NCBI GenBank assembly: GCA_009602725.1
Contig: WELB01000091.1
Coordinates: 405,257 to 462,290, forward strand
Source of the DNA: Spirogloea muscicola
Taxonomy: Eukaryota > Streptophyta > Zygnematophyceae > Spirogloeales > Spirogloeaceae
DNA length: 57,034 bases
Direction: 5' to 3'
Shown here piece by piece: positions 1-57,034 of this stretch. Below the pieces are notes generated by a model. That model was not told where the DNA came from. It did no database searches and saw only the letters and a list, made by a program, of their open reading frames with translations. A program made the position numbers and the translations under genes. Numbering within the stretch: position 1 is the stretch's first letter; each line of letters begins with the position of its first letter.

Positions 1-1820
1 GGCGACGGCGGCGGGGCCCGAGCCGCCGCCGCCGTCGCCGCCGCCCGCTGGGTACAGGCCCAATGTCGGCGTGTGCCTGGTCAACGGCGACAACCTGGTG
101 CTGCGCTGCCGCCCCGGCTGGCTCTGACCCAAGTCCAATCCTACAAGCCCTTAGCCCTGGCCCCTGATTTGACACGGTTAAGCGGAATGTAGTCCTGACC
201 TCAAGCTTTTATTCACACCCCTAACTGCTAACAAAACCTAAAGCTCTAAGCCCTGAACCCCAGATCCGACATTATTATGAGAAATGTAGTCCGGACCTCA
301 AGCCTTGATGACAACCCTGACTGCCGACACATTTATAGCACAGGTCCTGACCCACCAACTCGATCAAACTCATGTCTATGAATCATGTCATTTTCTTGAC
401 CGCTTGCCCTTAAGCGCCGTGTGACACAAAACCTCTTTCCGCCTGCTGCAGGTCTTTGTGGCATCGCGACTGGACACGCCCGGCGCGTGGCAGATGCCGC
501 AGGTGAGCGCAGCTCCGCAGACGAGTTGCAGATTGTGAATCTGGGGACAGGGGTTCAAACCCCGTCGCTCGCCGACGTCGACGTCCCACCGTCGTGCTGC
601 CAGCTGCAGGGCCCCGCCGTCGGGCGCAGCCAGGCAGTCGCCGGTACCTTCACTGGGCTGCTTGTCCTCTGGCCCTCTTTGTGTGGCGTCACTTGGGCTC
701 AGCTGCCTGGCCATGCCGGAAGCTCGCACGGATAACACAATATTGCCCACAACAAACGGTTGGGCTGGCCAGGGGGGCATCGACGAGGGCGAGGAGCCTC
801 GCGCTGCGGCCGCTCGCGAGCTTCGCGAGGAGACGGGCGTGGTGTCCGCCGAGCTTATCAGCGAGGTGTGCCTGTGGGTTTGCTCTTGACGTCAAGCTCG
901 TGATATATGGCTGAGGGGCTCATGCCCAGCTTCGTGTACACGGTGGCTTCTGGCACCTGCTCAGCAATGCTCTCGTGTGTGCGCGGCAGGCCCCCGGCTG
1001 GCTCTGCTACGACTTCCCGCCCGCTATCAAGGAGAAGATCACGCGGCTGTGGGGCAAAGCCGTGGATGGCCAGGCCCAACGCTGGTGCGAAGGCCATCTT
1101 GCAGCCCCGCCGGCTTTTCTCTCTCTGTCTTCTTGAACCTGGCTGGGTTTTCAGCGTTAAGTCAGCAGCTAAAGAGCGGTGCTGAGAGATTGTACTGCGG
1201 TTCTCTATCTTAAGTCAATAGCTTTGATTAGTGGGTGAGAAGCGCGAGCAACGAGCAAGGCCTGTGCCGAGTATCGCTGGTTCACAAATCTGGAGAGCTG
1301 ACGGCCTTGCTGCTGCCAGGTATCTGTTCAGATTCACTGGGACGGATGACGAGATCAAGCTGACCGGAGATGGGAGCGAGGCGCCCGAGTTTGCGGAGTG
1401 GCGATGGGTGCCAATGGGCGAGGTCATCGAGCAGGTGAGCCTGGGCTTGGCACCGCCGCATGCACAGAGCTGGGCGAGCACTTGATGTGCACCACCACGC
1501 ACCGGCTCTGTGCATCGCGGAGGAGGTCGAGCAGTAGGTGGCCACTGGGTGTGGCCGCTGTTGAGCATGCACCTTACCTGTCTTCAGACTTGAGACAACC
1601 CAAACAGGAGTGGCGGTTTCCTTACTTAATGACACTCGCGTTTGCTGCATCAGACAATGCAAGCGCATCGAGCAGGTCATTGTGCCTTCGAGCTGCCAGA
1701 AAATTCCATCAATCATTTGACTAACTCACTGAGCAACCTTGGCAGGCCGTCGACTTCAAGCGGGGCGTGTATCAGGAAGCTTTGAGGGTATTTGCCGCCA
1801 TCTTAGGCATGCAGTTGTAG
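1..1820 (+). CDS. Nudix hydrolase, plant NUDX26/27 (diadenosine tetraphosphatase/RppH) type, 5' partial
   Basis: Six exons join in phase: about 1-97, 452-502, 773-865, 990-1084, 1320-1434 and 1746-1820 (stop TAG). The first exon gives GYRPNVGVCLVNGDNL and the second VFVASRLDTPGAWQMPQ. The third carries the Nudix box, GGIDEGEEPR then RELREETG, with the GX5EX7REUXEEXG catalytic glutamates intact. The fourth has APGWLCYDFPP, the fifth FRFTGTDDEI and GDGSEAPEFAEW, the last AVDFKRGVYQEALRVF. The order and spacing match plant NUDX26/27 and bacterial RppH, which hydrolyse dinucleoside polyphosphates or cap-like 5' ends with Mg2+; the plant forms sit in plastids or mitochondria. The W of QRW is split by intron 4, which fixes the frame. 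The N-terminus is a Pro/Ala-rich stretch open to the window edge, so the start and any transit peptide are not seen. The exact substrate is inferred. Confidence 0.93.
98..451 (+). repeat. Intron 1 of the Nudix gene with degenerate CCCTAAA-like tracts
   Basis: The intron contains runs such as gcccttagccctggcccc, acccctaactgctaac and gctctaagccctgaacccc. These read as decayed telomere-type CCCTAAA repeats with the C-rich strand in the sense direction. No coding potential was seen. Confidence 0.5.
503..573 (+). tRNA. tRNA-His(GTG)-like sequence, organelle/bacterial type, within intron 2 of the Nudix gene; probably a pseudogene
   Basis: The 71 nt fold as a cloverleaf. The acceptor stem gtgagcg/cgctcgc has seven pairs, one of them T-G. 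The D stem is gctc/gagt. The anticodon stem gcaga/tctgg has four pairs and loop ttgtgaa, with anticodon GTG after T33. The T arm is agggg-ttcaaac-cccgt with one mismatch. The anticodon-arm and 3' sequence resemble plastid or mitochondrial trnH rather than a eukaryotic cytosolic tRNA-His. Faults are a C at position 8, a short D loop without the GG pair and two stem mismatches, so it is more likely a decayed organellar insertion than an active gene. Its first bases are the GT of the 5' splice site of intron 2. Confidence 0.5.
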
Positions 1821-2243
1821 CACTGGTTTACATAGTATTGCAAATGCTTTTGTCTTTGGAGCTGCCTTTCGAGCCCTACTTTTAGCAGAGCAGGGCTCAG
1901 CTGGGCTGGCATGTGTATCAAAAGGACAGGCCAAAGAATCTGGTCTAGTTATAGCAACAATTTGCCTGACCGTCAGACATGTGTCGTTGTTACACAGCAA
2001 TTTTGCGTCATAGAATGAATGTAGCAATATGGCTCAACTGTGAAAGCGAGCAGATAAGGATAATGAGCTAGTTGAATTTTGCTGCCACTTCATGCTTAAC
2101 AAGTACTGCATCAACCTCCTGGCATTCACATGAGCGCCCGATACATGCCAAGGCACATGGCTGCAATCACAATCATGTGAGCACTCTAAGAAATTTAAGA
2201 GGCTAGCCAGTGGCAGGAATTCTCAAGCCGCCATGGCCAGCAT
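1821..2243. other. Intergenic, convergent 3' ends
   Basis: This lies between the stop codons of two convergent genes. I see no coding frame with family similarity and no RNA gene. Confidence 0.5.
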
Positions 2244-4364
2244 TCACGCATGCGGCACCTTGGGCAGGCCGCTGGCCACTGTCTGCGCCATCTCCTGTGC
2301 GTACTGGTTGTAGTCTAAGAGTAGGCGTCGATTGACTGTCTCCTTCATGGACTGCAGCAACTGCGTCAGAAGCTGCACATGCACAGAGACAGAGGGATCG
2401 AGGCAGGATGGAGGGGACGTAGAGGAGGGAGAAGATGAACAGGAAAAGAATCAGGCAAGAGAAAGGAGTCTGGGGAAGGAAGGCGAGAGAAAAGAGTTCA
2501 GTTTCAATGCTTGGACATCTATTAGCGCAGGCAACAGGCCTTAGGTACAAGGGCGCTCCTTCTGCGACTTTCTTTTGTCTGGGGCTCCAAAGGTCAGACA
2601 GTGGTAGTTATGGTCAGGCAAGGTACTGAAGCTCTAAGTCAGGCCCCACAACCGTCCTTCATGATTTATGGAGGGGCTAGGTGGCAGGGAGGGAGCTCGC
2701 ACCGTGCTCCCCACTGCCTCGATGGAGCCCCTGGGGATGAGCGCCAGCACCGGCGGGATGGCTAAGCTGACGGCCACCTGCATCGAGCCACGCAGGCGCC
2801 GGGCGCCGGGCTGGCCGGACGACATCAGCGCGCCTTTGACGCCCAACCGGAAGTCGGTGGCGGCGACCTCCACACCTCGCAGCTCCCACCGAACCTGGCA
2901 CTCCGCCCACTTGCCATCCTGACGCTGCCGTCAAAGGCCGAGGCTTCTGGGAACATAGTCAGGAGCTCGTAACTCCGAGAACTGCGCCATGGGCCTCACT
3001 GAGGACTGCACTTTGCAAGTGCTCAGAGCGGCAGACGAGCAGAGCCGCTCCCGGGACGCACCGCCTGCATCGAGAGGACCCTGACGGGCTCTCCGCCGCC
3101 CGGGACAGCATCCACGGGCTGCCGCTCGTCGAGCCAGATCCGCATGTCCACAACCGGCCGCACGGAGAGGAGGAAGAAGGAGAGCGGCAGCATGTAGATC
3201 CGCCACGTCTCCTAGTACCGGCAAGCGGCGGCGTGGTCAGCACCGCCACTCCGCCAGATGCCCTTTGATACAAAACCTCAAATCTTCGTGTAAGTGTTTG
3301 ATGCCGGAATCCTAGTGGTGTTTAGCATGGTGGTCCCACAAGTACATGATGAGCATAGGCCTGAACCAAACCTGGTATGCTGATCAGAATCAGATTTTTC
3401 ACTCATTTGTGGTCTTTATCAGCTCTACATACACCCGCAATGCTCTGCCTACTGTGACTGACCTGCATCAAGTTTCCTGTGATGACAACCTGTCCTGTGG
3501 ACCTGAATGGCATGCAAGGTCCTTTGCTTAAGACAACGACGCCAGGAGTTGCGAAGAAGATGAGTGGATTGCTCAAACGTGGGGGATGGGTGGACCAGGG
3601 CGTGGCTCACATCATCGATCCGCTCGCTGCGCTTCTGGTCTGGGTAGAGCGCCCGGAAGACGCGCTGGCGGTCACCCAGGTACTGGCTGAAGCACACCTG
3701 CAGGGCTGGTCCGCGCTTTGAGGCTCACCACACCCAAACTCTAATGCTAACCTACAAGATGCTAACTCCTAAACCTTAGACTCGATAACCAAGATAGACC
3801 TCTGGCACGCAGGTCGGACCCAGTTGACCTGTGGGGATGCCTCCACCTTGGCGCCAATCTAAGATGCAATAAGGATTTAAGGGAGTCGCAACTGACAGCT
3901 TTCGCGCCTGAAAGCTGGTCGCTGCACTTCATCACGCTGTGTCGCTCTGACAAGGGTTTTGTCGCTCTGACAAGGGTTTAGAATCTTGATATTGAGGTTT
4001 GGGGTTTCGGGCGTCCAGGCGACTGTGGTGCAGTCGATGAGGGCAGCCTACAGACAAAACCCGGATTCCAAGACCACTCTATGACCTCTTTGAGTCTAAA
4101 CCCCTCAAGCTAAGGAATCTACTTATACGTCTCTGTCTTCTAAAACCACCAAACCTACTTCTGCGTCCTGAGCAGATTCTAATTCAGAAAGCTGGCCGGT
4201 CTGACCTTGGGGTGCTCCAGCAGCGGGGCGTTGGTCACGATGTCGGCCGAGAACCGGACGCGGTCCTGCGCCCCTGCCGCGACGACGGCGCCCATGCCGC
4301 GCCGCCGCCGGGCCCGCCGGGCCGGCGCCGGCCGCTGCAAGCTGGAGCTGCCGGCATCCGGCAA
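2244..4364 (-). CDS. DUF1997 family protein (shared by cyanobacteria and plastid-bearing eukaryotes)
   Basis: Five exons join on the minus strand: about 4364-4206, 3697-3611, 3211-3062, 2929-2703 and 2372-2244 (stop TGA). Joined, they give VRFSADIVTNAPLLEHPK, VCFSQYLGDRQRVFRALYPD, ETWRIYMLPLSFFLLSVRP with VVDMRIW, ECQVRWEVRGVEV and LRGSMQVAVSLAIPPVLALI, and finally QLLQSMKETVNRRLLLDYNQ. This is the DUF1997 order: an FSAxxx strand, xYLxxxQRVxxAL, WR(I/L)xxLPLxFxxLxxxPxxD, and a C-terminal helix ending near LLxDYxxY. The function is unknown; plastid location is an inference from the family's distribution. The start at 4364 is the first Met of the open exon; a second Met about 23 residues on is possible. 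The junction between the third and fourth exons is the least certain. Intron 1 holds a 22-bp tandem duplication near 3945-3980 and a telomere-like tract near 3994-4010. Confidence 0.85.
3945..3980. repeat. Short tandem duplication in an intron of the DUF1997 gene
   Basis: The unit tgtcgctctgacaagggttt occurs twice back to back. Confidence 0.7.
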
Positions 4365-4655
4365 GGTCGCTCTGATGTGGCGCCCTGTGATGGCGTGCGT
4401 CTGAAGCCGGCGCTTGCCACTGGCGCTGGCGCACGCCCCCCGAGCACTGCAGCGCGGCGCCGCCGCCGACGCCGCCGCCGCCGGTGCTCCTGCTCCTTCT
4501 ATGAGCGTCGCCCTGAAGCAGAGGTAAGAGGCAAGACGAGGCTTCGTTCAGAGGAGCTGGCGAAGACGAGTTCCACCCTTGAGGGCAAGCCACAACGGTG
4601 ACGGCGGCAGCGGCGGCGGCAGCGCGGCGGCGGCGGCGGCGGCGGCGGGTGGCAG

Positions 4656-4745
4656 GGGACGAGCGCGGAGCAGGACACGCGGTTCTCCAACAAGCAGGCC
4701 AAGCTGATCCGCACCATGAAGTTCCCACCGGAGCTGGAGGAAGTG
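4656..4745 (+). CDS. Isolated exon of a PWI-domain splicing factor (SRRM1/SRm160-like), fragment
   Basis: After a cag acceptor the frame reads GTSAEQDTRFSNKQAKL, then IRTMKFPPELEEV. This is a near-exact match to the start of SRRM1-type proteins, directly before their PWI domain, which binds nucleic acid in pre-mRNA splicing. The expected first exon (Met plus a few residues ending in FFR) and the rest of the PWI domain (VDMxKV...KPWI) were not found within several hundred bases on either side; past a possible GT at 4746 the frame soon stops. It lies just upstream of the DUF1997 gene on the other strand and before the exostosin gene. It could be a duplicated or stranded exon, or the start of a gene whose remainder is missing. 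The identity of the exon is firm; its being part of a working gene is not. Confidence 0.55.
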
Positions 4746-5446
4746 GTGCGGCGCTCCTCCTAACTTGTTGGTAAAGGCAAGGCGCTCGCGCGCTCGCTAA
4801 GTAAACGGCACCGGCAGCTCGGGCTGGTCCCGACCGTCGATCGGGAGGGCCAGAGATCGCGGGGCCCGACAAGTGCCCGTTGGGGCCCGGGATGCCGGCC
4901 ACGTGGGAGGCTTCTCGTCGCGACAGCTGGACGCCCGGCGCCACCGCGGGGTAACCCCCGGGCGGTGGAGGTGCCCCAGCAGACCAGCTCTATTAGTGGC
5001 TTAACCGCTGTAACGGCCGCGGTTAAAAGCGCGGCCCTGCCGCTGTGGTCGTCGGTCGGTGCGCCAATGTGCCCTTGCCAGAAGGTAGACCTTCAGACTG
5101 TGCGTTCCTGGCATCAGGCGAGGCAGTGGTATCGCCGGGCGTCGGGGTCATTTCGTTGCCGAATCAAGAGCCGCTTAAGATTACCACCAACCGTCGGTTA
5201 GTGGCTAAGACTTTGCACTTAGTCGCCGCCTCGTTGAGTGACTCCCGCGGGCCAGTAGTCCTCCGCTCGCGCCGCTTCCGCCGCTTCCGCCGCCGCCGCC
5301 GCCGCCGCCGCCGCCCTCGGCGCCTGCGGGAGGACATCGCGCCGCCTGCCTGGCGGCGCGAGCAAGGCGTGCGCGCGGGCGTCGTGCGCCAGGGCCATGG
5401 GAGGCCGGCGCTCGCCGTCAGGAAGGGCCATGCCGACGCCGAGCCG
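4746..5446. other. GC-rich gene-free stretch before the exostosin start
   Basis: No recognisable coding exon. It contains GC-rich hairpins, for example ggccgcg-gttaaaag-cgcggcc near 5014-5035. One frame stays open into the exostosin exon, but its upstream part resembles no family. It may be promoter, 5' UTR or a non-coding RNA; I could not match it to SRP RNA, RNase P RNA or rRNA. Confidence 0.35.
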
Positions 5447-8400
5447 ATGCTAGCCATGGCGCCGCCGGCGCAGCTCCGGCGCGCCCTCCAGGCCGCGGCC
5501 GCGCTCGCGGCGCTGCTGCTGGCCGCCTGCTGCGGGTGTCGCGCCGAGTCGCCGGACCCCTGCAGCGGCCGGCGCCTATTCGTGTACGAGCTACCGGCAA
5601 GGTTCAACAAGGTAGGGGCTGGCGATGCACAAGTGAGAGATCATGATAGTCACTGCGTAAGACTCTTGTAAATGCCCGACCTGGTTTGCCATTCAGCAAG
5701 GCAGGACATTGGATGCACTGCGTTGGCGCGGGGCCGTCCTTCTCTTCATTCCTTCGTCAACTCTTGAGTTACCGTCGCTTGAGGTTGCCGAGCAATTGGA
5801 GCTCCTTCACTTGAATTGCTGCGATGCTGAGCACTTGCTGGAGCACACTGGCTCAAGAACCAGTATTTGGCCGTCTTATATACAGGATGTTGTACTTGAG
5901 GACTGCAGCAGGAACAGCATACGATGTCAACAGCTGATGAACAATGGCCTTGGGCACGTCATTGACCCGCCAGAGGTGTGGGGCTTCACATACAGCATTT
6001 TCCCGTTAAGGATCTGTGCTGCACTAATCACTCAGACGCCTTTTTAGGCGCCCATGCCGTGCCTCAGCCAGCAAAAGAGTCCTTAAGGGTCATCAAAGGA
6101 CGGATGGCTCTTTGAACAATCAATGTTGCCTGTGAGCTATGTATTGACCAATAGACTTCTTTCGCCTGGTGTGCTTAAATCTCAGACATCTTTCGTCTGC
6201 TTGGTAACAGGGGGGTATTTTCCAGGGTCTTGGCAAGTGGAGCTCTTCGTACCAGTACTCCTTGGAAGTCATTTACCACCATCGAGCGCTGCATTATGCT
6301 TGCCGCACATTTGATGCATCGCAGGCCGATGCATTTTTCATACCTTTCTATGCAGGTGCCGAATCGTTCACCTTTGACTGACTGAGAGGATGCTAAGAGA
6401 GGCGTGTGTTCACCCCTTCAGTGTTGGTTGCCTTGTTGTTGATGTTACTATGTTGTTATGCTATGTGTTTCATCTGAGTGACAAAGAGGTTGCATCTCCC
6501 CCCTCATTTTATTTTCTTTCTGCAAGCTGACGACTTTAGCTTCACATCCTACTAGCTGCAAGGATATTCCTTCGTCTTTCATTCTGATCTGGAGTGAGGG
6601 GCTGCTGTAGGGCTTGAGGTGGCAATGCATGGGTACAAGTGCACATCTGGGGAGAAAGACAGATTATCCCTTGAGCTGATTGACTGGTTGGAGAAGCAAC
6701 CGTCGTGGAGAGTGAGCCCTCACTTTCCCCCTTGTCTTAGTTGTTCAGTCTCATTGTGGCATGGTTGGGATTCGTTGGCTTATTCAGAGTTTTTGCAAGA
6801 TTTCATCTTTGCACAGGCACCAGTTTGGTCGATGCTCTGGAACGTCATTCTCAGGCACTGACCCATATGTCGATGTGGTCATGATCTCCGGGAGGACAGA
6901 GGAACGAGGGCAGGGATCACATCATGGTCTTTGGGCGTGTCACCTGGGACTTTCGGCGACGAGACCACCTTGGGGAGCAGTGGGGCAGCAAGCTCATGTG
7001 GCTACCTCAGATGACAAACGTGCCACTTCAGAGCCCTTCACTCTCACTTCTATGATCTTAGATCCGTCTTCTGCACCATGTGAATTTACACTTCTACTGG
7101 CTTGGCACTTACTGTTGCCAGACTCATTGTGGTTGTATTCTTGTTCCATAAACCAACAGCTTGAAGTGCCTTGCTTCATATCTCAGCTGACGAGCCATCA
7201 ACAGAATTTGAAGGCTGAGTATCGCAAGCATGTACCTTGTGCAGGTTGTGAAGATCCAAGCTGAGAAGCACCCATACAATGAAGATGGGGCTGCGGTTGC
7301 TATACCTTACCCGTCTGATTTTCATCCAGTAAATAAGTGGCATGTTGATGCTTGGGTGGTATGATTTCCAACCTGATAACGCCCTTTGCTCGCATTCCTT
7401 TAACTCGACAGTCCTTTCATTGATATGAGTCGCCAAGACAAATTCTCTCGCTAGCGCTGCGCTGTATCTCCAACATATAGAGAGTGCAACCTACACACCA
7501 CCATTGCTTATGGAAGGATTCTGCTCGAGCACGCCCAGCTTTGTGAATTTCATTGAACCTTCCATGCTTTGCTCTTGAACAGGAGAAGGTCAAAGCGGCA
7601 GACAGACATAAGCTCATCACCTTTATTGGAGGTCTGCGGCCAGAAGATCCAAGTACTCTCAGTGCTCATAACAGGTTGAGGAGGGTGATCATCCAGCAGT
7701 GCATCGACTCGTCCGACTGCCAGCTTGTCAACTGCCTGTCAAAATTCATGACGGAGGACCGCAAGTGCCATGACCCTTTCTTCAAGCTTGGTGAGCATGG
7801 ATGCATGTCTGGCTGTGGAAGAACCAAGTGAGCAGCGTTTGGTGGAGCAGAGTTGTGCCTTCATGCGTGTGATTCTGTGGTATCATCTCGACATGCAGCA
7901 GACAGCTGATATTCACCTCTCTTGAGATGATGACAATGCACTTTCAGGTCGCTAGCTTCAGAGGCTTCCGTGGCCATCATCTCATCTTGCACGTGATCGT
8001 GTGGCCGCAGAGAGGTACATGGACTCGGTGTTCTCGCTGCACCCCAAGGGCGATAGTTGGACCCGCAAGTCCGTGTTTGATGCCCTGCTGGCGGGATCCA
8101 TCCCGGTCTTCTTTCGGCCAGAAACCGCCTACATGCAGTATCATTGGCATCTGCCAGGTAGACTGCCGCGTCTTCTGCTCCTGGTCTTGCTCCTGCTCAA
8201 ATGTCTGCCACTGGCAAGTGAGCTAAGATGCATTGTGCATTATACATTGTGGCCTCGTGCATTTGCCTGCTTCTGTGGCATGTAGACCTGAGGCTTGTGT
8301 TGACAAAGTCTCCTCCTTGCTGGTGATGGTCACGGCCCACACTTCGGTCTTCATTGTCCAAGTCCTCCCGCTTCAGTGAGGGCTTCGGTACTAGCTTGTG

Positions 8401-8736
8401 CCAATAAAGGGTCACCACCATTAGAGCAACAACTGGCTCTTTGACACGCCTTACTTCATCTGGGCAATTTCTACAGAAGAAGGAAGCACCTTCTCCGTTT
8501 ATATAGACGAGCAGGACATTGAGGCTGGGGTTTCCATTGAGGAGGTGCTGCGGAGGTACACCCCGGACCAGATTAAGGGCATGCAGGACACCATTGCCAG
8601 ACTCATGCCAGACCTTGTCTACGCCGACATTGACGCAGACAGCCAGATAGATGCAGTGGGTTTCAGGGACGCTTTTGACATCTCAATTGACCGCGCCCTC
8701 AGAAATATAACTGAATCGGCTAGTTTGACAAAGTAG
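5447..8736 (+). CDS. Exostosin-family glycosyltransferase (GT47, MUR3/xyloglucan galactosyltransferase-like)
   Basis: Nine exons join in phase: 5447-5611, 5886-5975, 6226-6355, about 6629-6713, 6893-7002, 7241-7331, 7584-7790, 7963-8158 and 8478-8736. The N-terminus [15 protein letters not shown] is followed by a hydrophobic Ala/Leu run ending near ACCGCRA: a signal peptide or type II anchor that would place the enzyme in the Golgi or secretory lumen. Then come [15 protein letters not shown], the EDCSRNS...[10 protein letters not shown] block, [91 protein letters not shown] with FFRPETAY, and a C-terminal EEVLRRYTP. This follows plant GT47 clade A proteins, which add galactose or related sugars to cell-wall glycans. 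Donor and acceptor sugars cannot be read from the sequence. The exon 8/9 join gives WHLPEEGSTF in phase, as the family requires. The start was chosen because the signal follows it directly. Confidence 0.92.
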
Positions 8737-9386
8737 GCCTTCTTAATGCAGAGTTAGGTTGTTCATATATTAGATAGATTTAGATCCTCATAGGTGTGCT
8801 CGGACATGACATCACATGTACACAGAGTATAAGAGTACAGGGCGCTATCCAGGTCTAGCCATTCTTTAATCAGTTGCCAACTTTCTCTCCCTCAATAAGA
8901 GATGACAACACTACCTCAGATCACATGTTTTTGGAGCTTACTATTTCCTAGATCAGATTGACAGATCAGCAGATCTTCGGCAAGCTTGCAAATTCGAAGG
9001 CTTGTTAATAAAGACATCTTAAAGAAAGAATCGTCTACTCGAAGCAAGATTCTTGAACAATCTGTACAACGCCACTGAGAATGCTTATCGATCAATCAGT
9101 GGCAACGGTGCTAGTAGTGTCAGTGTGGCTGCCACAGGCCAAGCCATCAAGTAACATCTGCTTACACGCAATTGAGAAGCCATGGCCGTCTTGTCTTTGC
9201 AGAGTGCTGTTAACGCCGTAAGAGGACATAAAGTACTATTGCTAGGTAGTTGAGCTTTGATGGGTTTGGGGTTTAGGGTATAGGCTTTATGGTTTTTGGT
9301 TTGTGAAGCGAGAGCTACACATGTAATGGAGTGAGCAGGGATAGGTGCAGGCATGTCAAGCCAGTGGCCGCTGAAACAACTCAGAC
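8737..9386. other. Intergenic between convergent genes
   Basis: AT-richer sequence with no coding exon recognised. A telomere-like tract (gggtttggggtttaggg) lies at about 9261-9280. Confidence 0.5.
9261..9300 (-). repeat. Degenerate telomere-like tract (CCCTAAA on the minus strand)
   Basis: The plus strand reads gggtttggggtttaggg, then a looser G/T-rich tail. It lies just past the stop codon of the minus-strand transporter, with the C-rich strand in that gene's sense. Confidence 0.6.
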
Positions 9387-12300
9387 TCACAAAGACTGAG
9401 TAAGGAGGGCGTGCGGCTCCTCCTGCTCCGCCCTGGCAACGTCCAAATCAGGCGTGGTGGAGACCGGCCTTAAGGCCTCAATGTCCTCAGCATCCACGGT
9501 TTGGACGTAAGCAAAGCCCTTGCCGATGTAGAGCAGCGAGAGCATGGCGGCGAAGCAGCCCCCGGCAAAGGCAAAGAACTCCTGCGGCTGCGTCAGCCGG
9601 CCGCCCACCGCTCCGACGATGACCACCGTCAACAGGTTGCCTGCATGACGAGCAGACGGCGGCCAATGTGAACACCACAAAGATGCAGAGGGGAGCAGGC
9701 CCAAATTCTACTAAGTCGAAAATGTGAGTAAGGTGACCTCCAACTTTTTGAAGGTCCAGGAACGAGAGCCTATAATCCAGGGGCTCTGGACAACAATTCA
9801 ATTGCTGGCAGATCAGAAAGTACTAATGTATGAAACACAGCTTGTAAGTAACACTTGCATTGAGAATCATAAGAATGATAATGAAGATTGGAGTCTCTCG
9901 ATTGCTAAGGACTCTGAAAGTGACAGAAGTGTCAAGCAGCCGGCCGACCTGCAGCAACTGTGAGGAGCCAGCAGGACTGCACGACGGCGGTCATGGACTC
10001 GGGCGCCTGTGAGTAGGCAAGCTCCAGGCCAGTGATGGAGAACATGATCTCGCCAGCCGTCATGATGGCGTACTGCGGGACCTGCCACAGCATGTGGATA
10101 GTCCTGGGGGGCGCACCATCCACAACCATCTCCAGGGCGCCTGAAGCCACAAAGGCGAGCGAGCAGGCCACCATGCCGGCGACCATGCGCTTAATCGGAC
10201 GCACGCGGAAGCCCAGGCGCTGCGCGAGTGGGTACACGCCGCGGTCGAATGTCGGGATGAGCACAAGGATGAGGATGGAGTTGAAGACCTACAGAATGCG
10301 ATGTTATGTCAGCACATATATGTTAGGCGGCCAGCCATGTGGCACATCAATTTGGGCTCAACCATTGCTTTTCGCACGGCTTGCAGTGCTCTGTGATTGT
10401 TGGTCCAAAGCAAAGATGAGGAGCTATTTGAGGAGCACAGAGTACGTCTCAAGCACTTATCAACAGCATAACGAAAATGCTGGTCTCATCTCTTTTATAT
10501 ATTGTTTGCAGAATTTAGTCAGCATCTGGACTTGAGAGTGGGCAATGATAGATATGGAGACAGGCACCTGCATCTGCTCAGGCTGGATGGTGAAGTGCGC
10601 GAGCGGCGGCGGGAGGCGGCCGTCCATGCGGCGCGCCTGGAACACCCACCGGCTCGCCTGCTGGTCGAAGAGCGCCCAGAAGAGCGGCGCGGGCGCAAAC
10701 AGCGCCAGCACGCGCAGCAGCAGCTTCACGTCCTCCACTGCCGCCTCGCCGTGCGCGTCCTTGGCACCGTCCAGCCAGTGTGGCGGCATGGTCTGGCCCT
10801 CCTTCTGCGTGTCCGGCAGTACTGATTGAGGCTCTGAGGATCAAGGTGCAAGATTCAAGATGTATGACTTACTGACAATTAGAGCAGAATGGTAAGTGAT
10901 TCAGTGTACATAAGGTGCTGAGTGTACCAGGATGACTTGCTTCTTGCTGGGCTTCTTGACCAGCGCCTTAGGCGCGCTGGCACCGCCACCGTCGCCGCCC
11001 TCCTCGAGCGCCGGCGAGGACGGCCGTGGCGGCGACGGCAGCGGCGAGGCTGCCCCTCGAGCCACAGGCCCTGGTGGCTGTAGCGGAGGCGCAGTGGCCG
11101 TCGCCGGCGGTCGAGGTGGCCGCCATGACGTGTCGGCAGCGGTCGGTGCTGATGCTGGTGCTGGCGAGCCCACTGGCGCATAGCCACCGCCAGGCCGGCG
11201 GCGGAGCGCAGCGAGCACCACGGCAGCAACAGTGGCGGCGACGTTGCCGGCAGGCGGCACGTGGACATACCGCCGCCGGCCAGCGAGCAGCGAGCCGAGC
11301 GCGGCGAGCATGAGGCAGGCAGGGAGCGAGAAGGCGGCAGCGTAGCCGTAGGCACGGCGGACAGCGGGTGTGGCCAGCGTCGCGACCGTCGACCCGGCGT
11401 TGATGGCAAAGTAGAACGTGGCAAAGTAGGTCCGCAGGAGCGCGTCACGGCAGCCGCCGCCCGCCGGCGCGGCTGCCTCCACCTGGTCGCCGCCGAACGC
11501 CGACACGCACGGCTTGATGCCGCCAGTGCCGGCGGCGATGAGCGCCAGGCCCGCGAGCGCGCCCACGCGGCCTGCGCCCACCGGCACCGCCTCCAGCGCC
11601 GCACCGGCCATCACCCAGTTACCGGCAATGTACACGAGCGACAAGTACAAGATCGTGCAGTACTTTCCCTGCACCCCAACAGCGTCGCCGCCATTATGAG
11701 GGACTGTTAGCACTAACAAAACCATCATCGCAGCTGCGGCAACTGGGGCCCATTGGGTTTTGGCAGGCCTGGCCAGCGGCGGCTGCAGCAGGGGCAGACA
11801 GGGGGAGGAAGGACGGTGCCCATGTGAGCATGATGGCCAAAGCTCAGGAGTGTGTTAGAGTGGATGGTCAAAGGTTAAGGGTTACTTCGGAGTCAAAACA
11901 CACCCCATTGACTTACTTATGTCTGAATCAGTCAAAGGGTTGCGACTCAGGGGCCAGGCTTGACAAGATAAGACTCTTGCAGCAGAGGGCAATGGCTGAC
12001 AGGCGAGCCCCGGAAGAACATGGGCAGTATGCCTGAGGTCCGGGGCAAGAGTCTCAGGGCAGCCATTAGCGTTCGAGCCAAGGGGTAGGCTTGGGTCCTC
12101 TCTGCGCCAAAGCTCCTAAGAGTGTCAGGGTTTAGTGTTTAGAGTTTTGGGTTTGGGGTTTATGGCCAATGCAGAAGAAGATGGCCAGCGGGCCAGAGGT
12201 CTGGAGCAAGAATTTTACGGCAGAGATCAGGGTTCGAGCCAGCGGGGGGGCGCGGCGCTCACGAGGTAGGAGTCGGAGAGGAGGGCGCCGGCCAGCGGCG

Positions 12301-12821
12301 CGGCGTACGAGGCCATGATGAAGAGGTGCACGGCCTCGGTGGCGGCGCCCTCGGCCAGGCGCAGCGACCTTCACATAACAGTAAGCCATTCGGAGCGATT
12401 ACATCCACTGTGGGATTATTGCCTTTGGGATTGGTGGAGCCACATTGGTGCAATGCAGCTATGTACAAAGCACAGTCAACCCTGTCTAAGGTTATCCTCC
12501 ATTAGCTTATATCCTGTACAACGTTATCAGATTCTGGCAAACCGAGTACAGGCCAATATCTGATATAGGATATTCTTTCATCTCATACCGTTATACCCTG
12601 TTTATTGTTATACAAACCTCCCCAACCGACCGTATAACCTTAGACAGGGTTGACTGTACTTCACGCCTGCACTTGGATAAGTTAAGGTGATTGAAAATTT
12701 AACGCGTTAAGGGCAGCAATTACCGCGCGAGGTAGACGGCCAGCAGCGCGCGGAGGCCGTAGAAGCAGAAGCGCTCGCAGAACTCGGTGCCCACGATGAA
12801 CCACACCGCCGCCGGCAGCCG

Positions 12822-12852
<31 letters not shown>

Positions 12853-12857
12853 GCCAT
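9387..12857 (-). CDS. Proton-coupled oligopeptide transporter (POT/PTR2/SLC15-NPF family)
   Basis: Six exons join in phase on the minus strand: 12857-12724, 12368-12263, 11668-10928, 10804-10568, 10288-9949 and 9640-9387. The protein starts MAAGGGG and gives AAVWFIVGTEFCERFCFYG, which holds the ExxERF proton-coupling motif of helix 1. LFIMASYAAPLAGALLSDSY follows, then the PTR2 signature region (GTGGIKPCVSAFGGDQ), TYFATFYFAINAGS, LFWALFDQQASRW, GVYPLAQRLGFRVRP, and a last exon with NLLTVVIVGAVGG and FAFAGGCFAAML. These are the conserved elements of a 12-helix plasma- or organelle-membrane symporter for di- and tripeptides or, in plants, nitrate and other anions. The loop after helix 6 is unusually rich in Pro/Ala/Arg. 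The substrate cannot be assigned. The start Met precedes a poly-Gly run and is likely but not certain, since the frame stays open upstream. Introns carry telomere-like tracts and a 50-bp imperfect direct repeat. Confidence 0.93.
12035..12248. repeat. Imperfect direct repeat of about 50 bp in intron 2 of the transporter gene
   Basis: Copies at about 12035-12085 and 12196-12248 share the plan gaggtc-ggggcaag...gcag...gttcgagcca-gggg. They are diverged and separated by a telomere-like tract at 12127-12164. Confidence 0.5.
12127..12164 (-). repeat. Degenerate telomere-like tract in a transporter intron
   Basis: The plus strand reads cagggtttagtgtttagag followed by ttttgggtttggggttt. The C-rich strand is in the sense direction of the minus-strand gene. 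Confidence 0.6.
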
Positions 12858-12919
12858 GGCCGCAGCGGCAGCCCCAGCTGGGCGCCCAGCTCGCGGGCTT
12901 CCTCGGGGCTCACCCTTCA

Positions 12920-12940
12920 GGTTTTGGGTTTGGGGTTGAA
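12920..12940 (-). repeat. Short telomere-like tract upstream of the transporter start
   Basis: The plus strand reads ggttttgggtttggggttg. Again the C-rich strand is in the sense of the minus-strand gene. Confidence 0.5.
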
Positions 12941-13140
12941 GTAGCTAGGAGCTGGCGCTGGAGGGTTGTGGGCGCCCAGCTCGCCGTGCTCCGCCTCGTC
13001 TGCCTCGCCTCCTCTCTCATCCCCCTCGGTGGCCACCCAGGACAGCCGCAGCCGGCGCTGCTCATGGACCTGGTGAGCTGCAGGGGCCTGCACTGGCCTG
13101 GGCCTGGCCTGGCGTCTTCGCCTTTGCCCCCCACACCCCC

Positions 13141-13685
<545 letters not shown>

Positions 13686-13704
13686 NNNNNNNNNNNNNNN
13701 NNNN
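13686..13704. other. Assembly gap (19 N)
   Basis: Nineteen Ns directly follow the CT run, so the true repeat length is unknown. Confidence 0.99.
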
Positions 13705-14069
13705 GCCGCCGCTGCCGCCGCAGCGAGGGCAGGCGGACGAGGGCGGCGGCGAGCTCGCGCGCGAGCTCGGCGAGCTCCACCGGCTGCTGTCTCGGCAGGT
13801 CGGCGACCTCCCTCCTCAGACGATCAGGCGGACAGATCTTACATATGTCACGCATTCTTGTTAGCTTCACTGACATCTCTAGCTTTAGTTTCCGAAAGCT
13901 GAAGGATCGATAGGCCATGCTTTCACAGTTTGTATTCGTACTGTATTCCAAATTTTAATCAAGCTCATACCCTCTTGTTCCACACGTTCTGTTACTGTTG
14001 AGCTCATCTTAGGACACCTGCATTGTAACCGTACTTACATAATTCACTCTAAGCATTTGGGAAATTGTA
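13705..14069. other. Gene-poor stretch before the membrane propeller gene
   Basis: A short GC-rich exon-like piece sits at 13705-13798 (GELARELGELHRLLSRQ, then a possible GT donor). It may be the first exon of the following plus-strand gene, since it reads into a coiled-coil-like stretch, but no start codon is visible before the gap. Confidence 0.35.
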
Positions 14070-17000
14070 GTGAGTCGCGATGCCAGCCGCAGCCCCATCT
14101 CGCTCACACTGCCGCCGCACGGACCCGCATTGTTGCTCGCGCAGCGGCGCGCGCTCGCCGCGGTCGTGGAGCTGGAGGCCCAAGTGGAGCGGCAGGCCCG
14201 CCGGATCTCAGACCTCCGCGACGTCGCTGCCCACGTCGATGTCGATGGCTATGACCGAAGCTTGCGGCTGCCGGAGGAGGAGGAGGACGAGGAGGAGGAC
14301 GAGGAGGAGGAGGAGGGAGACGAGGGCGAGGAGGAGGGAGGTGGGGAGGACGGGCGCCGGCGACGGCAGCGCGGCCGTCGCAGCCGGGCCGCCACCTTGG
14401 CGGCACTGCGGCGCGACGCGGCCGAGTGGGAGGAGCGCTTCGAGCTCCTGGCGGCGATGCGCGTCGACGGCGGCACGGAGGTTTTGGCGCTGCTCGTGCT
14501 GCCCAACAAAGGGCCCGGCGCCGGCAGCAACGGGCGCCACGTGGTGGTCGCCGACGACCGGGGCCGGCTGCACGTCTTCGACGCTGCCCTTGACGGCGAT
14601 GGCGGCAGCAGCGGCAGCAGCAACCGCGCCGCGCTGCTCGAGGCGCCGCTGCCGGCGCCGGCGACCGCGCTGCTCGCCTTCCATGTCCGCAATGAGTGCG
14701 TGCTCGTGACGGGCCATGCCGACGGCTCCGCACGCGTCTACCTCCTCCATGACACGCTCCCTGCCAAGACGGCGACGGGCCGTGCTGCCGCTGCCGCTCC
14801 TCAGCTGGCCATCGAGCTCCTGCACGTGCTCGTTGATGCTCCGGCGGCCAACGAGGTAAGACAGCCCGCTCCTTCGGACGTTCTGGCCTACAGTACTGTC
14901 TGCATGCACAGCCTGTGCCAGACATAGAAGTATTACTGTGATTGTATTTCAAAGATGGACAGTGAGCATGCAGCGTCATGTCCTCAACATCTCTTGCCAG
15001 ATTCACCACACATGCACCTTCTTTTTCAATGTCAATCCTCGGTTAATTCTCACGAGTACTTCGAGTCAAACACCCATCGTTTCCTGCTCTGCCTCCCCTC
15101 CTGCGTCTCTTAGACCTGCTCTGCTACCTTGACCTTTCCCATCCTCTTCTCCCATCTCCAGCACTGTGTACAACACCGCTTTCTAAACCCTAAACCTTAA
15201 GCCCTAACCTTCTAAACCCCTAAATCCTAAACCTTAAATCCTAAACCTTTCCGCAGGCGCCCCTGCCGCCGGTGGCCGGCCTGGAGCTCTTCCGTGCCGG
15301 CCACGCACGGTTCATCCTCGTGCTCGACGGCGGCGGCCGGATGCTCGCCTTCCGCGGCAATGGCACGCTGCACGGCGCTGCCTCGGCACCTGCGCGCCCG
15401 CTTGCTTTTTTGCGGGGGCCCCCGACGCACCGAGCCTCTGCGACGCGCCCCGTCTTCCTCACTGGTGCTGAACTGAACTTCAGATGCTGAGGGTCACTTA
15501 GCCGTACTTTTCCTAGATGAGGTCTTCTGTTGCTGAAGCTGGGGCCTGCGGCGCCGGAGCCGCGATTGCAGAGGCCGGCGCGGGCTCGCTGGACTTGCGC
15601 GACATGGTAATGAAGGGCACTGGCTGCCAGGGCCTTGGCGGCTCGCGAGTCGCCGCGTATGTGTTCGACGTTGCCGGCCGCTCCAAGGCCTACGGCCTCA
15701 CGCATGGTGAGCTCGCAAATGCAGTCGTGCCAGGATGTCATCAGTCTCTGTGCTTGGAGTGCCAGAATATTTCCAGCATGAGGCACTTAGCGAGCTTCGC
15801 ATCTCCATGGCAACCGCTGTAGCATATCTAGTCGGACTTGCAGTGTGCTGGCGCCCGTGACAGTTGGGCTGCGCTGTTGCCGGCGTGATAGATGGCGAGC
15901 TCGTGTACGTTTCGCTCAGCGGCGACACGCAGCACTTTGACTGCCGGGTACGCGAGCGACTGGACGTGGGCCTCACCGGGCCCGGGCCCGCGGTTTCGCT
16001 GCAAGGCCTGCGCGGCTACCTGGTCGCGGCCACGCCAGACGTGGTCGCGGTGTATAACACGACAACAGCGACGGCGTCCAGCAAGCCCGAACGGCAACGG
16101 GCTGCTGGTGGCGGCAGCGGCGTCGGCGATGGCGGAGGAGGGGCTGGCAGCCTGCGGTTGCTCTTCAGGGCACGCGCGAGGAGCATCCAAGGTGCGCCTT
16201 TCCCGTGTGGACAGTGGTAATTTTGTGTGTTAGATCTTCACCTTTATGCTTAACTGCCAGCACAGTGTTAGAGTCTTTGGCTTTGGGGTTAGTTTTGAGA
16301 GTGAAGTGGTCTATCATTGATCCATTGTTTGGATTTATGATGTCAGTCAGCTCTGAAGTTAGGGATATCTTCAAAACAGGCTCAGTATGCTGACCCCCGA
16401 GAGCGCGCACGACCTGCTGCAGCTCTTTTTCTCAGAGGCCGTGTGCCGCCAAATTCTCGGCTGGTCATGGTCAGCGACCGCGAGCAGCTGCTGGTTTTGG
16501 CGTTTAGGTAAGGTGCCCAGCTGCTGCCACCGTATGCCGCCTTTGAAAGTGGGTATGATGTTCTGGCTGGAACTATTGGTTGCGGCTGAGTCACCCGTGG
16601 CACTCAGTGGCACAAAGCCTGGTATGCGGTGGGGCAGCGGCGGCCATGTGGCGATCTTCCGGTCCACCCTGCCAGTGCTCCGATCACCGGAGTTCACCGC
16701 CAAGTTCTGGAGCAGCCCGCTGCTCGTGGCGGTCCTTGTCCTGGTTGGCGCGTGGCAGATTTTCGGGTACAGCCAAAACCCTTAACTAAACTCCGCATCC
16801 TACCGGCAAGGCCGCTTGACCCATTTGCTGGCTTTGCAGTCAAGAAGCATGGCTTTTGCAGGCCTTCCGTTGTCAAGAGTTTTCAAGAGTACGCGTCGCA
16901 ATAGAATGTCAATAGTGGTGTGCCCTTGCCGTGCTTTGAATCTCAGGCCTTAAGATATGCCAACGTACGCGCTTTTGATCAGATGTGCCTGGTCCGCCTG

Positions 17001-17292
17001 CAGCCAGAAGAGGGCGGACGGCGCTGCCGGCAGCCCGGACGCCGATGCCGCTGACGGCGACCTCTCGCCCCCCATGCTGAGGGGCGGGCGGGACGGCTCG
17101 GCGCCCGCATCCTCCTTTGGCCACTTTGACCAGCTCCGCAGCCTTAGCGGCTCCCCCTCGTTCCGCGCCCCCGCCTCCGACGCAGGTATCGGCGGCAGGC
17201 CGTACGCTGTGGCTCACGGCGACGGCGATGGGCGCGACGCCCTCCGGATGGGCTATCCTGCGTCGAGGCTGTCGCGAGCAACACCAGCCTAG
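14070..17292 (+). CDS. Predicted single-pass membrane protein with beta-propeller-like lumenal part, function unknown
   Basis: Seven exons join: about 14070-14855, 15257-15470, 15535-15706, 15892-16191, 16438-16507, 16638-16766 and 17004-17292. The first exon has an alpha-helical stretch (LAAVVELEAQVERQARRISD), a long Glu/Asp acidic run and propeller-like blades (VVVADDRGRLHVFDAAL; VLVTGHADGSARVYLL). Later blades read HARFILVLDGGGRMLAFRG, GSRVAAYVFDVAGRSKAYGL, DGELVYVSLSGDTQHFDCRV and RLVMVSDREQLLVLAF. Exon 6 gives RSTLPVLRSPEFTAKFW then a hydrophobic segment (SSPLLVAVLVLVGAWQIFG), and the last exon a polar Ser/Gly/Asp-rich tail. This suggests a lumenal or extracellular WD/quinoprotein-like propeller, one transmembrane helix and a short cytosolic tail. 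I recall plant proteins with the same plan but cannot name a function. In-phase joins (THDGELVYV, SIQGRVPP, AFSGGHVAIF) support most introns. The start is uncertain and may lie upstream, and the 15470/15535 join is the weakest. Confidence 0.72.
15183..15250 (+). repeat. Telomere-like CCCTAAA tract at the end of intron 1 of the membrane propeller gene
   Basis: It reads ctaaaccctaaaccttaag and continues with ccctaacc, taaacccctaaatcc and similar units up to the cag acceptor at 15256. The C-rich strand is in the sense direction. Confidence 0.8.
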
Positions 17293-17654
17293 CACCTTGG
17301 CGCCACTACCCTGCTCATCGACGCCAACCATACCAATGATCACAAACAAATGTGTGCCACCGAATGATAACCAATCATTCTGTCTTATGGTTGTTATAGA
17401 CGTCACGCACTGTGCCAAGCATGCGGTCGCTGAGGGCCTCATGGCTCTGTGATTAAGCTCCAATCGAGGTCTTCTTCTGTTAGGAGCCTGGAGGGAAGGC
17501 CCCCTGGAAGCGGCCAGCCCATGCGTGAGAGCTTCTGAAGGCAGGAAAGCCTGCTTGAGGTGGCCAGCCCACATAGGAAAACTATATTAGCCAAGACGAA
17601 TCTCAGCAGCTCATAAATCGTTTACTGGTGGAGCAGATTGTCATTGACGTGACA
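17293..17654. other. Gene-free stretch left of the giant inverted repeat
   Basis: No coding exon. Two ggccagccca motifs near 17510-17575 may be remnants of the dispersed repeat family described at 50-53 kb. Confidence 0.4.
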
Positions 17655-17995
17655 ATTTAGCAAAAACTGGCAATACACGAACACACAAATATGAGTTGGT
17701 GGCCCCTGACATAAGATTACTCCGAGTCAGCAGCCGAAAGTCGGAGTGATTCGCAGCTTGAAAAGAGGCACCCCGACGAGACCCAGAAGCAGCTGTAGCG
17801 CAGCTTGCCTGCAAGTGAAGAAAGGGTGTCATGCGCATGGGCGTCCATGCGAGATAGAGTCGATTGACTGATATAGAAACAAAAGCTGACGTATGCAAGC
17901 CATGTAATACTCAAACCGAAACAAGAAAGTGGTTGCGCTGGCCAGGCTGACAAGAAGACAGTCCGTCAGGAGACCAACGTCACCAATCGTTCATC

Positions 17996-19054
17996 TCACG
18001 CAATGTTAACAAGGAAAAATGTGAGGCCCAAATCTGAACCTGTAACTGTTTTGTTAGGAACTTTGGTTCCTAACAAAACATCATAGGTGTCTGCTTTTGT
18101 GATCATGCAAACAACAGACAATGACGTCTTCTTTGAAGGTATATCAGCATATAGGGTAATGGACAGAGGTTTCCTGGTCACCCCTATGATGCTATTGGTA
18201 CCACCGGCTGCAGTCTTGATTTTCATGTCGCTATGGACAATATCTCCAGCCTGCAGATTTAACTTGCCAATCATGCCGCGACCCAGGAGTACCGGTTGGG
18301 CACCTGTGTCAATGAGCACAGAAGGTGGAGTTGTACCTTCCACAGTCAGAATGCCATTGGTGTTGTCGAGGAAAGTGGCCGAAGAGAATCTCTTCTGCCT
18401 CTCCACTGCTGATCTGCATGGAACAGAGCGAGCACCAAACAGAGCCACAATTGGCTTAGTAGATGTCATGGTTGGAACAGCTGCAACTGGAACCGTATGA
18501 GAGTTATCAGTACCAGGACTAGTCTGTAGCATGGCACTCAATCTCTCCTTAGTCCAACTCAAGTCATCGAAGCTTAGCACAGGTGTTCTGTGCAGCTTCG
18601 TCAGAAGTATATCCTGGGACAACTGACAATCAGGAAGAGCCACAGCATCTGAAGCTACTGTAGCTATAGGCAGACGTGGCTCATGAGTCAGTGTAACGTC
18701 CTTAACCCTGAAGCTAGCGGGATAGCGTGCATTCCCTGCACGTGCTGTCTGTTGCAAGTCAGTCTCGTTCCTCTTGAGGGAATTCCTGCTGACAACAGTT
18801 GGTTCAGGAGCAGTGGCAGCAACGACAGCCAGGTGTGAGTATTCATACTCGTGTGAAAGCCCAGCGAGGTCTCCATCAACATCGTCCTCATTCGTCTGAG
18901 CCACTGCGGCTGCAGCCAACTTAGCTCGAGTCTTAGCCTCGGCCTCATAAATAGCTAATTTCTGTGTCAACTGTGCAACATCTCGTTCCAACCTATTCAC
19001 GTCAGATTTGTCAGCACGCACAGAATAATCCTTGGAAGACACCTGGCCACTCAA
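17996..19054 (-). CDS. Retroelement aspartic protease-containing frame (left copy)
   Basis: Mirror copy of the frame at 23890-24948. It has a helical N-terminal segment (VNRLERDVAQLTQKLAIYEA), a low-complexity middle and a retropepsin-like domain with VLIDTGAQPVLLG (catalytic DTG) and a YDVLLGTK block. It ends without entering a reverse transcriptase. The frame differs from that of the upstream zinc-knuckle frame and overlaps it by a few bases, so a frameshift is needed to make a Gag-Pro fusion. Confidence 0.8.
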   Translation of the reverse strand: MSGQVSSKDYSVRADKSDVNRLERDVAQLTQKLAIYEAEAKTRAKLAAAAVAQTNEDDVDGDLAGLSHEYEYSHLAVVAATAPEPTVVSRNSLKRNETDLQQTARAGNARYPASFRVKDVTLTHEPRLPIATVASDAVALPDCQLSQDILLTKLHRTPVLSFDDLSWTKERLSAMLQTSPGTDNSHTVPVAAVPTMTSTKPIVALFGARSVPCRSAVERQKRFSSATFLDNTNGILTVEGTTPPSVLIDTGAQPVLLGRGMIGKLNLQAGDIVHSDMKIKTAAGGTNSIIGVTRKPLSITLYADIPSKKTSLSVVCMITKADTYDVLLGTKVPNKTVTGSDLGLTFFLVNIA

Positions 19055-19500
19055 ACTCGTAGCAGCTTGTCAGGGTTCTTCTTCCAACATTGACTTTCTA
19101 CATGACCCACTCTGCCACAAAAAGCACAAGTAGCTCCTGTGGTCTGGTGCAATGCAGTACAATTCCGCTTGATATGACCGGTCTTACCGGTAATGGCAGG
19201 ACGCGGTTGATACTGTTTAGGACCATGACTTACTGCTTGAGGCATGTCAGTAATTGCAACATGAGCTTTGGTAATACCTGAAGAGAATTTCTTGACAGGT
19301 GTGTCTTTGTCTTCCTTCCTTTCCTTGTCGAAAGCTGAGGCTCCTGTGAAGCGATCATCCAACCTTTTCAAAGCAAAATCAGCAGACTCCTTCTCAAGCA
19401 TGACCTGAAACACGTCTGCAAGGTCAAAATGAGGCTTGTGGGATTGCTTCGCTTGCATCAGCAAGAAGTCTAGAACATGGTACAAGGCTTTTCCCAACAC
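19051..19500 (-). CDS. Retroelement nucleocapsid-like frame with CCHC zinc knuckle (left copy)
   Basis: Mirror copy of 23444-23893. CAFCGRVGHVESQC fits the CX2CX4HX4C knuckle that binds RNA in Gag. Just before it, KTGHIKRNC looks like a second knuckle that lacks its first two cysteines. Confidence 0.8.
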   Translation of the reverse strand: MLGKALYHVLDFLLMQAKQSHKPHFDLADVFQVMLEKESADFALKRLDDRFTGASAFDKERKEDKDTPVKKFSSGITKAHVAITDMPQAVSHGPKQYQPRPAITGKTGHIKRNCTALHQTTGATCAFCGRVGHVESQCWKKNPDKLLRV

Positions 19501-19596
19501 AACACAAAGAAATTGGTTAGCTAGATCCTGCGAACTGATGCTTGTTCGGGATTTTCTATAAGCTTGGTGTACCTATGGTAACAAGCTGTCACGGTT

Positions 19597-20193
19597 TCAT
19601 TTTCTAGACGACCTGAACATGGACCTGAACAACTCTTGCTTATACTGCATGTTATTTTCAGGAAACTGTTTGGTCATACGTTCTATCATCTTCTCAACAG
19701 GATCCTCAATTAATTTAGGACCTGCTGCAATCTCGGCTGGTGTAGCAGACACGCATAGAGGTGTTCTAAGGTTCAACACTTCTTGTTTAGACTTTCTGTA
19801 AACATCCCCAGCAGCACCAGTAAAATATTTAGCAAATAAAGTCATCTTCTGGTCTCTTTTAAACACAAAACCCTGTACATCCAACTCACAGAGTTCTGCA
19901 ACAAAATTATTCCTGACCTCTTCCAAAGACGACCCCTCATGTGTGCCATCAAATATCGGACGGGTACCTGAAGCCATGTGTGTCCTTCGAGTGCGGAAGA
20001 GTCTGGCTGTCGGTACTACCGGCTGAGGAAGATCTCCAGTTGTTTGAGCTTCTGCAGCAGTAGAAGATGCAGGTGGAACAAGCGCAGGTCGATCAATACC
20101 AGACAAATCTGCGCTATCTGACTCGTCCAGTTTGACGAGTTTGCCTGACCGCAATCTCATACAATGTTGAGTCAACAAAGAGGATTCGGCCAA
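19597..20193 (-). CDS. Retroelement Gag capsid-like frame (left copy)
   Basis: Mirror copy of 22751-23347. It contains a segment of retrotransposon-Gag type (LFAKYFTGAAGDVYRKSKQE) and ends in a basic stretch. The stop is probably caused by a frameshift (see the right copy). Confidence 0.7.
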   Translation of the reverse strand: MAESSLLTQHCMRLRSGKLVKLDESDSADLSGIDRPALVPPASSTAAEAQTTGDLPQPVVPTARLFRTRRTHMASGTRPIFDGTHEGSSLEEVRNNFVAELCELDVQGFVFKRDQKMTLFAKYFTGAAGDVYRKSKQEVLNLRTPLCVSATPAEIAAGPKLIEDPVEKMIERMTKQFPENNMQYKQELFRSMFRSSRK

Positions 20194-20307
20194 CGGCGAG
20201 AATAGATCTGAATTATAAGTTACAGAAGCAAGAACTCGAGTCTAGCAAAATGAGTCGGACTCCACTCGGCAATCAACGAGGAATCAAACAGACTCGGCTA
20301 GATTAAG

Positions 20308-20441
20308 TAACCCGGCTTGTGTGACTAATACTTCGGACCACGGCTTTTGTGACCAGTGTTCAAATCACGGCTTTTGTAACCAAATGTGCGAACCACGGCT
20401 TTTGTAACCAAAGGTGCGAACCGCGGCTTTTGTAACCCGGT
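20308..20441 (-). repeat. 28-bp tandem repeats in the element leader (left arm)
   Basis: Three full 28-bp units of the type cacggcttttgtaaccaaa plus tgtgcgaac, a partial fourth and a diverged fifth unit lie in the non-coding leader. The same array is mirrored at 22503-22636. Confidence 0.8.
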
Positions 20442-20689
20442 GTAGATATGCAAGCATGCGAGATGCAAGAGCACTGAGTCTAGCAACTGATGCAACAATA
20501 TACTCGACCACAATGTCAGTACCGAGCAATACACGGCAGACTCAATGACATCAACTATCAGGACTTGAGAGACAGACAGACGATGGCAGCGCTGATGCAA
20601 GGCTGCTCACCGCGAGTCTTCCAAGACTTTTCGCAGTCGTACGCGGGTCCAGGCTAAGCTCCACAAGCTGCCGTCTGCCGTATGCTCTG

Positions 20690-20965
20690 CGCACTGTGCT
20701 CTTCTGGGCACAGGCACGGACGCAGGCGCGGGGCCGGCTGCAGTATGCTCTACGTGCTAGGCTCTCTGGGCGCAGGCGCAGGCGCAGGCGCGGGTGCGCA
20801 GGCGTGGGCACGAGGGTGAAGATTGCCGAGCGGACTGCCCGGCTCGGACCGCTCGCTCCGGCTTGGGCCAGGCGCTGCGGTTGCTGCTGGCTCCGGCTGG
20901 GCCAGGCGGCAGATTCGCTGCTGGCACCGACTGGGCCAGGCGAAGAAGAAGGGCTCGCCCATTGA
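20690..20965. repeat. GC-rich minisatellite-like segment in the element leader (left arm)
   Basis: Hexamer-like gcaggc units (20765-20810) are followed by roughly 35-bp units of the type gggccaggcgg-cag-ttgctgctggc-ccgac. It is mirrored in the right arm at about 21979-22254. Confidence 0.6.
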
Positions 20966-21458
20966 GGATAGGGGCTGGAAAAGCCAGCCCAGAAAAGAAT
21001 GAACAAAGTACGAGAAGGGGAAGCGCTAAGAAAACAAAGCACACAAAGAAAGAAAGCAGCTACAAACCACTCAGTAACCCCAGCCAGGCGGTATAATCGC
21101 TGCTGGCACCGACTTGGGTCGGCACTAACAGAAAAGATGCTAGCGCTGCCTGATAGGTCAGAAGCGGCCGTGGCTACGCTGGTTGGCTAAGCTGCTTGGC
21201 CGGCCCGTCATGGGCCAACCACCGGGGGTCGAGGTTGTCGTAGTCTTCCAGCTCACCGCTGACGAGGTTAAGCATGCCGGTTCTTCCACGGGGACAGAAG
21301 CTTCCACAGGATGATCGAGCATGCATGGCGCTGAACCGCGTGGGCCATGACAAGTGTGTAGGATGCTCGCAGACCCTTAGACGCTCCAAGAAGAGAAGCT
21401 CGGCAGACGGGTGTTCAGATAGTCCGGCCTCGTCCTGGACTGTGTCATGATATCTACG

Positions 21459-21485
21459 GGCATCCCGGGTCATATGAATATCATA
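21459..21485. other. Spacer between the two arms of the giant inverted repeat
   Basis: Twenty-seven bases (ggcatcccgggtcatatgaa then tatcata) separate the arms. They are not self-complementary as a whole, so the palindrome is not seamless. Confidence 0.85.
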
Positions 21486-22502
21486 CGTAGATATCATGAC
21501 ACAGTCCAGGACGAGGCCGGACTATCTGAACACAAGTCTGCCGAGCTTCTCTTCTTGGAGCGTCTAAGGGTCTGCGAGCATCCTACACACTTGTCATGGC
21601 CCACGCGATTCAGCGCCATGCATGCTCGATCATCCTGTGGAAGCTTCTGTCCCCGTGGAAGAACCGGCATGCTTAACCTCGTCAGCGGTGAGCTGGAAGA
21701 CTACGACAACCTCGACCCCCGGTGGTTGGCCCATGACGGGCCGGCCAAGCAGCTTAGCCAACCAGCGTAGCCACGGCCGCTTCTGACCTATCAGGCAGCG
21801 CTAGCATCTTTTCTGTTAGTGCCGACCCAAGTCGGTGCCAGCAGCGATTATACCGCCTGGCTGGGGTTACTGAGTGGTTTGTAGCTGCTTTCTTTCTTTG
21901 TGTGCTTTGTTTTCTTAGCGCTTCCCCTTCTCGTACTTTGTTCATTCTTTTCTGGGCTGGCTTTTCCAGCCCCTATCCTCAATGGGCGAGCCCTTCTTCT
22001 TCGCCTGGCCCAGTCGGTGCCAGCAGCGAATCTGCCGCCTGGCCCAGCCGGAGCCAGCAGCAACCGCAGCGCCTGGCCCAAGCCGGAGCGAGCGGTCCGA
22101 GCCGGGCAGTCCGCTCGGCAATCTTCACCCTCGTGCCCACGCCTGCGCACCCGCGCCTGCGCCTGCGCCTGCGCCCAGAGAGCCTAGCACGTAGAGCATA
22201 CTGCAGCCGGCCCCGCGCCTGCGTCCGTGCCTGTGCCCAGAAGAGCACAGTGCGCAGAGCATACGGCAGACGGCAGCTTGTGGAGCTTAGCCTGGACCCG
22301 CGTACGACTGCGAAAAGTCTTGGAAGACTCGCGGTGAGCAGCCTTGCATCAGCGCTGCCATCGTCTGTCTGTCTCTCAAGTCCTGATAGTTGATGTCATT
22401 GAGTCTGCCGTGTATTGCTCGGTACTGACATTGTGGTCGAGTATATTGTTGCATCAGTTGCTAGACTCAGTGCTCTTGCATCTCGCATGCTTGCATATCT
22501 AC

Positions 22503-22636
22503 ACCGGGTTACAAAAGCCGCGGTTCGCACCTTTGGTTACAAAAGCCGTGGTTCGCACATTTGGTTACAAAAGCCGTGATTTGAACACTGGTCACAAAAG
22601 CCGTGGTCCGAAGTATTAGTCACACAAGCCGGGTTA
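22503..22636 (+). repeat. 28-bp tandem repeats in the element leader (right arm)
   Basis: Mirror of 20308-20441: repeated gttacaaaagccg-ggttcgcac units in the leader, about 120 bp upstream of the Gag frame. Confidence 0.8.
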
Positions 22637-22750
22637 CTTAATCTAGCCGAGTCTGTTTGATTCCTCGTTGATTGCCGAGTGGAGTCCGACTCATTTTGCT
22701 AGACTCGAGTTCTTGCTTCTGTAACTTATAATTCAGATCTATTCTCGCCG

Positions 22751-23347
22751 TTGGCCGAATCCTCTTTGTTGACTCAACATTGTATGAGATTGCGGTCAGG
22801 CAAACTCGTCAAACTGGACGAGTCAGATAGCGCAGATTTGTCTGGTATTGATCGACCTGCGCTTGTTCCACCTGCATCTTCTACTGCTGCAGAAGCTCAA
22901 ACAACTGGAGATCTTCCTCAGCCGGTAGTACCGACAGCCAGACTCTTCCGCACTCGAAGGACACACATGGCTTCAGGTACCCGTCCGATATTTGATGGCA
23001 CACATGAGGGGTCGTCTTTGGAAGAGGTCAGGAATAATTTTGTTGCAGAACTCTGTGAGTTGGATGTACAGGGTTTTGTGTTTAAAAGAGACCAGAAGAT
23101 GACTTTATTTGCTAAATATTTTACTGGTGCTGCTGGGGATGTTTACAGAAAGTCTAAACAAGAAGTGTTGAACCTTAGAACACCTCTATGCGTGTCTGCT
23201 ACACCAGCCGAGATTGCAGCAGGTCCTAAATTAATTGAGGATCCTGTTGAGAAGATGATAGAACGTATGACCAAACAGTTTCCTGAAAATAACATGCAGT
23301 ATAAGCAAGAGTTGTTCAGGTCCATGTTCAGGTCGTCTAGAAAATGA
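22751..23347 (+). CDS. Retroelement Gag capsid-like frame (right copy), probably frameshifted at its 3' end
   Basis: The protein has an acidic Ser-rich N-terminus, then GTRPIFDGTHEGSSLEEVRN and the segment ELCELDVQGFVF with LFAKYFTGAAGDVYRKS, typical of retrotransposon Gag. Near 23335 a different frame continues the Gag-like reading (LENETVTACYHRY, KLIENPEQASVRR) until about 23420. The original frame then resumes in the zinc-knuckle frame. This indicates two compensating small indels, so the present copy is broken. It reads away from the palindrome centre. Confidence 0.7.
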   Translation: MAESSLLTQHCMRLRSGKLVKLDESDSADLSGIDRPALVPPASSTAAEAQTTGDLPQPVVPTARLFRTRRTHMASGTRPIFDGTHEGSSLEEVRNNFVAELCELDVQGFVFKRDQKMTLFAKYFTGAAGDVYRKSKQEVLNLRTPLCVSATPAEIAAGPKLIEDPVEKMIERMTKQFPENNMQYKQELFRSMFRSSRK

Positions 23348-23443
23348 AACCGTGACAGCTTGTTACCATAGGTACACCAAGCTTATAGAAAATCCCGAAC
23401 AAGCATCAGTTCGCAGGATCTAGCTAACCAATTTCTTTGTGTT

Positions 23444-23893
23444 GTGTTGGGAAAAGCCTTGTACCATGTTCTAGACTTCTTGCTGATGCAAGCGAAGCAA
23501 TCCCACAAGCCTCATTTTGACCTTGCAGACGTGTTTCAGGTCATGCTTGAGAAGGAGTCTGCTGATTTTGCTTTGAAAAGGTTGGATGATCGCTTCACAG
23601 GAGCCTCAGCTTTCGACAAGGAAAGGAAGGAAGACAAAGACACACCTGTCAAGAAATTCTCTTCAGGTATTACCAAAGCTCATGTTGCAATTACTGACAT
23701 GCCTCAAGCAGTAAGTCATGGTCCTAAACAGTATCAACCGCGTCCTGCCATTACCGGTAAGACCGGTCATATCAAGCGGAATTGTACTGCATTGCACCAG
23801 ACCACAGGAGCTACTTGTGCTTTTTGTGGCAGAGTGGGTCATGTAGAAAGTCAATGTTGGAAGAAGAACCCTGACAAGCTGCTACGAGTTTGA
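23444..23893 (+). CDS. Retroelement nucleocapsid-like frame with CCHC zinc knuckle (right copy)
   Basis: It is in the same frame as the Gag frame upstream but separated from it by stops. The N-terminal half continues Gag (FDLADVFQVMLEKESADFAL). The C-terminal part has one complete CCHC knuckle (CAFCGRVGHVESQC) and one degenerate one. It overlaps the protease frame by about 4 bases. Confidence 0.8.
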   Translation: MLGKALYHVLDFLLMQAKQSHKPHFDLADVFQVMLEKESADFALKRLDDRFTGASAFDKERKEDKDTPVKKFSSGITKAHVAITDMPQAVSHGPKQYQPRPAITGKTGHIKRNCTALHQTTGATCAFCGRVGHVESQCWKKNPDKLLRV

Positions 23894-24948
23894 GTGGCCA
23901 GGTGTCTTCCAAGGATTATTCTGTGCGTGCTGACAAATCTGACGTGAATAGGTTGGAACGAGATGTTGCACAGTTGACACAGAAATTAGCTATTTATGAG
24001 GCCGAGGCTAAGACTCGAGCTAAGTTGGCTGCAGCCGCAGTGGCTCAGACGAATGAGGACGATGTTGATGGAGACCTCGCTGGGCTTTCACACGAGTATG
24101 AATACTCACACCTGGCTGTCGTTGCTGCCACTGCTCCTGAACCAACTGTTGTCAGCAGGAATTCCCTCAAGAGGAACGAGACTGACTTGCAACAGACAGC
24201 ACGTGCAGGGAATGCACGCTATCCCGCTAGCTTCAGGGTTAAGGACGTTACACTGACTCATGAGCCACGTCTGCCTATAGCTACAGTAGCTTCAGATGCT
24301 GTGGCTCTTCCTGATTGTCAGTTGTCCCAGGATATACTTCTGACGAAGCTGCACAGAACACCTGTGCTAAGCTTCGATGACTTGAGTTGGACTAAGGAGA
24401 GATTGAGTGCCATGCTACAGACTAGTCCTGGTACTGATAACTCTCATACGGTTCCAGTTGCAGCTGTTCCAACCATGACATCTACTAAGCCAATTGTGGC
24501 TCTGTTTGGTGCTCGCTCTGTTCCATGCAGATCAGCAGTGGAGAGGCAGAAGAGATTCTCTTCGGCCACTTTCCTCGACAACACCAATGGCATTCTGACT
24601 GTGGAAGGTACAACTCCACCTTCTGTGCTCATTGACACAGGTGCCCAACCGGTACTCCTGGGTCGCGGCATGATTGGCAAGTTAAATCTGCAGGCTGGAG
24701 ATATTGTCCATAGCGACATGAAAATCAAGACTGCAGCCGGTGGTACCAATAGCATCATAGGGGTGACCAGGAAACCTCTGTCCATTACCCTATATGCTGA
24801 TATACCTTCAAAGAAGACGTCATTGTCTGTTGTTTGCATGATCACAAAAGCAGACACCTATGATGTTTTGTTAGGAACCAAAGTTCCTAACAAAACAGTT
24901 ACAGGTTCAGATTTGGGCCTCACATTTTTCCTTGTTAACATTGCGTGA
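23890..24948 (+). CDS. Retroelement aspartic protease-containing frame (right copy)
   Basis: The frame is about 350 residues. It holds a heptad-like segment near the start, a poorly conserved linker, and a retropepsin-like domain near residues 235-330 with the DTG catalytic triad in VLIDTGAQPVLLG and a second conserved strand YDVLLG. It stops shortly after the protease; neither this frame nor another in the arm continues into reverse transcriptase. Expression as a Gag-Pro fusion would need a frameshift at the overlap with the upstream frame. Confidence 0.8.
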   Translation: MSGQVSSKDYSVRADKSDVNRLERDVAQLTQKLAIYEAEAKTRAKLAAAAVAQTNEDDVDGDLAGLSHEYEYSHLAVVAATAPEPTVVSRNSLKRNETDLQQTARAGNARYPASFRVKDVTLTHEPRLPIATVASDAVALPDCQLSQDILLTKLHRTPVLSFDDLSWTKERLSAMLQTSPGTDNSHTVPVAAVPTMTSTKPIVALFGARSVPCRSAVERQKRFSSATFLDNTNGILTVEGTTPPSVLIDTGAQPVLLGRGMIGKLNLQAGDIVHSDMKIKTAAGGTNSIIGVTRKPLSITLYADIPSKKTSLSVVCMITKADTYDVLLGTKVPNKTVTGSDLGLTFFLVNIA

Positions 24949-25289
24949 GATGAACGATTGGTGACGTTGGTCTCCTGACGGACTGTCTTCTTGTCAGCCT
25001 GGCCAGCGCAACCACTTTCTTGTTTCGGTTTGAGTATTACATGGCTTGCATACGTCAGCTTTTGTTTCTATATCAGTCAATCGACTCTATCTCGCATGGA
25101 CGCCCATGCGCATGACACCCTTTCTTCACTTGCAGGCAAGCTGCGCTACAGCTGCTTCTGGGTCTCGTCGGGGTGCCTCTTTTCAAGCTGCGAATCACTC
25201 CGACTTTCGGCTGCTGACTCGGAGTAATCTTATGTCAGGGGCCACCAACTCATATTTGTGTGTTCGTGTATTGCCAGTTTTTGCTAAAT

Positions 25290-25290
25290 N
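25290..25290. other. Single N at the junction of the inverted repeat and the monooxygenase exon
   Basis: One ambiguous base separates the retroelement arm from mid-exon coding sequence. See findings. Confidence 0.95.
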
Positions 25291-26868
25291 CGGCGGCGGC
25301 GGCGGCCGCACGACGGTGCGGGCGCGCCTGCTGGTCGGCGCCGACGGCCTGCGCTCGGCTGTGCGCCGGCAGCTGGCCGGCGACAAGCCGCGCGACCTGC
25401 GCTGCCTCAACTGGAACGCCATCGTCGACAACCCCGGCTGCCGGTGTGGCGGGGCCCCAACTCTTATCCCCCCTTTCGCTTTCGCCGCCGCTGTTCAAAT
25501 CTCAGCAGCCGCATCCTCTTCCAGCGGCTGCACTCTCTCCTCTGTCCCCTGGTGGCTCAAGAGCTTGTCAATTGCCAATTGTTATTCGGGCATCAGTTAG
25601 CGACCTCTATGTGTTAACTTGTGGTCACTGAGTGGGTCAGCTTAAGCAGCAGGTGATGTACATCTGCCAATTGTACTTGGCCACCCAGGCCCTCCATCAT
25701 TCCATGCCCATTGTCAAAGAGGCTGCGCAGGAAGGCCGGACGCCAGATACGTTATGGAATGTACTGTAATGGGCTCCGCCGCAGGCTATCATGTGAGCCT
25801 GTAGCTCGGCTGTGCGCAGTGTCATCGACGGCCACGGCCGAGACGAGATCGTGGTGAAGCAGGACGCCGGCAAGGCGCTGCGGCACCTCCTCGTGGACGC
25901 GGGCGAGGGCAAGTCCTTCTGGCAGCTGATGAAGTACGACCGCGATGGCGCCGCCGGCGCTGAGTTGGGCGACGCCTGGGGCGGCTATGGAGCGCCGGGG
26001 GCTCGCGAGCGCGCGCTGGCGCAGATCGCAGGCCTCAATGGGTGGGACGACGTGCGGCAGGCCATCGAGGCCACCGCCGATGCCCAGATCTTTGAGCGCC
26101 GCCTTGCGGACCGGCTGCCGCTGCCGTCGTGGAGCAACGCCCTCGGCAACGTCGTGCTCCTCGGCGACGGTATGTGCCGTTGTCATCAAATCTAGCCAGG
26201 ACTTATAGACATCAATGTGGGTTTTATTTAACGTCGGTTGTGTACTTAGCAGCTGACAGAATTGCTTCGCTGACCCAAAGCGCCGGGATGCGGTGGCCAG
26301 CGGCGCACGCCATGTTCCCGGGCCCTGGCGAAGGAGCGCGCACGGCGTTCGAGGACGCGCACCAGCTCTGCCTGGCGCTGGCACCCCTCTCCGGCGGCCC
26401 TTGGGGCCTGCCAGACGTCCGAGACGCCGTGTCGAGGCACGTATCGGCACGCTTGCTGCCAGATCCGCCTGTCGTGTCGCAATGGACATGGCTATGTAGA
26501 AGCCCCTGACACACCTGCAGTAAGGATAGCCTCAGGATGTAAAAGGCTTATTATTTACCTTAAAATGGTAGTCATAAGATAATTTTCATTACATGAAGCA
26601 CAAGAGGTCCTTACCTTCTCAGCAGCCATAGATATCAGTCAGTCTTCTTGATTGCAGGTACGAGGCAGCTCGCGTCTCGCGGTGCAACCGTGTGCTGGAG
26701 TATGCCGCCGAGGACTCTGGTCTGCCTGAGGAACTCGTCGTGCCGCCGGCTGTCCGGGCGCTTACCCCCGGGCAGCGCCAGGACCGCAGTATGCAGTTCA
26801 GTACATGGATGGCCAAGTACCCTGACGCCATCAGCGGTGACCCATCATCGCAATATTGGAGTACCTAA
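25291..26868 (+). CDS. FAD-dependent monooxygenase (PHBH/zeaxanthin epoxidase-like fold), 5' part missing
   Basis: Four exons join: 25291-25443, 25820-26169, 26301-26436 and 26658-26868 (stop TAA). The first gives VRARLLVGADGLRSAVRRQL, the DG motif (GADGxxSxVR) that contacts both FAD and NAD(P)H. The joined LLGDAAHAMFPGPGEGARTA with FEDAHQL is the second FAD motif (GDAAHxMxPxxGxGxNxAxEDA), here with R in place of the usual N. The N-terminal GXGXXG dinucleotide-binding motif is missing because the gene begins abruptly after the N at 25290. The family hydroxylates or epoxidises aromatic compounds, carotenoids or ubiquinone precursors; the substrate cannot be told. Intron 3 appears to use a GC donor (tcgag|gcacgt): only that site gives the phase needed for VSRYEAARVSRCNRVLEY. 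The C-terminal tail (TWMAKYPDAISGDPSS) is not one I recognise. Confidence 0.88.
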
Positions 26869-27769
26869 GCCTAGATCTAAGATCCAAAGGCTTAAGCTCA
26901 TTTACCTCCAGTGTTGAGCACCTCATCGATGCAACAATACTGGCTGCCTGTTGCATACTGCTGTTTGCAGTCTTGCCACACAGGTTTGCCGGTGATTGTA
27001 CAGTTCATATTGTACATTGTGATATGTTTGTTGTACGGTTATGTTCATCTGAGGTGCACCACAGATGTGAAAAGTGCAGCTTTAGTCGGGAAAGGCCAGG
27101 GGTCATTGATTGTTGCCAATTCCTCTTCACTCTCAATTGTCTGTACCTCGACACCATACAGTGTATTCTGCCATGGACCTGCTCTGTAGTGTGCGACCTG
27201 CAAACCTGCATGATAGTCACTGGCCAAGAGATTTTCTCCATGCAACTTGCACAGTTGACCTGTGCTTGCTTGCAGCGTACGACCTGCCTAACTGGCACAA
27301 CAAGATTGCCACAGCAGTAGCTTCATGCAATCTGCTAAGTTACACAATGCAAAAGAAGGGTTGCATCGAAGTCACCAATACCATGGCCTACTCAGAGAGA
27401 AGTATAGCACTGTGTTGACAATGTATATCACTGTACAGCAAAGACCAGAAGCTGACTGCAGTCATGCACCGCAGTCAAGGCGATATCAACAAAGTGGTAA
27501 ACCCAGTGAAAATACCATCACGATGCTGCATTGCTGTACAGCCAAGAGCTGACAGTAGTCACATACTGCAGCTGAGGCATTTGGTGCATGTCTTGAATGC
27601 ATACGAGACGAGAGCAACCCTCAACCCAGCTCTAAGAGCAACCCTAAACCCACCTCTCTGGGTCAAGGACGTAAAGAGGTCTTTGCAGTATACACCAGAT
27701 CTTCACCTAAGTGCCATACCTTACATCTGATCATCTGAGTGCTTAATCCTGCCATGACCAATCCTAAAC
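26869..27769. other. Intergenic between convergent genes
   Basis: AT-richer sequence without recognisable exons. A short decayed telomere-like stretch (gcaaccctaaacccacc) lies near 27640. Confidence 0.5.
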
Positions 27770-30700
27770 CTATGTTCTAGATCTCAAGGGTGCAGAGGAG
27801 CCGCACATGTAGGAGAGGCCCGCCGAGGACCCGAGCCAGAACGTCCACGGCCTGCCGAAGTCGTTCAGGCCCGCGAGCTCCAGCCCAAGCTCTGAGCTCT
27901 CTGAAGCGACTGCCAATAGGGATTCTCAATGGTATATCAGAAACTGCCAGAAGGGGCTTACAACCCCTAGAATCGCCTATGGCCCAGACGGGTTCAAGAG
28001 ATTTGGTGTCTAAGGTGTGATGTATATCAGAAATGCGGAAGACGCTACATTGGGGACACGCAAGTATGAACACAATGCAGGTCTACCAAGCAGGGTCCAC
28101 AAAATGTAACATGTGATGGAAGGACTGGAGGCGCAAGGACTATGGAGGTTAGGGGACGTTGGGTGACGCTTGAGCATTTGTCGAAGAGACTGCTCTTAGT
28201 GGGGCTTCTACCTGGAAGGGAGGGAGAGCAGACTGAGGAGACCGGCGCCGGGAAGCCCCGCACGTTCCTCAGCAGCTTGCCAGAGGTGGCACTCCAGATC
28301 CGGACCACAGAGTCCTCGCCACCTTACAAGACATGTCAAGGTTTATCGCAGGTGTAAGGCTGAGGTCAGACATGGGTTTTGGGTCTACTCACAGCATATA
28401 AGTTCAGGAGCAATGGAGGAGCAAACCCAAGAAGCAATGGAGGAGCAAACCCAAGAAGCACTCCTTGCTGCAGGAGGGAAGGCCAGTCGCTTCACCTGAA
28501 GCAAGGAGGGTCTCTGTTTGGTCGAGCTCAAGGTGCAAGAAGGAGTGCGAATTGACGTGGCCATCATAGCTGAGGACCGGCCGCTCGCTCCACCTCCTGT
28601 CCCATAGCAACAACTGCTCGAGCGAAGCAGCGGAGACGGTATAGATGTGTGGTCAGACATGAATACCAGAATATGGATTTACCTGTTATATTTCATTGTT
28701 GATCAGGTCAAAGGCTAAGCAAAAGTGACAGCCTAGTATTCCAGTAAAACCGATACTGCAATTTGAAGTTGGAGCATGCAGCTCTTTGCAGTAATTCTGC
28801 TGGCAGAGGAAGGAGAGACGACTGCTCACAGATCCGTCCATGGAGCTGCTGACCAGGTAACTGTCGTCTGACCGCAGAGCCCTCAAGCTGCCATGAACGC
28901 TAACAGACACTGATCAGCTTGTCCACATCTCCTAAAGCAGCCACGCCAAAGTATGATAGCAACATGCAAGACCGAAACGAGTGGAGGTATTTAGGTGCTG
29001 TGTTAGCTGTACCTGCAAACTGCCGATGGGGCCCTCATAATGGCCGTGTGACTGCAGTACATGCGATCACTCTGGGGCACGCCACATACCGCGCCACACT
29101 TACAACCAAAGTTGGACATCACACCAGCAGGCGAGCAAACACAGGTTGCTATCAGAGTTGGTCAACATCAAAGTAAAGAATATATTATCCTCAATGCAAA
29201 CATGAGGAAGCGACGGCCTTCTGGCAAGGCACTCGCCGCATCTATTTGTGGGCTTCTGAAGTGCTTGGGCAGCTAAAGACAGTTGCCTTAGAATTGTTGC
29301 AGCAAGGCTGAGGAGTCCTTCGAAGCATGCAGCAATGGGGACAATCTTAAGCTAGCAGCTGCAGAGAGAAACTACTCCATTACTGATTCCATATAATGTT
29401 CGTGATAATGCCCAGGTCCTTACTCTAGCCATGGCAAAATGAGGACTTGGGATGTTAAGCCTGAAGATAATAGTGATGTTATGACGTACCATCACAACCG
29501 TCTTATGCCTGCCTCGAGACCCTCTCTGCAGCCTCCGCACTTTGACGCCCGCTGGCCGCCCAGCTTGAGAGCGCGGGGGCGGCAGTCGCAAATCGATGGT
29601 GGATATCACGCCATTGCGGAAGCCGTTGAGTACGACGTTGCCCTGTGCAGGCCATCCTAGGCACCCCGGCGACAAGCGTGAGTCAGGTCAGGCATGACTG
29701 AGTCCACAGCAAGTCTTGCAACGAGCAAACTACTCTCCTAGACGTCGACTAGTTGCTGCTACTATACACATAACCTGCTTCTTTAAATCCAAAGAGTGTG
29801 CTAGTCAAGGTGGTAGATCTTGACAAGGTGATTAAGTAATCTGCTGTCAAAGGTAACATAAAGGCTACTGTTTGCTTTGTCTTGATCAGCACAAGCCCTT
29901 CATGCAGCTCGCTTTTGCAGCCTGGTGCGAGCATGGACAGCGCAGGCGAGGCCCAGGGCGGACTTACGACAAGGTCGAACTGCTGAGCCAGCACCGCGCT
30001 CGCGCTCGCGCACAGCGCACGGGTCCCCTTGGTGGCCAGATCCACCAGCTGCGCACCACCCGACGTTCCTGCGACACCATCATTGCAAAAGGCACGAGAA
30101 ACCTCAACCTCAACCGCAGAGCTCAACAAGGAGAACATCTCAGAATAGTGAGGCTTTAAGTCTTAGTCAGTTTTGGAGTGTTAAGAGTTAACACAGGGAA
30201 TTGAACAATTAGTACCCAAGCTGGCAGCCCGGGTACCACCCGGCTGGACCTCGCACGTCCAGATGCTGCTGCGAGAGGTGGCCACGACACTCCGGCGGCT
30301 CACGAGGCTGCGCTGCTCCAGGCTGGGGTGCAGAACCCCCGGCGGCCGCACCTCCAGCCGGAACAGCTGCAGCGCTGCCGGCTCCTCGCCCTCGCCCAGC
30401 GTCGTCACGCTGCGCCAAGCGGCGGGGGAAGGGGGGAGGGGGGGGGGCAGATGATCTCAGGTTCAACAAGTTACCAGTATTGGCAAGCCAAGCCATCATT
30501 CAGGCTGGGACTCGAATTATGGGGGGAGGGGTGAGACAAGGGGTAAGTCCAATCAAGTAAGTCTTTAGTGTCAAATCAATCAGGGCTTCAATGCACGTAC
30601 TGCTATTGCCTTATGTAGGATCTGTCTTGGTGGCTGACAATCTAGGATGCAAGAGGAAGATCAGGGGACACAACCACATCTTCCCTTGCACTTGCTTGAT

Positions 30701-32375
30701 CATGGCAACTCACACAGCCTGAGGTGCATCTAGATACTACTCCCAGAAGATAACACCTAATTTGGGCCCTGTCTCCATGTTTTCTACATTACCCATAAAC
30801 CAAAATTTACTAGTAAGCCAACTTGGGTTTTGGGGTTTAGGTTTTAGGTGTTACAACAGCAGGCTGACAGATGGGCTCAGCAGCTGCGGCAAAGCCAACG
30901 AGGCAAAGCACTCACAGCAGCTCGTTGCCTCCGTCGTCGCTGTCGCCACCCAGCGCGCTAGCATTGCGCAGGGAGCTCGGCCGCGCAGCCAGGTACTGGT
31001 CCCACCCGGAGTTGAGGAGTGGCTCCTGCGCTCTTGCTGCCGCTGCGGAGCCCTCACTCTCGTCACGTAGAGCCTTGTTATCGGTAGCGGTGGCGGCGGA
31101 CCTCAGCCTCCTGCGCACGCCGTCTAAACCCCGGCTGCATTCCGGCGGCCATTTGCTGGGCCGCAGCACCTCCCGCTGCTCCCACACCCCCGCCTCGTTG
31201 CATGGGAACCACTGCCTGCAGCAGTTGGCACAAGGAATTGATTTAAGATCAAGCAATGAGGAGCGCAAAGCAGAGCTTGACTCCGTTGCCATATACCTGG
31301 CCGGCCAGCCAAGCTGCCAGTGAAGGCCGGATGCATAAGGATGCAGGCCTTCTAAGGTCCAGGATCATGGGACTACATTAAGGCCCATAAAGTTAGAAGA
31401 ATAGATAAACATGATCCTCTTATGGTTTGTGTGCTTGTACACAAGCTTTTGCTTCGCAAATAGTGTCTAGCAATCATCTCAGACAATAGAGTTTCTTGAG
31501 AGCTCATGAATTGTCCAACGGGATAGGTTCCAGAATATCAGCATTCAGGCCCAAATGCCTAATCAAGGCTTAAGGGTTCGAGAGGGTGCAGCCGGGTGTG
31601 GCCAGGGAGAGCCGACCGCAGGAGGCCGTTGGTGCCGCAGCCGACGAGCGCAGGCAGCAGCTGGGCGCCCTCGTCGGACTGGCAGGCGATGCGAGCCCAC
31701 ACCAGCGCCACGTCGCCGGCGGCGCCCTGCCCGCGCTCGAACCACCAGACCTGCCAGTTCTCGCGCCGGCGCCTTCACGTATTGACAATCCATATTGTAA
31801 ACCAGCAAGACGAGGAACTCCAGCATAAGAAAACGGAATGTATTGATAGAGTAACAACTATTGATTGGTTGGTTCTGCTGACCATCCATGGCCTCCTTGC
31901 AGTGGAGGACTTCAAGTTGACCAAAAAACTTCTTACCTCAGGGCTCGAAGCCTGGGTCTCCAGAACGGCTCGCCGGAACCCATTGCCGGAACGGCCTCTG
32001 GCTTCGCGGTTTTGCAGCAGCCGCAGCAGCGGCAGCGGCGGCGCAGCAGCGCTGTCGTGCCCTGGCGGCGGCGCGGCGGCGTCGCCGCCGTCATCCTCCC
32101 GGCCGCCGATAGCCTGCCGGCAGCAGTGGTGTTTAAGCTTTTGGGTTTTGGGTTTAGTGGCTGAGGTGACTCGCAGCCACCGGTGACAGCGGCGGCGGCA
32201 CAGCGGCAGCAAGCGCCACAACCATCACCTCGCCGTCACCGCCGCTGTTACTGACGACGCCACCACTGGCGTTCCTGCCGCCGCCTCCGCCACTGCCGCG
32301 GGGCAGCCGGAAGTAGCGGTTGCGGGCTTCGTCGAAGTAGAACCCCGGAAGCTCCAGTCGTCCGGCAGCGGCCAT
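27770..32375 (-). CDS. DCAF4-like WD40 protein (predicted CUL4-DDB1 substrate receptor)
   Basis: Exon-sized pieces on the minus strand follow DCAF4 order. The N-terminus MAAAGRLELPGFYFDEARNR with YFRLP (about 32375-32170) is the DCAF4 hallmark. Then come LLRLLQNREARG (about 32130-31938, clear gtaag donor), WWFERGQGAAGDVALVWARI (31790-31580), QWFPCNEAGVW (about 31225) and FRLEVRPPG...SSIWTCEVQ (30410-30235). WD40 blades follow: GTSGGAQLVDLATKGTRALC (30070-29968), GNVVLNGFRNGVISTIDLR (29660-29530), DDSYLVSSSMDGSV (28900-28825), LLWDRRWSERPVLSYDGHVN (28610-28500; WDRR fits the DDB1-binding WDxR box), GGEDSVVRIWSATSGKLL (28330-28240) and a last exon to 27770 (WTFWLGSSAGLSYMCG). Such proteins recruit substrates for ubiquitylation by CRL4 in the nucleus. 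Several exon borders are approximate, and the 31790-31580 exon is the least like known homologues. The start is the Met just before the PGFY motif. Confidence 0.82.
28408..28455. repeat. 24-bp tandem duplication in a DCAF4-like gene intron
   Basis: The unit gcaatggaggagcaaaccca plus agaa is present twice in a row. Confidence 0.85.
30824..30850 (-). repeat. Telomere-like tract in a DCAF4-like gene intron
   Basis: The plus strand reads gggttttggggtttaggttt. The C-rich strand is in the sense direction of the minus-strand gene. Confidence 0.65.
32141..32158 (-). repeat. Telomere-like tract just upstream of a 3' splice site in the DCAF4-like gene
   Basis: The plus strand reads ttgggttttgggtttag. 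In sense it is C-rich and ends roughly 20 bases before the cag acceptor. Confidence 0.55.
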
Positions 32376-33017
32376 GGCCGACGGAGCCGACGCTGTCGCC
32401 GCCGCCGCCACTGCTTCTGTAACCGCCACCTTTTGTGGGGATGACACAGGCTAACCAACACGGGCAATTCTGGCACTAACGAGGCCAAGTGGAAGTCTTC
32501 CAGTGTCACTGGAAGACCACTGTGGCCAGTATCCACGGCCTTTCAATGGGACTTCACACTGAGACATGGAGGCCCTGCTGACTTGACTGAGACACTCCAC
32601 CTTTCAAAGTGCATAGCTAAGCTTCACATGTCACTGCACATTACAAGCACGCAGTGCATGCGCTGGGCATGTGCGTTATTACTGATATGACCACCATAGA
32701 AGCTGCCATCATTGGAGCCAACCCGAGCTGTTGCAAGGTGGGAGCGTGGGGCCACCTTAGAGGCATGACTGTCAGACCGCCCAGAACAGCTGGCTCCTCG
32801 GCCCTCTCACCTTAGCAGTCCGGTCAGAACAGCAGCTAAAGCTCAAGTTCGCTTCAAACGCAGCCCCTCACTTCCGCCGCAAATAATGGCAGCCATCATC
32901 TGAACTCTTTGCAAAAGAATAATAGGGGCCACAAGGAGCATACAGTACATGCGGTGCTCCTGGAGCTTCAGGTGGGCCGCCAAGAGGACTAAACTCCACA
33001 CTCTAATTGGGAGTATA
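32376..33017. other. Intergenic: DCAF4-like promoter side and RPN2 3' side
   Basis: This lies between two minus-strand genes. A short frame continues upstream of the DCAF4-like Met (32447) but has no family support. No other feature was seen. Confidence 0.45.
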
Positions 33018-36000
33018 TTAGAAGGGCTCAGGGGGCGGAACGGCATCCTCAATGTCCTCCTGGGCGACTGCGGAGGGGCCGCTGCCATTGTCATTGGCGG
33101 CAGGCGGCGGGGGAGTGACATTCGCTGGCGCCGCAGATGAGATGATCTCCTGGGGCTCGCCAGGGGTGAGGTCGTGCAGCATCACGAAGCCTGACGGCAC
33201 CTTCTTGAGTGGCAAGTAGCGCCCGTGCGGATAGAACTTGATGAATGGCTCCTGCGCTGGCAACACACGCGCCGGATTGGAGAGCGTCTCCGAGGTGTGC
33301 TCAGCAGTAGTCACCGGGCCTGACCTCTTGAGCTTAGGTGGGGGCCCCTCCCGCGCCGGCGGGCCATCCCGCGCCGGCACCGTTGCCGTTGCCTCGACCT
33401 GCCAATCCGGCACCTGAATGTCAGTTTGCACGTGATGTCCAAACCTCATCTGTGTAGCTCAACCAATCAGTGATGTCTTTATACGAGACTTCTAACATCG
33501 TACTCTCAGATTCCAAACAGTAAGATACTTCTATGACCTCACTTGCCCTGACTGATCGACAATACTCAAGCCACAATCTTCAGGTCAGCGGTAGAGTCCA
33601 CCAGGAGCATGGCTGGCCTGTCATGAGCATGAGCTTCTATTTTGATGCCAGATGTAAGTGTCAGAAGCTGCCACCTATCTGTTGAGGTGCTACTCGCCAG
33701 GAGCCTTCAGGCCTGGGGTGATAAGTGAAAGGACCCCATACCTCCATGTCATCGCTCTTCGCGTCCTTGGCGCTATCAGCGCCAGCGCCAAGGAGGTGGT
33801 CGTTTGTCACGTCCTTGGCCTCCATGTTGTGCTTAGCAGCATAGGCGGCTTTGGCAGCGTCTGAAGCGGCCTTCTGCCGAGCAATGGCTGCGGCCCGCCA
33901 CCTCTCCCGCTCCTCCTTCTTGGCCGCTGCCTTGGCCTCAGCGTCCTTCTTGGCCTTGGCCTTGTGGCGGGCAGCCGTGGAGAGAATCGCTGCTGGCATC
34001 TTGGTTGCTGCCGTCGATGTAGGGGCTGCTGCAGGTGGAGGGTATCTGAAAACCGATGGCCTCACGTCCGACAGGAACTCAAATTTGGGAAGCTGGCAGA
34101 TACGAATCATTGTCAGCATTTGCCAGCTTATGAAAGCTGACCTGAAAAGTTGCTCCCAATTTGGCCTGCTTAAGTATGAAATCCAATATTTGACAATGTA
34201 AGGGTCTGACAACAACTGGCACTCTGCAAGAAGACTTCTCCTAAATGCGAACATGGAGTTGAATGTGCATAGTACCTCCATGTCCGCGTTCAAGCCGATG
34301 AAAGCTGTTGGGGCAAAGGCAAGGCTGATGAAGTATATAAGTGGGTACCAGTACCAGAATTGAGTAAACACGGCCATGCCCACAATGGCAGTTATTCGGT
34401 CATGGCCTGTCCGCGACCGGAGGCTGACTACAACATTTCGCCCACCGGCATCCAAGATTCCCGTGGCCAGGATTGCGCCCATTTTGCTCATTGTGTCTTC
34501 ATGCTTGTCTTGAATAATCTTCTCCAGCTGACGCCTGCAAGCACATAGAGGATGTTGTATGTAAGCTGGAGCATTGCAAGTGACTGCCTGCTTGCTAAGT
34601 GCTACACTGAAGGCGTTTTCCAATATACCTGAAGTGTCCAACACGAGGCTCACGGGCCTCCGTGCTTTGCTGCAAGATGATGGCCATGGCAATGAGGGCT
34701 CCCTGTCGAACAAAGTCTGTCGTGTCCAAGGTGAGAGGCTCCAGGAGGTCCACAGCTTCTGGCAAGGCAGTTCCCGCGCATGAGATGCCAACGGCCATGG
34801 CCGCACCGTACCTCACATGCGGGTTGTACGACTCAGAGAGCAGTGATACAATCCGAGGTGTCTGTGGAACAGGGATATAAAAGCAAGACACTATCAGTAT
34901 AGGGTGATGCTTGAGAGGCTCGTCAACACCTTAATCTCAAAACAGTCTCACAGAAGCACAGAGCACAGAGCCGACTGAGACGCAGCAGTGCATTTTTACA
35001 GTGCATGGACCTTATAAGGCACGCAATACTTGTCAGCGTCTGACATTGTGCACGAGTTGCAAGTGTATTACAGTGCATGGACCTTATATGGCACGCAATA
35101 CTTGTCAGCGTCTGACATTGTACACGAGTTGCAAGTGTACCTGCTCAGGCTGGGCACAGAGGACGAAGCCAAGCGAAAGGACAGCGGCCCTCCGCACGTC
35201 ATCACTGACGTCCGAGACGGCAAAGTGCAACAGCCGACGAATGGCGCTATTATTGGCCGTACCTCGGTAGGCCATACCCAGGGCATACATGCCGCCATAT
35301 CGCAAAATCGGATCTTGGTCCCGTGTCATCTGCTCAATCAGAGTGTCTGCTTCCTCCTCCCTACCGTATACCACAAGAGCAATTCCCAGAGCCAGTCCCC
35401 TGCCCACAATGTTTGCCACTTAGAGAGCAGTAAGATTGAGGCATATTCATGCAAATAATCTCATGTATGCAGTTCTTAGCTTTCGCACAGCTTATTTACA
35501 ATGTGGGATACGGGCTTGCGTCTACTGCGTACGGAACTTGCCTTTGTATAATGCAAGGGGAAGTGTACTGAGGTGAGCTCAGAGCAGTGGCAGATGTCTC
35601 CAGCAGATATGCAATTTGTGATGGCCAAGACAACACCAACAACACCCAGGGCGATGTACCTGATGATCTTCTCGTGCGTAGTGTCGTGGGCATAGGCCAG
35701 CATCTCTCCAGCACGTTCGCTTGCGGTGCCAACCATGAGAAGCCCCATGGCGATGCCCGCCGCCTCGCCAGCCACCGCACTGTCCGTGTACAGGACTTGC
35801 TTGACGTCCTCGTATACCTCATCGTCTGCTGTACCCATTGCTGCGAGACCAAGACCCAGGCAGGCGCCGTGCTGTGTGACCTGCAGTCAGATGAGGATCT
35901 GGGAAACTAACTGAGACCTCAGCACACTAAGTAACGGGTGCATTGCCATTTGGTGACCTGATGTAAGACCACTATCCGCAACAAAAGATTGGACATATTC

Positions 36001-39000
36001 TGAGAATGGCACACAACGACGAATCCCTGAATTACTACTGAGGTAATTCTTTGACTTGCAAGCCAATGGACAAGTCGAGACTTCTGCTTTGATTGCTGGA
36101 TCAGAGTGACATATGAATCAGCAACATCTATTCTCCCTTGTCAACGACAGCGTGATCCTTCTCCTGAGCGCACCTCGTTGCTCGTGTTCCGCAGGCTCTC
36201 CAGAAGGAACTGCTTGATGCCCTCCCCGTGGTTGGCATGGATGAGGCCCAGCGCATACAGCGCCCCACCTTCCGAGTATGGGCTGCCACTAGCGCCATTC
36301 TGCGGGAGGTAGGGCGCCATCAACGACCGCCCCTGCTGCAAGTGCCCCCTGTGGATCACTCCCAGACCAGCTGTCGCGCAGAACTTTGCCCAGTTGGTCG
36401 CCCGACTTAACCAATCCTGCACTCAAGCAAGCACTTAATTAATTACGGCATCACCTCAGAGACTTCTTTAGAAGGCTGATCCTGATGCAATGTACAGTCC
36501 AACCATGCACAAGCCTGGGCAAGAGGCCAAGCACTCACCAGATTATCACGCAAGAACGTGTCTACTGTAGTGCCTGCATGTACTATAGCGTTGGCAAAGA
36601 TGGTGGCGCTGTGGCACACAATATTTCTCATTTCAACCGCTTGCTTGGTGTTGGTGAGGATGAGCAGATCCGCTCTACAATTGCGTCACAATATTGTGTC
36701 AGCATGGTAAGTGACAGCATGCTCAATGTGTGACAATATCGATGCAATTGGCAGCTTGTTATCATACCTGAGCAAGCTAGAGCATACTCACGAACAGACT
36801 TAGAGGTCCAATATCACCCGCCAACTGTGAGCACATTCATACTCACTTATGATTGTTTGTGGCTTGATCACAAGAAGTACATTCTGCCTTGGACAGTATT
36901 TGTGACATCGTCAGGTGCTCACTTATTATGGCTGTACAGGAATTGCAGGACGAGGCTGATGGGTGTATCGCCAGAGAGAATCGCCTTGAGCTTTGCCATG
37001 CGCTCAACATATGTTGGCGACTCCTCCTGCTCCATGTCCACGCTGGTGGAAGCAGGGGCCGTGCTACCAGTGTTGGAGGTGGTGGGTGCAGGCTCTGCGG
37101 CACTTGCCGCAGGTGGCTCCGTGGCCTCCGTAGCCGTCATTGTCGACTCATCAGTGGCTGCAGGAGGCTCGGTTGCAGCTCTCACAGCTGCAGCTGCGTC
37201 CTCGGTAACCGCCAGGTTGGATGCATCCAGATGCTGTCGTCTGCTGTCACGACCGGCCTCGTCTGTGTCCATGGCCACTGGCTCTTCGGCCTCAGCTTCG
37301 GCTGCCGATGCTTCGGGGGCCTCGATTGGAGCGGGAGAAGGGCCAGGCCCACTTGGGGCAGCAGAACGGGGATTTGGTAGGCGATCCCGCACATTAAGGA
37401 GGAATTGCTGAAACTCGTTCTCAAAAAGATCGAATGCAACCTGGTATGCCATCAGCGTATCCTCCTACATAGACACATTAAAAGCATAAGCGTAAGTCAA
37501 ATAATTGACAAATACAAAAGCTTCCAGCAGACAGAGCAGATGTAAAGTACACTCGGTAAGGATATTTCGTATTATGCACAGTGCGACGAAGTCAGGTGCT
37601 GGAATGCGGAGGTGACTTGATAAAGCTGACCAAATTATTTAAGTTATTAAGCCAGCCACTTATAGCCCTTATAGCACTTATACCGCCAGCCATGACTAGA
37701 TTGCCTACACATTCACAGGGAAGGGACCCAAATTCCATGAGGAAGTACCAGACTTCCTTGCAGAAGATTGTCGAGAATCGACGCGACGGCAGCTGAGTCG
37801 TCGAGGAACATGAGGCACTGGCAGATGTTGACATAGTCGGGCGTGTGGGACTGCTGGTACAGCTTGACCAGCATGCGGAGGACCTGCGCAGCCTCTCCCA
37901 AAGGCATGTGTGTGAGACATCAAGCCTGCATGCGGCGACGGCTCATCCTAAGACAACCAAGCTACACCACATTAAGACTAAATAATGACCAGAGTCGATT
38001 CACTTGACTCAACCTTATGTCGAAATTCCCGCCGCTTGACGAGGTCCTGGGAAACGCGGAGGCAGTAGGAGAGCATGGCGGACACATCATCGCTCCGTAG
38101 GATGGCCTCTTCTAGCTTGTCCAAGCGCCGGCACTCGAGGGCGATGCCTGCTGCCTGGTGGAACTGGCCATCATCCATGCACCTGCATGCAACACGAAAC
38201 CTCTGTATAGCATCTTCTACATCTCATCTGGTAGTCCAGCATCTTATCTAGAAGGCCAGACACTAGGCGATCCTATGACAGGTTATGATGGCGCAGAGAA
38301 GCAGAATGCTTGCAACCGCCAGAAGGTCATCCCGGCGACCTGTCTAGCATCTTCTCCACGATGGCCACGAGGCGGGAGTCCGCAGGCGGCGCCTCCTCCG
38401 CAGACTCCGACGCCTTGACGCTCTGGCTGATGTACTCGTCGATGCACTTTGCTGCAAAGCACTCAATGATGGTAACAAGCCCTCATCAATAGCAGCCATG
38501 GCCTGCCGTGCACGAGTCGTGTCTTGTGACTGATCATCAGCCTGCACGGCTGAGGCGAACAAAAGATGAGCATAACGACGACGGCAGGCGCCTCACCAAC
38601 GAGCGTCTGGACATACTCGGAGCCGTCGGCGACGTCAAAGAGCGCGCCGGCGCCCAGGGCGTAGGTGAGGGAGTCGTCGAGCTCGCCGAGGTGGTAGAAC
38701 ACCTGCGGCCGCCGTCAGCGGCGCCCGCTCCGCCGTCGGGCTGAGAGCGCTGCTTGACGTCGCGTTGCCACCAACGAGCATGACGGCCGGTGCAGCACGA
38801 TCAACCGGCTATGACGACCACCGGCTGGACAAAAATCGCAACAAAGCGCCGCCGAGAATCGAACTCTGCTCTTGTAAGAGGGAGAGCTCTAACCTTGGAG
38901 GCCAGCAGCGCTGCGAGGTCCCGCCGCTCGAAGCTCTCGTCCTCGTACAGGCTCTCGCTGCGCGCGCCGAGGGCTGGGCGGTCAGGGCTGGCCGGCGAGG

Positions 39001-39271
39001 CCTCGCTCTGACGCTCGCCAGACAGACGAGCGGCGGAGCGAAGCCTCGTCAACGGCGACGGGAGTCCAGCCGCCATCCGCGGCGGGCGCGACGGCGGCGG
39101 CGGCGGCGGGGGAGGCGGCGAAGGAGCGCACATGCTGGAGATGTTGGCGGAGATCTCGGCCCAGAACTGGTCCGCGAGGCCGTCGAGGCTCTTGAGCGCG
39201 TGCACCTTGAGCGCGTCCTGCTCCTCGTCCAGCATGGCCAGCAGGCCGCTGGCGCTGCTGACGACCGTCAT
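33018..39271 (-). CDS. RPN2: 26S proteasome non-ATPase regulatory subunit RPN2 (PSMD1)
   Basis: Fifteen exons on the minus strand follow plant RPN2 throughout: about 39271-39132, 38957-38894, 38702-38597, 38456-38340, 38182-38014, 37883-37749, 37464-36923, 36674-36540, 36416-36174, 35880-35660, 35419-35141, 34861-34629, 34534-34276, 34092-33742 and 33413-33018. Landmarks: [94 protein letters not shown], and the PC repeats with [97 protein letters not shown] and [31 protein letters not shown], a Lys/Ala-rich linker and [20 protein letters not shown] follow. RPN2 is the largest scaffold of the proteasome base and helps position RPN13. The GC-rich intron 1 (39131-38958) reads open and would add a false Pro-rich insert; splicing restores the expected IESLYED. 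The low-complexity Ala/Glu/Pro segment in exon 7 is longer than I expect. Confidence 0.96.
38845..38894 (-). pseudogene. tRNA-like remnant across the 5' splice site of RPN2 intron 2
   Basis: On the minus strand ggttagagc (D-arm 3' half) is followed after 21 bases by gttcgattc within gag-ttcgatt-ctc (T arm) and then ggcggcgct. The spacing is about 5 bases shorter than in an intact tRNA. The ggcggcgct end can pair with agcgctg inside the preceding RPN2 exon, which may be chance. The GT of the splice donor is the gt of ggttagagc. No intact cloverleaf forms. Confidence 0.35.
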
Positions 39272-39354
39272 GGCGGCCGCCGCCGCCGCCGCCGTCGCCC
39301 GGCCGCAGCCGCCGCCGGGGGCAGAGCCGCGCGGAGGAGCGCGCGGCGCGCGGC

Positions 39355-39390
39355 GTTAGGGTTTAGGACAGCTTCGAGGTTTAGGGTAGG
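39355..39390 (-). repeat. Telomere-like tract upstream of RPN2
   Basis: The plus strand has gttagggtttagg and aggtttagggtagggg within 90 bases of the RPN2 start codon. The C-rich strand is in the RPN2 sense direction. Confidence 0.65.
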
Positions 39391-39794
39391 GGATGGGTTT
39401 GTCCCGCCAGCAACCCGTCCCATTGGGAGACCGCGTCACCTGGGGCGTTGGGAAGACGGAGCACCTTCCAGAGAGAAGGCGCGCGGTGCGCATGACATTG
39501 AAAGGGAGGCCAATTGTAGCCTTACAAATGTCCTGATACGGGGTGATGAGCTAGCTAATTGGGACACTAAATATCCCCGAGTGAGCACATGCATATCTGA
39601 CAAGCTAAGCTGAGGAGCCAAACTACCACCACGGAAGCCATTAGCCTGGGCTAATGCACGCCCAGCACGCTGGTGTATCGCAAGTGCCTTGGAGCGCTGC
39701 AGACTCAATGATAGCCGCATTCTATAGCATGCAACGATGGCTTGCGAGACGCTAGAATGGCCTAAGCTACCCGGCCGACTACGTCGGCGGGCAT

Positions 39795-40440
39795 CATCCA
39801 GAAAGAAGAAGTGGCTCTGCCAATGGGGCAAGGAAGAAAGGAAAGGTGGCGATGGCTGTGACAGGCCAGCCCAACAGAACGGACAAGCACCCGGTGGCCA
39901 CATGAGTCGCTAAGTGCTTTAGCGCAGTTCTCACAGCCATTGCTGTCAATACGGAAGAGCTTGTTTCTCTTCTGGCCTCTTCGAACTTTGTTCATTCCAT
40001 TTTCTGGGCTGATCACTCACAGCCATCGCCCTCTATCGGAAGAGCTCACTTCTTCTACTGGAAGCGTTTGGGGCTCGGTGGCTTGTCCATTAGCAGCGGA
40101 CGGGCAGTGTCTCATGGCAGGGGCAGCAAGGAAAGCAGCCAATAACTAGTTAGTGCCGCAGACGCCACGTTTGCTCTTCGGCGTGTGTATTGCGCTGCAG
40201 CGAAGCCAAGCGTTTGCCTTGCATCTATGTGTGTGTTCCTGGCTGCTGCCTCGGGCTTTCAACACGACAATAGCCATCCATGGTAGTTACTTGCTTTGCT
40301 TCCTGAGGAGATTGCACTTTAGCCAATTTGAACCTTGTCCGTCCTTTTGGGCTGGCCTTCTGGCCTTTCACAGCCATCACCTCTATGAGTAAGGTTTCTC
40401 CTTCTCTTCTGGTTTGGGGGAGGCCCTCTTGGCCTCCCCT
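39795..40440. repeat. Three copies of the dispersed ~90-bp repeat family
   Basis: Plus copy 39795-39900 contains gcgatggctgtgacaggccag. Minus copies are at 39955-40065 (cttcgaactttgttcattcc) and 40325-40440 (gggctggccttctggccttt, cacagccatcacctctat). The consensus is described under 50251-52910. Confidence 0.7.
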
Positions 40441-40890
40441 TAGACATAGCACACTGTGATGCAAGGATGCCTCTGCGCAACTGCCGCCACGTATGGCGCA
40501 GTGTAGCCCACCGAGGCGGCGTCGCCACCGCCACCGTTGCCGCCACTGCCGCTGGTCCCCCCTGCCTCGCATGACAGGCCTTGGCGCACAGCGGCCACCA
40601 CGATGCACGCTCTCGGAGCCGGCTGAGGCCCGGAAGCAGAGCCAGAGCTCGCACTACGCCACTTGGTGACAGGCCTCGGCCCCGTTTTGGGCACAGAAAA
40701 AGGCCAGCCATGCTCTGTCGACCACAAGGTCTGCCTCGTCGATCAGCGAGAGCCCTCGAGGGAGCTTTTTGCCGCTACTCCACGCAGCTGCATTGGCAGA
40801 AGCCACTGACAGCAGGTGGCAGTCCCGTGATGCCGGGCGGCATGCACAAATCAGCGCAGGGGATCATAAGGAGCCACAAGGCAGCAGCTC

Positions 40891-43170
40891 TCAGGTCTTG
40901 GACCTGCTCCGCGTGGTCACGCCGGTGGCCGGACTATCTGGTAGCTCCTCGTTGGTAGCCAGCGAGAAGAACTGGAGTCGCTTCCGCAGCCGCCTGTGTT
41001 GGTGGGGGGGCCCCCACGGCGTCGTTGCCTGCTGGCTGCCGCCACCATCCCTCTCTTCAGCGGCCTCGGCGTCATCTTCGATCTCGTCAGCACGCACAGC
41101 AGCCCTTGCCCGAGTCCTCTGCCACCGCACCCGCACGAGGTCGTCGTCGTCCGAGTCCTCCGAGTTGTTGCCGGCGCTGGGGCTCCCGCTTAGCCAGGCC
41201 AAATTGCGGTCGCTAAAAGCCGCTCCGCCCACTGTCGCCGCCAGCTTGGGGTCTGCGCCAGCCTTGAGGCCTGTCAGGGCCTTGGCGCACATCTCATCGC
41301 CCATCGATAAGGGCTCCTGCATCGTTGTGGCTGTGGTGGCAATGTCACCACGCTCCCGCGTCGGGTTGGTGCCAAACGCCCAAAGCCGCGCGCTCTGTGC
41401 CAGGTCTGGCAGCTTGGCTGGCGAGCAAGAGGCGCTCCGAGTCCTGGTGGCCCTGCCGACAGCAGGCGTGCTCCTCCCGAGGACAAGGACGCCGCCTGAC
41501 GGCTCGACGCCGCCACTCCCATCGTCCTCTGCGGACGAGGCCGCGATGCGGATCGCCTCAATCTCCCGCCGGAACTCCTCGCGGCACGCCTCCAGGTCCT
41601 TGCGCACGCGCTGCAGCTCCAGCTCTTTGCGCGCTATGTCCTCCGACTTCTCAGCGAGGCCAGAGCGCCGCTGTGCGCGCAGCAGCAGGAGCTCCTCCCA
41701 CATGGACTGCGCCTCCGCCGCTGCCACGCCTTCTCGCTCACGCGACTCGCACAGCTCCAGCACCAGGTGGCTGCAGTGAAACACAATCTTCAGGTTGGCT
41801 GCTCCATCTGGTGTAGGAAAGCCTAAAGTGGACTCTATATCTAAAATGTGTAGGACTTGATGACCGAAAGCTGTCAATAAGGTCAGAGTGCCTCAAGAAG
41901 AGGCGGATTGCAATGGAGCAATAATGAGGTGCAAGGAACTCGAGACAAATCGCCTGAGATATGCTATAAGTATCTGAACTGAAAATTTCCTTGTACTCGT
42001 TGGCCCAGTGCCGGCAATGCTGCGAGCTGATAACACTTGAACAGCAGGGCTATCTGGCAGCTGCAGCCGAGGCTGGCATTGACATTCTGACATTGAGCTG
42101 CAGCCACTTGCAGGCCGCTGACAGCCATGGCCCTGGCAGTGACTTGAGGAGCCCCAGGCGGCATCAAGTGCTGGCAGAACCTGCCTATGCAAGCAGCGCA
42201 CTACCTGGAAGGGTTTCTCAAGGCTCACCTGGACCTCACTGCCAGGTCCTGGACTTCACGCCGGAGCTGTCGGAGCTCATCCTCCCGCTGCGCTTCACGT
42301 TGAAGGAGGGCCGCCTCCCGAGCTGCCGCCGAGGCCCTGAGGCCCTCACAGCTGGCGTGCTCGTCCGCGGTGGCCTGTAGGGACTGCACATGGCTCCGTG
42401 CCGCCGCGAGCTCCATGGCAAGCGCGTCGCGCTCCACATAGAGGGCCTCCAGGCCAGGACTCGCCTCCTGCTCAGCCTCATCCTCCGCCTTCGCCGCTGC
42501 GGCCACCATTGGATACGACAGCGGCTCGGCCGACGTCTGCGAGCCCTGCGGCAAGAAGGAGTGAGCTCTTCCAAATGGGGCGGGGGCTGTGAATGGCCAG
42601 CCCAGATAAATACAATGAGGTCCAAAGGGCCGAAAGGCGCCAGCTTAAAAGTCATCATACCATTATTGTTAGAAATTGCTTCCTTGGTATCAGCTGAGCG
42701 CAAGGGAATGGCCTCTATGCGACGAAGAAAGGGGCGTAATGTCATAGGTTTGTTTGGAGTACTACAGCCTCTAGCAGATTGTTTTAGAATGAAGATAAAA
42801 GAATCACACCTGCGGCAAGCTCTTCGCAATCGAGCTCCTGGCATCGGTGGCGGCAGCGGTGGCCACGGCAGGGGTGCTGCCAGGCTGCGGCTCCCGCAGC
42901 GGCGCCTCGAGCCGCCCGCTGCCGCCATCGACGAGGCTGAGGTCCTCGCCGCCACCCTGCGAAGGTGTAGGCGGCGGCAGCGGCGGCGGCGGCACGCGGC
43001 CAAGGAGGAGGTCCCGCTGGGAGGCTGCGATGGCGGCGGCGAGCCCCGTGCAGTCGTGGAAGCCAAAGGTGAGGCCGAAGACGGACTTGCCGCAGCCTTC
43101 GCAGGTGACGAAGGACGAGCCGGCCCGGCCGCCGCCGCCGGCGGCGCCGGCGCCGGCGCCGGCAGCGGCC
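40891..43170 (-). CDS. Coiled-coil protein with an N-terminal Cys/His motif, 5' end in the gap, function unknown
   Basis: At least three exons: from the gap edge to 42810, 42545-42229 and 41770-40891. The first begins with Gly/Ala repeats and [20 protein letters not shown] (two CxxC-type cysteines, then H and C, possibly a zinc-binding unit), followed by [12 protein letters not shown] and a Pro-rich stretch. The second is strongly helical ([40 protein letters not shown]). The third continues the coiled coil ([38 protein letters not shown]) and ends in a polar, acidic, Ser/Arg-rich tail ([11 protein letters not shown]). An exon between 42229 and 41770 may have been missed. I do not recognise the family; the length of helical sequence suggests a structural or scaffold role. 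Its 5' end faces the HPPK-DHPS gene across the 850-N gap. Confidence 0.65.
42555..42640 (+). repeat. Copy of the dispersed ~90-bp repeat in an intron of the coiled-coil gene
   Basis: It contains ggggctgtgaatggccagcc, then aggtccaaagggccgaaagg, matching the consensus in order. Confidence 0.65.
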
Positions 43171-44020
43171 NNNNNNNNNNNNNNNNNNNNNNNNNNNNNN
43201 NNNNNNNNNNNNNNNNNNNNNNNNNNNNNNNNNNNNNNNNNNNNNNNNNNNNNNNNNNNNNNNNNNNNNNNNNNNNNNNNNNNNNNNNNNNNNNNNNNNN
43301 NNNNNNNNNNNNNNNNNNNNNNNNNNNNNNNNNNNNNNNNNNNNNNNNNNNNNNNNNNNNNNNNNNNNNNNNNNNNNNNNNNNNNNNNNNNNNNNNNNNN
43401 NNNNNNNNNNNNNNNNNNNNNNNNNNNNNNNNNNNNNNNNNNNNNNNNNNNNNNNNNNNNNNNNNNNNNNNNNNNNNNNNNNNNNNNNNNNNNNNNNNNN
43501 NNNNNNNNNNNNNNNNNNNNNNNNNNNNNNNNNNNNNNNNNNNNNNNNNNNNNNNNNNNNNNNNNNNNNNNNNNNNNNNNNNNNNNNNNNNNNNNNNNNN
43601 NNNNNNNNNNNNNNNNNNNNNNNNNNNNNNNNNNNNNNNNNNNNNNNNNNNNNNNNNNNNNNNNNNNNNNNNNNNNNNNNNNNNNNNNNNNNNNNNNNNN
43701 NNNNNNNNNNNNNNNNNNNNNNNNNNNNNNNNNNNNNNNNNNNNNNNNNNNNNNNNNNNNNNNNNNNNNNNNNNNNNNNNNNNNNNNNNNNNNNNNNNNN
43801 NNNNNNNNNNNNNNNNNNNNNNNNNNNNNNNNNNNNNNNNNNNNNNNNNNNNNNNNNNNNNNNNNNNNNNNNNNNNNNNNNNNNNNNNNNNNNNNNNNNN
43901 NNNNNNNNNNNNNNNNNNNNNNNNNNNNNNNNNNNNNNNNNNNNNNNNNNNNNNNNNNNNNNNNNNNNNNNNNNNNNNNNNNNNNNNNNNNNNNNNNNNN
44001 NNNNNNNNNNNNNNNNNNNN
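43171..44020. other. Assembly gap (850 N)
   Basis: The gap holds the 5' ends of the two divergent genes on either side. Confidence 0.99.
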
Positions 44021-46057
44021 CCGGCCGTGGCCTGAGCGGCGCCGCCGGTGGCCGCCGCGCAGACCAACCGGCCTTCCTCAACTCCGCCGTCCGGGCCGCC
44101 ACGGCGCTGCGCCCCCTGGAGCTCCTGCGCGCCGTCAAGGCCGTCGAGGCCGCGCTCGGCCGCGACTTCCAGGCCGTCAGGTTTCGCCTTTCCCCATGCC
44201 GGAGCAATCGGCGGCGGCACTGGCGGCCATCGTCGCCGCTGCCGCTGCCAAGCAGGGAGTCTTTGGCAATGCCGCCACCTGATGGCGCAAGGCCATGGCT
44301 GCAAGTGACGCCGCCGCCGCCGCCGCTGCCAGGTACGGCCCTCGCCCCCTGGACGTGGACATCATCTTCTACGGATCCGAGACGGTCGCCGAGGACGCGC
44401 TCCAGATCCCCCACCCGCGCCTGCTCGAGCGGCCCTTCGTCCTCGCGCCCGTCGCCGACCTCCTCGACGCCGCCGGCGACCACGACGGCCACTGGTCCAC
44501 GCACCCATTCACCGCCGGCGGCGTGAGCAGGTAAGAGAACGCAGGTGCTTGAACCATTGGGTTGCAGGAGTGAGGGGACAGCTGCGGCGCACGCCGCAGC
44601 TCATGCTGAGCCGTTGGGGCAGGCGATGGGGTCAGGTCGGCGGGGAGGCGGCGGTGGGGAGTCCAGACCTCCGGCGCGTCATGCCGGTGGCAGGCCGCCT
44701 GTGGGACTGGTCGTCGCGCACGCACGTGATGGGCATCCTGAACGTCACGCCCGACAGCTTCAGCGACGGTGGCCGTTACGCAGCGGTGCTTATCTGGATC
44801 TCTTTGTTTGATGATGTACTTCATGGTGTCAGTTATTGCTTGATCTTTGATGTATTCAAAGGATCTCCATTTTTCAGTGATTGTGAGGTCATATGCGCAG
44901 GAATGACTGTCTATCTTGACTTGTATATTGGTAGTCTACATAATTTTACCACTCCTTGGCATCAATACAACCTGCGGCGCTTTGGCACTGCAGGTGGACA
45001 ACGCCGTGGCGCACGCACGGGCCATGGCCGGCGAGGGTGCCGACATTGTTGACGTCGGGGGCCAGTCGACGCGGCCGGGTGCCCCCCGTGTGCCGCCGCA
45101 GGAGGAGCTTCGACGCGTGCTGCCCGTCCTCGAGCGTTTGGCTGGCGACCCGGCCCTCACCGGCGTGATCCTGTCCGTGGACACCTTCAGCGCGGAGGTC
45201 GCCAGGGCGGCCGTTGGAGCCGGTGCTTGACCCGCTTCGCTCTTGCCGTACGTCAGATGGCGGCCGTCTGATCTTCTTATGTTTGCTTTTGCTCGTAGGC
45301 CAGTCTTTAGGCTCTAGGACCTTCATTTGATCTCCAATTAAGACCTGCACTTGAAACTGTGACATGACATGTGTGCTTCTTCTTGCTGCATTGCAATGCC
45401 TCTCAGGCGCGCAGATGGTGAACGACGTCTCAGGCGGCCTCCTCGATGCCAGCATGGTGGCATCGATCGCCGACCTCGGCGTGCCGCTCGTTATGATGCA
45501 CATGCGCGGGGACCCAGAAACGATGAGTTGCAGCAAGAACACGACGTACACGAATGTGTGCAGGTGCTGATCAGCCACAGTGCTCATTGACTGGGACTGA
45601 GCTTGATCCTAATGTAGTCAAAACATGATACAGGCAACTGATTAAAAGCTCTTTGCCATAATGCTTGTGCAGAGAGGTAGGTGAGGAGCTGGCGGCGAGG
45701 GCAAGCCTGGCGGAGTGTGCAGGCCTGCCAGCATGGCGCATGCTGCTTGACCCTGGACTCGGCTTCGCCAAGACGGGCGCCCAGAACCTGCGCCTGCTTC
45801 GAGACCTGCCGCAGTTTCGGCGCGCAATGGCAGCGCGTCATGGCCAAGCCCTGGCGCACTCGCCGCTGGTCGTTGGCCCATCCCGCAAGCGATTTTTAGG
45901 GGAAGTCGTGGGCCGGCGTCGACCCGAGGACCGAGACTTTGCGACGGCAGCAGCTGCCGCAGCAGCCGTCGCCGGCGGCGCGGACATTGTGCGGGTGCAC
46001 AACGTTGCCGGCGTCAGAGACGCTGTGCGTGTCGCCGACGCCATCTGGTGGCAGTGA
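44021..46057 (+). CDS. Bifunctional HPPK-DHPS (hydroxymethyldihydropterin pyrophosphokinase/dihydropteroate synthase), 5' end in the gap
   Basis: Seven exons join in phase: gap edge-44180, 44333-44522, 44600-44785, 44994-45222, 45407-45563 and 45673-46057, plus at least one exon in the gap. HPPK part: QPAFLNSAVRAATALRPLEL and YGPRPLDVDIIFYG (the R-x-x-D-x-D Mg/ATP motif). DHPS part: HVMGILNVTPDSFSDGG (first signature), GADIVDVGGQSTRPGA (second), VILSVDTFSAEVARAA, VNDVSGG, PLVMMHMRGDP, LLDPGLGFAKT, VVGPSRKRFLGEV and a terminal DIVRVHNVAGVRDAVRVADA. The enzyme pyrophosphorylates the pterin alcohol and then joins it to p-aminobenzoate, giving dihydropteroate for folate. In plants this fusion is mitochondrial and is the sulfonamide target. 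Both active-site sets look complete except for what lies in the gap. A transit peptide cannot be assessed. Confidence 0.95.
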
Positions 46058-46661
46058 CAGTGCTCTGGGGCTGGCCGAGCTCTCGCTGCACGTTTCTGCA
46101 TGAAGCGCATTGATTGAGCGACTGCTACCATATTGTCTGTGGTGCAAGTTCTGAACCTTCACAACATACCCCTAGGCTTAACTCTTCTATTAGTCTGTTG
46201 CACGACGGGCTACCACTCAGTAACATTGCCACGACTTTTCAGATTGAGGCAATCAAGATGGCAGCTGCGATGCTACTTTGAGTGCCAGTGGTGGCAGCAA
46301 AGCGCTGGGCAAGTGAATCAGAGTATGAGGGTGCTGAATGAGTGCCTTGCAGAGGAGGTTGCCGACACTAGATCAACAAATTGCTGAAGAAAGAGGAGGG
46401 GCTGCTGCCGGGGCCGCATGCGGTGACAAAAAAGCCCTTGCCAAGAAGGCAGAAGTAAGACTACCACGTCGAGTAATATAGTACATAGTATATAGTATAT
46501 AGTAAAATCTAGTCAATCCTGAATCTAACTTTGAGGTCAAAGTGAATCAAACAATCTGAGGTTAAATGCCAGATCTGATGTCTGGCATTGAACTAAGCGC
46601 AAATTGCGCCACAAAAATGGATGGCATACATGGGGCCCGGAGGCGTTTACTCTGTACATGG
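46058..46661. other. Intergenic between convergent genes
   Basis: No exon recognised. A short AT-rich array (tatagtatatagta units) lies at about 46478-46505. Confidence 0.5.
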
Positions 46662-47672
46662 TCAAGCGTGGTGGAGGAAGGTGTTATAGAAGTGGTCGAG
46701 ACAGTAGCTCTCATCAAGGAGCCGCAGCTCAGGGTTGAAGCGTATGGCGCGGAGCGTGGGGTGCGCAAGCAGCGCCAGGAGGCCCTCCTTGGAGACGCGG
46801 TGTGCGGGGCCCGGCGTGGCGGCGTGGCGGCCCGAGTCACGGAAGTCAGCCTCGCGCAGCGACGGCAGGCGCAGCAGCCACGACAGGACGGCGTCGGTGA
46901 GCACGGCGTCGGTGTCCTCCAGCCGCAGGCACTCGAGGCGGTGCAGGCCCACGAGGCGCCGCCACAGCGCGCCCTGGTCTTGCACGTCCAGCGCCGCCTC
47001 GCGGAGGTCCAGCGAGCGCAGCGCCGGGAGCTTGGCCAGGAATCGTGGGCACGACCGCATGGGCCCGGCGAGCGCCAGCGCTGTGATCGCCGGGCAGCTG
47101 TCGAAGGCACGGCTGGCGAAGGCCCGGGCCTCGAAGCCCATCAGTGCCGTCACGGCAACGGTCTCCAGTGCGGGGAACTCGCAGAGGTGCCGCAGGGACT
47201 CGACAGCCAGCGCCGTCTAAATCGTGATGCTCCGCAATGTCGGGCGCAGCACCCAGAGCGCCTCGATGTGCTTGTCGTGCACCGATGTAACTGCACAGAA
47301 TCATAGTGGAAAATCATAGTCATAAATTTGAATAACGGAACGGCTGAATGTGGGCATGACAAGCAGCTGACTCCAGAGTCTTTCACAAGCTTAGCGACAT
47401 GTAGCTGCTAACTCAGGGTTAGTGAATGCTGACTGGCATCATGAAGTACTCTGGCGCTCGCCAAGTGGGCGGCACTGGCGACAGTGAGGAGCCATGTGAG
47501 GGCACGCACAGGCGCCGGCGTTGATGCGGAGGTGCGTCAGGCGGAGCCAGACGGCGAGGCTGCGCAGGCCACGGTGGGTGGTGCCTGTGGGCAGCCAAAT
47601 GCTGAGGCGCTGCAGCCGCGGGCAGCACTTGGCCAGCCTTGCGAAGTCGTGGTCGTCCAGGTCGGTCGGCAG
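46662..47672 (-). CDS. Leucine-rich-repeat protein (F-box/LRR-like), 5' incomplete, interrupted by an in-frame TAG
   Basis: Two exons: 47672 to about 47508 and about 47292-46662. The first gives LPTDLDDHDFARLAKCCPRL, QRLSIWLP and LAVWLRLTHLRINAG. The second gives VHDKHIEALWVLRPTLRSIT, then after the TAG at 47219-47217 TALAVESLRHLCEFPALETV, CPAITALAL, LPALRSLDLREAALD, LECLRLEDTDAVL, and ends NTFLHHA. The roughly 22-24 residue spacing and the LxxLxL pattern fit LRRs of the F-box/LRR or RNI type, often ubiquitin-ligase substrate receptors. No F-box is visible; the 5' end would lie beyond the single N at 47724. The TAG lies exactly where the next LRR begins, so it may be a real nonsense mutation, a sequence error, or the ag of an unrecognised 3' splice site. 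Confidence 0.6.
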
Positions 47673-47723
47673 CTGCAATGGTGGATGGGGGGAGAGGGGG
47701 TTACAAAGTGCAGGGTAATAAAT

Positions 47724-47724
47724 N
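47724..47724. other. Single N between two 5'-truncated genes
   Basis: One N separates the 5' end of the minus-strand LRR gene from the OGT fragment on the plus strand. Confidence 0.95.
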
Positions 47725-48018
47725 TCATGCATGTGCCACTGTTTGTGTCTCCCTTGCATACTAACACTTGTGACAGACCATCCTCTGGATCACGTATGTG
47801 CAACAATCGTCAGTGAGTTTGAGTCACAGGGCAAGCAAGCACATGTCATCTTCTGAGAAGCTCTGACTACAACCTATGTAAATGTGACGTGGCAGTGACC
47901 TTCTGCTTCATTCTGAGTGGTGATAGTAGCATGCCTTGCTTGCCCCTCTCGCCACATTAGATTACGTAACATATCATTTGAGTTCTGCCCATACATAGCC
48001 TTGTCCTACTTTGTGCAG

Positions 48019-48652
48019 CCCCTTGTGCAATGCGCACACAACAGGAGTTGACGTGCTCTGGGCTGGTCTGCCAATGATAACGTTGCCGCTGCAGAAGATG
48101 GCCACTCGTGTTGCCATGTCCCTCGCCTTTGCATGTGGCTTGGGACCAGAAATGGTTGTATACAGGTAAGTCTTGGGCCTGTAGTGCAAATGGAGATATT
48201 GTGTTTGTACTTTTACATGATAAGTACATCTCGCGTCTTCCAGTAGGTGTTAAGTGTCACATGCATGCGCCTTCTTGCATGCAGCTTGGACGAGTACGAA
48301 GAGCGTGCTGTCATGTATGCCACCAATCCTGAATTGCTGAAAGCTTTGAGAGGGAAGCTGAGCAGAAATCGCTTTACTTGCCCGCTCTTTGACACTGCCC
48401 GCTGGGTAAGTCCTGATCCGCAACTTCTCTGATTCGTGGCCTTGGTCGTCTTCTGGCCTTGTAGAAAAACATTCCCTGCAAGAGAGTGCTGAATAATGCC
48501 TGCTTCCATGTGGCCCTTGCTCTGGGATGGCTGTGCAGGTGGTGAACTTTGAGCGTGCACTCTTTGCAATGTGGAAATTATACTGCAGGGGGCGTCATCC
48601 GAGCCCGTTCAAAATTTTGGAAGATGACAGGGCCTTCCCACTCCACGGGTAG
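48019..48652 (+). CDS. C-terminal part of an O-GlcNAc transferase (GT41, SECRET AGENT/OGT type), 5' part absent
   Basis: Three exons join in phase: 48019-48167, 48285-48405 and 48539-48652. They give [20 protein letters not shown] with [12 protein letters not shown] (the UDP-GlcNAc-binding HxTG...WxGxP region), [33 protein letters not shown], then [20 protein letters not shown] and a short tail. The match to the extreme C-terminus of plant and animal OGT is close. The enzyme adds O-GlcNAc to Ser/Thr of nuclear and cytosolic proteins. The TPR superhelix and most of the catalytic domain are missing: between the N at 47724 and 48018 there is no upstream exon. Either the sequence was lost at the join or this is a stranded gene fragment. 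All conserved residues in the part seen are intact, which favours missing sequence over decay. Confidence 0.92.
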
Positions 48653-50250
48653 TGCATTGGATGACAGTGGTGTGAGATGCTATTTTCCGGGTTGCACAGC
48701 CCCAATTGAGGTGTTGAGAGAGGTGGTGTACATGGAGGAGCACACGTGATGGGTGTGACTGGTGACTGTAGAAAATGCTAGAGCAGGCTGCAGCCTGCAG
48801 GGGCTGATAGCAGAATGAGCAGTAGGGCTGTGCGCGCTTGCACAAGTGCATATATACTCGTGCCAGCGCGCTTGTGTGAGGTCCAATAAAGATGAGGCAA
48901 AGGAAAGGTCGCAAAGAAAAGGTCGCATACATAAAGAATTGGCTGCCGAGATGCAATCGGGTCATAGTGCAAGCCAGTTGAGGGTGGGAAGGATTCAGAC
49001 AAGACGATCAAAGCTTGGCAAAGGCAGTGGTTATTGTAATCAGTGGTGCATGGGCAGGTGGTGCGTGATTCAGGAACATAACGAGCAGCAGGTGAGATTC
49101 AGGCGAGGTGCTGATGCCATGGTACTCAAGTAAGCGGCATCAGCAAGCTCTCCACAACTTCTGCCTCAGATGTTCTTTGAGTACCAAATGACTTAGCTAT
49201 TGCACCTATATTGATGTTGCTATAAGTCAGGGACTCATGCTGAGATATCAGGGTGTGATTCTTGACAGTCACCTGCAAGTGCACAAGGGCGGGCATCTGG
49301 GGTGGATCGGCAGGCTGACATTACCATGATTGCGAGATAGGAAGGGGTCGCCCAGGGAACCAGAGCCTCGGAAGGCAATACAGTTGCTGACAGGCTGAGT
49401 CAGTGCCGGCCCCTTCTACCAGCTCTGCTGATAGTTGCAGCAGCCTCCCTCTACGCACACTGCTGACCCTAGCAACAAGCTAGCACAACTGGAGTTCCAG
49501 CTTAGGCATGGACCTCGGTTGGGAGGTATAAGACCTGTGTGGCCAGCGATAGCTAGCTCAGCTGCTCCTACTTTTGAGCAGTATAATAGCTCTTCTAGTC
49601 AGGGTGATGTGCAGTGGCGGCCTATGAGGAGTCAATGACGAATGAGCTCAATGGGAAGGGGACATACCCGCTGTGCAAGGTAGAGGCTGCTGCAAGGGCA
49701 CAAACGGCATGGTGGTGCTGCAGTCGGGATCGTTGGAGGGACATGGAGAGGTGCATGCGGTAGCATGACACAAACCCGAAAGGCACGGAAGCCGCCAGGA
49801 AGTTCTGTACCGTGCTCGTGGTGGCGCTGATCAGCTGGAGAGGCCAGCAGCGGAAGTAGCGAGGACCACTGACCCACGGAACACCCATGGCTATGTACGA
49901 CCAGCAGGTAGAAGTCTTCGCATGCAGGATGGTCCACCTTTACTTACACTGTACTCGGCCACCTTCACAAACTAGCCGGCCTCTACAGGGACAGGCCCCT
50001 TCTTGCGGAAGCTGCCGATAAGGACAATCTCTGTGAGGGGCCGCTTGCAAACTCCAAGAGTGAAGCACCAACTCACCAAGCCTCGTTCGAGGGACCCAGG
50101 TGTAGAGCTGTACGGGCATCACCCCGGCGCTTGTCAGAGCTACTTGGACTCCCGCCTCCCACACGGTGGCGCGCACAGCATCGTGCAGGAGGTTGTTGGA
50201 GCCCGTGCGGCTGCTGCCTTTGGATCACCTGAGCATGTGGGTATACAGAA
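48653..50250. other. Gene-poor stretch
   Basis: No confident gene. On the minus strand 50210-49940 has an exon-like piece (HDAVRATVWEAGVQVALTSA, then YTWVPRTRLG and a gtgagt donor) followed by KRPLTEIVLIGSFRKKGPVP and FVKVAEYS with a gtaagt donor. An in-frame TAG (49974-49972) separates the last two blocks. I do not recognise the product; it may be an undetected or decaying gene. Confidence 0.35.
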
Positions 50251-50763
50251 TGGTAGGGAAGACTACTGGAAGGGAATGTTCCAGGAGTGGGCGATGGCTG
50301 TGGCTGGCCAGCCCAAGAAAATGGATGACAAATTTCGAGGGGGCCAGAAGGATAGAAGAAAGTGCTCGCCCATTGAGAATAGGGGCTGGAACAACCAGCC
50401 CGAAAAAGAATGAACAGAGTACGAGAAGGGGGCCAAGGGGGATAGAAGGACTCTTCCAGTAGAGGGAAATTGCTGTGAGAGGCCAGCCCAGAAAAGAGAA
50501 TTGACGAAGTTGGAAGGGGCCAGAAAGAGGAGAAGAAGAGCGTCAGAGCGTACAGCGACTTTGATGACTGGGTTCTCACTACAGCCGGTTGAGCAGCCGC
50601 AGGTCAGAGAAACTGGTCAGAGAAACCGGGTCTTCATAGCTGCAGGCTGCAGCCCAGAAAAAGCGCGACCGGCACGCAGGATGTGAAAGGGCCGGAAGGC
50701 GCGGCAGTGGAGTCTGGCGGGAGCTGAGGCTCTCCTCCCGCGCTGCTGCAGGCGCGGGCCGCA

Positions 50764-50766
50764 ATG

Positions 50767-50804
<38 letters not shown>

Positions 50805-50930
50805 TGGGTGGGGCGCACGGCGGGGGCCACCACCGGTCGGTGCATTTATGGCGCGCGCCACGTCAGCTCCGGCCCGTGCGACCGTCCTCTGCAGGTTCTG
50901 CCCGCGGGCGCCCCCGACTGCTGTAAGGCG
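50764..50930. other. GC-rich alanine-repeat open stretch, possible exon on either strand
   Basis: A (gcc)n run gives poly-Ala in both directions, followed by non-repetitive GC-rich sequence. It resembles other first exons in this window but has no family match. Confidence 0.25.
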
Positions 50931-51404
50931 CCTTACCGGTACAGGTCAAACCTCGTTATAGGCACCCCAAGATAAGGGCACATTTAGAGATTGCTAGCGA
51001 GACTTTTGAAGAGAACAAGAGGCGCAAACATAGCAGAGACAATGTTTATCAGGGCCCTAAATACTCGATAGTGGCACCATTTTGCGGGAAGCACTTTTCT
51101 CCCCAGGCAAATGTGACTCGATCAGGGAACGTGCCGTTATGTACAGGCACAGCTTTTCGGGGCAGATTCCCCCACTAGAAGGAAGAAAAGAAGAAAGGGC
51201 TCGCCCATTGAGGATAGGGGCTGGACAAGCCGGCCCAAAAAAGAATGAACAAAGAACGAGAAGGGCCTAGCCTCTCTGATTTGCGGCTGCTTAGCAGGGG
51301 TTACTGAGTAGTTTGTAGCTGCTTTCTTTCTTTGTGTGCTTTGGTTTCTTAGCACTAGAAGTGCCTATATGAATACATCAACATATCTCTCATATTCTCT
51401 ACAG

Positions 51405-51530
51405 GGATTAGGGTGGAGGTTCAGGGTTTAGGTGTGGGGTTTAAGGTTTGGGTTTAGGGTTAGGGTTTAAAAACCCTAAACCCTAAACCCTTAAAACCTA
51501 GACCCTAACCCTAGACCTAAACCCAAAAAG
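51405..51530. repeat. Head-to-head telomere-like inverted repeat
   Basis: G-rich units (gggtttaggtgtggggttta, ggtttgggtttagggttagg) run directly into C-rich units (aaaaaccctaaaccctaaac, ccttaaaacctagaccctaa). The turn is at about 51470. This is the TTTAGGG-to-CCCTAAA order of a telomere end-to-end join, although the repeats are degenerate. Confidence 0.85.
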
Positions 51531-52910
51531 CCATTTTTCAATATAATTCGATATATTGCTGATTGTCACGGTAGAAGCACATTTGGGGGCAATAGTGCCT
51601 CAACAACGAACAAGCACACCTCGATATAGTCACATATTTTCGCCAAACCGGCCGACGTGCCTATAACAAGGTATGACCGGTAAGGCGGTCCTTCAGAGGA
51701 TCTACCTCGTGCGGGTGCACGTGCCTCCCACTTGATGCACATGGATTGGGCGCTGACGTCAGCGGATGGGGGGCTTCCCCCCACAACCAAACGCAAACGC
51801 GTGTGTATTAGATGGAGGGCCATATGTAGCCAAGTACAAAAGGCAAGCACATTCACAAATGGACGTCACCTGCTGCCAAGCTGACCCGCTCAGTAACCAC
51901 GAGTCAGCACTTGGGGCAAGGGCGGTGAAAAGCCAGCCCGAAAAGAGTTGACAAAGGTTCGAAGGGGCCAAATTACGGAGGGGCCGAAAGAAGAAAGCGC
52001 TGTCAGAACGGATGTAGGATGGACAACTCAGTAGCTACGAGTGAGGAGCCTCAAATTCGGACAGACTAGCTGCCGGTAAACAATCCCCCTGACGAAAGCC
52101 AGAGGCTGCAGCGAGCAGTGGGAGGCCAGCCCGCAAGAAAGGAAGGAAGTGGCTCTACCAACGACGAAGTGGCTCTCCCACAGAAGGTAGGGGCTGGGAA
52201 AGGCCAGCCCAAAACTATGAACAAGGTCCAATGAGCCGAAGGCGCCGAAACCCCACAGCTATGCACGAGACTATGGCAGATGGGAGCTTAGTACACAGGG
52301 AATCATTAGTAACCACGAGTTAGCCGCAGCAAGTCGGAGTAAGTAACAGCTGGGAAAGACAGAAAGAGGCACCCCGACGAGACCTAGAAGCAGCAGCTAT
52401 AGAGCGGCCTGCACGCAAGTGGACTGAGTGAGCCAGGAAGGAGACAGACAGCCGCTTTCGACAGACCTGGGCAAGCGACCCGGCAGCGTTGAAGCCGGCA
52501 GCTCCCCTTGCGGACCTTGCCGACGATCGATGGCCTGCCGGGCAAGCTGCTGCAGAAGGTCCAGCCAGTGGCTGCCGAAGGCCCTGTGCACGTTGATCGC
52601 AAGTGCCGCGAACTCTCCCAAAGTGGGTCAGGGCTGTAGACAGCCTGCCCGAAGAGATCCGACAGGGTCCGAAGGGGCCAGAAGCGCTTTCTCAAAGCTC
52701 CTTCCCGGTAGGCTTATCACTTGGTAAGCTCTATTGAGGAGCCAAAGCCCGCACGGAGTGTGGATCCCAATGTATGGGCCGGTCATCTGGCATCGATTTG
52801 AAGATCTCCACGTGCTGACCCCATCGTTACTAAGCATGGACGAAAGAAGCAGGCTCTGCCGAAAAGAGAGAAGACTCTTCCAGTAGAGGCCGATGGCTGT
52901 GAACTGTGGC

Positions 52911-54086
52911 AGCGCAGCAGGTGATCTCACCTGTAGATGAACTTGGCTTCGTACTTGGGTCTCTGACGGCGGATGTTCGACCCCAACCCCGGCGGCCCAC
53001 CAACCCTGTCGGAGCTGCTATGAACACAAAATGTTTGCCCGAGAGCTTCCCGATGATAGTCCTTGCTTTTCTGTGTTTGATTGACAAGCTTTCATTCATG
53101 CTGGTATCACATGGTCATCAATGTCGCTTGAGTGATTCTGTGATGTGGCAGGGATCTGCACTGCTCGAGGCAAGCTCTTTCATGGAAGAATGCTTGTGGC
53201 TTTGAACAACTTGCACATCGCCCAACATCAGGATAAGCAAAGGTATGCTGTAAGTTGTAGTGGCCAATACAAGTGTATACTTTATGTTTATCTGGATTAT
53301 TTTGTGTACTTCACAATTCAAACTACAGGTAAATCTCGTCAACAGGACTTCCGCATTTTCAGATCGTGGAGAAGCTTCTCATGCTTCGAGGCTCATGCAA
53401 TTGCATGATAAAAACAATGTGCAGGATCTTGCTTGTCAGTTGAGCTATATTGACACTACCCCATCAACAGTGGCCTTCTGATAAAATGTCTTCCATGATC
53501 TGTCATCATTCCGACCAGGCAGCCGTCAATCTCTTGTGCTCAAATTGCAACAAGGGTTGGCAAAAACCTGGCCCTTGTCCAGCTACGGCGAGGCACACGT
53601 CAAAAGGAGAATGTCGTTCAAGCTCCAGGAACCTCATATGTTCATATCTTCACGGCAGTATCAAGCTTTACTTGAATCCTCAGGCAAAAGCTTCAAGGCT
53701 TCTGAACTCCCTCTGTCCTTGTCTTTCTCATGAACAGGTCTTTCGATGTCCAGTTCCTCATTGAATGACATTAAGTTGCTGGGAATTTACCCCAAAAGGC
53801 AACAAATGACAAAAAGCATCAGGGTGGGAGTGTGGGTTAGCACGTTAGTCATTGCAATCAAGACTCGTACATGATACAGTCATAACCAGGATACAACTGG
53901 TGGCTAGGATCAGCAGGCTGTATGTACCAGAAAACAGGCAAGGTATGTCAAATCATGCGCAATTCTGCAAAGCTGTTAATTCATGACCGTGCTTAGTCAT
54001 GTCTTATTTGTGCCTGACTTGTGCTGAAAACTTGGCATTCAAATGTCAGATTCGTTCGTAAACAGGGCGTTGATAAAGACTGGAAC
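52911..54086. other. Unassigned stretch with weak coding signals
   Basis: Possible plus-strand exons: 53155-53242 (GKLFHGRMLVALNNLHIAQH), 53331-53420 (RTSAFSDRGEASHASRLMQL) and 53530-53730 (FKLQEPHMFISSRQYQALLE). A possible minus-strand exon lies at 53025-52933 (NIRRQRPKYEAKFIYR with a gtgaga donor). None matches a family I know and the phases do not join cleanly. Treat these as candidates only. Confidence 0.3.
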
Positions 54087-57034
54087 TTACTCTGCAGAAT
54101 ACACAAAGAGGCCGACAGCGACTGTGGCAAATGCAACAAAATACATCCAGTCCACCTGCAGCCGCGATCACCGAAAACGTCAGCAGCCCTGTCAATCCAT
54201 GTCACAGAGCTACACATCACGGTGCACCCAATTCGCCTGACTTAGACTGAAACAAACTTCAGTAGACTGCGCAGTGAAGTATTTAAATTAGACTGAAGTA
54301 GACTAAGCAGTGAAGAATTTTGACATGCTCATGGCCTGACTGAAGGGCTTGAAAATCTCACCTTCTCATGGAACCCCCAAGAGCGGACGGCCACGGCCCA
54401 TATGTCGGCTGTAAGCAAGGAAAGGTTGAGCAGAGTAGCACCACTGATCTGTGGGCAGCAAACACCAACATCAGCCATGTCTGCAAACAGTGTCCAGTGA
54501 AAATTGACGGAGAAGGAGAGACTGTCTACAGTGTACACAAGAACAACTTCGAAGCCTCCATACGCTTTCAGAGCTGACAGAGTCCTGATTACGTTGTCAC
54601 ATAGGTTTCCTTGTTGCCAGTGCGCTCAAAGTCTTGCACACAGGAAGAGTCCAGTCAATTTGTAGGGGCATGGGACACAGAGTTGTTGGTCACTTGCTAC
54701 CTTGAGCATCAGAGGCACAAGCGTGTAGAACAAGAAGAGCGCCGCAGCGTAGACTGCAAAAGGTGCAATCTGCACAAAGAGCGTAAGATGCCTGCATCCG
54801 AGCAACAGAGCCAGCAAGCACAGACATGACGCTACAGTCCTGCGTCTTAAGCAGCCAAGACTCACTGCGAGCTTCTGTCAGGAAGTATATGACTGAACAG
54901 CAATAAGAGGGGCTGACTAGGACTAATGTACAGCTTAATTGGCGGATGCCAGCTCACTGTCAAGACAGCATGAGTGACGTACAGCGTCAGGGCTCCACGA
55001 GAAGTGGAGAAGCTCGCTCCGCTCCAAAACGAGCCTGCTTCAGCAGCTTGCAGAAACTGCTGAGGCTGGCCATCTAGCTACAACTTCAGCTTGATGATTC
55101 GGATGCAAGGCCTGCATTACTGGCTTATGAGCTGGTCAATGGACACAACAGAAAGGGCCTTGCAGAACAGTATGCATATGCCTGGAGCTCACAGTTGTAC
55201 AAGGCTGATGGAGGCGCCGAAGCACCCGCTCATGCCAAGCAGCTGGTACACATCGGCGTGCTTCACCAGGTACTCCTGGATGGAATACAAGCGGATCAAC
55301 AAGGTCAGGCTGCAGTCTCAGAGACAATTGATCCCACTTTGACCAGACTGATAGTTCAAGCCATCTCCTTAACATATTGTTGACCCCTCCACCCCTCTTC
55401 CCACTTACATCAAGCAGACTAAGCTTAGTCTGTTGGTACTTTCTGTGGTGCGCACCTCGCCAACATTGGCAGTAGCGTAGAGCGTTGCACCCAAGAGTAC
55501 AAGCAGATCACCAAGCAGCGGGTGCTGCCCTCCTGCAGTCGACACAAGACAGGCACAGCAGTAATCCGCACGTCAGCCTGTACAGCAACTTGAGTCAAGA
55601 TAGCCCAGCTCTGAGCAGCGAAAACGAGGCCCACAGCTGGCAGCCCGAGCGAGCAACAATCTGCACATGCACTGGGCCTTGAGGCAGGTCGGGTGCTAGG
55701 AGAAGGATCAGGCTTCCATAGCCAGGATTGTGAGAGACCACAAGAGAGACCACAAGAGTGTCGCGCATCATGCAGGCAGGTCTGAAGAAGGTTCTCCTTG
55801 ACTATAACTTCTCCTAGGAGGGAGAATAAAGCACAATAGCTGGAACTGAACTCTATCAAAACTGAACGCTCGAGGTCCAGGCTGCAGGGCTGATTATTGA
55901 GATTCAACAAAACCAGGGTTTAGGTTTTGGCTTAAGTCTAAGGGCAACATTTAAGAGCTGACTTTGCACATCTCAGGACACTGCCGCATAGTTTACCTGC
56001 TCGGTCCTCCACATGACTGTCTGACAGGAGCACGAGCAGGAGGCCCGCAATGCAGACGGCGACGCCCGCAAATTGGGCCCGCGAGTGGCGCGTGCCGAGC
56101 AGCAGCCAGGTGAGGAGCAGCACGCAGGGGATAGCCCAGCAGTCCAGCAGCGCCACACTCGTCAGCGACGTGTACTGGTACGCCTTCACCACTGCCAGCA
56201 GCCCTCAACACAATGCTGGCGCACCTTCGTCAGTAGTACACAGAATGCTGGTGCTTGCCTAGCAAACTACGCCGGTGGACGCCTATCTTACGCAAAAAGC
56301 TAACGCACCCCAAATGAATCAACCTTGAAGCTGACTTGTGTGACTTCCCAAAGAGGGAGACAGGGTGCTTGTTACTGATGCATCCATTGGCATCAGAAAG
56401 CATAGGGGCACGGCTGCTCCGTAGTGGCCGAGCGCCTTGAGGGAGCAGGGCTGCACCCAGATAGTTGGCCTCCACGTCAACGACAGCGAGGCCGGCATAG
56501 TAGAACCACGGGAACTGCCACAAACCGATGGCGATGCTGGGGCTTGAGATAAACAACTGGGCTTTAGAGATCAGCTTCAGCACGTCATTCCCAAGGCAGC
56601 AGATGGCCGTTGCAAGCGGCAGCTTGCCTCTAGTCAGCGGCAGCTTGCGCTCCCAGCCCATGCAGGAGCCTAATTGCCAATGACGGCAGGATGAGGACCT
56701 CAAGCCTGGCGCCGCGGCGGAGGAGCGCAGGGCCGTAGGCGGCGGCGAGGAGCACGTAGTTGAGGAACGACTGCGTGCAAGGTGCGCGTACGCCTGCGCA
56801 GCCGCCACCGCCGGGGTTTAATGGTTTTCGGTTAGGGTTTAGGTTTTAAGGAAACACGGGTTAGGGGTCCGGGCCTCCGCAGACGGTTAAGGGGTCAACT
56901 GAGGGTTTCGGGTTTAGGTGTCTAGGTTTAGGGCCGGAGAGCGCTAACCGCGGCGGGCCAGCGCCGCGGAGGCCACGCCCGTGGCGGCGACGAGCAGCGC
57001 CAGGGCCTGGCCCAGCGCCAGCGCCGCCGCCGCG
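54087..57034 (-). CDS. SLC35F1/F2-type (DUF914) drug/metabolite-transporter superfamily protein, 5' partial at window end
   Basis: Ten exons join in phase on the minus strand: 57034-56949 (partial), 56793 to about 56700, 56514-56457, 56191-55997, 55532-55456, 55275-55193, 55034-54983, 54769-54701, 54448-54362 and 54155-54087 (stop TAA). Blocks: [58 protein letters not shown] with SLTSVALLDCWAIP, GVAVCIAGLLLVLLSD, PLLGDLLVLLGATLYATANV, EYLVKHADVYQLLGMSG, LERSELLHFSWSPDA, FLFYTLVPLMLK, SGATLLNLSLLTADIWAVAV and VGLFVYSAE. This is the ten-helix SLC35F pattern, with the LVDVEAN and TSxxLLDC signatures. Plant members were annotated as anthocyanin-related membrane proteins; transported substrates are not established. 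All introns checked are in phase. Telomere-like tracts sit in introns 1 (56816-56935) and 4 (55915-55931), C-rich in sense. Confidence 0.94.
55915..55931 (-). repeat. Short telomere-like tract in the SLC35F intron
   Basis: The plus strand reads cagggtttaggttttgg; C-rich in gene sense. Confidence 0.55.
56816..56935 (-). repeat. Telomere-like tracts filling SLC35F intron 1
   Basis: The plus strand has ggttagggtttaggttttaa and cgggtttaggtgtctagg plus tttaggg, spread over most of the intron. In gene sense they are C-rich, and the nearest ends about 25 bases before the cag acceptor. Confidence 0.8.

Follow-up and report, generated by a model that had tools for sequence, protein, structure and literature searches.

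Two kinds of event in yeast are the closest described parallels to a palindrome built around a natural hairpin: foldback inversions in cells with intact MRE11 and SAE2, whose predicted loops are large, with a median of 36 nt (PMC7467729), and the inverted duplications triggered in Sae2- or Mre11-deficient cells by a break close to natural inverted repeats (PMC10622511). A parallel from maize is Mu killer, an inverted duplication of a partial transposon (PMC3440606). The locus analyzed here lies in a window of 57,034 nt of Spirogloea muscicola DNA (contig WELB01000091.1, positions 405,257 to 462,290 of the forward strand; all coordinates below are those of the window unless a scaffold is named). 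It resembles the yeast foldback inversions in having a central short inverted repeat with a 27-nt spacer, identical arms, and flanking DNA from past the transposon end, and it resembles Mu killer in being an inverted partial transposon that could yield a long hairpin RNA. It differs in that its outer right end is an N and that the existence of its full arms is uncertain.

A 7.6-kb mirror-image stretch is present in the assembled sequence. The left arm (17655–21458, plus strand) and the right arm (21486–25289, minus strand) flank an unpaired spacer of 27 bp (21459–21485), which is a predicted hairpin-loop region; 3801 of 3804 positions pair, and the coordinates of paired bases add up to 42944. 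An earlier note had described a near-perfect 7.6-kb palindrome, and its arm coordinates, 27-nt spacer and pair sum all prove exact. In positions 15000–30000, analyzed with a 20-base seed, the palindrome is the only inverted repeat of at least 40 nt reported, and, as single-stranded DNA, the 123-nt core has a predicted folding energy of −63 kcal/mol, compared to −14.8 ± 2.35 kcal/mol for 200 shuffles; an inverted repeat of this size is therefore far beyond chance. The three positions at which the arms differ (21336, 21409, and 21410) all lie no more than 123 bp from the spacer, whereas the outer 3,681 bp of the arms contain no differences; with two mismatch events in the inner 123 bp, the chance that both would fall there if spread evenly is p ~0.001. 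The claim that every open frame has an identical partner holds for all six pairs of open reading frames (ORFs) of at least 100 aa that lie wholly within the arms, but not for the pair that crosses the spacer (21174–21497 and 21447–21770), the partners of which differ. At its outer end, the left arm meets the left flank seamlessly, with no N; the outer end of the right arm abuts a lone N (25290).

Each arm is, by sequence comparison, one composite, with identical junctions in the two arms. From the outer end inward, it comprises a 172-bp flank (17655–17826, plus strand) that lies outside the low end of a retroelement and holds a dispersed repeat of ~99 bp; a truncated and internally deleted copy of the retroelement, of Gag/protease type (17827–21226, minus strand), with the natural terminus TGTCATGCGC at 17827 and with a truncation, not the other terminus of the element family, at 21226; a 56-bp fragment (21227–21282, minus strand) that resembles the primase-helicase-like ORF on scaffold C290 (15 of 16 aligned residues; 83% across 52 bases); and a dispersed repeat that terminates in a 48-bp hairpin stem. 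Nested in the retroelement is a further dispersed repeat of ~147 bp (20936–21082), missing from five family copies (L018, L027, L028, L029, and L030); related pieces occur at 50347–51356. The identity of the junctions argues that a single segment was copied in inverted orientation. The term retroelement, applied in the earlier note, is apt for 17827–21226, where a Gag fragment with a CCHC zinc knuckle (19051–19500, minus strand; PF00098, E 1e-5) exceeds the Pfam cut-off and an ORF with an aspartyl-protease-like stretch (17996–19054, minus strand; PF13975, E 2.6e-4) falls below it, but not for the composite arm as a whole. A genome search revealed no second place with the whole arm among the 114 matches listed.

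The inner part of the palindrome, on the comparisons that follow, is real DNA. The hairpin core (21411–21533), defined by stem matches and folding, consists of a 48-bp stem, the spacer, and a 48-bp stem. The stem is matched at four loci, namely the present locus (C91) and loci on scaffolds C290, C17, and C240. On C290, it lies at the center of a second palindrome, with a nearly identical stem and with a diverged but alignable counterpart of the spacer (a modest similarity, since 24 of 2000 shuffles score equally well); that palindrome is diverged, which argues that it is real. Three changes are common to both arms of the present palindrome and absent from four other aligned copies, and the right arm has private changes of its own. 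Together, the shared changes, the private changes of the right arm, and the diverged C290 palindrome on a related stem argue that the core exists in the genome. The private arm differences at 21336 and 21409–21410 define 21336–21608 as the minimal inverted repeat backed as real DNA. The spacer, proposed earlier as a physical center, is thus upheld as the center of the core by the C290 palindrome, but not as the center of the full arms.

The outer 3,681 bp of the right arm, by contrast, are doubtful and probably absent from the genome. Four observations carry this doubt: the arms show zero differences there, a lone N terminates the right arm, the sequence after the N starts inside an open frame, and a second lone N adjoins a ~3-kb duplicate. 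The right flank (25291–25752, plus strand) opens in a CGG repeat that lies within an open frame resembling C160:49659–49200, part of which scores as FAD_binding_3. The alignment to C160 begins at base 25291, immediately after the N, and the C160 open frame extends further upstream; the initial ~25 bases past the N form a CGG-rich repeat, and another paralogue, on C53, aligns only from 25313. Similarity to C160 ends 5 bases short of the other lone N of the window, at 47724, after which a segment of ~3 kb is reported as 100% identical to C103:495996–499058; in a direct reading, the two sequences agree at every one of the final 529 bases compared, which end at window position 50757, and the C103 side of the corresponding junction has no N. 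Left of the palindrome, 13705–17654 has no counterpart beside the C160 paralogue and matches C160 only through dispersed-repeat hits near 208 kb, among the matches listed (40 of 131 candidates scored). Searches for the missing upstream part of the right-hand gene carry little weight: a FAD_binding_3 search lists no C91 match among 24, and also misses the known fragment at 25291; and the upstream part of the C160 paralogue, used as query, gives no C91 match among 55 listed (40 of 199 candidates scored), with abundant low-complexity hits. That the stop of the right arm at a lone N favors an artefact, as the earlier note had argued, is strengthened by the open-frame start after the N and by the second lone N with its duplicate.

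On this evidence we think it probable, though well short of certain, that the locus holds a genuine inverted repeat, its arms no shorter than 123 bp, and that the assembly ran back through it along its own complement, giving 7.6 kb. The inverted repeat comprises the 48-bp stem, 27-bp loop, and 48-bp stem within those arms; the assembler, extending or gap-filling the left contig, would have passed through the inverted repeat, followed the reverse complement of the left arm outward, and ended its run at a join that carries a single N, beyond which lies a contig that does not continue the sequence. Both the absence of the outer right arm from the genome and this behavior of the assembler are inferred. 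The locus shares with palindromic assembly and foldback-read artefacts perfectly identical outer arms and a duplicate that stops at a gap mark with no matching continuation, and differs in that its center is a natural inverted repeat with private arm differences.

Several observations count against an artefact. The private changes of the right arm require the inner part to be real DNA, which counts against an artefact of the full length. The C290 palindrome and an inverted pair at locus L021 (98.75% identity) indicate that inverted duplications occur in this genome; L021 is retained as an inverted pair and no more. Among 11 short N runs (10 of them lone) in 246,411 bases, only N 25290 is the end of a local repeat of at least 97% identity. 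A similar fault is seen at 47724, which points the other way; no local repeat adjoins any of 9 other lone Ns, and a control of 8 other lone Ns revealed no clear single-copy perfect duplicate adjoining them, in a genome search flooded by one high-copy repeat. In addition, termination exactly at the arm end is what a graph walk across a genuine palindrome would give as well.

The foremost alternative, a genuine young foldback inverted duplication, is a serious possibility that we nevertheless consider doubtful. According to this alternative, a break near the hairpin was followed by folding of the 3′ end at the stem, with the 27-nt loop, and by priming of synthesis along the arm; the arms owe their identity to recent copying, the older inner differences go back to an inverted repeat that was already present, the contig breaks off where the assembly graph forks at the palindrome end, and the N hides further sequence. 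The architecture of the core, with its stem, 27-nt spacer, and strong predicted hairpin at the center, fits the pattern of the yeast events; the flank, the truncation, the nested insert, and the three private changes are common to the arms, as one copying event predicts; a diverged palindrome with a related core exists on C290; and the left arm passes into its flank without a break. Against a foldback stand the complete identity outside the core, the lone N with an open-frame start beyond it, and the ~3-kb duplicate beside the other lone N. Inverted pairs at L020, L022, L023, and L029, tried as further foldback duplications, were dropped as support. At L022, the pair lies within an element (187–7986) that has both ends and a target duplication and includes a run of 505 N; there, at least, it is therefore an internal structure of the element.

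A more general proposal, which we hold to be rather unlikely, is that the 48-27-48 hairpin module (~122 bp) repeatedly nucleates inverted duplication of adjacent DNA, with the 7.6-kb palindrome as its youngest product. Among the four stem-matching loci, the complete module occurs only at the present locus and on C290, in both cases as the center of a palindrome, and the arms of the two palindromes are unrelated outside the core; C17 and C240 are half-module loci with single, unduplicated versions of the two kinds of flank.

The choice between these readings matters. If the outer arms are a product of assembly, copy counts, palindrome surveys, and ideas of hairpin-RNA silencing drawn from the locus would all be in error, and the true place of the right flank may be a different one. 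Should the palindrome prove real, it would represent a recent inverted duplication with a natural hairpin as its seed, a relative of which centers an older palindrome on another scaffold, and seed, product, and unduplicated relatives could be compared within one genome. Most likely, only the short hairpin-like core exists in the organism.

Very improbably, the palindrome could be the head-to-head dimer junction of an integrated hairpin-ended linear DNA element, viral or plasmid, carrying a subterminal retroelement, in which case the spacer would be its terminal loop and each arm would reproduce one and the same end. The primase-helicase-like fragment in the arm suggests such an element, as do a larger ORF beside the C290 palindrome with primase matches and a below-cut-off match to DNA polymerase B, and a loop more diverged than the stem. 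C17 and C240 resemble single ends that keep a few bases from opposite sides of the loop but could also be decayed repeats; the stem is matched at four loci only, no complete element was identified, and the similarity of the spacers is modest. More improbable again is a foldback read or missed adapter in a long-read library, carried into the assembly: foldback reads are an established artefact (PMC12870357), but the palindrome is centered on a natural hairpin that has a related core at another locus and not on an arbitrary point, and the gap count of the sampled sequence suggests an assembly based on short reads. Two independent head-to-head insertions at one site, which the earlier note listed beside a break-induced foldback and an assembly or library artefact, are scarcely credible, even though further copies of the element exist and its reading direction in both arms is away from the center, since the 172-bp flank, the truncation at 21226, the ~147-bp insert, and the private changes are identical in both arms, no listed match of more than 1 kb at another place exceeds 81% identity (40 of 3622 candidates scored), and the natural terminus, 17827, is on the outer side.

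The element family can be compared with several described groups. The KnitGypsy-Dnmt3 retrotransposons of Klebsormidium nitens have repeats called DIRS-like and domains of Gypsy type (PMC5890265), and other copies of the arm's family share with them C5 cytosine methylase, RNase H, and integrase zinc domains; the family differs in having TGTC...GACA ends with 4-bp duplications, and the arm copy lacks the methylase and RNase H part. Family copy L018 has a weak protease, a C5 methylase, an RNase H-like domain, and an integrase zinc domain, with the RT domain itself and the integrase core unmatched in the stretches scanned; the arm copy matches the Ty3/Gypsy protein set through the zinc knuckle and a weak protease alone. 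Direct LTRs, as expected of Ty3/Gypsy, are absent from the element ends at L019 and L027, and we reject an LTR reading of these ends, which carry no direct repeats and are inverted. Ginger1 elements have TGTNR ends, 4-bp target duplications, and the target sequence CCGG or CCGT/ACGG (PMC2836005 for the target). The family has TGTC(A/G) ends, but none of its 8 duplications is a Ginger1 target sequence, and L018 carries an RNase H-like domain of reverse transcriptases, whereas Ginger1 has no retroelement enzymes. The 4-bp duplications occur at 8 of 20 loci, and L026 carries the two end motifs but no matching 4-bp duplication.

The window (C91:405257-462290) holds one inverted repeat of at least 100 bp at the search setting used, with positions 17655-21458 pairing with 21486-25289 across 27 bases (21459-21485). 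The earlier note's statement that coordinates sum to 42944 across the arms is borne out: when position i is paired with position 42944-i, 3801 of 3804 positions match, and the arms differ at 21336 and 21409-21410 only. Every one of them falls in the 123 bp next to the spacer, a clustering (p about 0.001 for two events) that casts doubt on the outer arms; farther out, the right arm cannot be told apart from the left arm in reverse.

The arms were compared with copies on contigs C17 and C336 and two copies on contig C179 of the same genome (153 Mb in 471 contigs). The T opposite 21336 is private to the right arm, all four other copies having C; so is the TT opposite 21409-21410, where the left arm, C17 and C336 read GG (the C179 copies align poorly there). 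The right arm's private changes show that real DNA derived from the same locus extends at least 123 bp past the spacer. Predicted folding of the 123-nt core is far stronger than that of shuffles, and matches to its stem were found at four loci. On contig C290, a nearly identical stem centres a palindrome (L034:4067-4785) having arms of ~345 bp with seven differences, a 28-nt spacer, and flanks that differ from those of the window palindrome; the two spacers align modestly, with 24 of 2000 shuffles scoring equally well. Single copies of the C290-type and window-type flanks occur on C240 and C17, respectively. We conclude that the core is real DNA. The proposal that the spacer marks a physical centre thus holds for the core, since a related stem centres the C290 palindrome, and is doubtful for the full arms. 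Adjoining the C290 palindrome, L034:3424-6302 contains a primase-helicase-like ORF (with matches to DUF5906 and DNA primases) plus a DNA polymerase B match below cut-off, and has the look of a degraded DNA virus or related element.

The left arm comprises, in order, a flank (17655-17826) that includes a ~99-bp dispersed repeat; a retroelement copy (17827-21226) that starts at its family's natural low terminus, TGTCATGCGC, at 17827 and runs to 21226, past which family copies diverge from it; a fragment (21227-21282) resembling the C290 primase-helicase-like ORF at 15 of 16 residues; and a repeat (21279-21458) that ends in the 48-bp stem and has further copies on C17, C336 and C179. Nested in the element is a small dispersed repeat (20936-21082) that is absent from five family copies (L018, L027, L028, L029 and L030), in which ~20935 is joined to 21083; the copy on C127 (L019) carries ~1 kb extra between 18042 and 18055. 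The arm ORFs contain a zinc knuckle and a protease match below cut-off. Of the 114 matches reported (40 of 3622 candidates scored), those elsewhere in the genome that exceed 1 kb show no more than 81% identity to the arm, and shorter pieces reach 97%.

Every arm junction occurs in both arms, and both carry three changes at which all four other copies differ: an A insertion near 21299, a C at 21307 and a G at 21356. We conclude that the arms are the product of one copying event.

As to how that copying arose, we consider it rather probable that the assembly extended a real short palindrome. A lone N (25290) closes the right arm, and the left arm's outer end has none. The N alone is indecisive, because a walk along a genuine palindrome would likewise stop at its fork. 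What tips the balance towards assembly extension is the opening of the post-N sequence within an open frame, together with a second suspicious join at lone N 47724; the earlier note's reading of the N as a sign of artefact gains from both. From 25291 onward, an alignment to contig C160 (78-79%) begins at the first base, and part of the C160 stretch, in a 270-aa open frame, scores as FAD_binding_3; the C160 frame extends further upstream. The exact start of this similarity is soft, given ~25 CGG-rich bases at the outset and an alignment to C53 that begins only at 25313. A genuine foldback duplication is possible but less probable: it fits yeast work on large-loop hairpins (median 36 nt; PMC7467729) and on breaks close to natural inverted repeats, which drive inverted duplication (PMC10622511), but accords poorly with the post-N start and the second join. 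Two separate head-to-head retroelement insertions, as the earlier note had entertained, are contradicted by the identical junctions and the three changes common to both arms. Among known relatives, foldback reads are an established artefact (PMC12870357), and in maize an inverted duplication of part of a transposon, Mu killer, has a silencing role (PMC3440606).

At the second lone N, the following stretch was reported as 100% identical to C103:495996-499058; direct comparison finds the final 529 bases identical, up to window 50757, adjoining a GCC repeat, with no N on the C103 side. The copy of C103:495996 onward, window 47725-50757, stops beside that repeat and is likely an assembly duplication or a very recent segmental copy. 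Left of this N, 44021-47718 is 87-91% similar to C160; together with 25291-25752 (78%) it resembles C160 in the same order, bounded by the two lone Ns, and is perhaps a duplicated or homeologous block. C160 similarity thus starts at one lone N and stops at the other, and the block between them, compared with C160 at its two ends (25291-25752 and 44021-47718), may be misplaced. No counterpart of the left flank, 13705-17654, was found beside the C160 paralogue. A 543-bp CT simple repeat lies in 13143-13704, ending at a 19-N run.

Short N runs number 11 in the window and extracted loci (246,411 bases), 10 being lone Ns, and a local repeat of at least 97% ends at just one, the palindrome's. Perfect duplicates adjoin both lone Ns of the window, a pattern that may not be general. 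For the eight in other loci, 180-bp flanks of both sides were searched as one joined query, and all eight recovered their own place. No single-copy perfect duplicate appeared beside them, in a match list flooded by a high-copy repeat, the L029 flank right of 7647. In L023, the left flank has a 98% copy on C26 and both flanks an 88% copy on C11.

The retroelement family is Gypsy-like (L018, L019, L022, L025, L027, L028, L030, L036, L037), with a C5 cytosine methylase in L018 and L019 and a largest span of 7.8 kb including an N run (L022:187-7986). L018 also encodes an RNase H-like domain, an integrase zinc domain and a below-cut-off protease; no match to the reverse transcriptase domain itself was found there. 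Elements end in TGTC...GACA, with 4-bp target duplications at 8 of 20 loci (six by script, L019 and L027 by reading); in L026 both end motifs are present but no duplication matches, and the element ends of L019 and L027 showed no direct repeats. Ginger transposons have similar TGTNR ends, and Ginger1 makes 4-bp duplications too, but of different sequence (PMC2836005). Klebsormidium has Gypsy elements with a methyltransferase and DIRS-like repeats (PMC5890265); the main text of that paper does not mention Chlamydomonas, Volvox or chlorophytes. L027, L028 and L030 are short derivatives whose common internal deletion joins window 18047 or 18046 to ~20245-20272. L021 holds an inverted pair of the same family (3145-4908 and 5164-6927; 98.75% over 1,764 bp, 255-bp spacer), and L020, L022, L023 and L029 hold diverged inverted repeats involving its high-end part, in L022 within a two-ended element.
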